Positions 1 to 64,000 of a stretch of DNA of 64,000 nucleotides are shown one piece after another. The notes below the pieces were generated by a model. It saw only the letters and a program-made list of their open reading frames with translations. It was not told where the DNA came from and ran no database searches. The stretch spans positions 9,746,856-9,810,855 of the forward strand of contig OZ029929.1 of assembly GCA_964023275.1 (NCBI GenBank). Reading direction: 5' to 3'. The first letter of the stretch is position 1, and each line of letters opens with the position of its first letter. Made by a program: the position numbers and the translations under genes. The DNA is from Norana najaformis (lineage: Eukaryota > Annelida > Clitellata > Crassiclitellata > Hormogastridae).

Positions 1-110
1 TCTCGTATTTTCTTCAGATCTCTAGGAGAATATCCGTATTTGTCTTTTGCATTTTCATTTGCTCCACACTTGAGAAGCAAAGTGTAATGATCATTCTTTT
101 CTGCGTAATG
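1..110 (-). other. ANK1 coding homology beyond its stop codon
   Basis: Read on the minus strand in the ANK1 frame, this stretch still encodes the ankyrin repeat found at the same place in ANK2 and ANK3 (a GANEN motif followed by KDKYGY and RDLKKIR). It lies beyond the TAA at 111-113. The homologous reading frame therefore continues off the left edge, probably into a Mab-21-type catalytic domain that cannot be seen here. Whether any of it is still translated is unknown. Confidence 0.75.
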
Positions 111-2495
111 TTAAGGGGTTTTGACGTAAAAGTCAGTTGCATTTACGCTACAGCCTAACTCTATTAGCAGCATTACGACCTCGCGATATCCCTTGGCGAA
201 GGAGGACGATGGTATAACAATGTAGTGAAGAGGAGTTCTTCCCTTGTCATCTAATACAGTAGCTAAATTCCTGAAATTCTCTTTTTCTAAGTCGAATCTT
301 TCAAGCTCCTGTTCTGTTTTGCAGCCAGAAAAGATGAGTCGATGCAAAGGACTTTCATCTCGTAGGTTTCGAATAGCGCCGCGATTCTGAAGTTCGTTGA
401 AAGTTGCTGAATTCATTCGCTTGGAAGACATCACAGCCAAATCAAGTGGCGTGTTTCCTCTGAAGTCCATGATATTTATATTTGTTTCGTTAGTACCTAA
501 CAACAATTTAACTATTTCTTCTTTACCCTCAGTAGTTTTCTTTCCGTGTCCAATGAATTCCGATTCAAAGGCACCCCTCCAATCGCTAATGTGAAGAAAA
601 TTGTTGATGCCATATTTTTGCTTTGGAAGCCCATTGCAGAAGAAATGCAAATCAATCCAGTTTTGGTTTCTAAATGGCTCATATATAGTTGCATGCAAGG
701 CAGTATATCCGTAAAAGTCTTGCATAGTAACGGATGCTTTATTGTTCAGAAGCAGCTGCACTACTTCGACATGATGCCCTTCAGCCGCTTTAATCAAAGC
801 AGTTGCTCCATTGTGATTTCTTGCGTCCATATCGAGTTTCATTCTCGATTTGTGCTCCCAGTCGAGTAAGATTTGAACGGCATGACGACAGCCATATTTG
901 GAGGCAATGATTAAAGCCGTTTCGCCATTAGAATTTTTTATGTTGAAGTCTGCGCCTTTCTCTAACAGAAATGTTATTATATCGTCTATAGTTTGAATCA
1001 GCAAAAGTCCCTTTTCACTGACGGGATCGTGAAACCATTTCCAGCATTTTCCGAGCACTTGGTGAAGCGGAGTGTTTAATCCATCGGCCTGATAGTTTAC
1101 ATTGAATCTGTCCGACTTCACAAGAACTTCTGCGATTTCTTTAATATCTCTGGACAAAAAACTGTCAAAACGAGCTCTACAGAATGATAATTTCAAGTAA
1201 TAAAAGCTGTCTCCAAGATGTTTTTCTGAATATACACATTGTCCTCTATTGAGCAACATCTCAACCATTTTCGGTTGGATGGAACGGGCTGCCAGTTCGA
1301 GTGCAGTGTATCCGTCTGAGTCTCTCATTAGCTCTAGAGGGGTGTTTCTTTCCGCCCAAACTATTCGAGCAGACACGCATTCACCATCGCTCTTCCTAAA
1401 TTCGACTGTCTTGATGTCCTTCGTTTCAACCAAGTACCTGACATTCTCTTGAGGTTTGTACCCATATTCTGTGAATTTTTGAGAAATCCTGCAGCTGTGC
1501 TTTAGAATAACTTTAACAACGTCTGTATGACCCTTTTCGACGGCAACGTGTAATGGTGTCTTTCCATCATCATTACCGAACGCTATGAAATCCGAAACGC
1601 GACGACGCAGTAACTCATCTACTACTTCTGCATGGCCATTCTCAGCTGCAAGGTAAAAAGGTGTTTCCTCAGATTGTTTCATGACGTCGACGGTAGCATG
1701 GTTGTCCAATAAAATCACAACAATGGAAGTGTGACCATGTAGGGCGGCTAAATGAAGTGGAGTCAATTTGATGTTATTGCACTCACCAACAGCTGCACCG
1801 TGCTCTATCAAGGCTTCCACAATTTCTTTGTGGCCGTTTTTAGACGCCAGATGAAGCGGAGTTTGACCGTCTGCGTTTTTCAGGTCAACCCTAGAGTTAT
1901 TACTTAGTAAAAGATCGACAACATCTTTACGACCGACTGTAGCCGCACAGTGTAAAGGAGTGTTTTTCTTTGCGTCCACTGCATTGACATCAGATACAGC
2001 TGATTGCATCAGCAAACTGCTAACAACCTCGACAGGACCATGCTTAGCTGCAAGGTGAAGCCGACTAGAATCTTGTTCTCCTTCCTCACTAAGGCCCTGA
2101 GCGTCGTCTCCCTCCTCCTCCTCCTTGTCCTCTTCCTTGTCCTCCTTCTCGCCATCCCTGTCGTCCTCCTCCTCGTCGTCGTTGTCCTCGTCCTCGTCTT
2201 CCTCATCGTCATCCTTGTCATCTTCCTCTTCGTCATTCTCCTCCTCCTCCTCCTCCTCCTCCTCCTCCTCCTCCTCCTCTTCAGCATTGGTGATTACCTC
2301 GCGAATGTCATATATTTCCTTTGTTTCTTTACTATCCGTTGTAGCACATGACTGTTCGCTAGTTTCGGATCCATTTGATTTAACGCATATAGTTTCAGCA
2401 TCAGATTTAGTGTAATTTGCATCTGATTCGTGGTGTTTTTCCACAGATGATCTCGCTTTGTCAGCTGCGTTTTGGGTTTCTCCAGTAGCAGCCAT
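111..2495 (-). CDS. ANK1: ankyrin-repeat protein of the Mab-21/cGAS-like family, cut short by a stop
   Basis: The reading frame gives 794 aa from the ATG at 2493-2495. Residues ~1-70 are Ser/Thr/Glu-rich and low in complexity. Residues ~70-130 are an almost uninterrupted Glu/Asp tract encoded by a GAG microsatellite. From ~140 on come many ankyrin repeats (TPLHLAA-x-GH-xx-IV-xx-LL pattern, e.g. TPLHLASKNGHKEIVEALI). The start matches the conserved GETQ leader of ANK2, and a splice acceptor lies ~90 bases upstream. ANK2 and ANK3 continue past this point into a nucleotidyltransferase; here a TTA leucine codon of the paralogues reads TAA, so the protein would end inside the ankyrin array. It is either a pseudogene or an ankyrin-only paralogue. 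The rest of the frame is clean, which suggests a recent change. Confidence 0.85.
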   Translation of the reverse strand: MAATGETQNAADKARSSVEKHHESDANYTKSDAETICVKSNGSETSEQSCATTDSKETKEIYDIREVITNAEEEEEEEEEEEEEEENDEEEDDKDDDEEDEDEDNDDEEEDDRDGEKEDKEEDKEEEEGDDAQGLSEEGEQDSSRLHLAAKHGPVEVVSSLLMQSAVSDVNAVDAKKNTPLHCAATVGRKDVVDLLLSNNSRVDLKNADGQTPLHLASKNGHKEIVEALIEHGAAVGECNNIKLTPLHLAALHGHTSIVVILLDNHATVDVMKQSEETPFYLAAENGHAEVVDELLRRRVSDFIAFGNDDGKTPLHVAVEKGHTDVVKVILKHSCRISQKFTEYGYKPQENVRYLVETKDIKTVEFRKSDGECVSARIVWAERNTPLELMRDSDGYTALELAARSIQPKMVEMLLNRGQCVYSEKHLGDSFYYLKLSFCRARFDSFLSRDIKEIAEVLVKSDRFNVNYQADGLNTPLHQVLGKCWKWFHDPVSEKGLLLIQTIDDIITFLLEKGADFNIKNSNGETALIIASKYGCRHAVQILLDWEHKSRMKLDMDARNHNGATALIKAAEGHHVEVVQLLLNNKASVTMQDFYGYTALHATIYEPFRNQNWIDLHFFCNGLPKQKYGINNFLHISDWRGAFESEFIGHGKKTTEGKEEIVKLLLGTNETNINIMDFRGNTPLDLAVMSSKRMNSATFNELQNRGAIRNLRDESPLHRLIFSGCKTEQELERFDLEKENFRNLATVLDDKGRTPLHYIVIPSSSFAKGYREVVMLLIELGCSVNATDFYVKTP
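2239..2281 (-). repeat. in-frame GAG microsatellite coding poly-Glu
   Basis: About fourteen consecutive CTC/TCC units on the plus strand (GAG on the coding strand) sit inside ANK1 and encode a run of glutamates. An imperfect acidic continuation runs from 2285 down to ~2100. ANK2 has a comparable but interrupted acidic tract at 23280-23415. Confidence 0.9.
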
Positions 2496-2585
2496 AGCTT
2501 GTATTGGTGATGATTTTCGGGATTTGCTGTGCCATCGAGCAAATGTAGTCGATGATCACAGCCAAGTGTTCTAGTTTTTCATTTG

Positions 2586-2588
2586 CTG
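2586..2588 (-). other. splice acceptor upstream of ANK1 start
   Basis: On the minus strand a T-rich run ends in GCAG just before CAAATG. ANK2 has the same acceptor at 23909-23911. The ANK1 frame has a TGA directly after it, so this exon starts in 5' UTR and translation begins at 2495. The upstream non-coding exon was not located. Confidence 0.6.
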
Positions 2589-2960
2589 CAAAACAAAGTA
2601 CACGATTGTGATGTAACAGAGAAATGTGTAAAAAATTAGAAACTAAGTGTCGTAGCGAATTGAATAGGTGCTCTGATGTAGCAACCTTTTCGTTGGTTTT
2701 TATGGTTCTACCACAAATCGGTGGTAAGTTTGGATATACTGATTGTCACTTCGAACACAATGGTAAATGCCAAAGTATTAAGAGCGGGCCACTGTTCCAC
2801 ATACTCAATAATCTGTTTTTGGCTTTCAACTTTCACAAATTTAAAGTTTCAATACTTCAATAGAGACTCAGTTATGCAACAGCTTTTCAGATTCTTTAGA
2901 ATGGCATATTCGTCCAACTACCAAGATGTTAAAATGAAATGTAGTGTAAAGTAACAATCT
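2589..2960 (-). repeat. upstream block shared by ANK1 and ANK2
   Basis: This block aligns with 23912-24280 over its length, with many point differences and small gaps. It is the duplicated 5' intron/promoter side of the ANK genes, so the duplication unit extended beyond the coding exon. No TATA box or other promoter element could be called with confidence. Confidence 0.65.
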
Positions 2961-2999
2961 AAGGTTGTGGAAGACGAGCTTGACCTTTGCTTTGTCTGG

Positions 3000-3560
3000 G
3001 TAAATTCGCAACTTGAGTTTACAGTCCTTGTGAGCCGGAATTTGTCAGTAATGTGGCAGTGGTCGCAGCTTTGTCCTCGTCGAGGTCCTCTCCGCATATG
3101 TGGCACTCAGTAGCCCTGGTTAAGGTATGCCATCCATTCGCATTTTGACATCTGAGGACATACTGGATTTCAACCAGCTCGTATTGCAGAGCCCCTGGGA
3201 CCAATTCCCGGCATCCTAACACGATCCATGCTTTCGCCATCACAGCAGACCACCACAAAGCCGTAGCTGCATGAGGCCTGCTTTGTAACTAGGCGCGTGT
3301 AGCTCTTCTCCAAGTTTCCACCCAGCCGTCCGCTGGGATGCTCAGCGCCTCGAAGTCGATACAGAAAATGAAATGCACGCTCATCTGCTTGTGGTGGTTT
3401 TAGAACTGCGGGGTGTTTTTGCCTCTGGCATAGCGATGAACTAAAGCCTCTCGCCGATGTCTTGAAGTTTTCTTTGTGCCTCTGCAGCAGGTTCTTGGTC
3501 GGAAAGACAAGCAAGCAGCAGTGACAGAGGTGTTTTCTGCACTTGCAGTCGTTGTCTCAG
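3000..3560 (-). mobile_element. Polinton/Maverick-like DNA polymerase B fossil
   Basis: Short conserved pieces of a protein-primed family B DNA polymerase are visible on the minus strand: a DFEAL exonuclease-I-type motif, a CHICG motif and a DHCHIT motif, in the order seen in Polinton polymerases. It is a broken fossil with several breaks and no intact gene. No terminal repeats were found. It looks old. Family assignment rests on the short motifs only. Confidence 0.55.
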
Positions 3561-3890
3561 CAGCCAGTGATAAGTGGCAACAACAATTTACAGAATCTGG
3601 TGAAAATTGAAGTTTCAAAGAGTTGGCAAATGCTTCTCAATACAATCGCCATTGCAAACGACACTTCGACTCAGTGCCAAGTCCTGAATTTCATAACGCT
3701 TGAGCAGTATTAGCCAACATATGTGGTGCTTCCCTGACAGCGACTTCAATTCTATTCAATGCAGCTGCCACCAACTCAGTGACAAGGGATTCTTGCTGAG
3801 GTTTTTACTAGATGAATGTTGTTTCTCATGCCTTCTGATACATTACCGTACTCTCGAAGCGTGGACCACCCTAATGAACTAATTTTGTAT
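3561..3890. other. no gene seen; possible LINE tail
   Basis: No convincing coding potential. The end of the stretch (around 3840-3895) has a weak LINE 3'-tail look, with an AATAAATAAA-like run just after it. Confidence 0.3.
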
Positions 3891-3894
3891 AAAA

Positions 3895-4240
3895 TTTCTT
3901 ATCAAATAAATAAATGTAGGTTTAACCTGTTCATTTTTGACGGAGTTCAAGCCTTTAGATACCAAGTGTGCACATATAAGCCTTTTCTGTTGAGATGTTC
4001 ACTGTGCGAATGCGTCGTATCCGCAACTCACTTTTGCGAGCCATTGTAGCTATAGGCGCGACCTTTTTTACAAGAGCGCTTAAACCCCGCCTCATGTATT
4101 GGCAGTTACCTCACGCTGTGGCCACAGCCTTTGACCGCTAGACATTAGTATTATTTGCTCTGAAACAGTATCCTTCTTTGGATAAGGACACCACGAATTC
4201 ATAAATTAATAAAGAAACTGAAGAAAAACTGTTTTTCTGC
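3895..4240 (+). repeat. dispersed repeat family R1, copy 1
   Basis: This copy aligns with 9560-9800 (shared words TGTGCACATATAAG, TTTGACCGCTA, TTAGTATTATTTGC) and partly with 41906-42070. It is non-coding; the class is unknown. Confidence 0.6.
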
Positions 4241-4848
4241 AAGACGGCCCCTATTAATTATGATTATTATACTTCACATTCCATTCTGAGCTGTAGCGGA
4301 CCCAGTCACGTGAATACTCTTAAGGTTCACTGCAGTTCTAAATCGTCTGCTAAATCGATCGATTGACTGCTAGTGGTTATGATAACAGGCGGTGACGTCA
4401 CTCAACTAGCCAGTCGCTTGATTTATGCCTCTGTAAGTTTTTTATTGTTTTTGAAGTGTTACCGGCCCGTTAGAGTGAATTTTGAAACCAGCTGCTTCCT
4501 TAAGGTGCCTGGAGTTCAAATATCTTTACCGTAGGTTAGGTTTGGCTAAGATTTTTGAAGAATTTTAATTTGCAACATCTGGAGTGTACATTTCTTGACG
4601 AAATTTGACTGTAAAATGGACAGTAGCTAGATGCCTTAACAGGTGGCAACCGATTGGGATCGTCTACCGGAAGTTCTAAACACTTGATCTTTGCTTCCTC
4701 CGACAAGCGTTAATCAATTCGCCACTGTTTTTGGCCCCTTTGCTCGTCTGGCAGATGACGTTGTCACTGACATCCTGGATCAATTGGCTCTGCTCAGAAA
4801 ACTCACGAAATGTCCAGGAAGGAAGATCAATCTTTGGCTGTCATCAGA
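4241..4848. other. intergenic, no feature recognised
   Basis: I see no coding region, RNA gene or clear repeat here. The end (4690-4848) may be degraded LINE sequence upstream of the reverse transcriptase that follows. Confidence 0.4.
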
Positions 4849-4849
4849 A

Positions 4850-6345
4850 GCTACAGAAGCAAAACGATTCAGATGATCCTTCCAACTATTGGCCAATCTC
4901 AAACTTAAATACACTGACGAAAATTTTGAAACCTGTCTTCCTTGCTCGTCTCTTGTAATTTCAACCGTTATCAGTCAGCTTACCGTGGGCATCACTCGAC
5001 TGAAACAGCCTTATTGAAGACTCTATGTGATGTCTATACTGCTTCAGGACGACATCAACACATTACTTATCGGCCTCGACCTCTTTGCTGCATTCGATAC
5101 GATCGACAAAGCAACACTCATCGCAAGGTTGCAGAAGACTTTCGGCGTCAGCGGTGCACTGGTTTGGATCTGTAGTTACCTGGCGGACCCGTCACAACAA
5201 GTCAGCATTGGATCATCAAGGTCGCAGTCGTCTACTTGTGCATACGGCGTCCCGCAAGGGTCAGTCCTTGCCCCGATGCTTTTCATGCTATATGTTGCTC
5301 TAGTCGCTGATGTCATTGCCGCACACGACATCTGTCGCCATGAGTATGCCGATGACACACAACTGTACATAGCACTCGATCACATCGACTCCGACACCAA
5401 CAATCTAACACGATGTATTGAAGTAGTACACTGCTGGTTCCTAACACACGGACTACGGCAGAATCCGAAGAAGTCTGAAGTAGTTGTTCTTGGCAATTCC
5501 TCATCAATAAAATCGATCGAGGACCTAAAAACAGTCAACATTTCGGGGTCTACCTATTGTATCCCACATGAAATTTTATGTAATATATGTTATGTTGTTG
5601 TTTTTTAGCAATAAATGAAATGATAATGATAATGATAAAACGCTGGACTCTAAACTAACAGTTAACCAGCACGTCACCGCTGTCTGCAAGGCTTCGTATT
5701 ACCACATAAAAGCCATGCGTCGTGTTCGATCGTGCTTGCCACCAGAAGACAGTCGCTTGTAATGTAGTCAGAGCAAAACTCCATTACTATAATTTATGCT
5801 GTACGGCACTACAAAGTCTAACATCGCCAAACTGCAACGCGTCCAAAACTCGTTAGCCCGCCTGGTGACAGGTTTGATCACGTCACTCCTGTATACTGGC
5901 AAATCTACATTGGCTGCCTGTCATCTCCAGAATCACTTAAAAGTCCTTACTTACAAGACTGCTGTCCTTACACGTAAGACTCTCTCGACCAATCAACCAG
6001 CTTACCTGTCATCATCATTACAGCGCTACCTGCCATCCAGATCTCTGTGATCAGCTAAACAAAACCTTCTATCTTTCCCTGACATCAGAGACTATCGGTA
6101 TGAATTCTCACGGCGCGGATTCAGCAATTCTGCACCCGCCATATGGAAAAGTCTTCCTGTTTACAATACTCACGACACTATATCACTAGACATATTCGTT
6201 AAACAGCAAAAGACCTAGTTGTATGGTCTTGCTTTTGTTGTCTGACCCATCCACGCCTATGATTCCTCGCTCAGTCGATGGACATATGGCGTGTTACCAA
6301 ATGCATTACTTATTACTTACATACTTACTTACTTACTAATTAATT
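4850..6345 (+). mobile_element. CR1/L2-type LINE fragment (reverse transcriptase to 3' tail)
   Basis: Reverse-transcriptase motifs appear in order on the plus strand: YWPISNLNTLTKIL, a FDTID motif, GVPQGSVLAPMLF and the catalytic YADDTQLYIA (~5345-5375). Then come the C-terminal words APAIWKSLP (~6135-6160) and a TTAC-rich tail (~6300-6345). The frame is interrupted several times and the 5' half (endonuclease) is missing, so it is a dead 5'-truncated copy. A shorter foreign piece sits inside at ~5565-5638. Confidence 0.85.
5565..5638 (+). mobile_element. short nested retroelement tail
   Basis: Within the LINE the reverse-transcriptase reading breaks off and resumes after ~70 bases that end in AATAAATG followed by ATGATA repeats. 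This has the form of a very short 5'-truncated retroelement tail inserted into the LINE. Confidence 0.45.
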
Positions 6346-6489
6346 AAATGCCTACTTATTCAGGCCCATATAAACGGTCTAAGGAATCTAACTTCCGTCA
6401 AAGGATCACACTACATTATCTCATTTGCATATCTACATATTAATAGCTGACTATCAAGCCTGATCAATCTAAGACCGCCCAAGCGTTAT

Positions 6490-6990
6490 TATTAATTAAA
6501 AAAAAATTTTTATTGCTGGTGTCTAATGCACAAAGCATCAACCAAACCAAACCGTAAGCAAGTCAATAAGCAAGCGGGCTAATTAAATGCTAATAAAACT
6601 TCTTATGCGCACATTGATTATATATAAGCCTAACTTTATGTCAACCAGCTTGGTATAATATTTGGATTTTAGTTGCACACACTTTGAATTCTTAAATTCC
6701 AGCCTCATTGTTACCCTCAATAACCGTAGAGTAAATTGTAATTGTAATTGGTAACTTCTTAACTTCTGTCACGCAGGTGTCTAATGTACATAGCATCAAC
6801 CAATGGTGCACAAAAACCAAACCGTAATCAAGTCAATAAGCATGCGGGCTTATTAAGAGTAAATTCTAATTAAGTAAATAGCAACTTCTTAACTTCTGTC
6901 GCGCAAGTTTCTGATGCACACGACATCAACCTATGGCGGATCAACGCCAAAACCGCAATCAGCTCAATATCTACAAGGCCAGTTCACTAT
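6490..6990 (-). repeat. three successive LINE 3' ends
   Basis: Three tandem-like pieces (~6515-6590, ~6775-6855, ~6895-6975) share the words GCATCAACCAA and GTCTAATG. On the minus strand they match the 3' end of the LINE family at 18110-18610 and 59430-59950. They may be separate insertions or a local duplication. Confidence 0.55.
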
Positions 6991-7502
6991 GATAGAGAGG
7001 CAGCCCATGGTGGATAAACAATTTGAGAAACGTAAGTCTTAAGATGAGAAACAAATGACACAAGCAATTTAGCAGAACGAACACAAACAGAGAGAATTTC
7101 AAACTTTAGGTCCAGCAACTGAAAAAACTCGTTAAACAAGAACATTTCCAGTTTTAGATATGACCAGAGAAAGATCAGAGGACTTGATTGAATAACATGT
7201 CTGGGGAATAAGGACTGCTTTCAAGTATTGTTGTTGGCCAGCGTTCAATGTAAGAACCAATGTCATAATTATTTGTTGGAATAAAATCCCACCGAAATGG
7301 TGTGGTAAATTCGAGTACTTTTATTATTATGTAAATATTGAAGGAGCACTTTACCAATATAATAAGTTTTCACTAAACCCACTTTCGATGTACACTTATT
7401 AATTCTACGCAATAGAATATTCTTCATGCTTTATGAGTGTTTGGATCAATACTTCTTCTGATCTGTTAGCATATTTTAAATACGCTTTATATAGACATAA
7501 AT
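6991..7502. other. intergenic, nothing recognised
   Basis: AT-rich, with no supported gene or repeat. Confidence 0.4.
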
Positions 7503-7592
7503 TTTGGGAGTTGTTGGCCCGGGTTTGAAACTGGCTGGGGGTTATTTTCCTGGGAGTTATTGCTAGGGGGTTATTGCCGAGGAGGTAGTTTC
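7503..7592 (+). repeat. solo arm of the foldback element seen at 11283-11925
   Basis: This stretch carries several diverged units of the GGGGTTATTGTCC type, in the same orientation as the right arm of the element at 11283-11925. No partner arm was found nearby. Confidence 0.5.
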
Positions 7593-8035
7593 TCAAATTT
7601 AAAGTTCACTGAAACGGTAATATCGACAGTAATCTAACAGGGTCAACGCTTATCTCTTGACCGTTCTGCATAACTAATGCTAGAACTCCTATAGTAACAG
7701 GCCTCGATTACACAATTTCAAGTCTTTCAACCCTGTTATCATTAGCTTCGGTCTAGCGCTCTCTTTCGGCAGGTGAGTCCACAATATCCTTCCTTATCTT
7801 GGAGTAACTGGCCATCGTCTTCACAGGTGTGTGCGTTGGCGCACGGACTCGAATGCCCCACGCATCACCGCCTTAAACCGCTGACACTCCGCTTGCCAAA
7901 AGAGATGTTTTCTGTATGGGTTCGATTAGTAGAAAAAAGCAAGTTATTAAACATAGTACGAGTATGCAAACAACTTTACATTTTTGCTTAAAAATCATTA
8001 TTTTGTGGAATTCTAATTGTGACTAAAAATATGTA
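7593..8035. other. intergenic, possible SINE-like remnant
   Basis: A GGACTCGAATGCC word at ~7842-7860 resembles a reversed tRNA B box, but no A box or tail could be placed. Nothing else is seen. Confidence 0.25.
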
Positions 8036-8677
8036 TTGTGCCGCTTCAAAAGAAACTAGTCGAAGGCGCTCACTACGCTAGCCTAAACTATGTTAGGCAC
8101 TATATGGACAGTAATTAAGAACGTCATTTAGCAAGCAGTGCTCAGATACAGTAACTAGAAGAGTCACCAGTTCCTGGCTCCCGCACACATATAGAGCCCA
8201 GCCAACGGATTCCCATCCACCGTTGACACATGACGCCATGCTCAGAGTTACTGGACCACGTTGCATCGATAATTAGGGACGATGACAAATAAAAGAACAA
8301 ACTCTGCTGGGGTTCAAGGTTAAATCAAATCAAAGAAAAACGACTTCAGTCACAGCCTGCAGACATCTTGTGACTGAGACATTTAAACAGCAAGGATTAA
8401 GAACGTCATTTAGCAAGCAGTGCTCAGATACAGTAACTAGAAGAGTCACCAGTTCCTGGCTCCCGCACACATATAGAGCCCAGCCAACGGATTCCCATCC
8501 ACCGTTGACACATGACGCCATGCTCAGAGTTACTGGACCACGTTGCATCGATAATTAGGGACGATGACAAATAAAAGAACAAACTCTGCTGGGGTTCAAG
8601 GTTAAATCAAATCAAAGAAAAACGACTTCAGTCACAGCCTGCAGACATCTTGTGACTGATACATTTAAACAGCAAGG
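8036..8677 (-). mobile_element. LINE 3' end with an internal 282-bp tandem duplication
   Basis: On the minus strand the block ends in the LINE 3'-tail wording (FLLKRHNT) also seen in related form at 24770-24890 and 43066-43250. Bases 8114-8395 are repeated at 8396-8677 almost exactly; I noticed one difference (GAGACA versus GATACA). The duplication is therefore much younger than the LINE. Confidence 0.7.
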
Positions 8678-8879
8678 ATTATCAAAGCACATTTATTGAT
8701 AATGACTTCATTTTTCGGGTTTAAAATGCCGTATCAAATGGATGCCGGTGTTTATACTCCATCAATTCTAAATAGCATTGGCAGATTCATATAGATGCAA
8801 TGTACGCACACCACCTTAACTTGACGTAAGAATGTTTAGCCTAATGTTTTAGCACAACACTTCAGATGCCACTGTGTCT
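8678..8879. other. short intergenic gap
   Basis: Nothing is recognised between two LINE fragments. Confidence 0.35.
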
Positions 8880-9470
8880 TTTGCATCACATTGAAATCCT
8901 TGAAATACAGTTAAAGTGCATCGGGCAAACACATTAGAAAGAAAATTTTTAAACCGCATAATAAACTCAACTTTCAAAATAATAGTTTTGAATGGAAAGC
9001 AATCAACACATAAAATCCCAGTTCTCAAATGTCTTCGTTGGCTTAAGGTTACTGAGTGCATTCGCTACAAACTTGCTTCTTTAAGTTACGATGCACCTTA
9101 GACGCCTCAGCATTTTTACATTTGTTAGCTACTCACTATTCAAACCGCTTCCATATCAACGTTCTTTAGAACAATTCATTGCTCGTACTTTAGTCACTTT
9201 CTCTCTCATATTCTATAACATTTCTTTGATCAACACTGAACAATTCTTTGAACGAACCTCAAAGGACATTCGAGGCTTCGACAGTCGCTCATTCTCCACC
9301 TGTCGGTTTCCTTGAACTCTCACGCACTATTGCATGCATTTCCTTCTGCAACATTTCATTTGGGGTTCCGAAAATTGCTTCATTTGGTTTCATTCCCTTC
9401 CGAAGTAGATGCAAAATAGGAATTTGGAGCCATCCTGCTGTTTCTCGTGAGCCACATCTTGGCTATGGAA
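8880..9470 (+). mobile_element. degenerate CR1/L2-like LINE C-terminal fragment
   Basis: On the plus strand a HKIPVLKCLRWLKV-type stretch corresponds to the TPVL..LHWLPV region of CR1/L2 reverse-transcriptase C termini. Further on, a SRSFSTCRFP-like stretch sits where the RAFS.AAP motif is expected. Many frame breaks make it an old fossil. Confidence 0.55.
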
Positions 9471-9559
9471 GCTACCGCCACCGCCACCGCAACCCCGCCT
9501 CCTTGTTTAGCGCCACGTCAATGCATACTCATGGTAATTTCCTATCATAGCAGGCAACG

Positions 9560-9800
9560 TCTAATAAATAAATCTAGGTCTAACCCAATGATTTCTGGCC
9601 GAGCTCTAGCCTTCAGATACAGAGTGTGCACATATAAGTCTGTCCTCTTGAGACGGTCAAAAGTTCTCATGCCCCTCCTCATGTTTTTGCAGTTACATCA
9701 CACAGTGGCCCAACCTTTGACCGCTATAATTAGTATTATTTGCCTTTCTTTTGATATCGACCCTGCGAATTCCTAAAATTAATGCAGAAACTGATAAAAA
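9560..9800 (+). repeat. dispersed repeat family R1, copy 2
   Basis: Second copy of the repeat at 3895-4240: same order of shared words, with a shorter middle. Confidence 0.6.
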
Positions 9801-10439
9801 AACTGCGTAGAATCCTATGTAGATCCCTTAACAACGAAAACCTACGCACTGTAAATTTCCTGATGTATCGGTTTCATATTCACATTCGACACCACACTAA
9901 TCAACCCAGTAGCAATGATAACTAGTGCAAGTTCGGGGCGAAGAACAGATTTCCATTACATTATTTACAGTCTCCAAATCAATCCTTCACACTTCCCACT
10001 TAAATGCATTGCGCTGTGTGGTAAGAACTAGTACAAGTTCGCGGGCAAAAGTGACGTACTCATCCTCTTAATAAACCAAAATGCCTCATATACTTCACAC
10101 CCAATACACATGTCTACCCAAAACGCCTAAGAGATTTCCTTTACATTATTTAGAGTCTCCTCGGTAACCGTTCAAACTCCCCATTTGACTGCCTATGGAC
10201 GCCGGCGATTGGACTGGGTTATGGGCTGGATCCTGCTCGCGAACTCGTTTGATATAATGGCACAGCCGTTCCAGCTTCATGGCCCCCATGACGTGATATG
10301 TGTCCACTTCTGGCTCCATGTGCTTAAAGAGATTGTTGATGGCCAAAAATCTGAAGACATTATACTTGAACTCTGTAGCTGAGTGCATTTATATCCGCAC
10401 GCTTTTTCTACATCACAGTATGCTGATGGATAAGTTTGG
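9801..10439. other. intergenic; short unassigned coding-like stretch
   Basis: A minus-strand frame at 10146-10388 (80 aa, containing FLAINNLFKHMEPEVDTYHV) has coding-like composition but matches no family I recognise. Given its neighbour at 10440 it may belong to the same fossil element. The rest is featureless. Confidence 0.3.
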
Positions 10440-11240
10440 GTGAAGGAGGAGGCGCGATAGGAGGAGAAGGGCAGTTCAGCAAGGAGGGGCTCGTCAACAA
10501 AGCAGGCGATACATCACTGGAGATTCTCTAGGTTGGCGGGTGACACACATTGGAGCGGCAGCGGCGGGCACGGACGCCCCGACGAAGTGCTATGCAGATG
10601 GCATCGACCAGGACAACCTGCAGCTTAGCGGCGGAACGATGACCGGCGACAAAAACATGGGAGGATACAGACTGAAAGGGCTTCTCACAGACCCACCAAA
10701 ACCAGATAGCGACGCAACGAGCTGGGCGCAAGTGGTGTAGCTGGTCACCGACGCCACGACGAACAACGGAACTAAGCCCGATGGGCCGCAGTACTTGACC
10801 AATAAGCGGTACGTAGACAAGCAGGACGCCCTGCGCGTCCTCAGAGCGGCGACACAATGTCAGATGCTTTTGTTACGCCTCAGTTCGCCATGAGTGTGGC
10901 TGCTGGGGAGGGCCTGAGGTCGATACGAAGGTCGGCGGTACCTCGTCCGCGACTGCACTGAGTCATGGCATACAAATACACAGAGCAGATAATGCGACCC
11001 GCTGCCAATTCAGAAGAGATGCCAACGGGTTTCCAAGTCACCGAACCGACGGAGTCACGGCTGTTGCTATGTGCATGGTCTAGCATGGCCAGCCAGCCGA
11101 TAGCGGAAAAGAAACCAGAGAATGCACAAAATGTGGCGTCAGCAATTGCGTTGACATCGCGTCCACGAGCGCTATGTACATGGGTTTGATCGCGACCCCA
11201 ATGGGCGTTTCGGCAGGAGTAGCCTGATGGTTAACGGAGC
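10440..11240 (+). mobile_element. virus-like element fossil with fibre/tail-like repeats
   Basis: This island is visibly more GC-rich than its surroundings. It encodes pieces with the pattern LSGGTMTGDKNMGG followed by SDATSW and, further on, KRYVDKQDAL. That is the repeat wording of phage-type tail or receptor-binding fibres, also found in large DNA viruses and virus-like elements. It is broken, with several breaks. Its family cannot be fixed. The Polinton polymerase fossil at 3000-3560 makes a common origin possible but not shown. Confidence 0.5.
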
Positions 11241-11282
11241 TGACCTCGGTGAGGCACCCAGGTGGTAGTGCTTCCCAAATGG

Positions 11283-11925
11283 TAAGAGGATAATAACCCC
11301 CGGACAATAACCCCGGACAATAACCTCCGGACAATAACCCCCAAACAATTGCCTCCATGCAAACCTCCCGGACAATAACCTCCTATACTGATACAGTACA
11401 TACAGTAAAGAGTAGACATGAAAGAATGACCAACCATCCAAGAACTAAATATTGGACAATTATTAGACAATTGGGCACAGAGTACACGTGAAAGACTTAC
11501 ATACATCAAAAACTAATTATTAGACAATTATTAGACAATTGGGCACAGAGTAGACATGAAAGAATTACCATACAACATGAAAGAGGTCAACCACTATATA
11601 ATAGAAATGGTTTATGAAAAATACAAAGTGTAAAAATTTGATCTATTTCTATCCATGATTGAATTTATAAAATCTGATCAAGGAAAAGATAAACTTAGTT
11701 TTGAAGGTAATGTATACTTAAAGCAGAAAAATTTAGCAAACGGTGTAGTGTCGTTTGAGTGCGAAAAGAGATGCTTATGTCTAATAAATTAATATATAAA
11801 CTGTATGATTAATATACATTATCTGTATATTTATATAATTAATATATCAGTATAGGGGGTTGATATATGGGGAGATTTTGGCATGAGGGGTTATTGTCCT
11901 GGGGGTTACTGTCCTATAACCTAAT
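11283..11925. mobile_element. non-autonomous foldback/MITE-like element
   Basis: The left arm (11288-11385) is a minisatellite of ~14-bp units, GGACAATAACCCCC, in at least five copies. The right arm (11854-11919) holds the same unit in reverse orientation (GGGGTTATTGTCC). The ~460-bp middle is AT-rich and has no open frame. Such tandem inverted ends suit a foldback-type DNA element. It abuts the start of duplicated segment A at ~11929. Confidence 0.6.
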
Positions 11926-11928
11926 TGA

Positions 11929-14660
11929 AGAGGAAAGTTATATTGATGGAATCTGTTTGTACTTATCTAAAGATTTTGTTACAGTTATTAGCAATTTACA
12001 GGCCTATATCTTTTTTGGTGTCTTGAAAATTACATATCTTATCACAATAGTTTATGGTTAAATTAATTGTCCTTGAACTTAAATAAACCTAGTTACCTGT
12101 ATATGTTGTTCTCTAGCTCAAGAAGAAACGCTTCTAATCTCGGCACTTAACGGGTTGCGTGGATGTGCAGATACACTGAATGGTCAACCGTCGACTAAAT
12201 TCCGCAGGGTTAAAATTATTACAAGTTAAAGATAGAACGACGTTTAGAGATTTTAGCATCAATATGTAAGACAAAATGAATCGCTATATTACAAGTGTAA
12301 TCTCTTCTTCTCATATATAATAAGAAAAGAATTTGACATGACAAGCGATCGCGTATGTATGCGCGCAAAGAAAGAAGAGTAATAGTTTCGGGTGATAGAG
12401 TTCTTGTGTCTCAACCCGTAGTCTAATTTGATGAGTCCCGCCGCTAGAGAATTTTATGAGATATTCAGTACAGTAAGAGCGTGGACTAAAAAACAGGCCC
12501 AAGTGGGCCTACACAAGTGGGAATATGGTTCGTATGACTGCACATATAAGTAATTATATATACACTTATAAGTTCTTGTCTATTAAGTACGCCATCAGCT
12601 TAACCAGTATTACGACTGTATATAAACGGTTGATGAACACAAATTTTCACTCTCTATATTCAACCGCTTGCCATTAAATAAAATGTCAAATGGAAATAAT
12701 CCGATAGCGGCTTTTTGGCCAGAAATACAGCTTTGCGAACCACTTAAGACAGAGTGGCTTAATGAATAAATCTTGAGCGCCGTTTATTGAATACAAAAGC
12801 AAAGTAAGTTTTTACGTCGCATCACAATTCCGACGAAATTTTTTTACAGTGTGTGCACGAAAGCCAACGCTCATGGCGATTTCATCAATAGTTAACGACG
12901 GAACAAGATGCGACACTTGACACAAAAATGCTTGTCGATTCCTTTAAAAATGTCCGAATGTTGATAAAAAGAGCCATTTTCCCAATGCTCAAGAAATCAA
13001 CTATGTAACTTGTTACAGCCCAGACTAGTAGACGAGCATTGCAAGAAATCAGGGTGGATCATGTGCACGCTTGTTGGCAATCGTACAGTTTAGACAAAAG
13101 AGAGGTAATCTTAATTTTACTTGTCCTTAGTCTTTTTTATCACCTTTCCGATTAGGCCTAGTAGATGTGCAACTTCACGGACCAGAGCGCAGGTCCCATA
13201 TGTTAGGCCTACCGCCCAAGCGCCAGGCCATTGGGCGCACGATAAACATTAGATGGACCATTTTTACATACCAGTACAAAGTTTCGTTTTGACCAGATTT
13301 CGGCTGCACGTCAGTAATTATATATAGATATAGGCTTTCGGCTATATAAGTAGGCCAGGAGCGCAAACACTATTACGATCGTATGTGCACGGCTGATGAA
13401 CACATGATGCTGACCGAGTAAATCCTTACAAAGAATTAAATGAACTAAACCGAGTCTTAAGCACGGGCAGCTGTTGTAAAAAGACTGATATATCGACATA
13501 CACTCGTTGCCAAGGTAACATCTATGTGCAAACAGTTAAGTTTTAGAAGGCGGAAAACGCATTTAGGCCTACTTCCAATTAACGAGTAATAGGTTCATTT
13601 GTTAAACCAAACTAATCAGCTATTCATTTGGGAAAAAAACGTAAAAATTAGGTTTTTGCTATTGAAGTTTTCTGTTTTGTAGAAAAATATGAACTAAATC
13701 TACTAATTTAAGAGGTTGTTCCATTGACGAATGCAAAATGTTTATACCTTGGCTGTGCACCTTAAGATCTAGCAACAACTTTTGTGTGCTAGAAATCACT
13801 TCTTATTACTTAACAATAAATAACAATAATATTTTTCTTTTTAGGCTTTATTAATATTGAATTAAAGCAGATGAGACCGTTTCTTGTAATGCGAACATTA
13901 ACGTTAGTTTTCCATTTCATTCTAGTTTTCACTAAACTATATTACCTAGAACTAGAACGTAACTTCTAGAGATCCCGTATGACCATATAACCTATTCTAT
14001 TCAAACCAGCATCTTACATCTAAATGACAGGTTAATAAACGCTGACATTAAACAAGACTGTAGGTTACAAAATGACTGTCTCAGCGACTAATTATTCAAC
14101 ACCTAGTCTGCTAGGTCGAACAGATACAATGTAAACTCTCAGGGCTCTTTCTACGCTTTCGCTATCTATTTCTCTCTCTTTCTCTCTCATTCTCTCTCTC
14201 TCTGTCTCTCTCCCTTCATCCTGCTTCTCTTACCCTCGATTCTTCGCAGCTCGGTTGCCACTAAGAGTTTCGTGGTGATTAGATCAAGTGAACATATATT
14301 AGAACACACATATACAACATATATATACAACACATATATACAACACGTTAACAAATGCGTAGGAATAGTTTAATATATATAATATGAGACACAGGCATAT
14401 GAATTATGCCCTCAGATCAATGACAACCATACAAGATTATAGCAATAAACAAATAAATAGTCCTTATTTGTATCTATCAAGAGCACATGCATTATATCGT
14501 GTAGAATAATTACATGCATGTAAAATAGTAATAACACGAGCGAATATAATAGATGGGCATGCACAACTAAATATAACTAAATATCGATTCACAAAACTAC
14601 TTATAATCAGTTTAGATTTAAGAAGAGGCGGCATTAATGGTGAAACGGCTCATCGTAACG
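11929..14660. repeat. segmental duplicate A of the ANK 3' flank (gene absent)
   Basis: The block aligns in order with 55752-60690 (copy C) and, from ~13490 on, with copy B (14663-19345). It ends at the words that, in copy B, lie a few hundred bases beyond the stop codon of the ANK gene, but here it runs directly into copy B, with no ANK gene between. It lacks the SINE (56895-57108), the LINE at 57371-57963 and the LINE tail of B and C, so it serves as an empty site for the first two. A CT-rich microsatellite lies at ~14168-14215. Confidence 0.75.
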
Positions 14661-14662
14661 AC

Positions 14663-14695
14663 ATATCTTAGTTGCCAAGGTAACACCTCCGATGT
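14663..14695. repeat. start of duplicate B, left of the inserted LINE
   Basis: GTTGCCAAGGTAACA here matches copy A at ~13505. Copy B is split by the LINE and resumes at 17383. Confidence 0.65.
14685..14695. repeat. target-site duplication, left copy
   Basis: ACCTCCGATGT, identical to 17383-17393, flanks the RTE-like LINE. Confidence 0.85.
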
Positions 14696-17382
14696 CATGT
14701 CATGTCATGTCATGCACCAACGTCGCTGCGCGACGGTTGGCTACATGAATGGACTAGAGCTCTCCACTGACGCCTATTGCGTGCAGCGGCGAGAAGATAA
14801 GAACCAGAAAGGTTAGTCCAGGAAAGAATATTGTCGATCCAGTTAATTTGGGGTCTGCCACGGTGTCGATAGCCTTCAACGTGACCCAGAATGATGGAAT
14901 TTTCTATGGAATCTTGAGGAAGTCTAATGATGTGACCAAAATAGCGGAGTTTGCGAGCTTTAGTGGAACTCAAGAGCTCAGGATAAGTTCTAGCAAGGTG
15001 ATAAACTTGCTCCGTGGTAAGCTTGAGTGTCCAGGGGATGCGCAGAAGCTTTCGAATGCATTTGTTCTCAAAAATCTGGATTTGCTTCTCTTCAGCTTTT
15101 TTGAGCGTCCATGATTCGCACCCATAGGTTGCAACTGACCATACCAGGGATTTCATCAAACGAAGTTTGGTTTGAGTGCTGATGGATTTGTTTTTCCAGA
15201 CCTTCGTGAGTTTCACCATGACTTCCATACCCATGGCCAATCTGGACTTAACATCGCCGGAGCACTTTGCGTCGCTTGAAATTTTGCTGCCCAGGTATGT
15301 AAAGTTATCAACCTGCTTGAGTTTATCGCCTGCAACTAAAACCTCGAGGACCTCGTCGGTGTTGGTCATAACTTTCGTTTTCGAAGTATTTATCTTTAAA
15401 CTGTACTCCTCAGCAGCGGTTTCGACTCTTCGGACGAGTTCCTGGAGTTCCTCCGGTGAAGTGGCGACCAAGAGGATGTCATCGGCATATCTGAGATTAC
15501 TGATGACTTTACCGCCGATTCTAAAGCCACCGGTGAATCTATCAAGAGCTTTACGCATCACTTGTTCCGCGAGGATGTTAAATAGGCAAGGAGAGATGTT
15601 ACAACCTTGTCGAACGCCTTTCTTAACGCGGAACCATTCAGAGGAGATGTTATCAGTTTTGACGGCTGCGCGTTGTTGTTTGTAGAGGTTCCGTAGCAGT
15701 TGGACAAGCTGTGGAGGAAAACCCATGTCCAGCATGGTCAACCATAGTTGACCGTGTTGCACCATATCAAACGCTTTTGTGAAATCAATGAAGCAAAAGT
15801 AGAGAGGCTGGTTTCTCTCTTTTGCTTTTTCCATGATAATCCGGAGGTTCATTATCTGGTCGCGAGTGCCTCGTTTGGGTCTGAAACCGGCCTGTTCAGG
15901 AGCCAATTCAGTGTCAAGCTTGGCTTGAATGCGCTCGAGAATGACTCTGAGTAGAATTTTGCTTGCATGAGAAACCAGCGCGATGGTTCTGTAATTCTCA
16001 CAGCAAAGCAGGTCACCTTTTTTGGGTAAAGGGATAAAAACCGATTGTGTCCAGTCGTCGGGCCAAACGCCCGAGGTCCATACGTCAATGCAGATCTTGT
16101 GTAGCGCGGTAAGGGTCATATCGCCACCGAACCTGAGGAGCTCAGTGGTGATGCCGTCTGGACCCGGGGCTTTGCGCAAAGAAGCTTTGAGCAAAGTTCT
16201 TTCGATTTCTTCTCGCAGTGGTGGGGGTTCCCTTTCCGGGATTTCGAACGTTATCTCATCTTCGTTGCCGGTGTAGAGTCCTTCACAATATTCCTTCCAA
16301 CGTTCGTTGACCTTAGTCGGATCAACCAACTTTTTTCCAGTAATGTCTTTGATAGCTGTCTTGCGCGCCTGAAACGGTCTGGTGAGATTTCTGACTGTCT
16401 GAAAGACCGGCCTGTTGTTACCTCGTCTTGCGTTCTCTTCGAGTTCGCAACAAAGCGCATTGAGATTGGCTTCCTTATCTTTCCGAAGTCTTCTCTGAAC
16501 TTCTCCGCGTAGAATCTTGTATTCGATCGGTGATTTCGTCTTGGCTTCACGCTTCTTCTTGATAAGCGCGAAAGTGTCATCGGAAATCCAGTTTTTTCTC
16601 TTCTCTGAGTCTAAGGGAATAATCATCTGCGCGGCTTCCGTGGTGATATTTTTGAGTTGAGACCAGAGTTCAGTGGGAGGGCTGGGTTCTTCGACGCAGT
16701 TTAAAGCGTCGAAGCGGTTGGCTACCTCCACTGCGTATTCATGTCTCAACTGGACGTCGCGTAGCTTGTCCAGATCCAGAAGGGGAAGTCTGCGAGATTT
16801 AGTTTTTCTGAAACGGAGCTTAAATTTGAGGAAGACAAGATTGTGATCGGTATCACAATCCATATCGAGTCGGGTTTTACAATTGTAAATCGACTGAATC
16901 CAGTGCCTGGGGACCAAGATAAAGTCGATCTGAGATCTATAGATATCTCCAGGGCTTTTGTAAGTGTATCTGTGCTTGGGGTGGAGTTGGTGGCGGGTGT
17001 TAGCAATGACCAGATTGTTTTCCGCACAGAAATCGATCAGCATCTGACCTCTGTCGTTTCTCTCACCGTAGCCAAACTTGCCAAGAACTTCTTTTTCCGT
17101 TGCGCCCTCTCCGACGCGAGCGTTAAAGTCGCCTGTAACGATGATAATGTTTCGGCTGGGTGTTTCCGCAAGTATTTGTCTGATTTCTCCGTAAAATTGT
17201 TCAACTTCCTCGTCGGGCTTGTCAGCCGTTGGTGCATAGCACTGGATGATTGTAAAGTCTCTGGGTGAGGCGGCGATCGTTGTCGAGATAACTCTGCTGC
17301 TGATCGGGTTGTAAGAGATCAAGCAGGGAGCGATGGCTTTGTCGAGCCAGATGGCCACGCCGTGATGTTCGCGTAATCCTTG
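14696..17382 (-). mobile_element. young 5'-truncated RTE-like LINE (endonuclease plus reverse transcriptase)
   Basis: One long open frame on the minus strand runs to a stop at ~14710 and is followed by a tail of CATGA units. From the N side, the C-terminal two-thirds of an APE-type endonuclease (GDFNARVG, QIDFILVPRHW, CDTDHNLV) lead into a reverse transcriptase with FIDFTKAFD, GVRQGCNISP and catalytic LRYADDILL, then the C-terminal domain (TYGCESWTL, RYFGHIIRL). It resembles the family often mislabelled craniofacial development protein 2. The start of the endonuclease is missing. The exact 11-bp target duplication and the unbroken frame make this a recent insertion. The 911-aa frame begins at 17445 in flanking host DNA; only residues after ~20 belong to the LINE. 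Confidence 0.92.
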
Positions 17383-17918
17383 ACCTCCGATGTGCGAACA
17401 GTTAATTTTCAGAAGGCGTGAAAACGTATTTAGGCCTACTTCCAATTAACGAGTAATAAATTTATCTGTTAAACCAAAATAATCAGCTACTCCTTTGAAA
17501 AACCTAAAAATGTAGTCTTTTATTATTGAATTTTCTGTTTTGTTGAAAAATGCAAAATATATCGTTAATTTCTATCATACATGAGGTATTGCTAGACTTT
17601 AAAGTGGACAGACGAGGTATAAACATAATGGATTCGGTTATGTGGACAGCCTCTTAAATTAATAGATATGAAGCGTTTACATCTGTTAGAACCGGCTTAG
17701 CACATAGGTAACTGATAAGATATTCCATGTCGATGCTTTGCAAATGCAAGACGCACACTTCTAGATAACTAGAGGACACGGTTCATGGAGATTTTCCAGT
17801 TGCTGGATCAATTATCTGGAATAGCTTACCACCTGGCATCTGTAACCGCAGTCTGTTAATATTTCATTGTTTCTTAAAGTGCACTGTCGTGACTGAGCGA
17901 TCCGTGACAGCCCAGGCT

Positions 17919-18140
17919 GTAGTTTAACTACTAGTAACAACTAATGTCAAACAAAGTAGTTCAGAACTCCTTTGGAAGGGTTTTAGGGTTTTTGGAAGGG
18001 TTGGCAGGGTTTTTATAGTTTAACGACTAGTTAGAACTACTATTGAAAAACGTATTTCTGAATCTCTTGGCAGAGTTTTTGTAGTTTAACTACTAGTAAC
18101 AACTACTGTTGAAAAAAGTAGTGCAGAACTTCTTGGCTAG
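17919..18140. repeat. minisatellite of ~70-75 bp units
   Basis: Three imperfect units begin with TAGTTTAACTACTAGT or close variants and end near TTCAGAACT or TTCTTGG. Copy C has a shorter version at ~59365-59435. Confidence 0.6.
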
Positions 18141-18610
18141 GGCCATTACTAATATGTCAAAATATGAACACATAAACCTTGCACTCATTTCTCTGCACTG
18201 GTTTCTTGTTCAGCAAAGGATTTCAGTTTATAGAACATTGAGCTCTGGCCAACCACAATATTTAAAAAAGGTCCTCGTTTCTCAGACTTCTCATTATATG
18301 ACTAGCTTACCTTATTGCCTTTCGCTAGTGATACGCAAGACTATAACTGTTTTTAATGAACGGGCGTTTTTGTTTGCTTAACCTAGATTTTAGAGCTGTC
18401 TTCCTATATCTGTTTGTTCTGATCAGTCGCTTGTGTAATTTCGTTCTCAACTTAAGACTTAACTTTTCAAATTGCTTATCCGCAATAGACTGCCTCTCCG
18501 TCTGAGTGGTCTGATTTTCTGGATATTGGCCTAATTGCCGCTTGGTGTCGGAGAACTGTCGGTTGATGCCTTGTGCATCATATACCGGCGCTAGAGAAGT
18601 TAGTACTTAA
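18110..18610 (+). mobile_element. CR1/L2-like LINE 3' fragment
   Basis: The plus-strand words NLALISLHWFLVQQRISVYR, YCLSLVIRKT and NERAFLFA are the C-terminal signature of CR1/L2-type reverse transcriptases. The 3' end GATGCCTTGTGCAT...CCGGCG recurs at 26220-26640 and 59430-59950 and, inverted, at 6490-6990 and 32490-32560. Confidence 0.75.
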
Positions 18611-19183
18611 CAATAACTAACAGTATTATTCGTTTTAGACTTTATCAATATTGGATAAAAGCAGATGACATCGTTTCTTGTAATGCGAACATTAATTTGT
18701 TTTTACCAGTGCATCCTAGATTTTACGAAACTACATTACCTACAACGAGAACGTAACTTCTAGATCTCCTTAATGACCATTTTACCTAATCTACCAAAAA
18801 AGTATCTTATTTCTAATCCTGTACTCAGATACAGGTTATGCGCGAATGTAGGTTACCAAACGACTGTCTGAGCAACTAAATATTCAACTCCTAGTCTGAC
18901 CTTCGTACTCTTTCACTCTGTCTCTGTCTCTATCTCTTTCTCCTTCTTTCTCTCCCTCTCTCCCTCTCTGTTTCTCTTTCTCTAGATTCTGGGCAGAGTT
19001 ACATGGTGATTTCTGTAAGACCACGTGAACACATATGAACACTTCTACATAACACATACATAACACGTTCACAAGTGCGTATGAATAGGGGTAGCATGCA
19101 TTAAATGGAACATAGGCATATATTATATGCCCGAACTTCAATGAGAACAATACAGGAATATAATTATAAGCGATTAAGTAGTC

Positions 19184-19189
19184 TTTATT
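19184..19189 (-). terminator. candidate poly(A) signal for ANK2
   Basis: AATAAA on the minus strand, ~520 bases past the ANK2 stop. It is the best-placed signal seen but is not otherwise supported. Confidence 0.3.
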
Positions 19190-19345
19190 TGCATATGTCA
19201 GCGCACATGCATTACATTGTGTAGAACAATTACATGCATTCAAAATAGTTATAACAAGAGCAAGTATAATAGATGGGCATGCACACCTAAAATATCGATT
19301 CCCAAAACTACTTTTAAGCAGCTTAGATTTAACGGGAGACAGAAT

Positions 19346-19710
19346 TAAAGGTGAAACGGCTTATCATAAAAAGGAAAATCCAAATATCGCCTCATTAGAA
19401 TCAATCGATTGACAAAGACTTCTGAATATCCGTATTTCAACTTTAACATCATTTAGGCTGAAGCATATAAAGAGCGCCTCTCACTTTTTTCCTTTGAAGC
19501 GGAGCCTTACAAATATCTGGCTACAATTAAAATTACTATTCGGTGATCCCTGATTCGACCAACTGCTCATAAATTTTCACCAAGGAGTTGACAGAAACAT
19601 CAAAAAACCCAAGCTAATCAAGAACATCGCTCCAAATGATGAAAAAGAGAAACACGAATCCACATTCGTCACTTTGCTACTGACATCAGATTATGACCTT
19701 AGAATAACAT
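19346..19710. other. ANK2 3' untranslated/flanking region
   Basis: No coding region. This is the ANK2-proximal end of duplicate B, with weak matches to the other copies. Confidence 0.4.
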
Positions 19711-22700
19711 TCACTGCCTGGAACTACGTGAAGACAGCTTACTTATAAATTCTTTCCTATCAAATTTTTCCCACAATGGGTCATGATATGCATTAAGACT
19801 TCCACTGAAATAGTCGTAATTCTTTTGGAGTATAGGTATATCTATTGCAGTGTCATCTGGACATAGGTTCAGATAAATATCGTAGGCCGCAGAGAACTTG
19901 AAGTCTGAAGAAACGTTCAACTCATCCGCATCGCTTTCAGATTCATCTCCATAATCGAGTTGTATCACGCGCTGTCTTAATGAAGGCATAAGGTAACAGG
20001 GGTAAACGTGATGTCGAGAAAACTCCATGAAGCAAAACATGATCCTCTCGACCCAGAAGGCGAGTTCCGTGCGCGAAATGTTGTCTTCATTTCGTGCTTC
20101 ACTTCCATTTCTGGCATTGAGAGCCTCCATGCAAAAGAGAAGACAAGTTTTCAATTGATATGAAGTCTTCTCATGATCGTGAAGTATCATTTTGCAAACT
20201 ATGTAGGCTGCTTTTATTAAAGGCGAACTTTCTTTGATGATTCGACTTTCTACCGTTGCAAATGAAATTCTAGCAAATTTTTCGGAAAAGAGAAATTGAT
20301 GAGTTTCAACCCTTGGGTTGGGGCGACCAAAGCCTGGCCGATCAAAGACCAGTGTACAACCGTCTGTTTTCACAGTAGGACTAATGCCAGCTGGCAGCGA
20401 ATCTCCTGGCCACCAACCAGACACCTGAACGCAAGCAACTACGTCAATTGATATCTCGACAAAGAGCAAGCCACCCTCTCCGTCGACAATGGGATGAAGC
20501 ATTCTTAGTTCCACCCTCCTAAATAGATAAGATGGCCAATGATATTTCTTTTCGTCTTTTTCGTTTACAATCCCTTCGAACAGATCGTCATCTTTCCAGA
20601 AATTAGGGTTGTTTAAGACATCTATGAGAATATCCTGAAATCTAAAATTGACTTCACGAGTCAGCAGACACTGATCTGAGTCAAAGAAGCAGTCAAAGGC
20701 CTCGTCACTGAGACTGTTGGCATCGTCTCTTGACTTCCGTCTCAGTTGAAAGTAGCCTTCAGGACCCAACGGATTTGAAAACACTTCGCACATTTGGCTA
20801 AATTTAGTTAGTTTAAAGTTATAGTCGAAGTCTGCCGAAATGGTAACTTTTGTTTCTTCTTCGGCGCTACCCATTAAAATCGGTTGGCATTCAAATCGCG
20901 AATCCTTTTTCTTTATACTATGAGCCAAACGGTCCGCGAAGTGTTGTAATGGTGCTTTAAGCTGGCTTACGCGTCTGTTAAGGCGAATAAAGTTGTTTTC
21001 AATCCATATCTTCCAAATTGCTTCTTCTGACGATTCTGGAGAGCGAGATGATTGGGAGCAAATATTAATCGTGGCAGCCACTTTTTGCTTTGTCAATTCT
21101 GTCACGTGATTATTGCTAAACATCTTTGGAATGTTACGCGTGCTCATTCTGATTGGCAATTCCACTTCGTTTTCTGCGTGGATTGTTGTCACTAAGTCGT
21201 CTCGTATTTCCTTATGTTGTCTAGGAGTATATCCGTATCTGTCTTTTGTGTTTTCATTAGCTCCACAATTAACGAGGAAATTGTAAAGATCATTATCTAG
21301 TGCATAATGTAAAGGGGTTTTGTCGTAAGTGTCAGCTGCATTTATGCTACAGCCTAATTCTAGTAGCGCCTCTACTACCTCGCGATATTCCTGGATGCAC
21401 GACTCCATAGCATGGTAGTGCAGGGGAGTTCTTCCCTTGTCATCTGTAACAGTAGCTAAACTCCTGAAATTCTCTTTTTTTAAGTCGATTCTTTCATGCT
21501 CCTGTTCTGTTTCGCAAACAGGAGAGATGATGAGTCGATGCAAGGGACTTCGATCTCGTAGGTTTCGAATAGCCGCGCGATTCTCAAGTTCTTTGATAGT
21601 TGCCGAATTCATTCGCCTGTAAGATTTTACTGCCAAATCAAGTGGCGTGTTTCCTGTGAAGTCCATGGCATTTATATTTGTTTCGTCAACGCGTAACAAC
21701 AATTTAACTATTTCTTGTTCACATACAGTAGTTTTCTTTTCGTCTTTATTGAATTGCGTTACAAAATAATCCTTCCATATGCTAATCTGAAGAAAATTGT
21801 TGATGCCATATTTTTTCTTTTGAAGTTCATTGCAGAAGAAATGCAAATCTAACCAGTTCCCAAATGGTTCATAAATAGCTGCATGCAAGGCAGTATGGCC
21901 GTAATAGTCGTGAAGATTCACGGACGCTTCATTGTTCAGCAGCAGCTGCACTACTTTGACATGATGCGCTGCAGCCGCTTTAATCAAAGCAGTTGCTCCA
22001 TGTTGATCTCTTGCGTCCAGATCGAGTTTCTTTCTCGATTTCTGCTGCCAGTCGAGCAAGATTTGAACGGCGTGACAACAGCCATTTTTGGAAGACGTGA
22101 TCAAAGGCGTTTCACCATCATAATTTTTCACGTTGAAGTCTGCGTCTTTCTCCAACAGCAATTTTATTATATCGTTTACAGTTTGAATCTGCAGAACTCC
22201 CTCTCCTGACTTGTTATTAAGGTGACCGTGAAACTTTTTATCGCAGTTATCTAGCAGCATGAGAAGTGGAGTGTTTAATGTCTCGCCCTGACAGTTTACA
22301 TCGAATCTGTCCGACTTCACAAGAACTTCCGCGATTTCTTTAATATTTTTGCAAATCATAGTGTCATAATGAGCGTGACAGAATGAATATGTCAAGGCAT
22401 GAAAGCTGTCTCCTAGATGCTTCTCAGAATATACACATTGTTGTGTTTTGAGCAATATCTCAACAATTTGCGGTTGGGCGTAATGCGTTGCCAGTTCAAG
22501 TGCAGTGTGTCCATCTGAGTCTCTCATTAGCTCCAGAGGCGTGTTTATTTCTACCCAAGTTATTCGAGCAGATACGTATCGACCATTTCGCTTTCTAAAT
22601 TCGTCTGGTTTGATGTTCCTGCTTTCAACCAAGTACCTGACATTCTCTTGAAGCTTGTACCCCTCTTCTTTGAATTTGTCAAAAATCCTGCAACTGTGCT

Positions 22701-23847
22701 TCAAAATAACTTTAACAACCTCTGTATGACCCCTTTCGACGGCAACATGTAATGGTGTCTTTTTATCGTTGAACATTACAAAATCCGATACTTGGCGATG
22801 CAATAACACATCGACGACTTCTGCATGACCATTCTCAGCTGCAAGGTAAAATGGCGTTTTCTTAGATTGTTTCATGACGTCGACGGTAGAATGGTTGTGC
22901 AGTAAAATCACAACACTGGAAGTGTGACCATTTTGGGCGGCTAAATGAAGTGCAGTCATATTATCGTTGTTGCACTCATTAACAGCCGCACCCCAACGTA
23001 ACAAGACCTCTACAATTTCTTTATGGCCGTTTTCAGATGCCAGATGAAGCGGAGTTTGACTGTCTGCGTTTTTCAGGTCAACCCTTGAGATATTACTTAA
23101 TAAAAGATCGACAACATCTTTATGTCCGACTGCAGACGCACAGTGTAAAGGAGTGTTTTTCTTTGCGTCGACTGCATTGACATCAGATTCGGTTGATTGC
23201 ATCAGTAAACTCCTAACAACCTCGACACAACCATGTTCCGCTGCAAGGTGAAGCGGACTAGGATCTTGTTCTTCTTCTTCCTCATTGATATTCTGTAAAC
23301 CTTCCTCCTCCTCGTTCTCCTCGTCCACCTCCTTGTCCTCCGCAGAGTCCCCATCGTCCTCATCTTCGTCGTCCTCCTCGTCCATCGCCTCTTCCTCCTC
23401 CTCCTCATCCTCCTCATAGTGTAAAAGAGTGCTTTTCTTTATGTCCACTGGATTGACATCAGATTCGGCTGATTGCATCAGCAAACTCCTGCCAACCTCG
23501 ACATGACTACTTGGCTGCAATGTGGAGTCCTCTAGGATTTTCTTCTTCTTCTTTACTTCCTCCCCGAATGTCATCTTCCTCTTCCTTTTCACCTTTGTAT
23601 CAGCATTGGTCATTACGTCGCGAATGTCATTTATTTCATTTAGTTCTTTACTACCAGATGTAGTATATGAAAGTTCGCTAGTTTCGGGTCCACTTGATTC
23701 AACACACATAGTTTCAGCATCAGATTTAGTGTACTTTGCATCAGATTCGCGGTGTGTTTCAACAGATGAGCACGCTTTGTCGACATCAGCTGCGCTTTGG
23801 GTTTCTCCAGAAGCAGCATCAGCCTGTATTGTTTGTGATTTGCTCAT
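19711..23847 (-). CDS. ANK2: ankyrin-repeat cGAS-like (Mab-21 family) protein, complete
   Basis: Single-exon frame of 1378 aa. Residues ~1-90 are Ser/Thr/Glu-rich. At ~105-215 a half ankyrin repeat (VGRSLLMQSAESDVN) is followed by a long Glu/Asp tract. A long ankyrin array runs from ~220 to ~870. Residues ~930-1378 form a Mab-21/cGAS-type nucleotidyltransferase: GS at ~993 (MGSAEEETK), the paired acids in SADFDYNF at ~1006, and a third acid in VEISIDVVACV at ~1133, then WWPGDSLP and a helical C lobe. The catalytic triad looks complete, so nucleotide transfer (cyclic dinucleotide synthesis in this family) is plausible. The cGAS-type zinc thumb is not evident. The start is placed at MSKSQT because a splice acceptor at 23909-23911 excludes the upstream ATG at 23928. 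The ligand is unknown; the ankyrins may sense or tether it. Confidence 0.92.
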   Translation of the reverse strand: MSKSQTIQADAASGETQSAADVDKACSSVETHRESDAKYTKSDAETMCVESSGPETSELSYTTSGSKELNEINDIRDVMTNADTKVKRKRKMTFGEEVKKKKKILEDSTLQPSSHVEVGRSLLMQSAESDVNPVDIKKSTLLHYEEDEEEEEEAMDEEDDEDEDDGDSAEDKEVDEENEEEEGLQNINEEEEEQDPSPLHLAAEHGCVEVVRSLLMQSTESDVNAVDAKKNTPLHCASAVGHKDVVDLLLSNISRVDLKNADSQTPLHLASENGHKEIVEVLLRWGAAVNECNNDNMTALHLAAQNGHTSSVVILLHNHSTVDVMKQSKKTPFYLAAENGHAEVVDVLLHRQVSDFVMFNDKKTPLHVAVERGHTEVVKVILKHSCRIFDKFKEEGYKLQENVRYLVESRNIKPDEFRKRNGRYVSARITWVEINTPLELMRDSDGHTALELATHYAQPQIVEILLKTQQCVYSEKHLGDSFHALTYSFCHAHYDTMICKNIKEIAEVLVKSDRFDVNCQGETLNTPLLMLLDNCDKKFHGHLNNKSGEGVLQIQTVNDIIKLLLEKDADFNVKNYDGETPLITSSKNGCCHAVQILLDWQQKSRKKLDLDARDQHGATALIKAAAAHHVKVVQLLLNNEASVNLHDYYGHTALHAAIYEPFGNWLDLHFFCNELQKKKYGINNFLQISIWKDYFVTQFNKDEKKTTVCEQEIVKLLLRVDETNINAMDFTGNTPLDLAVKSYRRMNSATIKELENRAAIRNLRDRSPLHRLIISPVCETEQEHERIDLKKENFRSLATVTDDKGRTPLHYHAMESCIQEYREVVEALLELGCSINAADTYDKTPLHYALDNDLYNFLVNCGANENTKDRYGYTPRQHKEIRDDLVTTIHAENEVELPIRMSTRNIPKMFSNNHVTELTKQKVAATINICSQSSRSPESSEEAIWKIWIENNFIRLNRRVSQLKAPLQHFADRLAHSIKKKDSRFECQPILMGSAEEETKVTISADFDYNFKLTKFSQMCEVFSNPLGPEGYFQLRRKSRDDANSLSDEAFDCFFDSDQCLLTREVNFRFQDILIDVLNNPNFWKDDDLFEGIVNEKDEKKYHWPSYLFRRVELRMLHPIVDGEGGLLFVEISIDVVACVQVSGWWPGDSLPAGISPTVKTDGCTLVFDRPGFGRPNPRVETHQFLFSEKFARISFATVESRIIKESSPLIKAAYIVCKMILHDHEKTSYQLKTCLLFCMEALNARNGSEARNEDNISRTELAFWVERIMFCFMEFSRHHVYPCYLMPSLRQRVIQLDYGDESESDADELNVSSDFKFSAAYDIYLNLCPDDTAIDIPILQKNYDYFSGSLNAYHDPLWEKFDRKEFISKLSSRSSRQ
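23280..23415 (-). repeat. acidic Glu/Asp tract of ANK2
   Basis: GAG/GAT-rich repetitive coding DNA encodes an interrupted Glu/Asp run between two near-identical half ankyrin repeats. Confidence 0.8.
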
Positions 23848-23908
23848 TATTGGGTAATTTAGTGTGTCACTTCGCCAATACAGCGGATGATCACTTGGTT
23901 TTCGTTTG

Positions 23909-23911
23909 CTG
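23909..23911 (-). other. splice acceptor upstream of ANK2 start
   Basis: The minus strand reads CTCTGTTTTTCAG before CAAACG, a good acceptor conserved with ANK1 (2586-2588). It implies a 5' exon upstream and decides the start codon at 23845-23847. Confidence 0.65.
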
Positions 23912-24280
23912 AAAAACAGAGTACACAACTATGATTTAACAGAGAAATGTAAAAAAAACAATTATATACTAAGTTTCGTAATGAATTGAACAGTTAAGCT
24001 GATGTAGAAATCTTTACAATTCATTTTATGGCTCCATCGTTAATTAATAGACCGCAAATTTGCTTTACTGATTGTTACTTCGAATACAATGGTGAACGCC
24101 AACGTATTAAGAACGGACCACTGCTTCACACACTCAATAAGCTGCTTTGGTCTTCGATTTTTTACAAATTGAGAGTTTCATTACTTCAACACAGATTCAG
24201 TTACGGAACAATAATTCATATTCTTTGAAATGGCATCGACCCCACTAAGAAGAAGCAAAAATCAATTGTATTGTAAAGCA
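23912..24280 (-). repeat. upstream block shared by ANK2 and ANK1
   Basis: Counterpart of 2589-2960. It presumably holds the 5' intron and perhaps the promoter; no individual element can be called. Confidence 0.65.
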
Positions 24281-24289
24281 ACCTCTTCT

Positions 24290-24500
24290 TCGTCTTCCCC
24301 TTATCTCTCTTCTCGTTGCAATTTCAAACACCATTCACCGTAGCCGTCCGGCTGTCCGCCTGCCCGACTCCGTGATCTTGAACTGGAACCGAACACTTTC
24401 TGCCTATCGATTTTGTTTTGACCGAGCGCCTTGATAAAGCTGGTTCCCGCTACTTAGCTTTCGTTGGGCGCTGTAGAAATCTCGACTTTACTTTAACGAT
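24290..24500 (+). mobile_element. LINE 3' UTR fragment, family R2
   Basis: It matches 41690-41905 and 42146-42268 (CTGCCTATCGATTTTG, GCTTTCGTTGGGCGCT, AGAAATCTCGA). It ends in a TTACGATTACGA-type tail, the form of a LINE 3' terminus. Confidence 0.7.
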
Positions 24501-24769
24501 TACGATAACAGTTAATTTATTATAACCCCTATCAATATTAGTCCTAGGAGACGATGGAACTTTCTCAAGTAACTTCGCGAACAAAACAGTGCAATCCAAT
24601 AACCGGACAACCTCTCCACACGAATTTCACGGCGTGACGAGTTGACATTGTTACATCCACCGGGATTTGAAACGGAGACCCACAGGCGAAATAGAAACTG
24701 TAGCATTCGTACACGCTGTAGACAATATCTAAGTTTACATACTTATTAATTAGCAACTTCTACGGCGCC
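24501..24769. other. intergenic; contains a LINE 3' tip
   Basis: Mostly featureless. Bases 24735-24770 match the inverted 3' end of the 18110-18610 LINE family (TTAGCAACTTCT, GGTGTCTAAT). Confidence 0.4.
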
Positions 24770-24889
24770 GGTGTCTAATTCACAATTCGAATTGTAAATG
24801 TAATTGAAATCAGAAATCTATATAGTACCTCTTCAAGAGAAACTATTCCGAGGCGCTCTCTGCGCTAGCCCTAGCGATGTTCTTTAGCG
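24770..24889 (-). mobile_element. LINE 3' tail
   Basis: On the minus strand GAGCGCCTCGGAATAGTTTC matches the tails at 8036-8110 and 43066-43110. Only the last part of the element is present. Confidence 0.5.
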
Positions 24890-25243
24890 TTAACCCCGAG
24901 CGTTACTCGGGACAAAAATTCTATGTAAAAAAGGTTAACCCCGAGAGTGACTCGGGGTAATTAGCATTAATATTAGATGGCTCTTAGCCTATCGCAAACG
25001 TTATATTTTTAAAATCTAACGTCGCTTAAGCCAAGATAATATAATTAAGCACAGAAATAAGTGGAAGATATTTTTAGAATTGGGTCACAAACATGAAAAT
25101 CAACCAATCAAACCAGACATTTAAATCACAAATTTTGAATAACCCTAGATGGCGACGCGGCGTGGCTTACCGACGGCGAAATTCGGCGAATGTTTGATGA
25201 ATAATTGGCATCAGATGATGACAATTTCAACTCATCTGTTGAC
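24890..25243 (+). mobile_element. piggyBac element, 5' end and N-terminal coding piece
   Basis: Two successive TTAA-CCCC palindromic ends occur: 24890-24911 (CCCCGAGCGTTACTCGGG) and 24935-24957 (CCCCGAGAGTGACTCGGGG). TTAA is the piggyBac target. About 190 bases on comes an N-terminal reading (MATRRGL, then LTDGEIRRMFDE and an acidic SDDDNF stretch) with the look of a piggyBac transposase N terminus. It stops exactly where the long inverted repeat begins, and the next acidic piece resumes at 36963. No 3' end was found. Confidence 0.7.
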
Positions 25244-26094
25244 GGTACGAGTTCGCATTTACTTACTACTATCAAATTGGATGGTATTGTACCTTGCGAT
25301 AGCACGCGACATGAATATCCGAATGCTCCTATTCCCCCCGTCTTCCACAATCCATCCGCGATTTTCTACGATTTTGTAAAGTTAACACTTTTCTGCACAC
25401 ACATTGACATCCCCCATTTGTAATCCGGGAGTGTTGATCACTAGCCGGAGGTCACCAGGCAACCATAGATGTAATAACACTAGATACAGCATACATCCAG
25501 ATTTCTGTGCTATATATCTAATTTTAGCCAGTGACTTCATGGGTGGCAGAAAGCAGTTTTGTACGGTGGAAAAGCCTGGAAAGAACTGCAAGTTCGTGTT
25601 GAGAATCTTCTTTATAAATAAATTTATATAAATAAATATTTTAACAAGTTAAGCTTAATATTGCAATAAGTGCAGGCTAATGGCTTAAAATGGAGATAAT
25701 AAGGCTTACATATGATTGCAATAAAACTATGCAATTGGAATTGTGAAAATGAATTGAAAGAATCAAGTCTCTACAACAAAATTTATAATAATATATTACA
25801 ATAGTTTTCATAGTATTGTGAATTCTTTATATACCCTGCCATAGTCATGGGCAAGCCTATTGGGGCCCAGAAGATACTATTGCCATGTGAGGCCTTTGTA
25901 TTTAAGGCCCATCAAATGATCATGGGCACGCTTGCAGGGCTATTGTAACAAAAGTGCAAAATTACTGTAGGCCTAAATTTATAATTTAAACTAAAATTAA
26001 TTTTCAACACATCATATATAATAAACTAAGTTTAATGATGCGAATTTGTTTAATTATGAATTTGTGTAGAATTGGCATGCCTTTCCACAAACAG
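25244..26094 (+). repeat. long inverted repeat, left end
   Basis: Pairs with the reverse complement of 36130-36962. Long shared stretches include GTGTTGATCACTAGCCGGAG and CAGTTTTGTACGGTGGAAAA. There is no convincing coding content. Confidence 0.85.
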
Positions 26095-26219
26095 CATCAT
26101 ATGTTAGACATATGTAGCATTATGACAATATCCCCAAATATGCTTCATATTTTCTATACATGATCTGGAAGGACGGTAATATTGTCACATGGGTTTCATA
26201 TTCTTAGCAAAGGATATGT
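26095..26219. other. short unassigned stretch inside the insertion
   Basis: AT-rich; nothing recognised. Confidence 0.3.
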
Positions 26220-26640
26220 TTCAAATTCGGTTTTATAGTTTATTAAACATTAAACTCTAGCCAAACTCTATACCCGTACTTAAAATCAGGCCTCATTTCC
26301 CAGTCTTATTGTTGTTTAACCAGATCATCTGATTGTCTTCCCCTGGTAATACCTAAGACCAGAACTGTTCTTGATGGACGGACTTTTTCCGTTGCTGGAC
26401 CTAGATTTTGGAACTCCCTTCTTGTAGCAGTTTGTTCTGCTCATTCGCTTGTGTCATACATTCTCAAATTGACTTTCCAAATTGCTTATACACTAGAAAC
26501 TGCCTCTCTGTGTTAGTGGACCGATCTTTTGGATTTTTGACCTGATTGCTGCTTGGTTTTGGTGCGCCATCTATTGATGCTTTATGCATTAACTACGGGC
26601 ACGAAAGAAGTTGCTAATTAACCCACTATTCCAATTCTAA
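26220..26640 (+). mobile_element. CR1/L2-like LINE 3' fragment
   Basis: Same family as 18110-18610: the RTVLDGRTFS region, then the 3' end GATGCTTTATGCATTAACTACGGGCACGAAAGAAGTTGCTAATTAAC in diverged form. Dead copy. Confidence 0.7.
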
Positions 26641-26789
26641 GACTCCATTGCTAGACTCTTTTTAGTCTAAGACAGCCGCAACTTCATTTCCCAAACACCC
26701 CAGTATAAGTCTGCATGTTCTAACACAAGCACTAGAAAGGCAAACAATTAAAACAAAGTACTGATCAGTTTAAATTACTATCTCTGGTA

Positions 26790-27130
26790 ATTAGAGCTCG
26801 CATGGGTCTGCCTCCAAAATATCTTTGTGATCATATTCGGCCTCCACACCCTAGTACCTCATCCCGTTAGCTACGTTCTCTTGATCGTCTGAATTTATTT
26901 GTTCCTCGTGTTAAGTCCTCGCTTGCTCAGCAGTGGACTTTTGCTGTTGTTGGCCCATCCGTATGGAATGAGCTTCCGCTATCGTTTCGTGTTAGGGTCA
27001 CTCTTTTTGATAGAGCTCAGTCAGCTCGTTGTTTAAAGACGTTCTTATTTCCTCGGGTTCTCATGCTGGAAGCGCCTCTGAGTAGTTTGTTCTGTAAGAA
27101 GCGCTATATAAGTTATCAAATACAAATACT
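26790..27130 (+). mobile_element. second CR1/L2-like LINE 3' fragment, another family
   Basis: Plus strand: RARMGLPPKYLCDHIRPP, then VVGPSVWNELPLSFRV and LKTFLFPRV, ending in an AAATACAAATACT tail. This is the classic C terminus of a CR1/L2-type protein. Its tail and wording differ from the preceding fragment. Confidence 0.75.
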
Positions 27131-27759
27131 GAAAATAGAAAATCCGGCATACTCTGACCTTTCTTCTTCACTCCCGATTGTTGATTGCTTTTTCTGCTCA
27201 AGCAGTAAGCCTGAAAGTAGAAAATTTAAACTAATTTTAAGCAAAACAACTAAGTATTTTTAGACACTTTGCAATATTAAGGTTTATGAAAAAAATGCGA
27301 TCATCTAACAAAAACTATGATAACAATCATTTGAATCTACTTACATTCTGTTTACATATAACAGTTTACTTCTACATGTGCATGCATAAGCTTATAACGG
27401 TTTAACGGTCATTATCCATTTCAATTTTGTTTCAAATCAATTACACTGGCCAACACATAATTTGTTGCCTCAAATGTTAGAACTGTTTCTGGGTATATTT
27501 GACCTGCTGATTCCAGAAAAGGCACCAGTTTTCTCCCAGCAGGTCTAGTTTTCGAGATATAGAACATTATGCCATATACCAGTCCTTGCCTCTGCTCGCC
27601 CATAAAACATAAGGCTATAGCTATAATTATGTAGTGCTCAATTTATTATGTGATACACTAAATAAACATAATAATACAAATACTTAAAAGAAAATGGTAG
27701 TACCTGAAACTGTACTTATATGATACCAAACAGAACAAGTTTGTTATAAAAATTTCAAG
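27131..27759. other. 3' side of the transposase-like gene, no clear gene
   Basis: A 60-aa minus-strand frame (27421-27603, with ISKTRPAGRKLVPFLESAGQ) is unassigned; a related CGATATCTCAGAAACTAGACCTG word occurs at ~29940. Nothing else is seen. Confidence 0.3.
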
Positions 27760-29462
27760 TCATTCGACACCGAAGAAGCTCCTTTTGTACGATTTCCGAG
27801 TGTGGCATCTGCCGGAACAATCGCGCATAATATTCCAGCAATAGTCTGCCATCATTGTGCATCCCATCTTCCTTGATATCGATTTTCCATTGTTTTGATG
27901 TCTTGGTGAAATCTTTCACCTTGCTCTTCGCTGAAGTCACCAAGATTCTCTGGAAAGCGATCTAAGTGACTGTGGAGATAATGGACTTTAATGCTCATGT
28001 TGCAGCCAAGCTTGTTGAAATGAAGAAGCATATCCTCTACTAGTTGTGCATAATTGTCTGCCTTCTTGTTGCCAAGAAAATTTTTAGTTACAAGCACAAA
28101 GGAAGACCAGGCACAAGATTCGATTTCATTCATTGATGGTATGAAAAGTGGGTCATTCATAAGTTGCCTGATCTGTGGACCATCGAAGATTCCAGCCTTC
28201 AATTTTTCGATTGTAATTCCTGGTAACTTGTGTACTATGTATTCGAAGCATGAACCTTCTTTATTCAAAGCCCTGACAAATTGTTTCATCAGGCCTAGCT
28301 TTATATGTAGTGGTGGCAGTATGATCCTATCTCGTGCCACCAAAGATTCCTTGATTACATTTTGAGCTCCAACCACCATGTCTTTCCTCGAAGGCCAATC
28401 TTTTCTTGTCCAATGTTCATGCTTGGCTCTACTGTCCCAAAGACACAAAAAGCAGGGATACTTTGTGTAGCCACTTTGTTGACCAAGGAGGAAATTTACC
28501 ATCTTCAAGTCTACACAAATTACCCATTGATGTTCTTTGTATTTTATCTTTTCCAGTACTAAAGAGATGGCATTGTACTCTTCTTTCATCCTGGTGGAGT
28601 GACCGGTTGGAATAGAACCAAATTTGTTGCCGTTATTTAAAAGCACACATTTCAGACTACGTTTTGAACTGTCGATAAAAAGACGCCACTCATCTGGGCT
28701 GTAATCCGACAGACCAATTTTCTTCAATAAGTTGCTGATGTCATTACAGAATACTAGGTTGTTGTCTTCGGTAAAAAATGGCAGCAAATCCTTTTCTCTG
28801 TTTCTATAAATTGTAATTTTCGTTCCAGGCTGAAGTGCATTCTTTTCCTTTAGTCTGGACGCAAGCAATTCAGAGGACTCTTTGGAAAGATTTAAGTCCC
28901 TGATCAGATCACTCAACTCTTTTTTGGTCAAAACGTTCACTGTGTGAAGTTGATTGGAAATCACTGTCACTGCCCCCACTTTCTTCACTTTCGTCATCTT
29001 GTCCGATATTGGACATGCAAGTCTCATCGTCTGAGAGCTGAGGTAGTTCGCGAAAAGGTGGAACTGGTACAATATCCGAATGCGGAACAGGTCTCCTGGC
29101 TGAAGTTATATCAGGGTAAGACAACTTGTGACGATTATTTCGATTGATGCCTATGATATTAACCATACAAAAGTAACAGTCGTCCAAGTCGTTTATCTGT
29201 TCCCTCCAAACAATCGGTACACCAAATTTCAGGCAGCTTCTCTTTCCAATTGTCCAGTGGCGCAATTGTTCAATACAAGTTTTGCATACTGTATGAGGAG
29301 CCCATTGCTTATCTTGATCTCCAAGTTTGACACCAAAATAACCTACATATGCTCTTTTTACAAACTCAGAAATCGGTTTCCTGTTTGCTTTAGTGTGTAT
29401 TCCCCACAAATGTAGCAGAATATGTCTGGATGGTTAATGCAGCTCCGTCTGGAAGTAGCCAT
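27760..29462 (-). pseudogene. transposase-like protein of an abundant, unclassified invertebrate family
   Basis: The minus-strand start MATSRRSC is followed by CYICGEY, AYVGYFGVKLGDQDKQWAPH, CYFCMV, RRPVPHSDIVPVPP, EWRLFIDSSKRSLK, HQWVICVDLKMVNFLLGQQ, GYTKYPCFLCLWDSRA, LPPLHIKLGLMKQFVRAL and FSEEQGERFHQDI. I know this wording from high-copy predicted proteins in aphids, cnidarians and other invertebrates. It looks mobile-element-derived, but I cannot place it in a named superfamily. Paired Cys near the N terminus suggest a zinc finger. Coding is spread over three frames with about three frame changes, so this copy is not functional. Its place between the long inverted repeats makes it a candidate remnant of the element's own gene. 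Confidence 0.7.
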
Positions 29463-30429
29463 AACCTTAAGGATGTTTGCATCTGAGGAATTAAATGACT
29501 AACCTAAAAAATAGTAAGAAGATGTAGTTATTTAATGCTCACATTCACAGATTGTTCTTGCGACCAACTCTTAATATGCCCTAAGATGACTGCGGCTGCT
29601 CTAGCTTTCAGGAGGAGGTTTATATAGGCTATAAATGCTGACTTCAGCATAATCTATTTACATAGTTCGAAACCATGAAACGCTGTATAAGCACAAATAA
29701 ATTCTAAATGAGGCCATGAATTTAGTGCTGAGTAAGCTGTAGGCTACGGAATAGTTATTTCGTTGAATCAGCAATATCTCAGCACGCGGCAAGATATGCT
29801 GATTTTACATTATAAGGATGTAGGCATTATATGAATCAGCAAGAATTATAATAATTAGCCATAAATAAAGCTTATTATGACATTTTAGTTTTGCCAAAGA
29901 CATCGTTTAAAGAGTGGACTCGGTTTTCTTTACAAAATCGACGATATCTCAGAAACTAGACCTGATGCACTCAATCCAATGACATTTTCTGAATCAGCGC
30001 CCAAAATTACCCCAAGAACAGGTCTAAAACCGAAGGCAACAAGAAAAAAAATTTTTTCTGTTGGCCAGTGTTATTTTTACTCCAGTATTACCATAAGGGA
30101 AGTAATTTAGTTGAAAAATCATACTTTCATCTTCCTCACTGGAAACTTCTCCAGGTGTTCTCTTTTGTAGGAGATCGTCTGCGTAGGGAAAGAAAAGACT
30201 TCCAATAGAATAGCGACTTAAATATCTTGATTTAAATCTGCATAGTATTTATACAATTTAATGCAATTATGTATCTAAACTGAGGATCAGTTTGAGGAAA
30301 TTTAATCTAAAATATTAGTCAGTCATTCAGACATTTATATGGTGCCTTTTTGATGTAATATGAAGCAGTCAGCAATCTGTGTAGCACCACTTCAAACAAA
30401 CTTTTCAGCAGTAATAGCAAGCACCTTAG
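29463..30429. other. unassigned stretch inside the insertion
   Basis: AT-rich, with no supported gene. The last part may be untranslated leader of the LINE piece that follows. Confidence 0.35.
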
Positions 30430-30700
30430 GAGCCAGACATCAGTATTCCCATGTTCCCATCGTGCTCCCATCAGAACCTGGCTAAGGCTGGGGTAGCTGA
30501 TATCCAGCTAGCAGACGAAGTTCTACAGTGAATCCTGATCGATCACGTGCCACCATTATCAGTGACAGCAGCAGATTCTGACGTGGCAATGCCCTTTGAC
30601 TTTCAAGCAATTGGACCAGCCCTGAGAATTCTTCAACTCAATGTCGAAGGGCTCTCAAAACCCAAAGGTAAAATCATCAGCAAAGATCCTACGAGTTTAC
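30430..30700 (+). mobile_element. LINE 5' fragment (start of endonuclease)
   Basis: ALRILQLNVEGLSKPKGK is the start of the APE-type endonuclease of a non-LTR element, preceded by a plausible short leader. The rest of the element is missing, so this is a 5' remnant, unlike the 3' remnants elsewhere in the window. Confidence 0.6.
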
Positions 30701-31329
30701 TAAGACATGACATTCAGTGTTTTCTAATACGATTGCACCTTACCTTACAAAATAGCAGCACCACTACTCTTTATCATGGTATTGCTATTTCATCCTGATA
30801 AAACATGCACTAATTGTTGAAAAGGTGATCATAGCACTTAGTACCGTGATTTGGAATTAGCTATTGATTCTCCTGCTGCTGAGAGAACACCTGTTTTACA
30901 TTTGTTTCCACCATTAACGCGTGTTACATGAGAAGCGTTGGAAATAATAAACTCGTGCAATCTTTGGCACAAATAAATATTATTAAGACAGCAATTTAAT
31001 ACACTTAAAACATTTACACTAATTAAAAACTAATGAGTACTTTAAAAAATCTTCTTTTAAATTCTACAGAACATAATGAAAAACATAGACCGGCAATAAT
31101 ATTCAGAAAAAAATAAATTGCATTGATTAACATTAATTACAAATGTTTTATATTCACAGCACAATAAAATAAAAATACTTATGTGTATAAAGGAATAAAA
31201 TAAATGCAAACAACTCGTTCTGAAAGTTTGTATGGCTTTTGCAATAAAATGATTGTATCAACATCACTGTGTCAGTGTACTCATTTTAGAGTCAAATTCA
31301 CTAGATGGCGCTAATGGAACGGAAATCTT
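30701..31329. other. AT-rich intergenic
   Basis: Nothing recognised. Confidence 0.35.
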
Positions 31330-31445
31330 GAATTATCACTTTGCCTGGCTGGGACTTGAACCCCGACCTGTGAGTTGAGAAAAACAAGGAAATGTTTTCT
31401 CACATTGCATCCGTGCACGAAGTCTTGAAATGTCTTCATCAAACT
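31330..31445 (-). mobile_element. tRNA-derived SINE-like fragment
   Basis: The minus strand contains GGTCGGGGTTCAAGTCCCAG, a good tRNA B box. The A-box side and 3' tail are not clear, so a SINE remnant is more likely than a tRNA gene. Confidence 0.4.
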
Positions 31446-31802
31446 TGTTACGGCTTGCTTCACCTTAATAGTTATAACAAAACATAAATTCAAGTTAGCT
31501 ATTAAAATATTCAAATAGAAGTGCGACACTCATTTAAAATGAAAATGAAAATCCATTAAAGTTGTTTACTCATTAAATACACATCAAAGATATAAACTTA
31601 TTTAAAATACAATATTCAACGTTGTTCATTTTTAATACAATAGTTAACGATGTTCGCTTATTAAAAAAAATACAGGTCAGAAATGGATATTTAATTACAA
31701 CCTTGATGTAAAAAGAGTTTTTAGAGGAACGTAATGTATCAATTTGCAATGCTTGGTGAAAAATGAGATTATTACTCCTAATGGCACTAGATATTAAATA
31801 AT
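31446..31802. other. 3' flank of the double-CARD gene
   Basis: AT-rich and presumably untranslated; no distinct poly(A) signal could be chosen among several A/T runs. Confidence 0.3.
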
Positions 31803-34800
31803 TTAAATTGGTGAAAATTGTGGCATGATCTGAAGGTAATTTTCAGCCATGTTTTCATCTTGAAATGATAGTATCTCAAAGGAGTACAGAAACATGCATA
31901 AACTCTTCAAAACCAAGGATACTTACGCTCAAAACACTTCTTTGCCTTGTTAATTTCAGTTTCCACTACGTAGAGATCTATGACTCTCGTTACCATATCA
32001 GGAAGCAAAGCATTGAAGAGCTTTTCAATCCTATCCTTTAGCTCTTTATTGTTGATCACTTCACACAGGTATGCCAGCTCACCGACAGTTTTGCAATATA
32101 TGTAGAGAACAATGCTTGAGCCTTTCCTGGCTGCTATGATCCTTAACTGCAGTTTTTGCAGCAAAAGATTTCTACGGTTTTCAGGCACATTTTGAAGCAG
32201 GCTTGCTATTTCCCTTTCAATTTGCGATTCTTCCTCACCTGACTGTTCTCCATCTAAATTTGCATGAACCTGTACAATAGCTAAAATAAAAATAACAAAA
32301 TATTCAGCATAAGTTTGGATTTGACAAAAGTTTTGCACAAAATCTTCTCTCCCAGAGAGATATGTTAAAATTTGACTGGTTGTATGATTCTTTAATTTAT
32401 TCACAAAGAACTCGTGACGTCGCTTCACCTAAAAAATATATCCATGGTGCATCAACACGAAGCAAAAGCTGACCGTTTAACCCACTATATGTATTTAGTA
32501 ACTTCTATTGCGCCAGTATCTAATGCACAAGCATCAACCAATGGCACAAATATATATATATGACAGTATGCAATGTATGGTTACTATATTCTTTATCCAA
32601 GTTTTCTACAGTATAGTAATAGTGATTGTAATAGCAGTGGCAATAGCACCTAGAGCGGTCGGTCTCTAGCAAGCGAGTGTCTTGTGAGTGAATGTCTGGT
32701 GTCTTTTGAGTACCTGCTCCTTTCGTGGCTCTGCCGAGGTAGGCATGGCCTGTACTAGCCAACAGTTAAATACTAATACTTTAATAAAAACGTATTTATT
32801 TGATTCTTAAAGGATGTTAAGAATAGCCTCCCTATACTGTTCCACAGCTTTAGAACCCTGTATGATAATCGCAGATATACAAAGAGATTAAGAAGGGATC
32901 TTTGATTTTTGACCCATTTTTAAGACAAACTGAAAACTGATACCGTACTTAACATTAAATGGTTGTATCACATTTCTAAAGCAAATCTAAAAATAACAGA
33001 TTTGCCTACCTCCCTTGCTGTCCAAAATGTCTGCAATATGGTCTTGAATTGATGCGCGAAGACAATCGATTGTTATAATATAGGCGGTCAGACTGCAGCG
33101 TCTTAAGATATTTAGTAGTTCCTCATTCTTTTCATAAGTTGTTGGTTTACTTTCAATAAATTCCTTCTGCCTTTGATTGATGACTTTTTTGGAAAATAGT
33201 AAGGTGAGCAGAGCACAAATTTCAAGAAGATCAATCCAGTTTTCTTGATTATCTTTTAATATCTCAATTTCGTTTTCTGTCAGAGGCCATTCAAGAGCAA
33301 ACTCTGTTCTGTGCTCTAGCATAAACACAAACAAACTCTATTTTATTACCTGACATAAAACACACATGACAACGTAATGCGCGTCATAATATACTATTTG
33401 AAGGAGACCACAATTAATGTTTGAATGAATGAATGATTGAATGATTGAATGAATGAGTGAGTGAACGAATGAAACTCAGTACTATCACATGACAAGTTTT
33501 TAGTTTCCTAAAATGCTGTGTAACCTAAACAAAAGTTTCATTATCTTTGCATAAAATGGGCAAGAAGACATTGTCCAGTAATGCCTGGTAAGTTCTTTGC
33601 ACACAATGGCAATTTGACTCCATCACCAACCAACTTGACAACAATGCTAGAGAGAACGGTTCTTTAAGTTAGCCCTGAGAGGCAGCTATGGGTATGAAGT
33701 TTTAGTGTCTTCATTTTTTCAGCCTCAGCATATGACAGCAGGTGACCAGTCCTCTCCCTCACCGCCTTACAATCTTCCCGTCAACAGTGTACAGTCAGTG
33801 TCCTCATTATAGCTGAGTTGGCTTGGGGGCGTAAGTGTAGCAGAAATTTTGAAACAAATTTCTGCTGTGACAGAAATTTGAACGTTCGACCTCTTGGTTG
33901 AGAGTCCAGTAGACTAAACATCTGACTATCGCAAACCAGAGTTATTGATTATTAAAGACATATTTTCTTATGCACTGCGCCTGTGTCCATAACTTTGTCA
34001 ATTTCCAATTAAAATGAAATGAGTACCTCTGCCAAGTTCCACTATGGGAGATGGAAGACTTAACAAAATCAACACCAATTATTAGGAACTGGGAAAGAAG
34101 AACTGGCAGTTCTAGACAACATCACAGACAAAGGCACGAACTGAGGACACTTGACGAGTAATATTTGAGATGCTTGGGTCTGATCAAAGCCCAATTACAG
34201 AGGTCAGAGATGAGTTATTCCAAAAACTAGTGATTTTAATTAATCTACTGCAGAATCAGCTCTGCAGAATTTCAACTGCTAACAGCTATTTTCAGGTATT
34301 AGAAATCACTATGACAGAAATAGCGAAAGCTGACAGACCTCCATTTCCTCGCACCCAGTTGACCAGATGCATCTGCCGAGTTTCAATTAGTGCTCTGATC
34401 AGATCTTGATGGATATTTTTTTCAAAAATGAGTTCAAGAAGTCTGCTATTCTTTTCAAAGGTCGTTGCTTTACTCTTGACCTCTGCAATTTCAAATGCTG
34501 TTAGACTATAACGCAGCTTGTCTAGAAGTCCAAATTCTGATTCCATTCGTTCTATAAGTAAGTCTCTTTGGTTCTCCATGTTCTCTTTGTCACTTTGTTC
34601 ATCTGAGATAATTGAAAGAGCACAGAGAAGATCACTTCACAAACAGATTAACTCTATGTCCAGTGGCCTTATCTATCGCAGATGCCTGACACAAAACTGA
34701 ATTGTTTTAAATATGATGACTCAATTGAAAGAATCCTGTAAATCCCATTCTATTCACTGGCTATACGTGATTCCATCTAAGTACCAAACCTCTTTCAACA

Positions 34801-35149
34801 AGAACAATGTTCACCTTACCTTACCTTACACCCTATCTGCATTCCATCAAATGCTGAAAAACGTCTTACCCAATGGTGTTAGTGGGTTAGAAATGTTACT
34901 GAAGAGCTCCTTTTATATGGTGCAATGAATGTCTAAGGTACTATAGAAGTTACTAATTAATAATAAAAATGACAAGATTCACATGGTAACGCCAACCTTA
35001 AGTGAATTCACAACAGGTAAATTATCACTGATGGAACAGTATAAACAGAAATTATCTTTCCAACCTGGAGCAGGATAAACTCCCTGAGCTGGTTGAGCAG
35101 CGCCATCTGGGCCAATGCCTAGCATTTCTGGTGCACCTCCTGTTGTCAT
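31803..35149 (-). CDS. double-CARD protein with a C-terminal unknown domain, five exons
   Basis: Exons on the minus strand, in order: 35065-35149, 34339-34602, 33010-33315, 31927-32280, 31803-31858. All introns are GT-AG and phase 1, and together they give 354 aa with no stop. Exon 1 is a Gly/Pro-rich leader (MTTGGAPEMLGIGPDG). Exon 2 encodes CARD 1 (~residues 38-115: LIERMESEFGLLDKLRYSL, TTFEKNSRLLELI). Exon 3 encodes CARD 2 (~118-216: TYEKNEELLNILRRCSLTAY). Exon 4 (~219-336) encodes a mostly helical domain with KGSSIVLYIYCKTVGELAYL that I cannot name. The exon-4 donor is strong (GTAAGTAT); exon 5 follows a 68-base intron and is the least certain part, since reading through exon 4 also ends within five codons. 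CARDs act by homotypic binding in apoptosis or innate immune signalling. The partner is unknown. Confidence 0.75.
32490..32560 (-). repeat. LINE 3' tip in an intron of the CARD gene
   Basis: Inverted copy of the 18110-18610 family end (AGTAACTTCTATTGCGCCAG, GCATCAACCAATGG). Confidence 0.55.
33421..33475. repeat. GAAT-type microsatellite
   Basis: Imperfect TGAATGAATGAT units, within an intron of the CARD gene. Confidence 0.8.
33860..33950 (-). mobile_element. tRNA-derived SINE-like fragment
   Basis: The minus strand reads CTGGACTCTCAACCAAGAGG followed by GTCGAACGTTCAAATT, resembling the anticodon arm and a decayed B box of a tRNA-derived SINE. It lies in an intron of the CARD gene. Confidence 0.35.
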
Positions 35150-36129
35150 CTCTAAACCACAAAACCACTGTTAATCAAGTTAATTCCATTAAATTTTAAT
35201 TACTTTATATAAGTAAGCAAACATTAATTAACATTCTCAATTGTATGGATACATACATGTTGACTTGTACATCTTATTTCAGAGGGTGTGGGGTAATGCC
35301 AAATGCTGACAGATTGAACAAGGAGGGGTCCAAAGTAGATCATTTTGTGGACATCATATATGGATGACCCCTGGTCACTGTTCTATGGGAAGCCAACTGA
35401 ATGATTTCTGGATTGGGGATGTTTGTTCACACTGTGGAGCTTTTCTGTTAGCTCTGGCATAATTTTTTAAGCCCTGTGAAGTTTCAATAACTTATTTATT
35501 GCTACCAACTACAACATGAGTACTTTACGTACTGTCCGTTATAATGGACGTCGGGCACTAGCCCAGTGATAACCATAACTTAGGTTACTGTCACAAAGTC
35601 AATCCTGCATTAATGCAGATGGTTTAAGACCAGGGCATTAACATTAGTATAAACGTTTTAAAAGAAAATAAGTCTCAAGCCTACTTGCTCCAAAAAATTT
35701 GGCACTGCACATGCCACAAGCCCAAATGTTTTCATCAAGTAAACAAACTGGGGACTCTAAACACGGAATGGGAATGGTGGGAAAGAAAGCAAAAGGAAGC
35801 TAGAAAGGTGGTGAAAGTTATTGGTCACCTCGATAAAAGCGACAATTTCACGTGCGTTGTTATTAGCGAAGGACATCTGGGCAGAATTTTAAAACGAATA
35901 TGGCGGCTGATCCTGCGGATACGCAATCGCCATGTTTTCGATATTTGTAAGTTCGTAATCGTAATCATAAACTCGAGATTTCTACAGCACCCAAAGAAAG
36001 TTCGGTTTCCAAGTTGGAAGTATAGCTGCATTAAAATTTACATAACTGGCTGAGAATGCGCAAATTTTTGCTCCCCAATAATATCTTATTCACAGATTAC
36101 GTTTATTGTGTAAAACTTGACCGCATTCC
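35150..36129. other. 5' flank of the double-CARD gene inside the insertion
   Basis: A TTTAG just before the start codon could be an acceptor for a 5' UTR exon. The plus-strand frame at 35685-36053 (122 aa) matches nothing I know and is probably spurious. No promoter is called. Confidence 0.35.
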
Positions 36130-36962
36130 GTTTGTGGTAAGGCATGCCAATTCTACACAAATTCATAATTAAACAAATTTGCATCGTTAAACTTAGTTCA
36201 TTATATATGATGGATTGAAAATTAATTTTAGTATAAATTATAAATTTACAGTAATTTTACAGTTTTGTTACAATAGCCCTGCAAGCATGCCCATGAACAT
36301 TTGATGGGCCCTAAATACAGAGGCCCCACATGGGAATAGTACCATTTTGGCCCCAATGGGCTTGCCGTACCTATGGCAGGGTATATAAAGAATTCACAAC
36401 ACTATGAAAACTATTGTAATATATTATTATAAACTTTGATGCAGAGACTTAATTCTTTCTATACATTTTCATAATTCCAATTGTATAGTTTTAATACAAT
36501 CATATAAGCCTTATTATCTCCATTTTCAGCCATTAGCCTAGACTTATTGCATTATTAAACTTACTTGCTAAAATATTTATTTATATAAATTTCTTTATAA
36601 AAAAGATTCTCAACACAAACTTGCAGTTCATTCATGCTTTTCCACCGTACAAAACTGCTTCCTGCCACTCATGACGTCTCTGGTTAAAATTAGATATATA
36701 GCATAGAAATCTGGATGTATGCTGTATCTAGTGTTATTACGTCTATGGTTGCGTGGTGACCTCCGGCTAGTGATCAACACTCTCGGACTACAAATGACGG
36801 ATGTCAATGTTTGTGCAGAAAAGTGTGATCTTTACAAAATCGTAGAAAATCGCCCGATAGTTTGCGGAAGGCAGGAATAGGCGCATTCGAATAATCATGT
36901 CGGGATCTATCATCAGGTGTAATATCCAATTAGGTAGTGGTAAGTAAATCCAAACTCGTACC
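36130..36962 (-). repeat. long inverted repeat, right end
   Basis: Reverse complement of 25244-26094 with scattered differences; the outer end reads AACTCGTACC. Confidence 0.85.
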
Positions 36963-37330
36963 CATCTGACAATGAAAACCTGTTTGGTGCATCGAGCGCG
37001 GAAGATGAAGTGACTTTGGCTGAAGAATATTCTGACATCGACATTGAGTTTACAGATGGCTTCCGATACATGTTATCGCAGCAACGTGAAATTGGGTCAG
37101 ACGTATCCGATGCTGATGATTCGGGCGAGATAGACTGGACTGAATATGTATCAGATTTTCCATTTTCACTCCTAACTGTTCCATTTACAGGTGTCTGTGG
37201 CAGACCAACCCATGGTGCACCATTTTTTACTTTTTCTCACTGTTTTTACATAACAATTTTTTTATGTGCTAGCTGAACAGACCAATCTGTATGCTGACCA
37301 GGTGAACAGCAGACAGGTAAACCCATGCAT
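36963..37330 (+). mobile_element. piggyBac N-terminal coding piece, right of the insertion
   Basis: Plus strand: an acidic stretch (PSDNENLFGASSAEDE), then EIDWTEYV, VPFTGVCG and, after a frame change, AEQTNLYADQ. These fit the order of piggyBac transposases (the FTG..G region followed by ETN.YA.Q). It is in the same orientation as 24890-25243 and would follow it directly without the insertion. The catalytic core and 3' end are not visible. Confidence 0.65.
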
Positions 37331-38639
37331 GTGTCAATTATAACTATAATTTTCACATGGGTGGGTAGACTTGGGTAATCATAATGCTTCCGGTTTGGAA
37401 ATAAAATGGTGGAGGTACATTTTCTGGTGGGGAATAACGTTGCCATTTTAATTGCCTTTGTTTTCTGGAAAGAAACTTCCCCAAAAGCCCAAGCAGATTT
37501 GGCAGATTCCAGAAGAAGGTCTAGCACAAAGCACTGACACTTCAGACGGGAACTTGCCACATAATTAAACAGAAGTTTCAAATGTGCTCGGCAACTGACA
37601 TCGTGGGCATATTCCTCATCCATACTGGCCGGCAATGAGAGAGGTCACATCTTGGTCAAGCTTATGGGTTGCTGCCATAATTGCGCCTTATTTTCAGAGA
37701 ATAAGATCACTACTCTCAAAGGGCTTCCCTAAAAAGATTCAGTATGAATGAAAAGCATGCAAAGTTGCTTTGTGCAGATTTGGATGCGTTCACATTTACC
37801 ACGAGCAAAATCAGATAGTGGTTCCAAGAACCAGTGCTGAGTAAATAAGTAAGTGCCTGTGGGTTATAAAGAAGGTAAGCACTATAGCACATCAAAATAA
37901 CTATTCAAATTTTCATTCTAAATTTTCTCCTAGAACTGTTCTGTCCAGTCTGTTGAGAAAGAGGAGTCGATCCAGGAGGCTTCAGCCATCTTCATGATGA
38001 CCATCCACTGTCGATCCAGCACACTCAAGCATTTCTCAAATTGGCTATTTTCAGAGCCACGAAATATTTGAAAAGGAAACCTCTGTCTGTTCGCCGCTCT
38101 GTGTGACTGGCTTGTTGTAATGTTTCTGTGTTTTCGCTGTTGTGCTTCTGGTGATTTTTATGTTGTGGTTGTATTGCTGTGCATGTCTTTGGGAGATGTT
38201 GGGGTGGGTAGGGAACCGACATTTTTTTATTTCAAAACTGGAGAAAAGGGTTGGAAGAGGAAATAAAATGCTAAAGAATGTTAATCTCAAGTATGTATGT
38301 GAAAAAATGAAGAAGATGTGATAAGTTAAAAAATTTCTTACTTCTCTGGATTATTTCTCTGGATTTTTCTTATATTTCCATCAATTTTCGCGACCAATGT
38401 CTGCATACTAAAAATATTGCATCTTTTTAATTAACGAAAATATTTTAAAATTTTTGGGGGTTTTGTCTGATAATAATTTCTGCACAGTTTTAGTGCTGAC
38501 ACCACATATGTTGTCACTGAAATTTTTTTCTATAGGTGCTTGAACATGAAAAAAGTTAAAAGAAGTCTAGAACTGACTGAGATATCACAAGTTGAAAACT
38601 TTAATTAATATGGCGTTTTACGGTTAAATAACTCTCTCG
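37331..38639. other. intergenic, nothing firm
   Basis: A minus-strand frame at 37246-37635 (129 aa) overlaps the piggyBac piece and matches no family I recognise. The rest is AT-rich and featureless. Confidence 0.35.
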
Positions 38640-40170
38640 TCAGTTTTGGGATAAATATAACGTTTCTTGCATGTTTTTCTGGGTGGAAATCTAACGCTAA
38701 GGAGGTATAGGTTATTAAGAACACAACATTCATCCAGTTGCAAGACTAGAAGAGTCCCTGGTGGCACGCTCACACACACACGGAAAGCCCTACCACCAGA
38801 TTCCCAACTAGAGGTGAAAGATGACAATACAGGGCCCATAATCAAGTCAATACCCAGAAGGTAAGTCAACATAGTCAGAGAAACAGCCTTACGATTAGTT
38901 AAGCCGGCTGAAACGGTACGTCTAAAGCTGAGACCAAAATGACATAGGAGACCGAGCAGAAATAATAGATGTCGGAAGAGAAATCCAAGATTTTGGAGAC
39001 GCAAGCGGAAAACTCGTTCACCAAGAAGAGCAAATAAGTCTGGGAATAAACATTAATTCCAAGTACTATGACTGGCTACAATTCAGTGTTTCATATACTT
39101 TTAGACCCAATTCAAAATATCTTGTCCTAAATGGAAAGCCAGTGCAATGATTTAAACACGATGGTTTTACGCTCTTGACTAGGTGTATTAGTTATGTCTC
39201 TAGTCAATGAGCTCTGAACACTCTGGAGTTTCTACTCGTTTGACTTTGCGATACCTGTACAAAGTGAGTTAAAATAATGGAGCCGACTGAAATCCAATGC
39301 ATTCTCTCCAGAGATATGCTTGAAGACACTGGGACATAACACCTAACTGTGCGTATGTTGCGAATATGCATATACGAAGACTCACAAATACCACTTACAT
39401 AGTCAGTGAGAGATATAGTAGATTTAAAAACAATATCCAAATTAAGAGCAGAATCAGCCAATTCAACAAGTGAGCCACCTAATTTTGTAGATTTGAACCA
39501 TTCAAACTTTCTGAGCTGCTGTGGAGTGCCTAATAGCATAAATTAGTATTAAATGGGTTGAAGACTTTATTAGCCGCCATTCAAGGCTGCACTTTCTCAG
39601 AAACAGTACTCCTGTACAAATGAATGACAAAGCAAACTTTCTAATGAAATGTAAATTTGAGTATCATTCGCATGGAATTGACATATCAACGAATGATTAC
39701 TAAGCACCTTACCTAGAGGTGTGAAGTTTAATGAAAAGCAAAGTGGACCAAGCACCAAACCCTGCGGGACACCACCTGTTAACGCAGCACTGAACAAATA
39801 ATTGCCACTTAATTATATGGAGTGCGAGTTTAGAGATACCGAATGTAGCAAATCAAATCATGACAGGACCAGAAATCCCAAACCAATGCTGGAGGTGAAG
39901 CAAAAACAAGATCATGATCAACATTATAAAAGCAGCAAACAATTAAGAAAGAACAAGCGTTGTGGCCCTGCCGTTGTCCAATGAGTGCATGATGTCATTA
40001 TGAAAGCAAGGAGGGCAGCTTCTGTTGAATGAAACTTACCGTAAGCAGACTGAAAAGGAGAGATTAGTGATTTGAAAGATAGATGAGTTTCCATACGATT
40101 AACAATAACCTGTTCAAGAATTTCAGATACAAAATTCAAAGTTGAGATAAGCTTGCACTTAAGCATATAT
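38640..40170 (-). mobile_element. degenerate CR1-like LINE
   Basis: On the minus strand an upstream reverse-transcriptase part (ISTLNFVSEILEQVI, PFQSAYGKFHSTEAALL at ~40040-40165) leads to GGVPQGLVLGPLCFSL and the decayed catalytic box HANDTQIYISL (~39670-39780). A C-terminal part (39204-39539) and a 3' region (38640-38870) follow; the last is related to 43066-43250 and 8036-8677. Many breaks and YADD decayed to HAND show an old, dead copy. Confidence 0.75.
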
Positions 40171-40439
40171 GCTTAAGTGTAAGACTTTGACTGACCGTAA
40201 AAAATTCTTCTACGTTGGTCTGAACATCAAAAACATTCTTCTGTTACTTTCAAAACCATTCAAGCGGCCGGTTGCAGTCTTTCTCCAGCAACGTCTTGAA
40301 CTTTAATTGGCATCGAATAAACCTCACTGCCGCTGATCTCTGAAATTTAATTGCCAATTAAGTTTCTTTTATTGTAATTACATTCATCACATGCTAAATA
40401 AACAGAAGATATTGTTATCCTGGTCAAGTTAGCTACATC
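40171..40439. other. short intergenic gap between opposed LINEs
   Basis: Nothing recognised. Confidence 0.35.
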
Positions 40440-41905
40440 GGTAAATGTGTACGCCAAGGAGCCTCTAAGCGTGAAGATCCCCGGTTCTTCTCCCGATCGT
40501 GGCGTATTTCAGAGATTTAAATCTCAGGGCACGGTCCATGCACGGGGACCTTCAACCTGGTTTGGTTTTGCTGACACTGCTCTCTTCCGGATTCAGTCTT
40601 ATCTCTCCTTTCCTTCCTTATCCGTTAAAACTTCGGAAGCCTCTTCTCAATCATGCCCTCTCATTTGTGGAGTCCACAAGGCTCCGTTCTTGGACCTCTT
40701 CTGTTTATCCTCTACACTAACCCACTCAGTTCACTCTTTAAAGCATCCTCAGTTGACCGTCACCTCTATGCTGCTGACACCCAACTATTCATCTCTTTCT
40801 TTCCGAATTCTTTCAACGATTCTATAGACCATCTTCTTCGTGTGGTTAAACAAATCTACTCCTGGATGTCATCTAATCTCTTATGCCTGAACCTATCTAA
40901 AATGAATTCATACTTATTGACCTACGCGACCAGCTCAAAAAAAAATTCCTGACCCCTCTATATCCCTCAGCCTGGACTCTGCCTCCACCCTCATCTTTAA
41001 TACCAACCAACTCTTCTGTCGACAATTTAGGTATAATATTCGACCAAAACCTCACTTTTTCTGATCATATCACCCATCTTTCACACTCTTGCATTATGCA
41101 TATCCATGACCTTCGGAGAATCCGTCCTATGCTTTTCTTCAAAACTGCATCTACCATTTGCACATCCATAGTCCATGCAAAACTACACTAATGCAATTCA
41201 CTTTTCCTCAATATAGATACCACTCAAATAAATCGCATTCAAGCCATCCATAATGCTCTTGCTCGTGCTGTCACCAAAACTCCCAAACACTATCACATTA
41301 CTCCTGTTCTCAAATCACTTCACTGGCTTAAAATACCTGAACGAATAGAGTACGAAGTCTTATCCCTTACCTATAACATACCAATCCTCCCAACCCTCCT
41401 ATCTTCGTCAGTTATTCACAAACCAACCACTCCGTTCAACCCGGTATACTCGTCTGTCCTAACAATCCTTCGCCCTCAGTCACCTCATCCTTAAAATTTG
41501 GAAATCGTTCCATAGTGATCGCTGTCCCACCACTCTGGAAAAAATAACCGCTAGCATTACGACAATTATCTGTTCCATCATATGAACTCACCAGCAGTTC
41601 ACCCTTTGCAATTTCTGCGCTGGTCTTTCACTCAAAACTGTAAACATTTCTTTTCCCAAATTCGTAGCCTGATTCTTCCTCTTTCCTTTATCTCTCTTCT
41701 CGCTTCAATTTCAAGCACCATCCACCGTAGCCGTCCGACTCTCTGACTGCCTGACTCCTGGATCTTGACCTGAAAGCGAACCCTTTTGCCTATCAATTTT
41801 GTCTTGACTCACCGCCTGTGAATATCCTGGTTCCCGCGACTTGGCTTTCGTTGGGCGCTGCAGAAATCTCGAGATTACGGTTACAATTATGATTATCCGA
41901 AACTC
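40440..41905 (+). mobile_element. degenerate CR1/L2-like LINE with 3' UTR
   Basis: Plus strand: [20 protein letters not shown] and the altered catalytic box [11 protein letters not shown] (~40755-40800), then [13 protein letters not shown], a decayed C-terminal region, and from ~41690 the R2-family 3' UTR shared with 24290-24500, ending in a GATTACGGTTACAATTA-type tail. Many breaks are present and the endonuclease is missing. Confidence 0.8.
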
Positions 41906-42070
41906 ACCGTGCGAACAGTGTTGCTAGAGGCGCGAATTGACGAGTGCAGTGGTCACAACCATTGACCGCTAGAAGTTAGTAGTATTTCAGCAATATTTCA
42001 TACATATAAGGACGACCTGAATATATAAGATTAATGCGAAAACGGATATAAGAAGTGTTTGCAATATTTT
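41906..42070 (+). repeat. dispersed repeat family R1, partial copy 3
   Basis: Shares GTGCGAACAGTG-like and TTGACCGCTAGAAGTTAGTAGTATT wording with 3895-4240 and 9560-9800, more diverged. Confidence 0.45.
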
Positions 42071-42145
42071 ATGATTAGATAACTACGGAAAACCAATGCA
42101 TTGGGAATTTCCTGCAGGAATGGCTCCATTATTATATATTTAACT

Positions 42146-42268
42146 TGGCCAGGAACCGAACCCTTTCTGCCTATCGATTTTGTTTTGACTGAGTGCCCGT
42201 GTATAAGCTGGTTTCCGCGACATTAGCTTTCGTTGGGGGTTCTAGAAATCTCGAGTTTACGATTACTA
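42146..42268 (+). mobile_element. LINE 3' UTR fragment, family R2
   Basis: Third copy of the CTGCCTATCGATTTTG / GCTTTCGTTGGG / AGAAATCTCGAGTTTACGATTA 3' end. Confidence 0.65.
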
Positions 42269-42754
42269 TAAATATCAAATCGACTCATTCATATATAGAT
42301 TTCAAAAACAACCTTTTTCTGTAAATCTTGACAGCATAGAGCCATTTTCGTCAGAATTCAGAATGGCATGACCATCACAGGAGATCCAGCAGTGAATACC
42401 GAAAAGGCGTTTCTCGCAAAGGTCAGACAATTTTCCATTCTTGGTATGGACCGTCTCTATGGAATTCGTTGACCATGGAACTCACCAGTTGCCTACTTTA
42501 TGGAAAAGTGAAATTAGATTTACATGGTTTTTGCGCTAGCCTGTAGGCACATGATTCTGCTTTTTACACCGGACTCTTCAGTTCATTTCTGTTTCATAAT
42601 ACGATTGATGCCGAGTCTAAGTGGAACATCTCACAGTTAGGCGAGTTTCTGTGCTCTGAGAGATTGAATCTAAGCACATCAACTATGAGGAGGGGTAGCA
42701 ATGATGGTTATGCAGAAATAAGAAAGTAATTGTAATTTCATATTTGTATAGCGA
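42269..42754. other. intergenic, nothing recognised
   Basis: No gene or repeat is supported. Confidence 0.35.
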
Positions 42755-43055
42755 AATATGTCTATAGCGTCTCTTAACTGGGCAGGACATATCCTGAGGA
42801 TGGAGGAGAACCGTATTCCAAAGAAAATCTTTAAATACAAACCGGACGGAAAGAGGGCAGTGGAAAGACCGAAAAGAAGATGGATAGACTGCCTTGAAGA
42901 GGATCTGAAAGGTGCCGGAGTTACTATCTATGGGAAAACGGAGGGCAGACGGAGAATGACCCTTGAGGAGATGGCCGGGAAACGAGATTTGTGGAGGGGT
43001 GTCATAGAGAAATCAACGACTGGATCCAGTCCAGAGATGATTACATGACATGACA
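42755..43055 (+). mobile_element. RTE-like LINE C-terminal fragment with CATGA tail
   Basis: The open plus-strand frame SLNWAGHILRMEENRIPKKI, GKRAVERPKRRWIDCLEEDL and AGKRDLWRGVIE is the C terminus of an RTE-like reverse transcriptase. It ends in TTACATGACATGACAT, the same tail unit as the LINE at 14696-17382. Severely 5'-truncated. Confidence 0.8.
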
Positions 43056-43065
43056 TAGCGTCTCT

Positions 43066-43260
43066 TCAAAATCAACTCATCAGAGGCGCTCTCGCCGCTA
43101 ACAGTGTTAAATGTCATTAAGAACGGAACATTCGTCCATTAGTAAACATTGCTCAGATGACTAGAAGAGTCACCACTGGCAAGCTCACGCACACATGCAA
43201 AGCCCAACCAACAGGTTCCCAACTAGACTTGAATGATGACAGCAAGTTCGGAGTTTCTGA
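43066..43260 (-). mobile_element. LINE 3' end fragment
   Basis: Related to 8036-8330 and 38640-38870 (GAGTCACCACTGG, CTCACGCACACATGCAAAGCCCA, AACAGGTTCCCA). Confidence 0.6.
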
Positions 43261-44261
43261 AGAACGTAGCGAAAAGGATGAGGAGCGACAATGGGCGATG
43301 TGACCCGCCGCCAATGGCTCACGGTAGTCCCATTTTCCAGCAGTTTCTTATAGATGGAAGACGATGCGGCGAGCGGAAATTAATCGAACCGTCGGATATG
43401 CGCAGGACAGATTTTCGTCGCCCGCGTTTCGGTAGATAGCTGAACCATCCCGTTAGCTGACAGCCGGTGCCGCTCCAAAGACTCTCTTCGCCCTTCTTTA
43501 CCGAATCCGAGATTTCCCGGCGTTGATGGCGTGTGTAGGTCAGTAGGTCTGAGGCTAGACTGTCAAGCTGGAATCCTGTACCCCCAAGGGTGGACCAGTC
43601 CATTCACGGAAGGTCATGATGATATACAACAAAAACGTCCGAAACGCAATTATTCCGTTTTGGAAATGAAAGTTAATTCCACCGCGCCAACTCGGCAAAA
43701 GAAAAAATCGAAATTGCGAAAATTATCAAGGATATGTTACGTGTTGCACTGATGGGGATATCCAAGGCTGATATGACAGGATTGTATGGCTGCCAATTGT
43801 CCCGGATTCGCCTGGACAGTCCCGAAATCGGCCTTGTGCGTCCCTTGTCTGGATTGATCCCAAATTATCCCGGAACTTGGAAAGGCGCGTCTGTACGTGT
43901 CATAAGCATGTTTTGCTTATAATTTATAAACATGGAGACATACATATACATACATACAGATACATATATATGTACACACATATAAACACACACATATATA
44001 TGTGTTTAATGCTGTATGTTTTGTGGTGAGCTGAGAGCAATACATCAGTCCTAATCCTTAAAATATTGGCGCCATCAAACCTCTGATTGGAAGGCGATTC
44101 AGGGGCTCATCTCCGACTTACACTCCTTCTCTTCTTTCGATTCGATCCTTCACCGGAAGTGAATCGAGTAGGTCCAGGATAAAAAAGTAGATCAACTTTC
44201 GGTCACGATCGAAGAAGCTCTAGAGTCCTATGGGAGAGAAAGGTAGGAAGGAACTTTAAGT
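43261..44261. other. intergenic, nothing firm
   Basis: Moderately GC-rich with no recognised gene. A short TA/CA microsatellite lies at ~43940-44000. GGCGCGTCTGTACGTGTCATAAGCATG (43884-43910) recurs diverged at ~45005. Confidence 0.35.
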
Positions 44262-44395
44262 GGCATTAGACAGACAAACGAATAGACAGGCAGACAGACG
44301 AATAGACATGCAGACAGACAGACAGATAGGCAGACAGACGAATAGGCATGCAGACAGACAAGCAGAAAGACAACCTGACAAGACAGATAACGTTT
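44262..44395. repeat. GACA-rich microsatellite
   Basis: Imperfect GACAGACAGACGAATAGACA units. Opposite-strand frames here (Cys/Leu/Ser/Val-rich) are artefacts of the repeat. Confidence 0.85.
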
Positions 44396-44755
44396 GTTTG
44401 CGTAACGATGTAAGCCGTTTGCACACGTCCGTTCGGTTGCATTTTGGACAACGACAGACCGTAGCATCCCGGGATGCAGATGTTCGCTGGCAGACTGGCA
44501 ATAGAAATGGCAAAGATTCTGGAATGCGGTGAGGAGGGCGAAGGCGGGGGGGTGTGAACCGAAGGGGTCGATGCTATTACGGCCCCGTAGTATTTCATGT
44601 GGTCATTGAATACCGGACGCTCGCTCGCTCGCTCGGCCCCTATAGCAATGTGCAGTTTGTCGTCTGATGCTCGACAAGGAGTAATGTGGGCGTGTCCTTC
44701 CCCGAGTTTGGCAACATCTAGTTATCCTCTTGTTACACGGATTCAGATCGGATCA
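44396..44755. other. intergenic, nothing recognised
   Basis: No supported feature. Confidence 0.35.
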
Positions 44756-44847
44756 ATGCCGATCTTTGAATCGGGCGAGAAAAAGTTGAGATGAATTACC
44801 CGAGAGGGCACGGACCAATTTCTCGAACGGCACTTGCGGGGTAGGCT
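44756..44847 (+). repeat. direct repeat, copy 1
   Basis: About 92 bp (ATGCCGATCTTTGAATCGGG ... GCGGGGTAGGCT) repeated at 45052-45143 with few differences. Confidence 0.85.
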
Positions 44848-45051
44848 CAGTAATAGCGAAGATGATTAGCGTCGCTATCCCTGGAGTTGTGCACACACGC
44901 GTCTTAATAGACGAATGCTATACAAATGTTATGTTACAATAATTAGATATGTTTTACAATTATGCCTTGTAGAGCACACTGAAAGTCGTCCTTTGAAGAG
45001 GACAGGCGCGTCTGTACATGGCATAAGGATGTTTGCTTATACGCGTAATTT

Positions 45052-45143
45052 ATGCCGGTCTTTGAATCGGGCGAGAAAAAGTTGAGATGAATTACTAGAG
45101 AGGGCACTGACCAATTTTTCGAACGGCACTAGCGGGGTAGGCT
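45052..45143 (+). repeat. direct repeat, copy 2
   Basis: Second copy of 44756-44847; spacing is ~296 bases. Confidence 0.85.
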
Positions 45144-45565
45144 TCCGTAGCGTTACCTCTCGTTTTACACAGACCGGTCTTATATTTAATTATTTCTCAC
45201 GAACTGGATTTACCCGAGTTCCGCACAGCCTCTTATCTTCCCACTATCAGGACTAGGACCGTCTCGCGATCCTACAACAGCGAAAGTCTGTAATTACTGG
45301 TGCAAGAGATCCAAAACCACCACTCTACTGGCAACCTGTATAATCCACCATTTGCCCAACCTTGGCATTGCCCTCTATCACGAACTTGAGCTTTGCTTAA
45401 CTACATCCGGTAAAGAGACCTAGACAAGAAAACTACTCCGACTTTGCAAATACCAATCAACGCCAACAAATCATGTGCAACTCAAAAAAAACTTAAAACA
45501 AACAAGCCTGACAAGTTTATGACCCCTTGGCCTCGTGACAGACAATTGCCAGTGTCATAAATTTA
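45144..45565. other. intergenic, nothing recognised
   Basis: No supported feature. Confidence 0.35.
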
Positions 45566-45566
45566 A

Positions 45567-45600
<34 letters not shown>

Positions 45601-45680
45601 ATATGTATCTGTATATGTGTGCACGTGTATTTGTATATGTATCTGTATATGAGTTAATGTGTATGTATAAGTATATGTAT
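45566..45680. repeat. TA/TG microsatellite
   Basis: An AT dinucleotide run passes into a TGTG run and TATGTATCTGTATATG units. Confidence 0.9.
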
Positions 45681-46603
45681 ATCACCAAGTTAATTTGAGT
45701 ACGTATGAAAGTATTACCAGACTCACTCAGTTTAGTAGTTGTTGAAGTTTGTTGGAGTTTAGGATGGAGAGAGGGGACAGTCAGTACAGAAACATCAACT
45801 GATATCAACGCCTGGATGTGCCAGCGAAGTAGGGGTAGGACGCCTGATTAATTGGTTTGTTCAGACAGAGAGATGGGACTGATAACTGGTAGTGAGTCAA
45901 CCGGCCCACCCGAAAGCGATTGCACAACCAGTTGCAATAGAGACAGGAAGACAGACGGGTACAGATACAGGGAGAGATACGCAGAAAGACCACGCTGAGT
46001 AAAGAGTCAGCTTAGACGCGAGAGAAGTCAGTCGATCTCTGGACACGACAGAAGACGGTCGAACTCAGGGTTCGCTGGTAGAGCTAGCTAGAATGAGTTG
46101 AAATGTAGGCTCTTATAAAGTCTAGCGTCTTCTGGCGCTATAGCAATCTTTATGGATAGAATTACATCTTAAGGTTCGTCGTAGGCTAATGCCATCATTG
46201 CCTGCTCCGTAGAGTAATTCTGAGTGAACTAGAGAATCATACTCGCGTTGTCAGTCAATGAAGAATGACAATAAACTATGAAGAAAATTGAACAATGCGC
46301 TATGGACGTGAAACCTCATATAGTAATTGGCATTGCACCAGAAACATTTATATTATATGTATATATACAACATATAAAGCGTAATTGCGTAATTATACAG
46401 GCACAATTTATAACTGAATATTTGCTTGTCATTCTACCAAGGTATATAAACGTCACAAGTTAACGTTACACTTTTCATATTTCAATGATGGCAACACTCC
46501 TACTGTTTCAAGCCCGCTTCGTGTTGATTTAACGGGTTTTATGTTGATTGATGGGACGTGTGCTGCAGGAAATAAACTGCGTGAGGACGTGTGCGTGACC
46601 GAA
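45681..46603. other. intergenic, nothing firm
   Basis: No gene supported. Confidence 0.35.
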
Positions 46604-46843
46604 AGAGATAGGGGGACAGACAGAGACAGAGACAGACAGACAAAGACAGACAGACAAAGACTGACAGAGACAGACAGACAGAGACAGAGACAGACAGACA
46701 GAAGGAGAGAGAGCGTGAGTCTGTGCGCTTTCATGCATACGATAGAGAGTGTGTGTGCGTGTTTGTGCGTGTGTGCTAGCGTATGAGGCTGTGTACTTGC
46801 ACTTCTGCTTGCATGTGTGCGAGAGACAGAAAGAGAAAGAGAA

Positions 46844-46877
<34 letters not shown>

Positions 46878-46880
46878 TGC
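46604..46880. repeat. GACA and GA microsatellites
   Basis: GACAGACAGA units at ~46612-46702, a GTGTGCGT stretch at ~46750-46780, then GA units at ~46820-46880. The 179-aa minus-strand frame across it is a low-complexity artefact. Confidence 0.85.
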
Positions 46881-47074
46881 GCGGGAGAGAGCCAGAGAGA
46901 CAGAGATTAGGAGGAAGGGAGGGACCGATAGTATGTGTGTGATAGTGGGTGCGTGAGTGCGTAAGTTCTTTTGTGGCGGTAAGGGTCCTCATATAACTTC
47001 ATGAGGACAACAGCCCAGTTCTACAAACAGAGCCACTCACCCACATCACTGCCCCTACTACTTTCGACGTAAAA

Positions 47075-47230
47075 AAGATCACTGATGGCTACAATAAGAA
47101 CGAGACAGAAGAAATGGATTGAACACATACTGAGAGGTGATTCCCTTCTGAAAGATATCATAGAGGAACGAATGGAGGGGAAGAAAGAAGAGGACGATTT
47201 AGACAAATGCTACTAGATTGTCTATCTCGG
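47075..47230 (+). mobile_element. RTE-like LINE fragment
   Basis: TRQKKWIEHILRGDSLLKDI followed by EERMEGKK is the C-terminal region of an RTE-like reverse transcriptase. Confidence 0.65.
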
Positions 47231-47289
47231 GAGGACATCCAGTCAACCGAAGCACAGGCGGACACGTACTTACACACAAATCTGACACA

Positions 47290-47610
47290 TACGTAACACA
47301 CTTTGTGTTTCTCTCTCTCTGTCCCTGGTCGCCGACTGCTGCGATCGGCTGTTCAGGGAATCTCTTGATTCCTACGTTCGCACTACTACTGTACATCGCC
47401 TCAGCTTCGCCGTTATTGGTTCTGCCTCATGGAACGACCTCTCTGGCGACCTTAGGCGGGAATTTCTTTCTTTTTCTCCCTCTCTTTCCCGAAAGCGTTT
47501 GAAGACCGTATTATCGCCCATTAGTTCTGGGACATTGGGCCGGGAGCGCCTCTTATGAGTTTATCTTGAAGTGGGGCTTCATAAGTTTTTGATTACAATT
47601 ACAATTACAC
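47290..47610 (+). mobile_element. CR1/L2-like LINE 3' fragment
   Basis: Plus strand: SYVRTTTVHRLSFAVIGSAS and WNDLSGDLR, then LGRERL, ending in an ATTACAATTACA tail. A short dead 3' piece. Confidence 0.7.
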
Positions 47611-47730
47611 ACATACAGCCGTGTGTCCATCGACCACCTCGTACAAACGCACCCTCAAGAGCCCTGGATATCCTTTTTATTAGCAACGTAAATATTTCTG
47701 CGATCAGCTTATATTAACTGTTATTAAGAT

Positions 47731-48516
47731 GATATACGGTGCCGCCATGAGGCCCCGTTCGAGTGACTGAGTGTAAAAACGTCACGGGACTCGAGTGCCG
47801 CCCGTTCAGAACCCACAGGCTCGGTTTACTGGGGCTTCAGTCCCCTCCCTCTCCCCCCTCGCCGCCGCCACCGCCGACGCCGAAACGCTAAGTCAGCTGC
47901 ACCCAGTGCCTCTAACTACGGACGAGAAAATGAATCGAAGAGCACCTCGCCCACAAGAGGGTTCGCTGCGGTATGAAGTGATGGCAAATCGAATTGAAAA
48001 AACTGACGGAAGAGGAGGAGGAGGAGGAAGAAGAAGAAGAGGAGAAGCAGCAGGAGGAGAAGGAGAATGAGGAGAAGAATGGAAAAGATGAGGATGCGAA
48101 GGATTGGAAAAGGGTGGAGGAAGTGAAGGATGGAAGAGGATATGGAAGATAAATAGGAGAAAGGAAGAGCAGAAAGAGGGGGAGAAAGAGGAAAAGAAGG
48201 ATTAATTGGATAAATAATGAACCTTTGAAAAATGAGATCTATAAGACCCATTTGAAACTCGTAATTTAATTAGAGTGAAGCAGTTGAAATAGAAAAGTGG
48301 AGGATGAGGAGGAGAACGAAGAAGAGAATTTATCATCCAATGGATTCCCTAGCTTAAGACTATTCTAGTTCTTCTTCTGTTGCCATGTGAGATCAGAGTG
48401 GCAAATTCTACGACAAACCTTACAGTGACAACCATGTGAAGTCCAACCTATGTCCCCTTTTCTGCTCGGTGAAGTCTTTAAATGTCCACATGCCGTCAGA
48501 TCCAAGCAAAAGTTTT
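47731..48516 (+). repeat. tandem duplication, copy 1 (GC-rich plus polypurine)
   Basis: The block starts GATATACGGTGCCGCCATGAGG, passes a GC-rich stretch and a long GGA/GAA polypurine run (~48008-48200), and ends near GCAAAAGTTTT. It is repeated at 48710-49458. No gene is recognised; the GC-rich part could be an old promoter or CpG-rich element. Confidence 0.8.
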
Positions 48517-48709
48517 TTACTGGTCCAGAAAGTTCTTGTAAATAACGCGGGGCCCTTTATTAACTCCGTCGCCGCTGCTTGGGCCGTCGCACACCCACCC
48601 ACATTCCACTGCATTTCTCCCTCGCCGGTAACCCTCCAGTTTATGTCGTTATATGGCTCGACTTTACTAGTTTACCAAGGTGGCGGCGGGGTCACATCAA
48701 AGCGGCGGT

Positions 48710-49458
48710 GATATACGATGCTGCCATGAGGCCCCGTTCGAGTGGCTGAGTGTAAAAAAGCGACACGCGACTCGAGCGCCACCCGTTCAGAACAGCCTGC
48801 CTCGATTTACTGGGGCTTCAGCCCCCTCGCCCCTCGCCGCCGCCTCCGAAACCCTAAGTCAGCTGCACACAGCGCCTCCAACGACGGACAAGAAACTTAA
48901 TCGAAGGGCACCCACCTTCACCAGAGGGCGCTACAGTATGAAGTGATGGAACATCGGATAGCAACAAACGACGGAAGAGGAGGAGGAGGAGAAGAAAGAG
49001 AAGAAGGAGGAGGATTGAAAAGATGTGGATGCGAAGGATGGAAAAAGAGAGGAGGGAACGAAGGATGGAAGAGGATAAAGAAGAGAAAGAGGAGAAAGGA
49101 CGAGCAGAAAGAGGGGGAGAAAGAGGAAGAGAAGGATTAATTGGATAAAGTAATGAACTTATGAAAAATGAGATCTATAAGACCCATTTGAAACTCATAA
49201 TTTAATTAGAATGAAGCAGTTGAAATGGAAAGGCGGAGGATCAGCAGGAGGACGAACAAGAGAATTTATCATCCAGTGGTTTCCCTACATGTATCTTAAG
49301 ACTTTGCTAGTTGTTCTTCCTTCGTCAGGTGAAAACAGAGTGGTAAATTCTACTATAACTTTTATAATGACAACCATGTGAAGTCCAACCTATGTCCCCT
49401 TTTCTGCTCGGTGAAGTCTTTAAATGTCCACATGCCGTCAGATCCAAGCAAAAGTTTT
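48710..49458 (+). repeat. tandem duplication, copy 2
   Basis: It aligns with 47731-48516 end to end at an offset of ~979 bases, with point and small length changes. The ~190 bases between the copies are GC-rich and unassigned. Confidence 0.8.
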
Positions 49459-50339
49459 GTCTGAAAACAGCAGATATTAATGCAGTCAAAACTCTCATCC
49501 AGACATCAAATTACTTGGCATGCTTACAGATATTCATTATAATCGGTAACCAGACATTATCGTGGTCTTTTGTGGCAATCAGGCAAAAGTTGTCTGAACT
49601 AGTGTACATTAAACCCAGAATTTTTTATGTCTTGGAGTGTCCTAGCCACATTAATCTCCACTGTTTTCAAGTATTAGTTTTGAAACACGTGTATGCAAAA
49701 GAGACAAAGAGCGGCTGATAAAAAGACTGGTCATTTAGATAAGCAGGTCACTTTGATATTCAGTATATAGGCTGCTGTAAATTTTCTCTTCCCATAAATA
49801 GCTATTAGCCCATAATTCGCGTTTTAGTCAGTTTTAATTATACGTTACTTTATAATATTTGTATAAACTTGTTAGGCCTGGGCAATTGTTTTCAAAAGTC
49901 CGGGGGTGAATTCACGGATTGGTGGGAGGAGCCAAAAGCCCTAAAAGGATTTTCCCATCAAGGGATTGGCGCGAAATATTGGTGGCAGGGAATTCCAATC
50001 ACAGCTAGAAACGTCTTCACGACTCAGAAAATGTATGCGTGCACATTCCTAGTTTTTCAGTGCATACCCCAGAGTTTGGCTCAAATGTAAATGTAAATGT
50101 ACACGGTTTTCTATAGCGACCGACTTTAGCTATGGTATCACTTATTACATCGATTGTATTGTATTGTAGTTTTAATCTACTTAGTCCTGTACAGAACAAA
50201 CTAGGCTATTCAGAGGCGATTATTATGGTTTGGTTCGGTACGTCAGGGAGACCAGCCCATTCACCAGCTCTATATCAAATCAATTCCGCAAGAGCCAGGT
50301 TGTTTCGTCAACTTCAGTGCCAAGTCAGAATCCGTTGGG
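49459..50339. other. intergenic, nothing firm
   Basis: An AAATGTAAATGTAAATGTA run at ~50088-50102 looks like a LINE or SINE tail. No gene is supported. Confidence 0.35.
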
Positions 50340-51015
50340 GGGGTCAAACCGGGAGAACACGTGGTGCTACGGTGGGAATCGTTGGTGATGGTAGTCGCGG
50401 GTTGGTACAAGAGTAAAAGCAGGATAGGGTAGTTTGAAAAGTTTCGTTTTCACTTTTCAGTCTTGTGTGAAAGACCGCAGAAGAGAAGGCAAGCGGAGGA
50501 GTTCTCCTATTGACAGGCGATAAAGGGGGATGAGCGAACTGGCGGACGTCTTTCAAAAGTTTGTTCCAAAGAGCTGGGGCGGCGTATATTAAGGAGCAGT
50601 TGCAGAATTTGAGAGACGATGAGATTGGAGGCCGAGAAAAAGAAAGGTATAAGGAATAATGAGTAGATCTAGACGGTTGAGAAGTATGAAGGTTATTGTA
50701 GGTAATATTTTCTAGTGGATGTGTTGAGAGACCGATAGCCAGAGAAGTGATTTGAGCACTGGGTTTATATGGTGAAGCTAGGGACTTTTGGTATCGGCAC
50801 AAGCAAGAGCATTCTGGTCGTTTGAAGACGTTTTACTTGAGACAAGTCGATGCTATGCAAGAGGGAGTTGCAGTGGTCAAAATTAGAGTGAACAATTGAT
50901 GTGGCTATTGTGCGGTAAGTTTCATAATCAAGTACGGGGCGAAGTCGGCGGGGGTCACGACTTAATGTTGTGCTGCCGTTAACATTTATTCTTAAACCGA
51001 GCGATTTTTCACATT
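50340..51015 (-). mobile_element. CR1-like LINE C-terminal fragment
   Basis: Minus strand: RLRPVLDYETYRTIATSIVH, NFDHCNSLLHSID and VKRLQ, then after breaks SSLKFCNCSLIYAAPALWNK and FHTRLKSE. These are the late reverse-transcriptase and C-terminal motifs of CR1-like elements. Confidence 0.75.
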
Positions 51016-51049
51016 AGTCATCGCCATCGTCAACAATGAAAACAAAAAA

Positions 51050-51121
51050 CATTAACACCATCATCATCAACATCATCGTCATCATCATCATCATCATCGT
51101 CGTCATCGTCGTCATCGTCAC
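51050..51121. repeat. CAT/CGT microsatellite
   Basis: CATCATCATCGTCGTCATCG units. Confidence 0.85.
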
Positions 51122-52344
51122 TTCTACATTTATTTTAAGCCACAATCAAATGACGCATTTACAGTCAACGGTGCTCGCTCTTTGTTTGCCTTCCGTTTGC
51201 AAATGCTCACTCTCCCCGAAATAAGGCGAGCGAGTGCTCAACAGATCGTACGCCGTATCGCTCAATGAAACTACTGCAACACTCCGAACCCTTTGGCCAG
51301 GGTTTTCTGACTTGGCGAGAGTTAGACTACAGTAGTCCAGCCTTTCAAAGTCTAGATGCTTTTGCCTTTGATTCATACGGCGCACGTATCAATTTCGTAA
51401 TTTCTATAACAGTGCTGAAACTTGGCTGGCGGTGATGTTCGAACCAGCTTTAGGTATGCACTTATTGGAAACATCACACTGTGACCTTGCTCATGAGAGT
51501 TCTCTATCGAGCAACACGCCCAAGTACATGACAACTCTGGCCGGCGAGATGATGGTTTGCCCTTCTATGACCATAGAACCCGAAGGAACGTTAGTCTAGT
51601 TGCTGCACTGATGTTCTCGTGTCTGCCTTTCACCAAGAAGCTCCAATACTTCTTATCTAATCTAACGAATTCTGTAGCGCCGTTATAATAATGCACGAAG
51701 TATGAATTGGTGGTCGCTTCAAGTAGTCAATCCGTTGAAGAAACACGGTTAAAATCCAACTGGTCAGGGAAATCAGAAGGCAGGCTAAGGTTGGCAAGCA
51801 AGTTGCTTTGACGTATCTTCATTACGATACGCCATATCTTAATCACTGAGAGGCGCAGAACCCTAAAGGTACTCATGTACAGCGTCTTTTTTGGCCTTGA
51901 ACGTGCCATGGCGCTATATTAATTGTCTTATTATTATTCTTATTACCGTCCTTATGGTTATAAACTGCAACGAAAAAGTGCAGAACTTATCTATGAAGCC
52001 GATTTTTAACTGTGTTATCTCGCTTGCTCTGAGATTCTATCCATCCCTCGTATCCATCTGTCACAGCCCCCAACCGGCGAATATATTAGGCCTTCTGTGT
52101 GGGTCGCGGTCCAATATAGACAGATCAACCGACCGACGATCTAATCTCTACTGATAGCGATGGTCTAGAAAGAAGAGAATGACGGATATATTGCCGTCGA
52201 CCGGGTGCCACATTTTATAGAACGACGCCAGACATGGGTTCGTTAGGTTTCGTCGCATGTTGCTTGGCGCTGCTGACGTTGAGTACAGGTTGGTCTTTGT
52301 TCGGTTTAGCTGAGCTGAGCAAATGGAATGCAGACCTATATTTA
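51122..52344. other. intergenic, possible faint LINE traces
   Basis: Minus-strand words such as DKKYWSFLVKGRHENI and ERLDYCSLTLA hint at a decayed reverse transcriptase but are too weak to call. Nothing else is seen. Confidence 0.3.
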
Positions 52345-52374
52345 GTGAATGAGTTCATGGCAAGGAAGAAATGA

Positions 52375-52425
52375 TGTAAGAAGGAAGGAAGGCAGGAAGA
52401 AAGGAAGGAAGAAAGACAAACATAG
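52375..52425. repeat. GGAA-type microsatellite
   Basis: AGGAAGGAAGGCAGGAAGAAAGG units. Confidence 0.8.
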
Positions 52426-52529
52426 AAAGGAAAACAAAAAGAAAAATGGAAAATAAAAGAGTAGATAAAAGACAGAATTAAACGAAGTATGGATGAATGT
52501 TACAGTTACAGTTACAGCTAATAGGCTAA

Positions 52530-53080
52530 GTAAGCTGCATTGGCTTTTAATACCTATATCTATCCATCCACCTGTCAAGTTTTTTAAAAAGGTTCAAGTT
52601 TGGTGCAGATATTACTTCTTCTGGTAGCCAGTTCCAATACTGTACAATCTTCTGGCTGAAGAAGAATTTTCTAATATCCAATCGCACCCTCTTACGATAA
52701 AGTTCCAGACTGTGTCCTCTTAAATGTCCCATTGCTGCCTTCTGGAAGAAGGTGTGATCATCCATATTCTTGAGTCCATGTACAATTTTTTAAGGTCTTA
52801 AAAAGGTCAACTCTCAATCTTCTTCTTTCTAAGGAAAATAGACTCTGCTTTTGAAGCATTTGCTCATGTGGCATCCTAGCAAGACTTTTCATAAGTTTAA
52901 TAGCTCTTTTTTGTACTTTTTCCAGGCACTCCATGTCTTTTTCTAATAAGAACTCCAAATCTGGATGCAATATTCTAGATGTGGTCGAATAAATGTATTG
53001 TACAGTATCTTGAAACTATCATTATCTATGTGCTTGAAACTTCTTTTTATCATGCCAAGTGGATGGAATGGAAGAAACGA
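52530..53080 (-). mobile_element. CR1-like LINE C-terminal fragment
   Basis: Minus strand: HPDLEFLLEKDMECLEKVQK RAIKLM, LERRRLRVDLFKTLK, then RGHSLELYRKRVRLDIRKFF FSQKIVQYWNWLPEEVISA, the well-known C terminus of a CR1-like element. At least one frame break. Confidence 0.8.
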
Positions 53081-53299
53081 TCACGGCATCAATGAGAGAA
53101 CAAGTGAAACTTGTGACTGACTTCTCGGGTGTGCGTTTTGGATTTAGGAATCAATCCATCTTGGATGTTTGTAACTCCTGGGCTTCGATTGTTGTCGATT
53201 TCACATGACTAACCCGAGATTCGAGATGAAATCCAGATGTGTTAGATAATACTCCGTCACCGTGCCACATCAAAATCTCGACCGACGCCGGGAATTAGT
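53081..53299. other. short intergenic gap
   Basis: Nothing recognised. Confidence 0.3.
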
Positions 53300-53400
53300 C
53301 GAGTGTTTTGATCAGATCAGGAATTGAACCGGAGATCTTATTTGCATCTGCGCTTACTCGGGTGAGAATGTACACTGGCGCGGATACAAAAGTGTAATTA
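53300..53400 (-). mobile_element. tRNA-derived SINE-like fragment
   Basis: The minus strand has CTCCGGTTCAATTCCTG, a good tRNA B box. The A box and the tail are unclear. Confidence 0.35.
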
Positions 53401-53912
53401 AAGTTCTGATGCGAAAATAATCCACAGTAGAGCTTGTGTCTGTCTAATCTTTTAGAAGCTCGTTAAGCAAGTAGCTAAACCGCTTTCTGCGGGTGAGAAG
53501 TTTAATGACTTATCCAACCTTAATCATGAGCAACGGGAATAACAAAACGGCAGCTGACAAAACAAACGTTGACGAAATGGACAAACAATGACACCTCGAT
53601 CATTGGGACTTCCTTGAAGTACCGTTGGCAAGCTCAAGCAATAAGCTTTCGATGATGATTCTCTGCGTACGACGGAAGCAAAGCGTTGCAATCGCCCCTA
53701 TACCGGCCGGCGATGACGATTTCACACGAGTCGAAGTCTTCTCTTCTCCGTCCAACCATGAAGACTTCACAAGAGCGTCGGTGTTTATCGCTGCATCCGT
53801 CTTTATCTCCCAGTTTCCGATGGTTTGTTATAAACCACTCCAAGATTTTCAATATTGGGAAATCATTATCTTTATCATTTCATATAGGCTGGCTTTCCCA
53901 CTAGAATTGATT

Positions 53913-54116
53913 ATGCGTGCTCACCTTATTGTCGTACCGGTGTTATGTCTTACTGTCATTACCCATATGCCACAGGAACTGAGGCCTTTGATGTGCGGTA
54001 GGCCTAGATGTTGCCAAGGAATAATCTGCTACAGAAACCTCGAAGAAAACGAGAACATCAGGCTATCACTGGAAGCCATCCAGAACCGTTCAACTCTCGA
54101 TGTCCTAGATGAATAA
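53913..54116 (+). CDS. candidate small secreted cysteine-containing peptide precursor
   Basis: Frame of 67 aa. Residues 1-20 (MRAHLIVVPVLCLTVITHMP) look like a signal peptide. Residues ~28-39 hold the spacing C-x4-CC-x4-C (MCGRPRCCQGIIC). An acidic, Leu-rich tail ends at a TAA. A good splice acceptor (TTTATCATTTCATATAG) ends at 53887, so the frame could lie in the last exon of a spliced gene, with 25 bases of 5' UTR in this exon. The longer frame that starts at 53625 would read through that acceptor and its first half has no clear character. I cannot assign a family: a neuropeptide, a defensin-like or an inhibitor-like peptide are possible. No expression evidence is available here. Confidence 0.35.
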   Translation: MRAHLIVVPVLCLTVITHMPQELRPLMCGRPRCCQGIICYRNLEENENIRLSLEAIQNRSTLDVLDE

Positions 54117-55751
54117 TTACTATGAATAGAATCGTTTAATATCTGCAACAGTGAGGCTAAGAGGGCTTTGATTAAAATGTTTTTCCACTCATATTAAACG
54201 GTTAAAGACGGATAATAAATCTACTTTAAATATCTATAAATCTACTTCAATCGTTAGAAGAATGCATTTTTAGAAACTTTTAAGAGAGGATAAGGTAATT
54301 TGTTGAAATGAGTAGCCCCACGCTAAACACTAACTCTTCGTATTGCTATAAACTTCTTATTCATTTGACGTTTTAACTAACCGATTTCGTAATATTATGG
54401 AGGCAATGATGATGTATTGATGAAGGCAGAAGAAAGTGTTGTAGAGACAGATAAACACGACTGGCATGAACTTTTGCTTTTAAATTAGTGTTTATGCAAT
54501 CTTTATTATTTGCTCTATTTAAATTCTATAAGGGCACAAGTAGCTACGCCTAAAAGACAACGATTTAGAAGAGTATTTAATTACGCGCGTTTTGCCTGTA
54601 CTTGTCTTCTGGCTGGAAATCGTTCTGGCTTGAAATCTTTTTGATTCGAGGTCGTGGCTTCACGGCAGAACAATGCAGTTGGTGGTAACAGCTGTGCAGA
54701 CAAGTTTCTCAAAATACCTAAGATATAAAGAGGTGATGAACATCAAGAGAGTGTAAGATGCTGAAATAAGCTTATGCGTTGGTGTGCACAAATCCTGGAC
54801 ATAAAGTCACCCGGATGTAATATATAGACTCAGCATTATAAATAGATCCAGGTCTGCTTTCTTTAGGAATTAATGTGCATAAACAAAGCGCATAGCCTAT
54901 GAGTGGGCCAGTCGTGAAGTAAGAAATTCGAGCATATCAGTGAAGCTGAGTAAATGGAAACGTTTATTCGCAAGTAGGCTTATATATATTTATGTGTATT
55001 TATCGCTGCCACTACTATATAAAAAGGCACTTTGTTTGTTAGGAAGAAAGAATTAGGCCTTTAAAATATAAATAGAAGACAAGCTTGTGAAAAGACTAAA
55101 TGCTGTGTGATGTGATAATAATGCATATTATTTGATGATTCTGCAAATGGTTTTTATTACAATAAGATTATCAGCGCTTTGGTGGCATAGTGGCCAATCG
55201 CTAATGTGTTTATCTTTAGCCTCAGCGTCTGAGGTTCCTATCTGGATGCGTCATGTAAAATTAGCATTTCGTTTTTGAGCCATGTTACAATGCAACCCAA
55301 AGTCAAACAAAGGTTTCCCAACCGTTGATATGTTTGTCACTCAAATATTTTTCAAGCCCAGGACCTTGCCTGTAAGGATGGCTGAAAGGGGCATGTAATA
55401 AATGAATGGTTGTTTACCTTGCCTAATTGAGGTAGCACTCACTTCGCTGACTGGGGTTTCGGAATCTAACCAGATGTACCTGTTTAGGATTGCAAGATAT
55501 TAAGGCTATCTCCTGTTGTTGCAATACGATGCTGGGAGATGCATTCAAGTGAAGCAGCAAGGAGCCCGGTTAACTCCTCATACAGACCTTGAGATAACTT
55601 GAAAGACATAATATCGCATATTTCTTATTACCCCTTCAATTGGTAAATATTGTGTATGATTTATGATTGTTAATGAATTACTGTACAGGAGTCAGTATGG
55701 TCTTCAGAAAACATTTAATTTGTATGAAAATACTTGACTTTGCTGACGTTG
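54117..55751. other. intergenic; one weak SINE-like trace
   Basis: A TGGCATAGTGG word at ~55183-55193 fits a tRNA A box, followed ~45 bases on by a poor B-box match. Nothing else is recognised. Confidence 0.3.
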
Positions 55752-56894
55752 TTGAAGTAATTGAATTGAAGTGGAAAGATATACTGATGAAAACTGTTTG
55801 TACTTATCTAAAGATTTTGTCACAGTTAGTTGCAATATATAGACCTATACCTTGTTTGGTGCATGAAGAATTATGTATCTTATCACAATGGTTTATGGTT
55901 TAATTAATTGTTCTTGAACTTAAATAAACTTAGTTACATGTTTATGCTATTCTCTGGCTTAAGAAGAAACACTTCTTCTCATAACTTAACGGTTTCCGTG
56001 GATGTGCAGATACACTGAATAGTCCACCGTAGTCTAAATTCTGCAGTGTTAAAATATTACAATTTTAAGAGAGAAAGACATTTAACGATTTTAGTATCAA
56101 TATGCCAGTCAAAATAAATTTATTTCATTTTATTTATTGCTCCAAAAACAACATAAAATATAGATCGTAGGCCTATCTAAATCTTATACAGAGTACATGT
56201 ACTTGATTGGATAAGTTTACAAGTTTTCACTCTCGATATTCAACCGCTTGCGATTAAATAAAATGTCAAATCGAAATAGTCCAATTGCTCTTGTTGGTTA
56301 GAAATAGAACCTTCGAACGACTGAAAACAGAGTGGCTAAATGGATATATCGAGACTGAGTGATTGTCGTCACTGAGTACAAAGCAAACCATTATGTTAAA
56401 GGAAGTTTTTACGTAGCGTCACAATTCCGACGGCGTTGTTTGCAATATGTGCGCGAAAGCCAACGCTCATGGCGATTTCATTCCTGATTAACGCTGGGAC
56501 GAAATGCGACACGTGACACACAAAATGCTTCTCGATTCCGTTAAGAAATGTCCAAATGGAGGTAAAAGAGCCATATTCAGGACGTTCAAGAAATCAACTA
56601 TGCAGCTTGAATCAGGGTGGATCATGTTTACACTTGTTGGCAATCGCATAATTTAGACAAACGAGAGGCAGTCTAAGTTTTACTTGTCCCTTGTCGTTTT
56701 GTAGCCTTTTAGTTTAGGCCTAATAGATGTGCAACTGTAAGAGCCAGAGCGCAGGTCCCATATGTTACCGCCCACGCCCTAGGCCAGTGTGCGAACGATA
56801 AAAAATATTAGAGGGAGTATTTTTATATACCAGCACGAAGTTGTTTGTTTTTAGCAAAATTCGATTGCACATTTACATGATCAGATATACATAT

Positions 56895-57108
56895 GGGACG
56901 CGGTTGTGTGAAAGTATGGTTTGTGCCTCTTAACCGGAGGGTCGCGGGTTCGAATCTGACTCAAGCCACTGCGTAGCGACCTTAGACAAGTTGCTGACCC
57001 ACAATTTTCTATGAGCAAGGCAAATGGGAACCACCTCACTTATCCTCTGGTGGCATAAAGCCAATGGACCTGCCTTCAGACAGAGAACATATCATCATCA
57101 TCATCATC
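56895..57108 (+). mobile_element. tRNA-derived SINE with ATC tail
   Basis: The head resembles a tRNA with a perfect-looking B box (GGGTTCGAATC, ~56948-56958). The body has CTTAGACAAGTTGCTGACCC, wording common to several SINE families, and the tail is (ATC)n. It is flanked by ATATACATAT (56885-56894) and ATATGCATAT (57109-57118), a 10-bp target duplication with one mismatch. Copy A (~13310-13330) lacks it, giving an empty site. Confidence 0.8.
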
Positions 57109-57370
57109 ATATGCATATAAGCTTTCGGCTATATGAGTAGGCCAGGATTGCAAACAGTATTACGAGTGTATGTTCGCGGCTGATGAACACATGATGCTGA
57201 TTGAGTTAATCCTTACGAAGAATAAAAGGAACTATGACGAGTCGTAATCACAGGCAGCTGTCTTAAAAATACTGATATATCAACGTACCGTACGTACCAA
57301 GGAAACACCTCATCTGTGCATACGGTTAATTTTGGAAGGCGACAAATCGTTTTTAAGCCTATTTTCAATT

Positions 57371-57963
57371 TTTCTTCTTCTTCCTTCTGGCTGGAATTAG
57401 TCCCTCCTAGGGGAGGGGTCAGCCACATGAATCCTTCTTTTCCATTTGTTTCTATCTCCAGTATCTTCTTTTTTCAGTCTGAGAAGCTTTAAGTCTTGTT
57501 GAATCATGTCTCCCCATCTCTTCTTTTGTCTTCTCCCACTGCGGCGTCCATAAACCTCTGCTGTCATAATTCTTTTAATGCAATTTTCCTTCTCTCCTCA
57601 TCACATGACCACACCATCTCGTATTTTGTCAGATATACATGCCACTCCCAATTTCTGTCTTTCAGTGAGATTTCGCAGCATTCTCATTTCAGTTCTCTCC
57701 AGCAGCTTCTCCTCCTCTTTCGTCAATGTCCATCCAGGCTTCTGCTCCAAATATCATCACTGGTCTTATCATTGTTTTGTACACCTTTCCTTTCAGTTGG
57801 ACCGGCATTTTGACATCGCACAATATGCTCGATAGGTCTTTCCATTTTTGCCGCGCTGCCTTGATCCTGTTCTTAACATCATGTTTGCATTCTCCTTTAG
57901 CATTCATTATCGACCCAAGGTATTTAAAGGTTTCTACTTGTTTCAGTGCATTTCCTGCAATGT
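57371..57963 (-). mobile_element. 5'-truncated RTE-like LINE fragment
   Basis: Minus strand: QVETFKYLGSIMNAKGECKH, VKNRIKAARQKWKDLSSILC and YKTMIRPVMIFGAEAW, then a decayed C terminus ending in a GAA-rich tail. It is flanked by CCTATTTTCAATT (57358-57370) and CCTATTTCCAATT (57964-57976), a 13-bp target duplication with one mismatch. Copies A and B have the empty site. Confidence 0.85.
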
Positions 57964-59429
57964 CCTATTTCCAATTAATGAGTAATCAATTTATTTTTCA
58001 AACAAAACTGATCAGTAATTATCATGAAAAACGCTAAAAATGACTCTTTACTAAATTTACACGTTTTGTTGAAAAATACGAAATAAATCGGTGAATTCTA
58101 ACAAACATGAGCTCTTGCTAGATTTTACGTGGAACAGCCGAGGTTTAAAAATCATAGATTCTGTCACTGGAACAGGCTCTTAAAAGATATGAAACATTTA
58201 TATCCGTTGGAACTGGTTTAGTGGGCCTACATAAATAATTGTGATGACATCAAATGTCTATTCTCTGCAAAAACAAGATGCACACATCTAGAGAACTAAC
58301 GATACTACCTTCATTCAATACAGCATAAGATCAATTCCTTAAGTCAGTGCCCACAAAGGCAAAGTCGTAGAAACGCCAACGCCACTGATGATGATGATGA
58401 CGATAATGATGATGTTTAACTGATTCCACCATTTATTGCGATGGTTTAGGCAGTCGAGTCGAATCCAGTAGATGCTGTGTTTCGATGTAATCCAAAACGT
58501 GTGCTCGTAAACTAAGTAAGGCAAAACGCTAGACTGGTCTCGAGCATTCATAGCCAAAAAGTCCGCGTCTAAATGCGAAAATGCTCCCTTATAAAGCCCT
58601 TGAAGCTCACTTGGTTTCTGCTTTCATTTTGCAAGCATCATATGCTTTATATAGGCTAAATCTTTTTATGTGTCAGCCTCTATTTTTTAGTCAGTTTGCA
58701 ACTCTGAATTACACGAACTGCTTAGAAATTTAACTAGGAATATTTATTTTTATTCGAATCATATTATAACTTTTATAATACAAGTCGTTTAGTCAATATG
58801 CGGGGCAATATTAGTACTAAAAGGTTTGCCTGCATAGAAGCTTCGAAATAGGACAGTTTTCTTCGAATCATACATCCAAAAGGGAATCTACAATAAAACA
58901 CGCGCCTTGCTTTACACATACTCTCTCCTCGTATAATCAGTTTCGGTAATTTGTCCAAACGTCAGATCACTCATGATTCTAATACGACGTCGACTTGAAG
59001 GATAGGCCTACCTTTATGTGGTCGCAATTAACCAAAAGTAATGTCGTCTGTCTGACTTAAAATGTTTGGGCCAATCTGACTTTTCACGCTTAATTTAAAC
59101 TTCCACATCAAGAGTTCTTCAGACATTGCATACAAGATTTGGACCTTATTTGCAAGTCTGAGTCAGACTACAGGACGTGTGGCGGTCGGGTTTTCTCATC
59201 GAAACCGAAGGCGCAACAAAGACAAGTGGCAATCAAAAACAGAAATACAGCGTCAAAACAGTGATGCCAAATGTGGAGACAATTGAGATAAGCTGGTAAG
59301 TATGCAACTGAAAAAATCTTGCCGAAAAAACCATTAGAAAAGAGTAGTTAACTACAAGTTGAGTTTTGTAGTTTAACTACTAGTGACAGCTACAGTGAAC
59401 TACTGTTAAAAAAGTAGTTCAGAACTTCT

Positions 59430-59950
59430 TCGCTAGAGCCATAACTGGTATCTCAAAATATATGTACAACCTCTGTACTCATTTCTCTACACTGACTTCC
59501 TGTTCAGCAAAGGATTTATTTCAAATTGAAGCTTATAGTTTATAAAACACTGAACTTTGGCGAACCACTATATTTTAAATCAGTCCTCATTCCCCATATT
59601 TATCGTTATATAACGAAGTCATCTTATTGCCTTTCGCTGGTGATAGGCCTACCTAAGCGTAGAACTGTTCTTGACAAACGAGCGTTTTCGTTTGCTTAAT
59701 CCAGTTTTCAGAACTCTCTTCCTGTATCTGTTCGTTCTCCTCAGTCGCTTGTGTCATTTCATTCTGAACTTAAAACTTAACTTTTCAAATCGCTTATCCA
59801 CGATAGGCTGCCTCTCTGTCCTGGAGGTTTGATCTTCTGGATATTGACCAGATTGGGGTTTGGTGTTGGTGCGATATCAGTTGATGCCTTGTGCATTAGA
59901 CACCGGCGTCCTAGAAGTTATTAATTAGCAATTATTAACAATAACATTAT
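59430..59950 (+). mobile_element. CR1/L2-like LINE 3' fragment
   Basis: Counterpart of 18110-18610 in copy C; the same 3' end GATGCCTTGTGCATTAGACACCGGCG. Probably inserted before B and C separated. Confidence 0.7.
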
Positions 59951-60218
59951 TCGTTCTAGACTTTATTAATATCGGATTAAAGCAGATGACACCGTTTATT
60001 ATAATGCGAACATAAAGGTTATTTTTCCAGTTCATTCTAGATCTGATTAAATTACCTAGAACGCGAACGTAACTTCTAGAGATTCCATATGACCAAAAAG
60101 CCTGTTATGCCCAAACGAGTATCTTAGTTCTTAATATAATCCTATCCTCAAATACGACTGTTGGTTACCCAATGACTGGCTGAGAAATTAATTCAACTCT
60201 TTGTCTGCTCTTCGGACT

Positions 60219-60302
60219 CTTACTCTTTCTCTCTGTCTCTCTCTCTCAGTATGTCTCGTCTGTCTGTTTGTCTGTCTGTCTCTCTCTGCTTCTCTTTCTC
60301 TA
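60219..60302. repeat. CT/GTCT microsatellite
   Basis: CTCTGTCTCTCTCTC and TCTGTCTGTTTGTC units. Counterparts lie at ~14168-14215 (A) and ~18912-18985 (B). Confidence 0.85.
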
Positions 60303-60695
60303 AATTCTGCGTAGCTCGGTTGCCAGTAAGGCTTCCGTGGTGACTTCTGACATGACCAAGTGAACACATATATAAACACAAAAAACATCACATATATACC
60401 ACACATATATTAACACATATGAACACTTATGTACAACACATATACTGTACACAACACGTTCACTGCTGCACAGAAATAGTTTAATATATATAAAAAGGCA
60501 CATAAGCATATACAATATTCCCGAACTTCAATAAGAACCACAGAAGAATTTAACTATAAGCAATTTAGTAGCCTGTATTTCCATCTGTCAAGCGCACATG
60601 CATTACATTATGTAGAACAATTGTATACATTTTAAATAGTTATTTATAACACGAGCAAATATAATATTTGGGAATTCATAACCTTAGAATAACAT

Positions 60696-63600
60696 TCATT
60701 GCCTGCAAATACGTGAAGACAGCTTTCTAATAAATTCTTCCTTATCAAATGGTTTCCACATTGGGTCAAAATTCGCATGCATATAGGGGTGGTCGTAATT
60801 GCATTGTATTATAGGTATATCTAATGAGGCGCCGTCTGGACATAGAGCCAGATAAATATCATAGATCCGATTGTAGCAGATGGGAATCTTAATATTGTCT
60901 GAAGAAAAGTTCACATCTTCCGCTTCACTGAACTGCAAACATTCATAATTTTCATTTATACGTAGAACTTTCTGTCTGAATGAGGGCATAAGGTAACAGG
61001 GATAAAAGTCATGTCGAGAAAACTCAATGAAGCAAAACATTATCCTCTCGAGCCAGAAGGCGAGTTCCGTTCGCGTAATTTTGTCTTCGTTTCGGTCGTA
61101 AACTTTCTTTTTATTACGGGCATTGAGAGCTTCAATGCAAAAGAGAACACAAGTCTTCAATTGATAGGAAGTTTTCGCTTTACATTCAAGAATATTTTTG
61201 CAAACTATGTACGCTGCTTTTATTAAAGGCGAACTTTCTTTGATGATTCGACTTTCTACTGGTGCAAATGAAATTCTAGCAAATGTTTCGGAAGAGAGAA
61301 ATTGAGCAACCTTTGGGTTGGAGCGATCAAAGGGTGACCGATCAAAGACCACTGTACAACCGTCTGTTTTCACAGCAGGATTTATGCCAACTGGCAGCGA
61401 ATCTCCTGGCCAACAATTTTCCAAGGAAACACAAGCAACTACGTCAATATATATCTTGACAAAGAGAGAGCCACCCTCTCCGTCGTCAATGGGATGAAGC
61501 ATTTTTAGTCTCACCGTCTTACATTTAGAAGCTGGCCGCTGATATATATTTTCGTCTATATCTGTTACAGGGCTTTGGAACAGATCCTCGTCTTTCCAGA
61601 AATTAGGGTTGTTTAAGACTTCTTCCAGAATAATCTGGAATCTAGAATTGACTTTATGAGTCAGCAAACACTGATCTGAGTTGAAGAAGCAGTCAAAGGC
61701 CTCGTCATTCCGACTCTTGGCATCGCCTTTTGACTTCCGTCTCAGTTGAAAGTAGCCTTCAGGACCCAACGGATGTGGAAACACTTCGCACAGTTGGCCA
61801 AGGTTAGTCATATTTAAGTTATAGTCGAAGTCTGCTGAAAGAGTAGCTCTTGTTTCTTCGTCGGAGCTTCCGATTAAAATCGGCTGACACTCAAATCGCC
61901 AATCCCTTTCCTTTATACTATGAGCCAAACGTTCCATGAGGTGTTGTAGTGGTGTTTTAAGCTGGCTTACGCGCCTGTTAAGTCGAATATATTTATTTTG
62001 GATCCACATATTCCAAATTGCTTCTTCTGACGACTCATAACCGGAAGCTTTTAGGGAGCAAACTGTAATCGTGGACGCAACGTTTTGCTTCTTCAGTTCT
62101 GTCACATGAATATTGCGAGTTGGGCTGGGCAAGAAGTGTTGCGATCCCATTCTGATTGGAAATTTCACAGCGTTGTCTTCGTCGATTCTCATCTGGTCTC
62201 GTAGTTGCTTAAGATCTCTAGGAGTATATCCGTATCTGTCTTTTGTATTTTCATTAGCTCCGTGGTTGACGAGCAAATTGTAATCATAATTTTTTTCTGC
62301 GTAATGTAAAGGAGTTTTACGGTAAATGTCAGTTGCATTTACGCTACAGCCTAATTCTAGTAACACCCTTAGCACCTCACATTCTTCAATGACGTTGGAG
62401 AACGATCCAATACCAAGATGGTGAAGAGGAGTTCTTCCTTTGTCATCTCTTACAGTAGCTAAATCCCTGAAATTCTCTTGTTTTAAGTCAAATCTTTCAT
62501 GGTTTTGTTCTGTTTTGCGAACAGGAGAGTCGATGAGTCGAGGCAAGGGATTTCGATCTCGTTGGTTTTGAATAGCCCCGCGATTCTGAAACTCTTTGAA
62601 AGTTGCCGAATTAATTCTGTTGGAAGACTTCACTGCCAAATCCAGTGGCGTGTTTCCTCTTAAATCCATGGCATTCACGTTTGTTTCGACAATACCTAAC
62701 AACAATTTAACTATTTTTTCTTTATATGCAGTAGTTTTCTTTTCGTCGTTAATGAATTGCATTTTAAAGGCATAACACCAATCGCGAATCTGAAGAGAAT
62801 TGTTGATGACATATTTTTGCTTTCGAAGCACCTTGCAGAAGAAACTCAAATCAAGCGAGTTTCCAAATTGCTCAAAGACAGCTGCATGCAAGGCAGTAAA
62901 TCCATAATAGTCGTGAAGATTCACGGACGCTTTATTGTTCAGCAGCAGCTGAACTACTTCGACATGATGCCCCGCAGCCGCTTTAATCAGAGCAGTTGCT
63001 CCATATTGATCTCTTGCGTCCAGATCGAGTTTCATTCTCGATTTGGGCTCCCATTCAAGCAAGATTTTAACGGCATGATGACAGCCATTTTGAGAAGCAA
63101 TGATCAAAGCCGATTCGCCATCAGAATTTTTTGTATTGAAGTCTGCACCTTTCTCTAACAGCAGTTTTAATATATGGTCTATATTTTGAATCTGCAAGAG
63201 TCCCTTTCTTGACTTTTTAATAAGCTGATAGTGAAACCATTTTGAGCATATTTTGAGCACTTCGTGAAGTGGAGTGTTTAATTCCTTGCCCGGATAGTTT
63301 ACATTGAATCTGTCCGAATTTACAAGAACTTCTGCGATTTCTGTAACATTTTTGCATTTGATAGTGTCACAAAGAGCTTCACTCAATGAGGATATAAAGC
63401 AATGAAAGGCGTCTGTAAGATGTTCCTCTGAATATACACGTTGGTTTGTATTGAGCAATATCTCAACCATTTTTGGTTGGACGTAAAGCGCTGCCAGTTC
63501 AAGTGCAGTGTGTCCATCTGAGTCTCTCGTTATCTCCAGAGGCGTGTTTGCTTCTGCCCAAACTATTCCAGCAGATGCGCATTGACCATCGCCCTTCCTA

Positions 63601-64000
63601 AGTTCGAATGGCTTGACGTTTTTCGTTTCAACCAAGTTCCTGACATTCTCTTGACGTCTGTACAAGACTTCTTTGAATTTTTCAAAAGTCCTGCAGCTGT
63701 GCTTTAAAATAACTTTAACAACCTCTGTATAACCCTTTTCGACGGCAACGTGCAATGGAGTCTTTTCACGATCGAACGCTATAAAATCCGAAACTCGGCG
63801 ATGCAATAACACATCGACGACTTCTGCATGGCCATTCTCAGCTGCAAGGTAAAATGGCGTTTTCTTAGATTGTTTCCTGACGTCCACGGTAACATGGTTT
63901 TCCAGTAAAATCACAACATTCGAAGTGTGACCATTTCGGGCGGTTATATGAAGTGGAGTCAATTTTACGTTGTAACACTCATTAACAGCCGCACCGTGAC
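60696..64000 (-). CDS. ANK3: ankyrin-repeat cGAS-like (Mab-21 family) protein, N terminus beyond window
   Basis: An open minus-strand frame continues to the right edge, so the start and any acidic leader are not visible. About 1,100 aa are present: an ankyrin array from the edge down to ~62200 (TPLHITARNGHTSNVVILL and many more), then a Mab-21/cGAS-type nucleotidyltransferase. Catalytic features are GSSDEETR (~61870), the paired acids of SADFDYN (~61822) and a third acid in VKIYIDVVACV (~61445), followed by CWPGDSLP and the helical C lobe with ELAFWLERIMFCF. It is closely related to ANK2 over its whole length and ends with the same SSR.CRQ-type terminus. It is probably an active enzyme. Its ligand is unknown. 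Confidence 0.92.
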   Translation of the reverse strand, partial: HGAAVNECYNVKLTPLHITARNGHTSNVVILLENHVTVDVRKQSKKTPFYLAAENGHAEVVDVLLHRRVSDFIAFDREKTPLHVAVEKGYTEVVKVILKHSCRTFEKFKEVLYRRQENVRNLVETKNVKPFELRKGDGQCASAGIVWAEANTPLEITRDSDGHTALELAALYVQPKMVEILLNTNQRVYSEEHLTDAFHCFISSLSEALCDTIKCKNVTEIAEVLVNSDRFNVNYPGKELNTPLHEVLKICSKWFHYQLIKKSRKGLLQIQNIDHILKLLLEKGADFNTKNSDGESALIIASQNGCHHAVKILLEWEPKSRMKLDLDARDQYGATALIKAAAGHHVEVVQLLLNNKASVNLHDYYGFTALHAAVFEQFGNSLDLSFFCKVLRKQKYVINNSLQIRDWCYAFKMQFINDEKKTTAYKEKIVKLLLGIVETNVNAMDLRGNTPLDLAVKSSNRINSATFKEFQNRGAIQNQRDRNPLPRLIDSPVRKTEQNHERFDLKQENFRDLATVRDDKGRTPLHHLGIGSFSNVIEECEVLRVLLELGCSVNATDIYRKTPLHYAEKNYDYNLLVNHGANENTKDRYGYTPRDLKQLRDQMRIDEDNAVKFPIRMGSQHFLPSPTRNIHVTELKKQNVASTITVCSLKASGYESSEEAIWNMWIQNKYIRLNRRVSQLKTPLQHLMERLAHSIKERDWRFECQPILIGSSDEETRATLSADFDYNLNMTNLGQLCEVFPHPLGPEGYFQLRRKSKGDAKSRNDEAFDCFFNSDQCLLTHKVNSRFQIILEEVLNNPNFWKDEDLFQSPVTDIDENIYQRPASKCKTVRLKMLHPIDDGEGGSLFVKIYIDVVACVSLENCWPGDSLPVGINPAVKTDGCTVVFDRSPFDRSNPKVAQFLSSETFARISFAPVESRIIKESSPLIKAAYIVCKNILECKAKTSYQLKTCVLFCIEALNARNKKKVYDRNEDKITRTELAFWLERIMFCFIEFSRHDFYPCYLMPSFRQKVLRINENYECLQFSEAEDVNFSSDNIKIPICYNRIYDIYLALCPDGASLDIPIIQCNYDHPYMHANFDPMWKPFDKEEFIRKLSSRICRQ

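Follow-up and report, generated by a model that had tools for sequence, protein, structure and literature searches.

Transposons with terminal inverted repeats may enclose sequence that is not their own, and for animals Tan et al. 2021 report 370 such Pack-TIRs across 100 genomes (PMC8277862). In that survey the captured sequence has a median size of 224 bp, and the Pack-TIRs present as single copies are mostly inferred to have been filled in place, without transposition. The same source describes Ssk-FB4 of Drosophila, in which terminal repeats of about 700 bp, accompanied by 9-10-bp duplications, enclose nearly the entire Ssk gene. Transposition efficacy, as one review puts it, falls once the cargo exceeds about 6 kb (PMC6431247). 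Among the matches listed by a literature search, which covered titles, the starts of abstracts and term counts and left most subscription journals outside, no paper described a CARD gene within a terminal-inverted-repeat transposon.

The block considered here (25244-36962, 11.7 kb) lies in a window of 64,000 nucleotides of Norana najaformis DNA, the window being the whole stretch that was analysed. As in Pack-TIRs, terminal inverted repeats flank sequence that is not of transposon origin, in this case a gene for a protein with two CARDs, and the likeness to Ssk-FB4 would lie in a non-autonomous element whose terminal inverted repeats enclose host sequence. The block differs from Ssk-FB4 in its arms of about 840 bp, in a presumed capture measured in kilobases with five exons, and in the CARD protein gene that it carries; it also far exceeds the median capture given for animal Pack-TIRs (PMC8277862). 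We hold with moderate confidence that a non-autonomous element of the Pack-TIR type, carrying a complete host double-CARD gene, was inserted in an old piggyBac-like copy. The boundaries on which this reading depends are the following:

25249-26092 (from 25244 with the junction bases), plus strand: left inverted-repeat arm, from BLASTN self-comparison and alignment
36130-36957 (to 36962 with the junction bases), minus strand: right inverted-repeat arm, from BLASTN self-comparison and alignment
25245-25248, strandless: GTAC at the left junction, a possible 4-bp target-site duplication
36958-36961, strandless: GTAC at the right junction, a possible 4-bp target-site duplication
24890-25243, plus strand: apparent 5' end of a piggyBac-like element, now decayed, with TTAACCCCGAG..CTCGGG twice, then an N-terminus-like frame with one stop
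36962-37300, plus strand: apparent continuation of the piggyBac-like N-terminal frame past the block, with no Pfam match

An earlier note had placed the CARD gene between inverted repeats of about 840 bp, and this arrangement is confirmed. When the window was compared with itself by BLASTN, 25244-26092 and the reversed 36962-36130 were 88.2% identical over 850 columns, while a second, global alignment gave 90.1% identity over 832 aligned bases with 8 indels; the arms differ by 46 transitions and 36 transversions (K2P 0.106). They are nearly equal in length, about 840 bp each, and match only one another, no further copy being found in the 64-kb window at E up to 1e-5. Identity is lowest, 80.5%, in the outermost 85 columns and lies between 84.5 and 94.9% in the remaining nine alignment windows, an unusual distribution where recognition of the ends by a transposase is needed. 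The GTAC present at both junctions is palindromic and could therefore be either a target-site duplication or four additional bases of the inverted repeat. No longer or different direct repeat joins the two junctions among the lengths checked, 2-10 bp, and sequences of 5 to 10 bp differ. Hence there are two ways to draw the limits, either an element of 25249-36957 with GTAC duplicated on insertion or a repeat that takes in the GTAC. The terminal repeats are several hundred base pairs long, as in Foldback elements and FB4-like MULEs, but the junctions share 4 bp instead of a 9-10-bp target-site duplication, and for this reason the block is not filed as an FB4-like MULE.

The flanks suggest what was interrupted. 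To the left of the block there are two TTAACCCCGAGNGTNACTCGGG sites, at 24890 and 24935, where 0.00 were expected from 100 shuffles. The left frame reads LTDGEIRRMFDE, a stop and LASDDDNFNSSVDG, and terminates at the left arm; the right frame, PSDNENLFGASSAEDE..., begins at the right arm and continues outward in the same orientation. We take these sequences to be a piggyBac-like terminus and an acidic N-terminus. Since Pfam and PDB searches of the flanks gave no piggyBac match, and since joining the two frames through a single GTAC leaves them one out of register, the piggyBac name is probable and not firm. A search for the right terminus of the element found none, sites of the TTAACCC type being located on the left only, and nothing more of the element was recognised beyond 37300; what survives of its coding part seems to be an N-terminal piece only. 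Against viral contigs the right flank gave six pattern matches, none of them confirmed. Both flanks nevertheless look like a single broken piggyBac-like element. Of the earlier claim that the arms split a piggyBac element, the interruption stands, in that the piggyBac-like frames stop and resume at the arms, while the identity of the element is qualified by the searches and by the shifted register.

The same observations bear on a different origin of the arms, namely two independent insertions, a local inversion or a segmental rearrangement beside an ordinary CARD gene, with the piggyBac-like pieces coming from different copies. The locus would suit such events, being repeat-rich and segmentally duplicated, with ankyrin-repeat gene copies at three places that are mostly 81-82% alike, and the ambiguous GTAC duplication and the flank frames, out of register and with no profile match, point in the same direction. 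But the arm ends coincide with the stop and the resumption of piggyBac-like coding in one orientation, and arms of near-equal length for which the window has no other match (E up to 1e-5) speak against independent events. We regard this origin as doubtful, though it carries some weight. In favour of the Pack-TIR-type insertion, each arm adjoins a piggyBac-like piece, the two pieces point the same way, and TTAA-type sites lie to the left of the block; we infer that the gene and the arms form one element and that the flanks belong to one piggyBac-like copy.

Three further features occupy the space between the arms and the CARD gene:

27444-30070, minus strand: nested transposon of 2.6 kb, with inverted termini CACTGGCCAACA, a diverged terminal repeat, TTA flanks and transposase-like sequence
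27852-29433, minus strand: transposase-like sequence of the nested transposon, in two overlapping frames, 28909-29433 and 27852-29105
26206-26620, plus strand: copy of a dispersed repeat, 70-72% identical to 59506-59927, to 18225-18611 and, inverted, to 6891-7227

The limits of the nested transposon were obtained by an inverted-repeat search within the block, which located CACTGGCCAACA at 27444 and an inverted counterpart with its end at 30070. The diverged terminal repeat reaches about 150 bp inward, and the termini align with a score of 43, whereas the best of 1000 shuffles reached 19; without their first 30 bases the score is still 36, the shuffle maximum again being 19. TTA lies on either side and the termini start with CACTG. 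An insertion of its own, 2.6 kb long, is thus the most likely reading. The transposase-like sequence in it is presumably a frameshifted pseudogene, to judge by its presumed relatives, introns being an alternative. All Pfam matches of its frames were below the cut-off, NCBIfam gave none, and the longer frame had none in PDB. Classification as CACTA/CMC was not favoured by Pfam, in which a Transposase_21 match was absent at E up to 1. There were no pattern matches to the transposase-like protein in viral contigs, and seven in prokaryotic genome contigs of which none was confirmed.

The transposase-like sequence was considered as the block's own enzyme and rejected, as it belongs to the separately bounded nested transposon. 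Outside that transposon no transposase was recognised anywhere in the block, and capture by a non-autonomous inverted-repeat element is therefore the best reading. Apart from the CARD gene and the nested transposon, the interval between the arms has two ORFs of 100 aa or more, 26871-27263 and 35628-36053, and neither has a Pfam match. Once the nested transposon is removed the interior amounts to 1351 + 6059 bp, of which the CARD gene is the main part that can be recognised. The earlier suggestion that the gene may be transposon cargo holds insofar as the gene is bounded by inverted repeats; the block 25244-36962 is also host to the nested element, which has to be set apart from that cargo.

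The surroundings of the block contain a number of other repeats. An ankyrin-repeat gene is present in three copies on the minus strand, at 1-2955, 19693-24282 and 60678-63998, with DNA identity mostly of 81-82% and some stretches of 75-79%. The second and third copies are accompanied by segments, 11923-19369 and 55764-60682, that resemble each other at about 69-86%, and no copy of the arms lies between the first and second ankyrin copies (BLASTN, E up to 1e-5). Pfam Mab-21 matches the C-terminal portion of ORF 19711-23928 just below the cut-off (E 5.3e-4, 20.5 of 24.1 bits); this near match suggests a cluster of ankyrin/cGAS-like receptors around the CARD block. On the minus strand, 14710-17445 is a long open ORF of LINE type whose domains are those of an endonuclease and a reverse transcriptase. 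The closest of the repeat pairs found in the window is a tandem duplication of 286 bp at 8114-8399 and 8396-8681 (99.65% identity), and a direct pair of neighbouring copies of about 790 bp, at 47730-48516 and 48709-49458, is 81.6% identical. Scans of the window with Rfam, at gathering scores, and for tRNA genes gave no matches.

The CARD gene lies on the minus strand (35149 to 31803), and its modelled exons, in the order of transcription, are:

35065-35149, minus strand: exon 1 (tentative), from the splice model and codon usage
34339-34602, minus strand: exon 2, first CARD, from Pfam, the splice model and codon usage
33010-33315, minus strand: exon 3, second CARD, from Pfam, PDB, the splice model and codon usage
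31927-32280, minus strand: exon 4, a module of about 117 aa, from the splice model and codon usage
31803-31858, minus strand: exon 5 (tentative), with the stop TAA, from the splice model

Splicing of the five exons gives an uninterrupted CDS of 1065 nt, that is 354 codons and a stop, and all four introns are GT-AG and in phase 1; the structure proposed in the earlier note, with its unbroken protein of 354 aa, was thus reproduced, and Pfam recognises two CARDs in it. An ATTAAA is located at 31695, about 110 nt downstream of the stop. Judged by eye, the donors of introns 3 and 4 (GTAGGC and GTAAGT) look good and those of introns 1 and 2 (GTTGGA and GTCTGT) look poor. An additional 5' exon is possible, given the acceptor-like TTTAG immediately upstream of the exon 1 ATG. 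Introns 1, 2 and 3 are 462, 1023 and 729 nt long, every length being divisible by three, probably by chance, and each of the three contains in-frame stops.

Open frames and codon usage support the model unevenly. In 31780-35200 the minus strand has three frames that stay free of stops for at least 110 aa and the plus strand none, while 2000 dinucleotide shuffles of this region gave 0.119 such frames on average and never more than 2. Codon-usage log-odds, trained on two ankyrin ORFs of the same window, are 10.4, 4.2 and 12.8 for exons 2, 3 and 4, and these exons are positive solely in the proposed frame, the other five frames each scoring between -21.7 and -57.1; introns 1-3, taken as controls, score from -57.1 to -124.0. 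Exon 1 is ambiguous, with 2.8 in frame and 4.4 in one antisense frame, and the score of exon 5, -4.7, is uninformative because -4 of the total is its own stop-codon penalty. Support for the gene model is accordingly good for exons 2-4, in their codon usage and open frames, and does not extend to exons 1 and 5 or to the donors of introns 1 and 2.

The age of the arms offers a further measure of intactness. Exons and splice dinucleotides were mutated in a simulation of neutral decay with the substitution and indel spectrum of the arms, half of the divergence being assigned to each arm; this assumes that the arms were identical when inserted and that the CARD gene was there from the outset. At the full age of the arms, 24 of 10000 runs left the gene model unbroken, and 450 of 10000 did so when indels were omitted. 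At half that age 402 of 10000 runs spared it (2111 with substitutions alone), at a quarter 2008 of 10000 (4629) and at a tenth 5258 of 10000 (7370). In 5944 of the 10000 full-age runs the cause of breakage counted first was a lost splice dinucleotide, so that the result depends on the splice model. That the gene is still open suggests selection; its intactness beside diverged arms fits selection, a gene that came in later, or arms already unlike at insertion, among which the simulation does not discriminate.

It is conceivable that the CARD gene is dead or mis-modelled, exons 2-4 being remnants of a larger death-fold gene whose 354-aa product is never made, and the poor-looking donors of introns 1 and 2, together with the ambiguous codon usage of exon 1 and the uninformative exon 5, would agree with this. 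Three successive exons are nevertheless open with positive coding scores, and neutral decay at the divergence of the arms seldom spares the model, which makes a dead gene distinctly unlikely. The Pfam domains of the predicted protein also make the gene look coding. In an hmmscan of the spliced protein, Pfam CARD (PF00619) matches two stretches (E 9.3e-13, 48.4 bits), and the single-exon frames score 37.6 bits for exon 3 and 24.4 bits for exon 2 with a cut-off of 23.9. The two CARDs are 35% identical across 57 aligned positions. In PDB the second has weak matches to chains of CED-3 (E 0.007) and CARD8 (E 0.14 and weaker), and no CARD chain was found for the first. Within the 64-kb window the next tblastn matches of the protein, beyond its own exons, have an E of 0.019 or worse.

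NOD2 is a tandem-CARD protein. Two consecutive CARDs are common to it and to the protein described here, in which each CARD alone reaches the Pfam cut-off; the latter differs in that Pfam finds neither NACHT nor leucine-rich repeat in the spliced protein, and in an exon 4 module with no family assignment. From its two CARDs the protein would be a homotypic death-fold adaptor that recruits CARD partners in immune or apoptotic signalling. Its order of domains, death-like and then another, resembles that described for TRADD-N proteins of marine invertebrates (PMC8195603), and by eye a Gly-Ser pair of exon 4 occupies a TRADD-N-like place. However, PF09034 (TRADD_N) and PF20694 (TRADD-like_N), both in the library searched, gave no match, and the local alignment of exon 4 to human TRADD had a z of 0.52, with 557 of 2000 shuffles equally good; assignment to TRADD-N is not supported. 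Nor is a beta2-adaptin appendage, the best Pfam match of exon 4, which at 16.1 and 16.3 bits against a cut-off of 22.6 was judged to be due to chance. The search of PDB with exon 4 returned six matches at chance level and no relative, and its single-sequence AlphaFold model is poor and all-helical (pLDDT 54.2). Pattern matches in viral contigs were confirmed as relatives in 0 of 10 cases for the second CARD, 0 of 25 for exon 4 and 0 of 43 for the first CARD; for an animal gene, such viral and prokaryotic negatives say little. We consider it very unlikely that the transposon lineage carries the CARD gene as an accessory in every copy, perhaps to blunt host cell death. In favour of this reading, the gene is the main content between the arms after removal of the nested transposon, and viral CARD genes that inhibit apoptosis are described (PMC4457926); against it, the introns and two-CARD make-up of the gene look host-like, and no relative was confirmed in viral contigs.

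The capture by a Pack-TIR-type element could have proceeded as follows. A non-autonomous, foldback-like element with long terminal inverted repeats, at about 25249-36957, would have entered the 5' coding part of a piggyBac-like copy, and template switching or gap repair likely copied a genomic CARD locus between its arms. The CARD copy would have arisen in place, or transposition by an enzyme provided in trans would have followed. The nested transposon and the dispersed repeat would have arrived later, and the gene has stayed open, which suggests selection. The block is thus probably a new case of Pack-TIR-like capture, in which a CARD gene was taken up in unusually complete form. What is new here is that the transposase-like sequence is confined to the nested transposon, the argument from neutral decay, and the animal Pack-TIR as the closest kind, with Ssk-FB4 the nearest precedent that was found.

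Movement of the gene is a separate matter. The earlier note proposed that the gene, if the block moved as a unit, had been spread by mobility, for which we find no support: the GTAC is ambiguous, and single-copy Pack-TIRs are, in the account of Tan et al., mostly filled in place (PMC8277862). A single copy cannot demonstrate movement, and spread of the CARD gene by mobility is unproven. The limit of about 6 kb given for cargo (PMC6431247) disfavours easy movement of an 11.7-kb block, which, if the nested insertion came later, was originally smaller. That there is a whole transposon family with a selected, spliced death-fold adaptor gene as cargo, its copies dealt around the genome and this one near a cluster of ankyrin/Mab-21-like genes, we consider rather unlikely.

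If the capture is as we propose, a complete five-exon gene of immune type, uninterrupted to this day despite a difference of about 10% between its arms, would be a further, much larger case of capture by terminal inverted repeats. Moreover, it would provide a route by which the death-fold repertoires of invertebrates could grow without tandem duplication.
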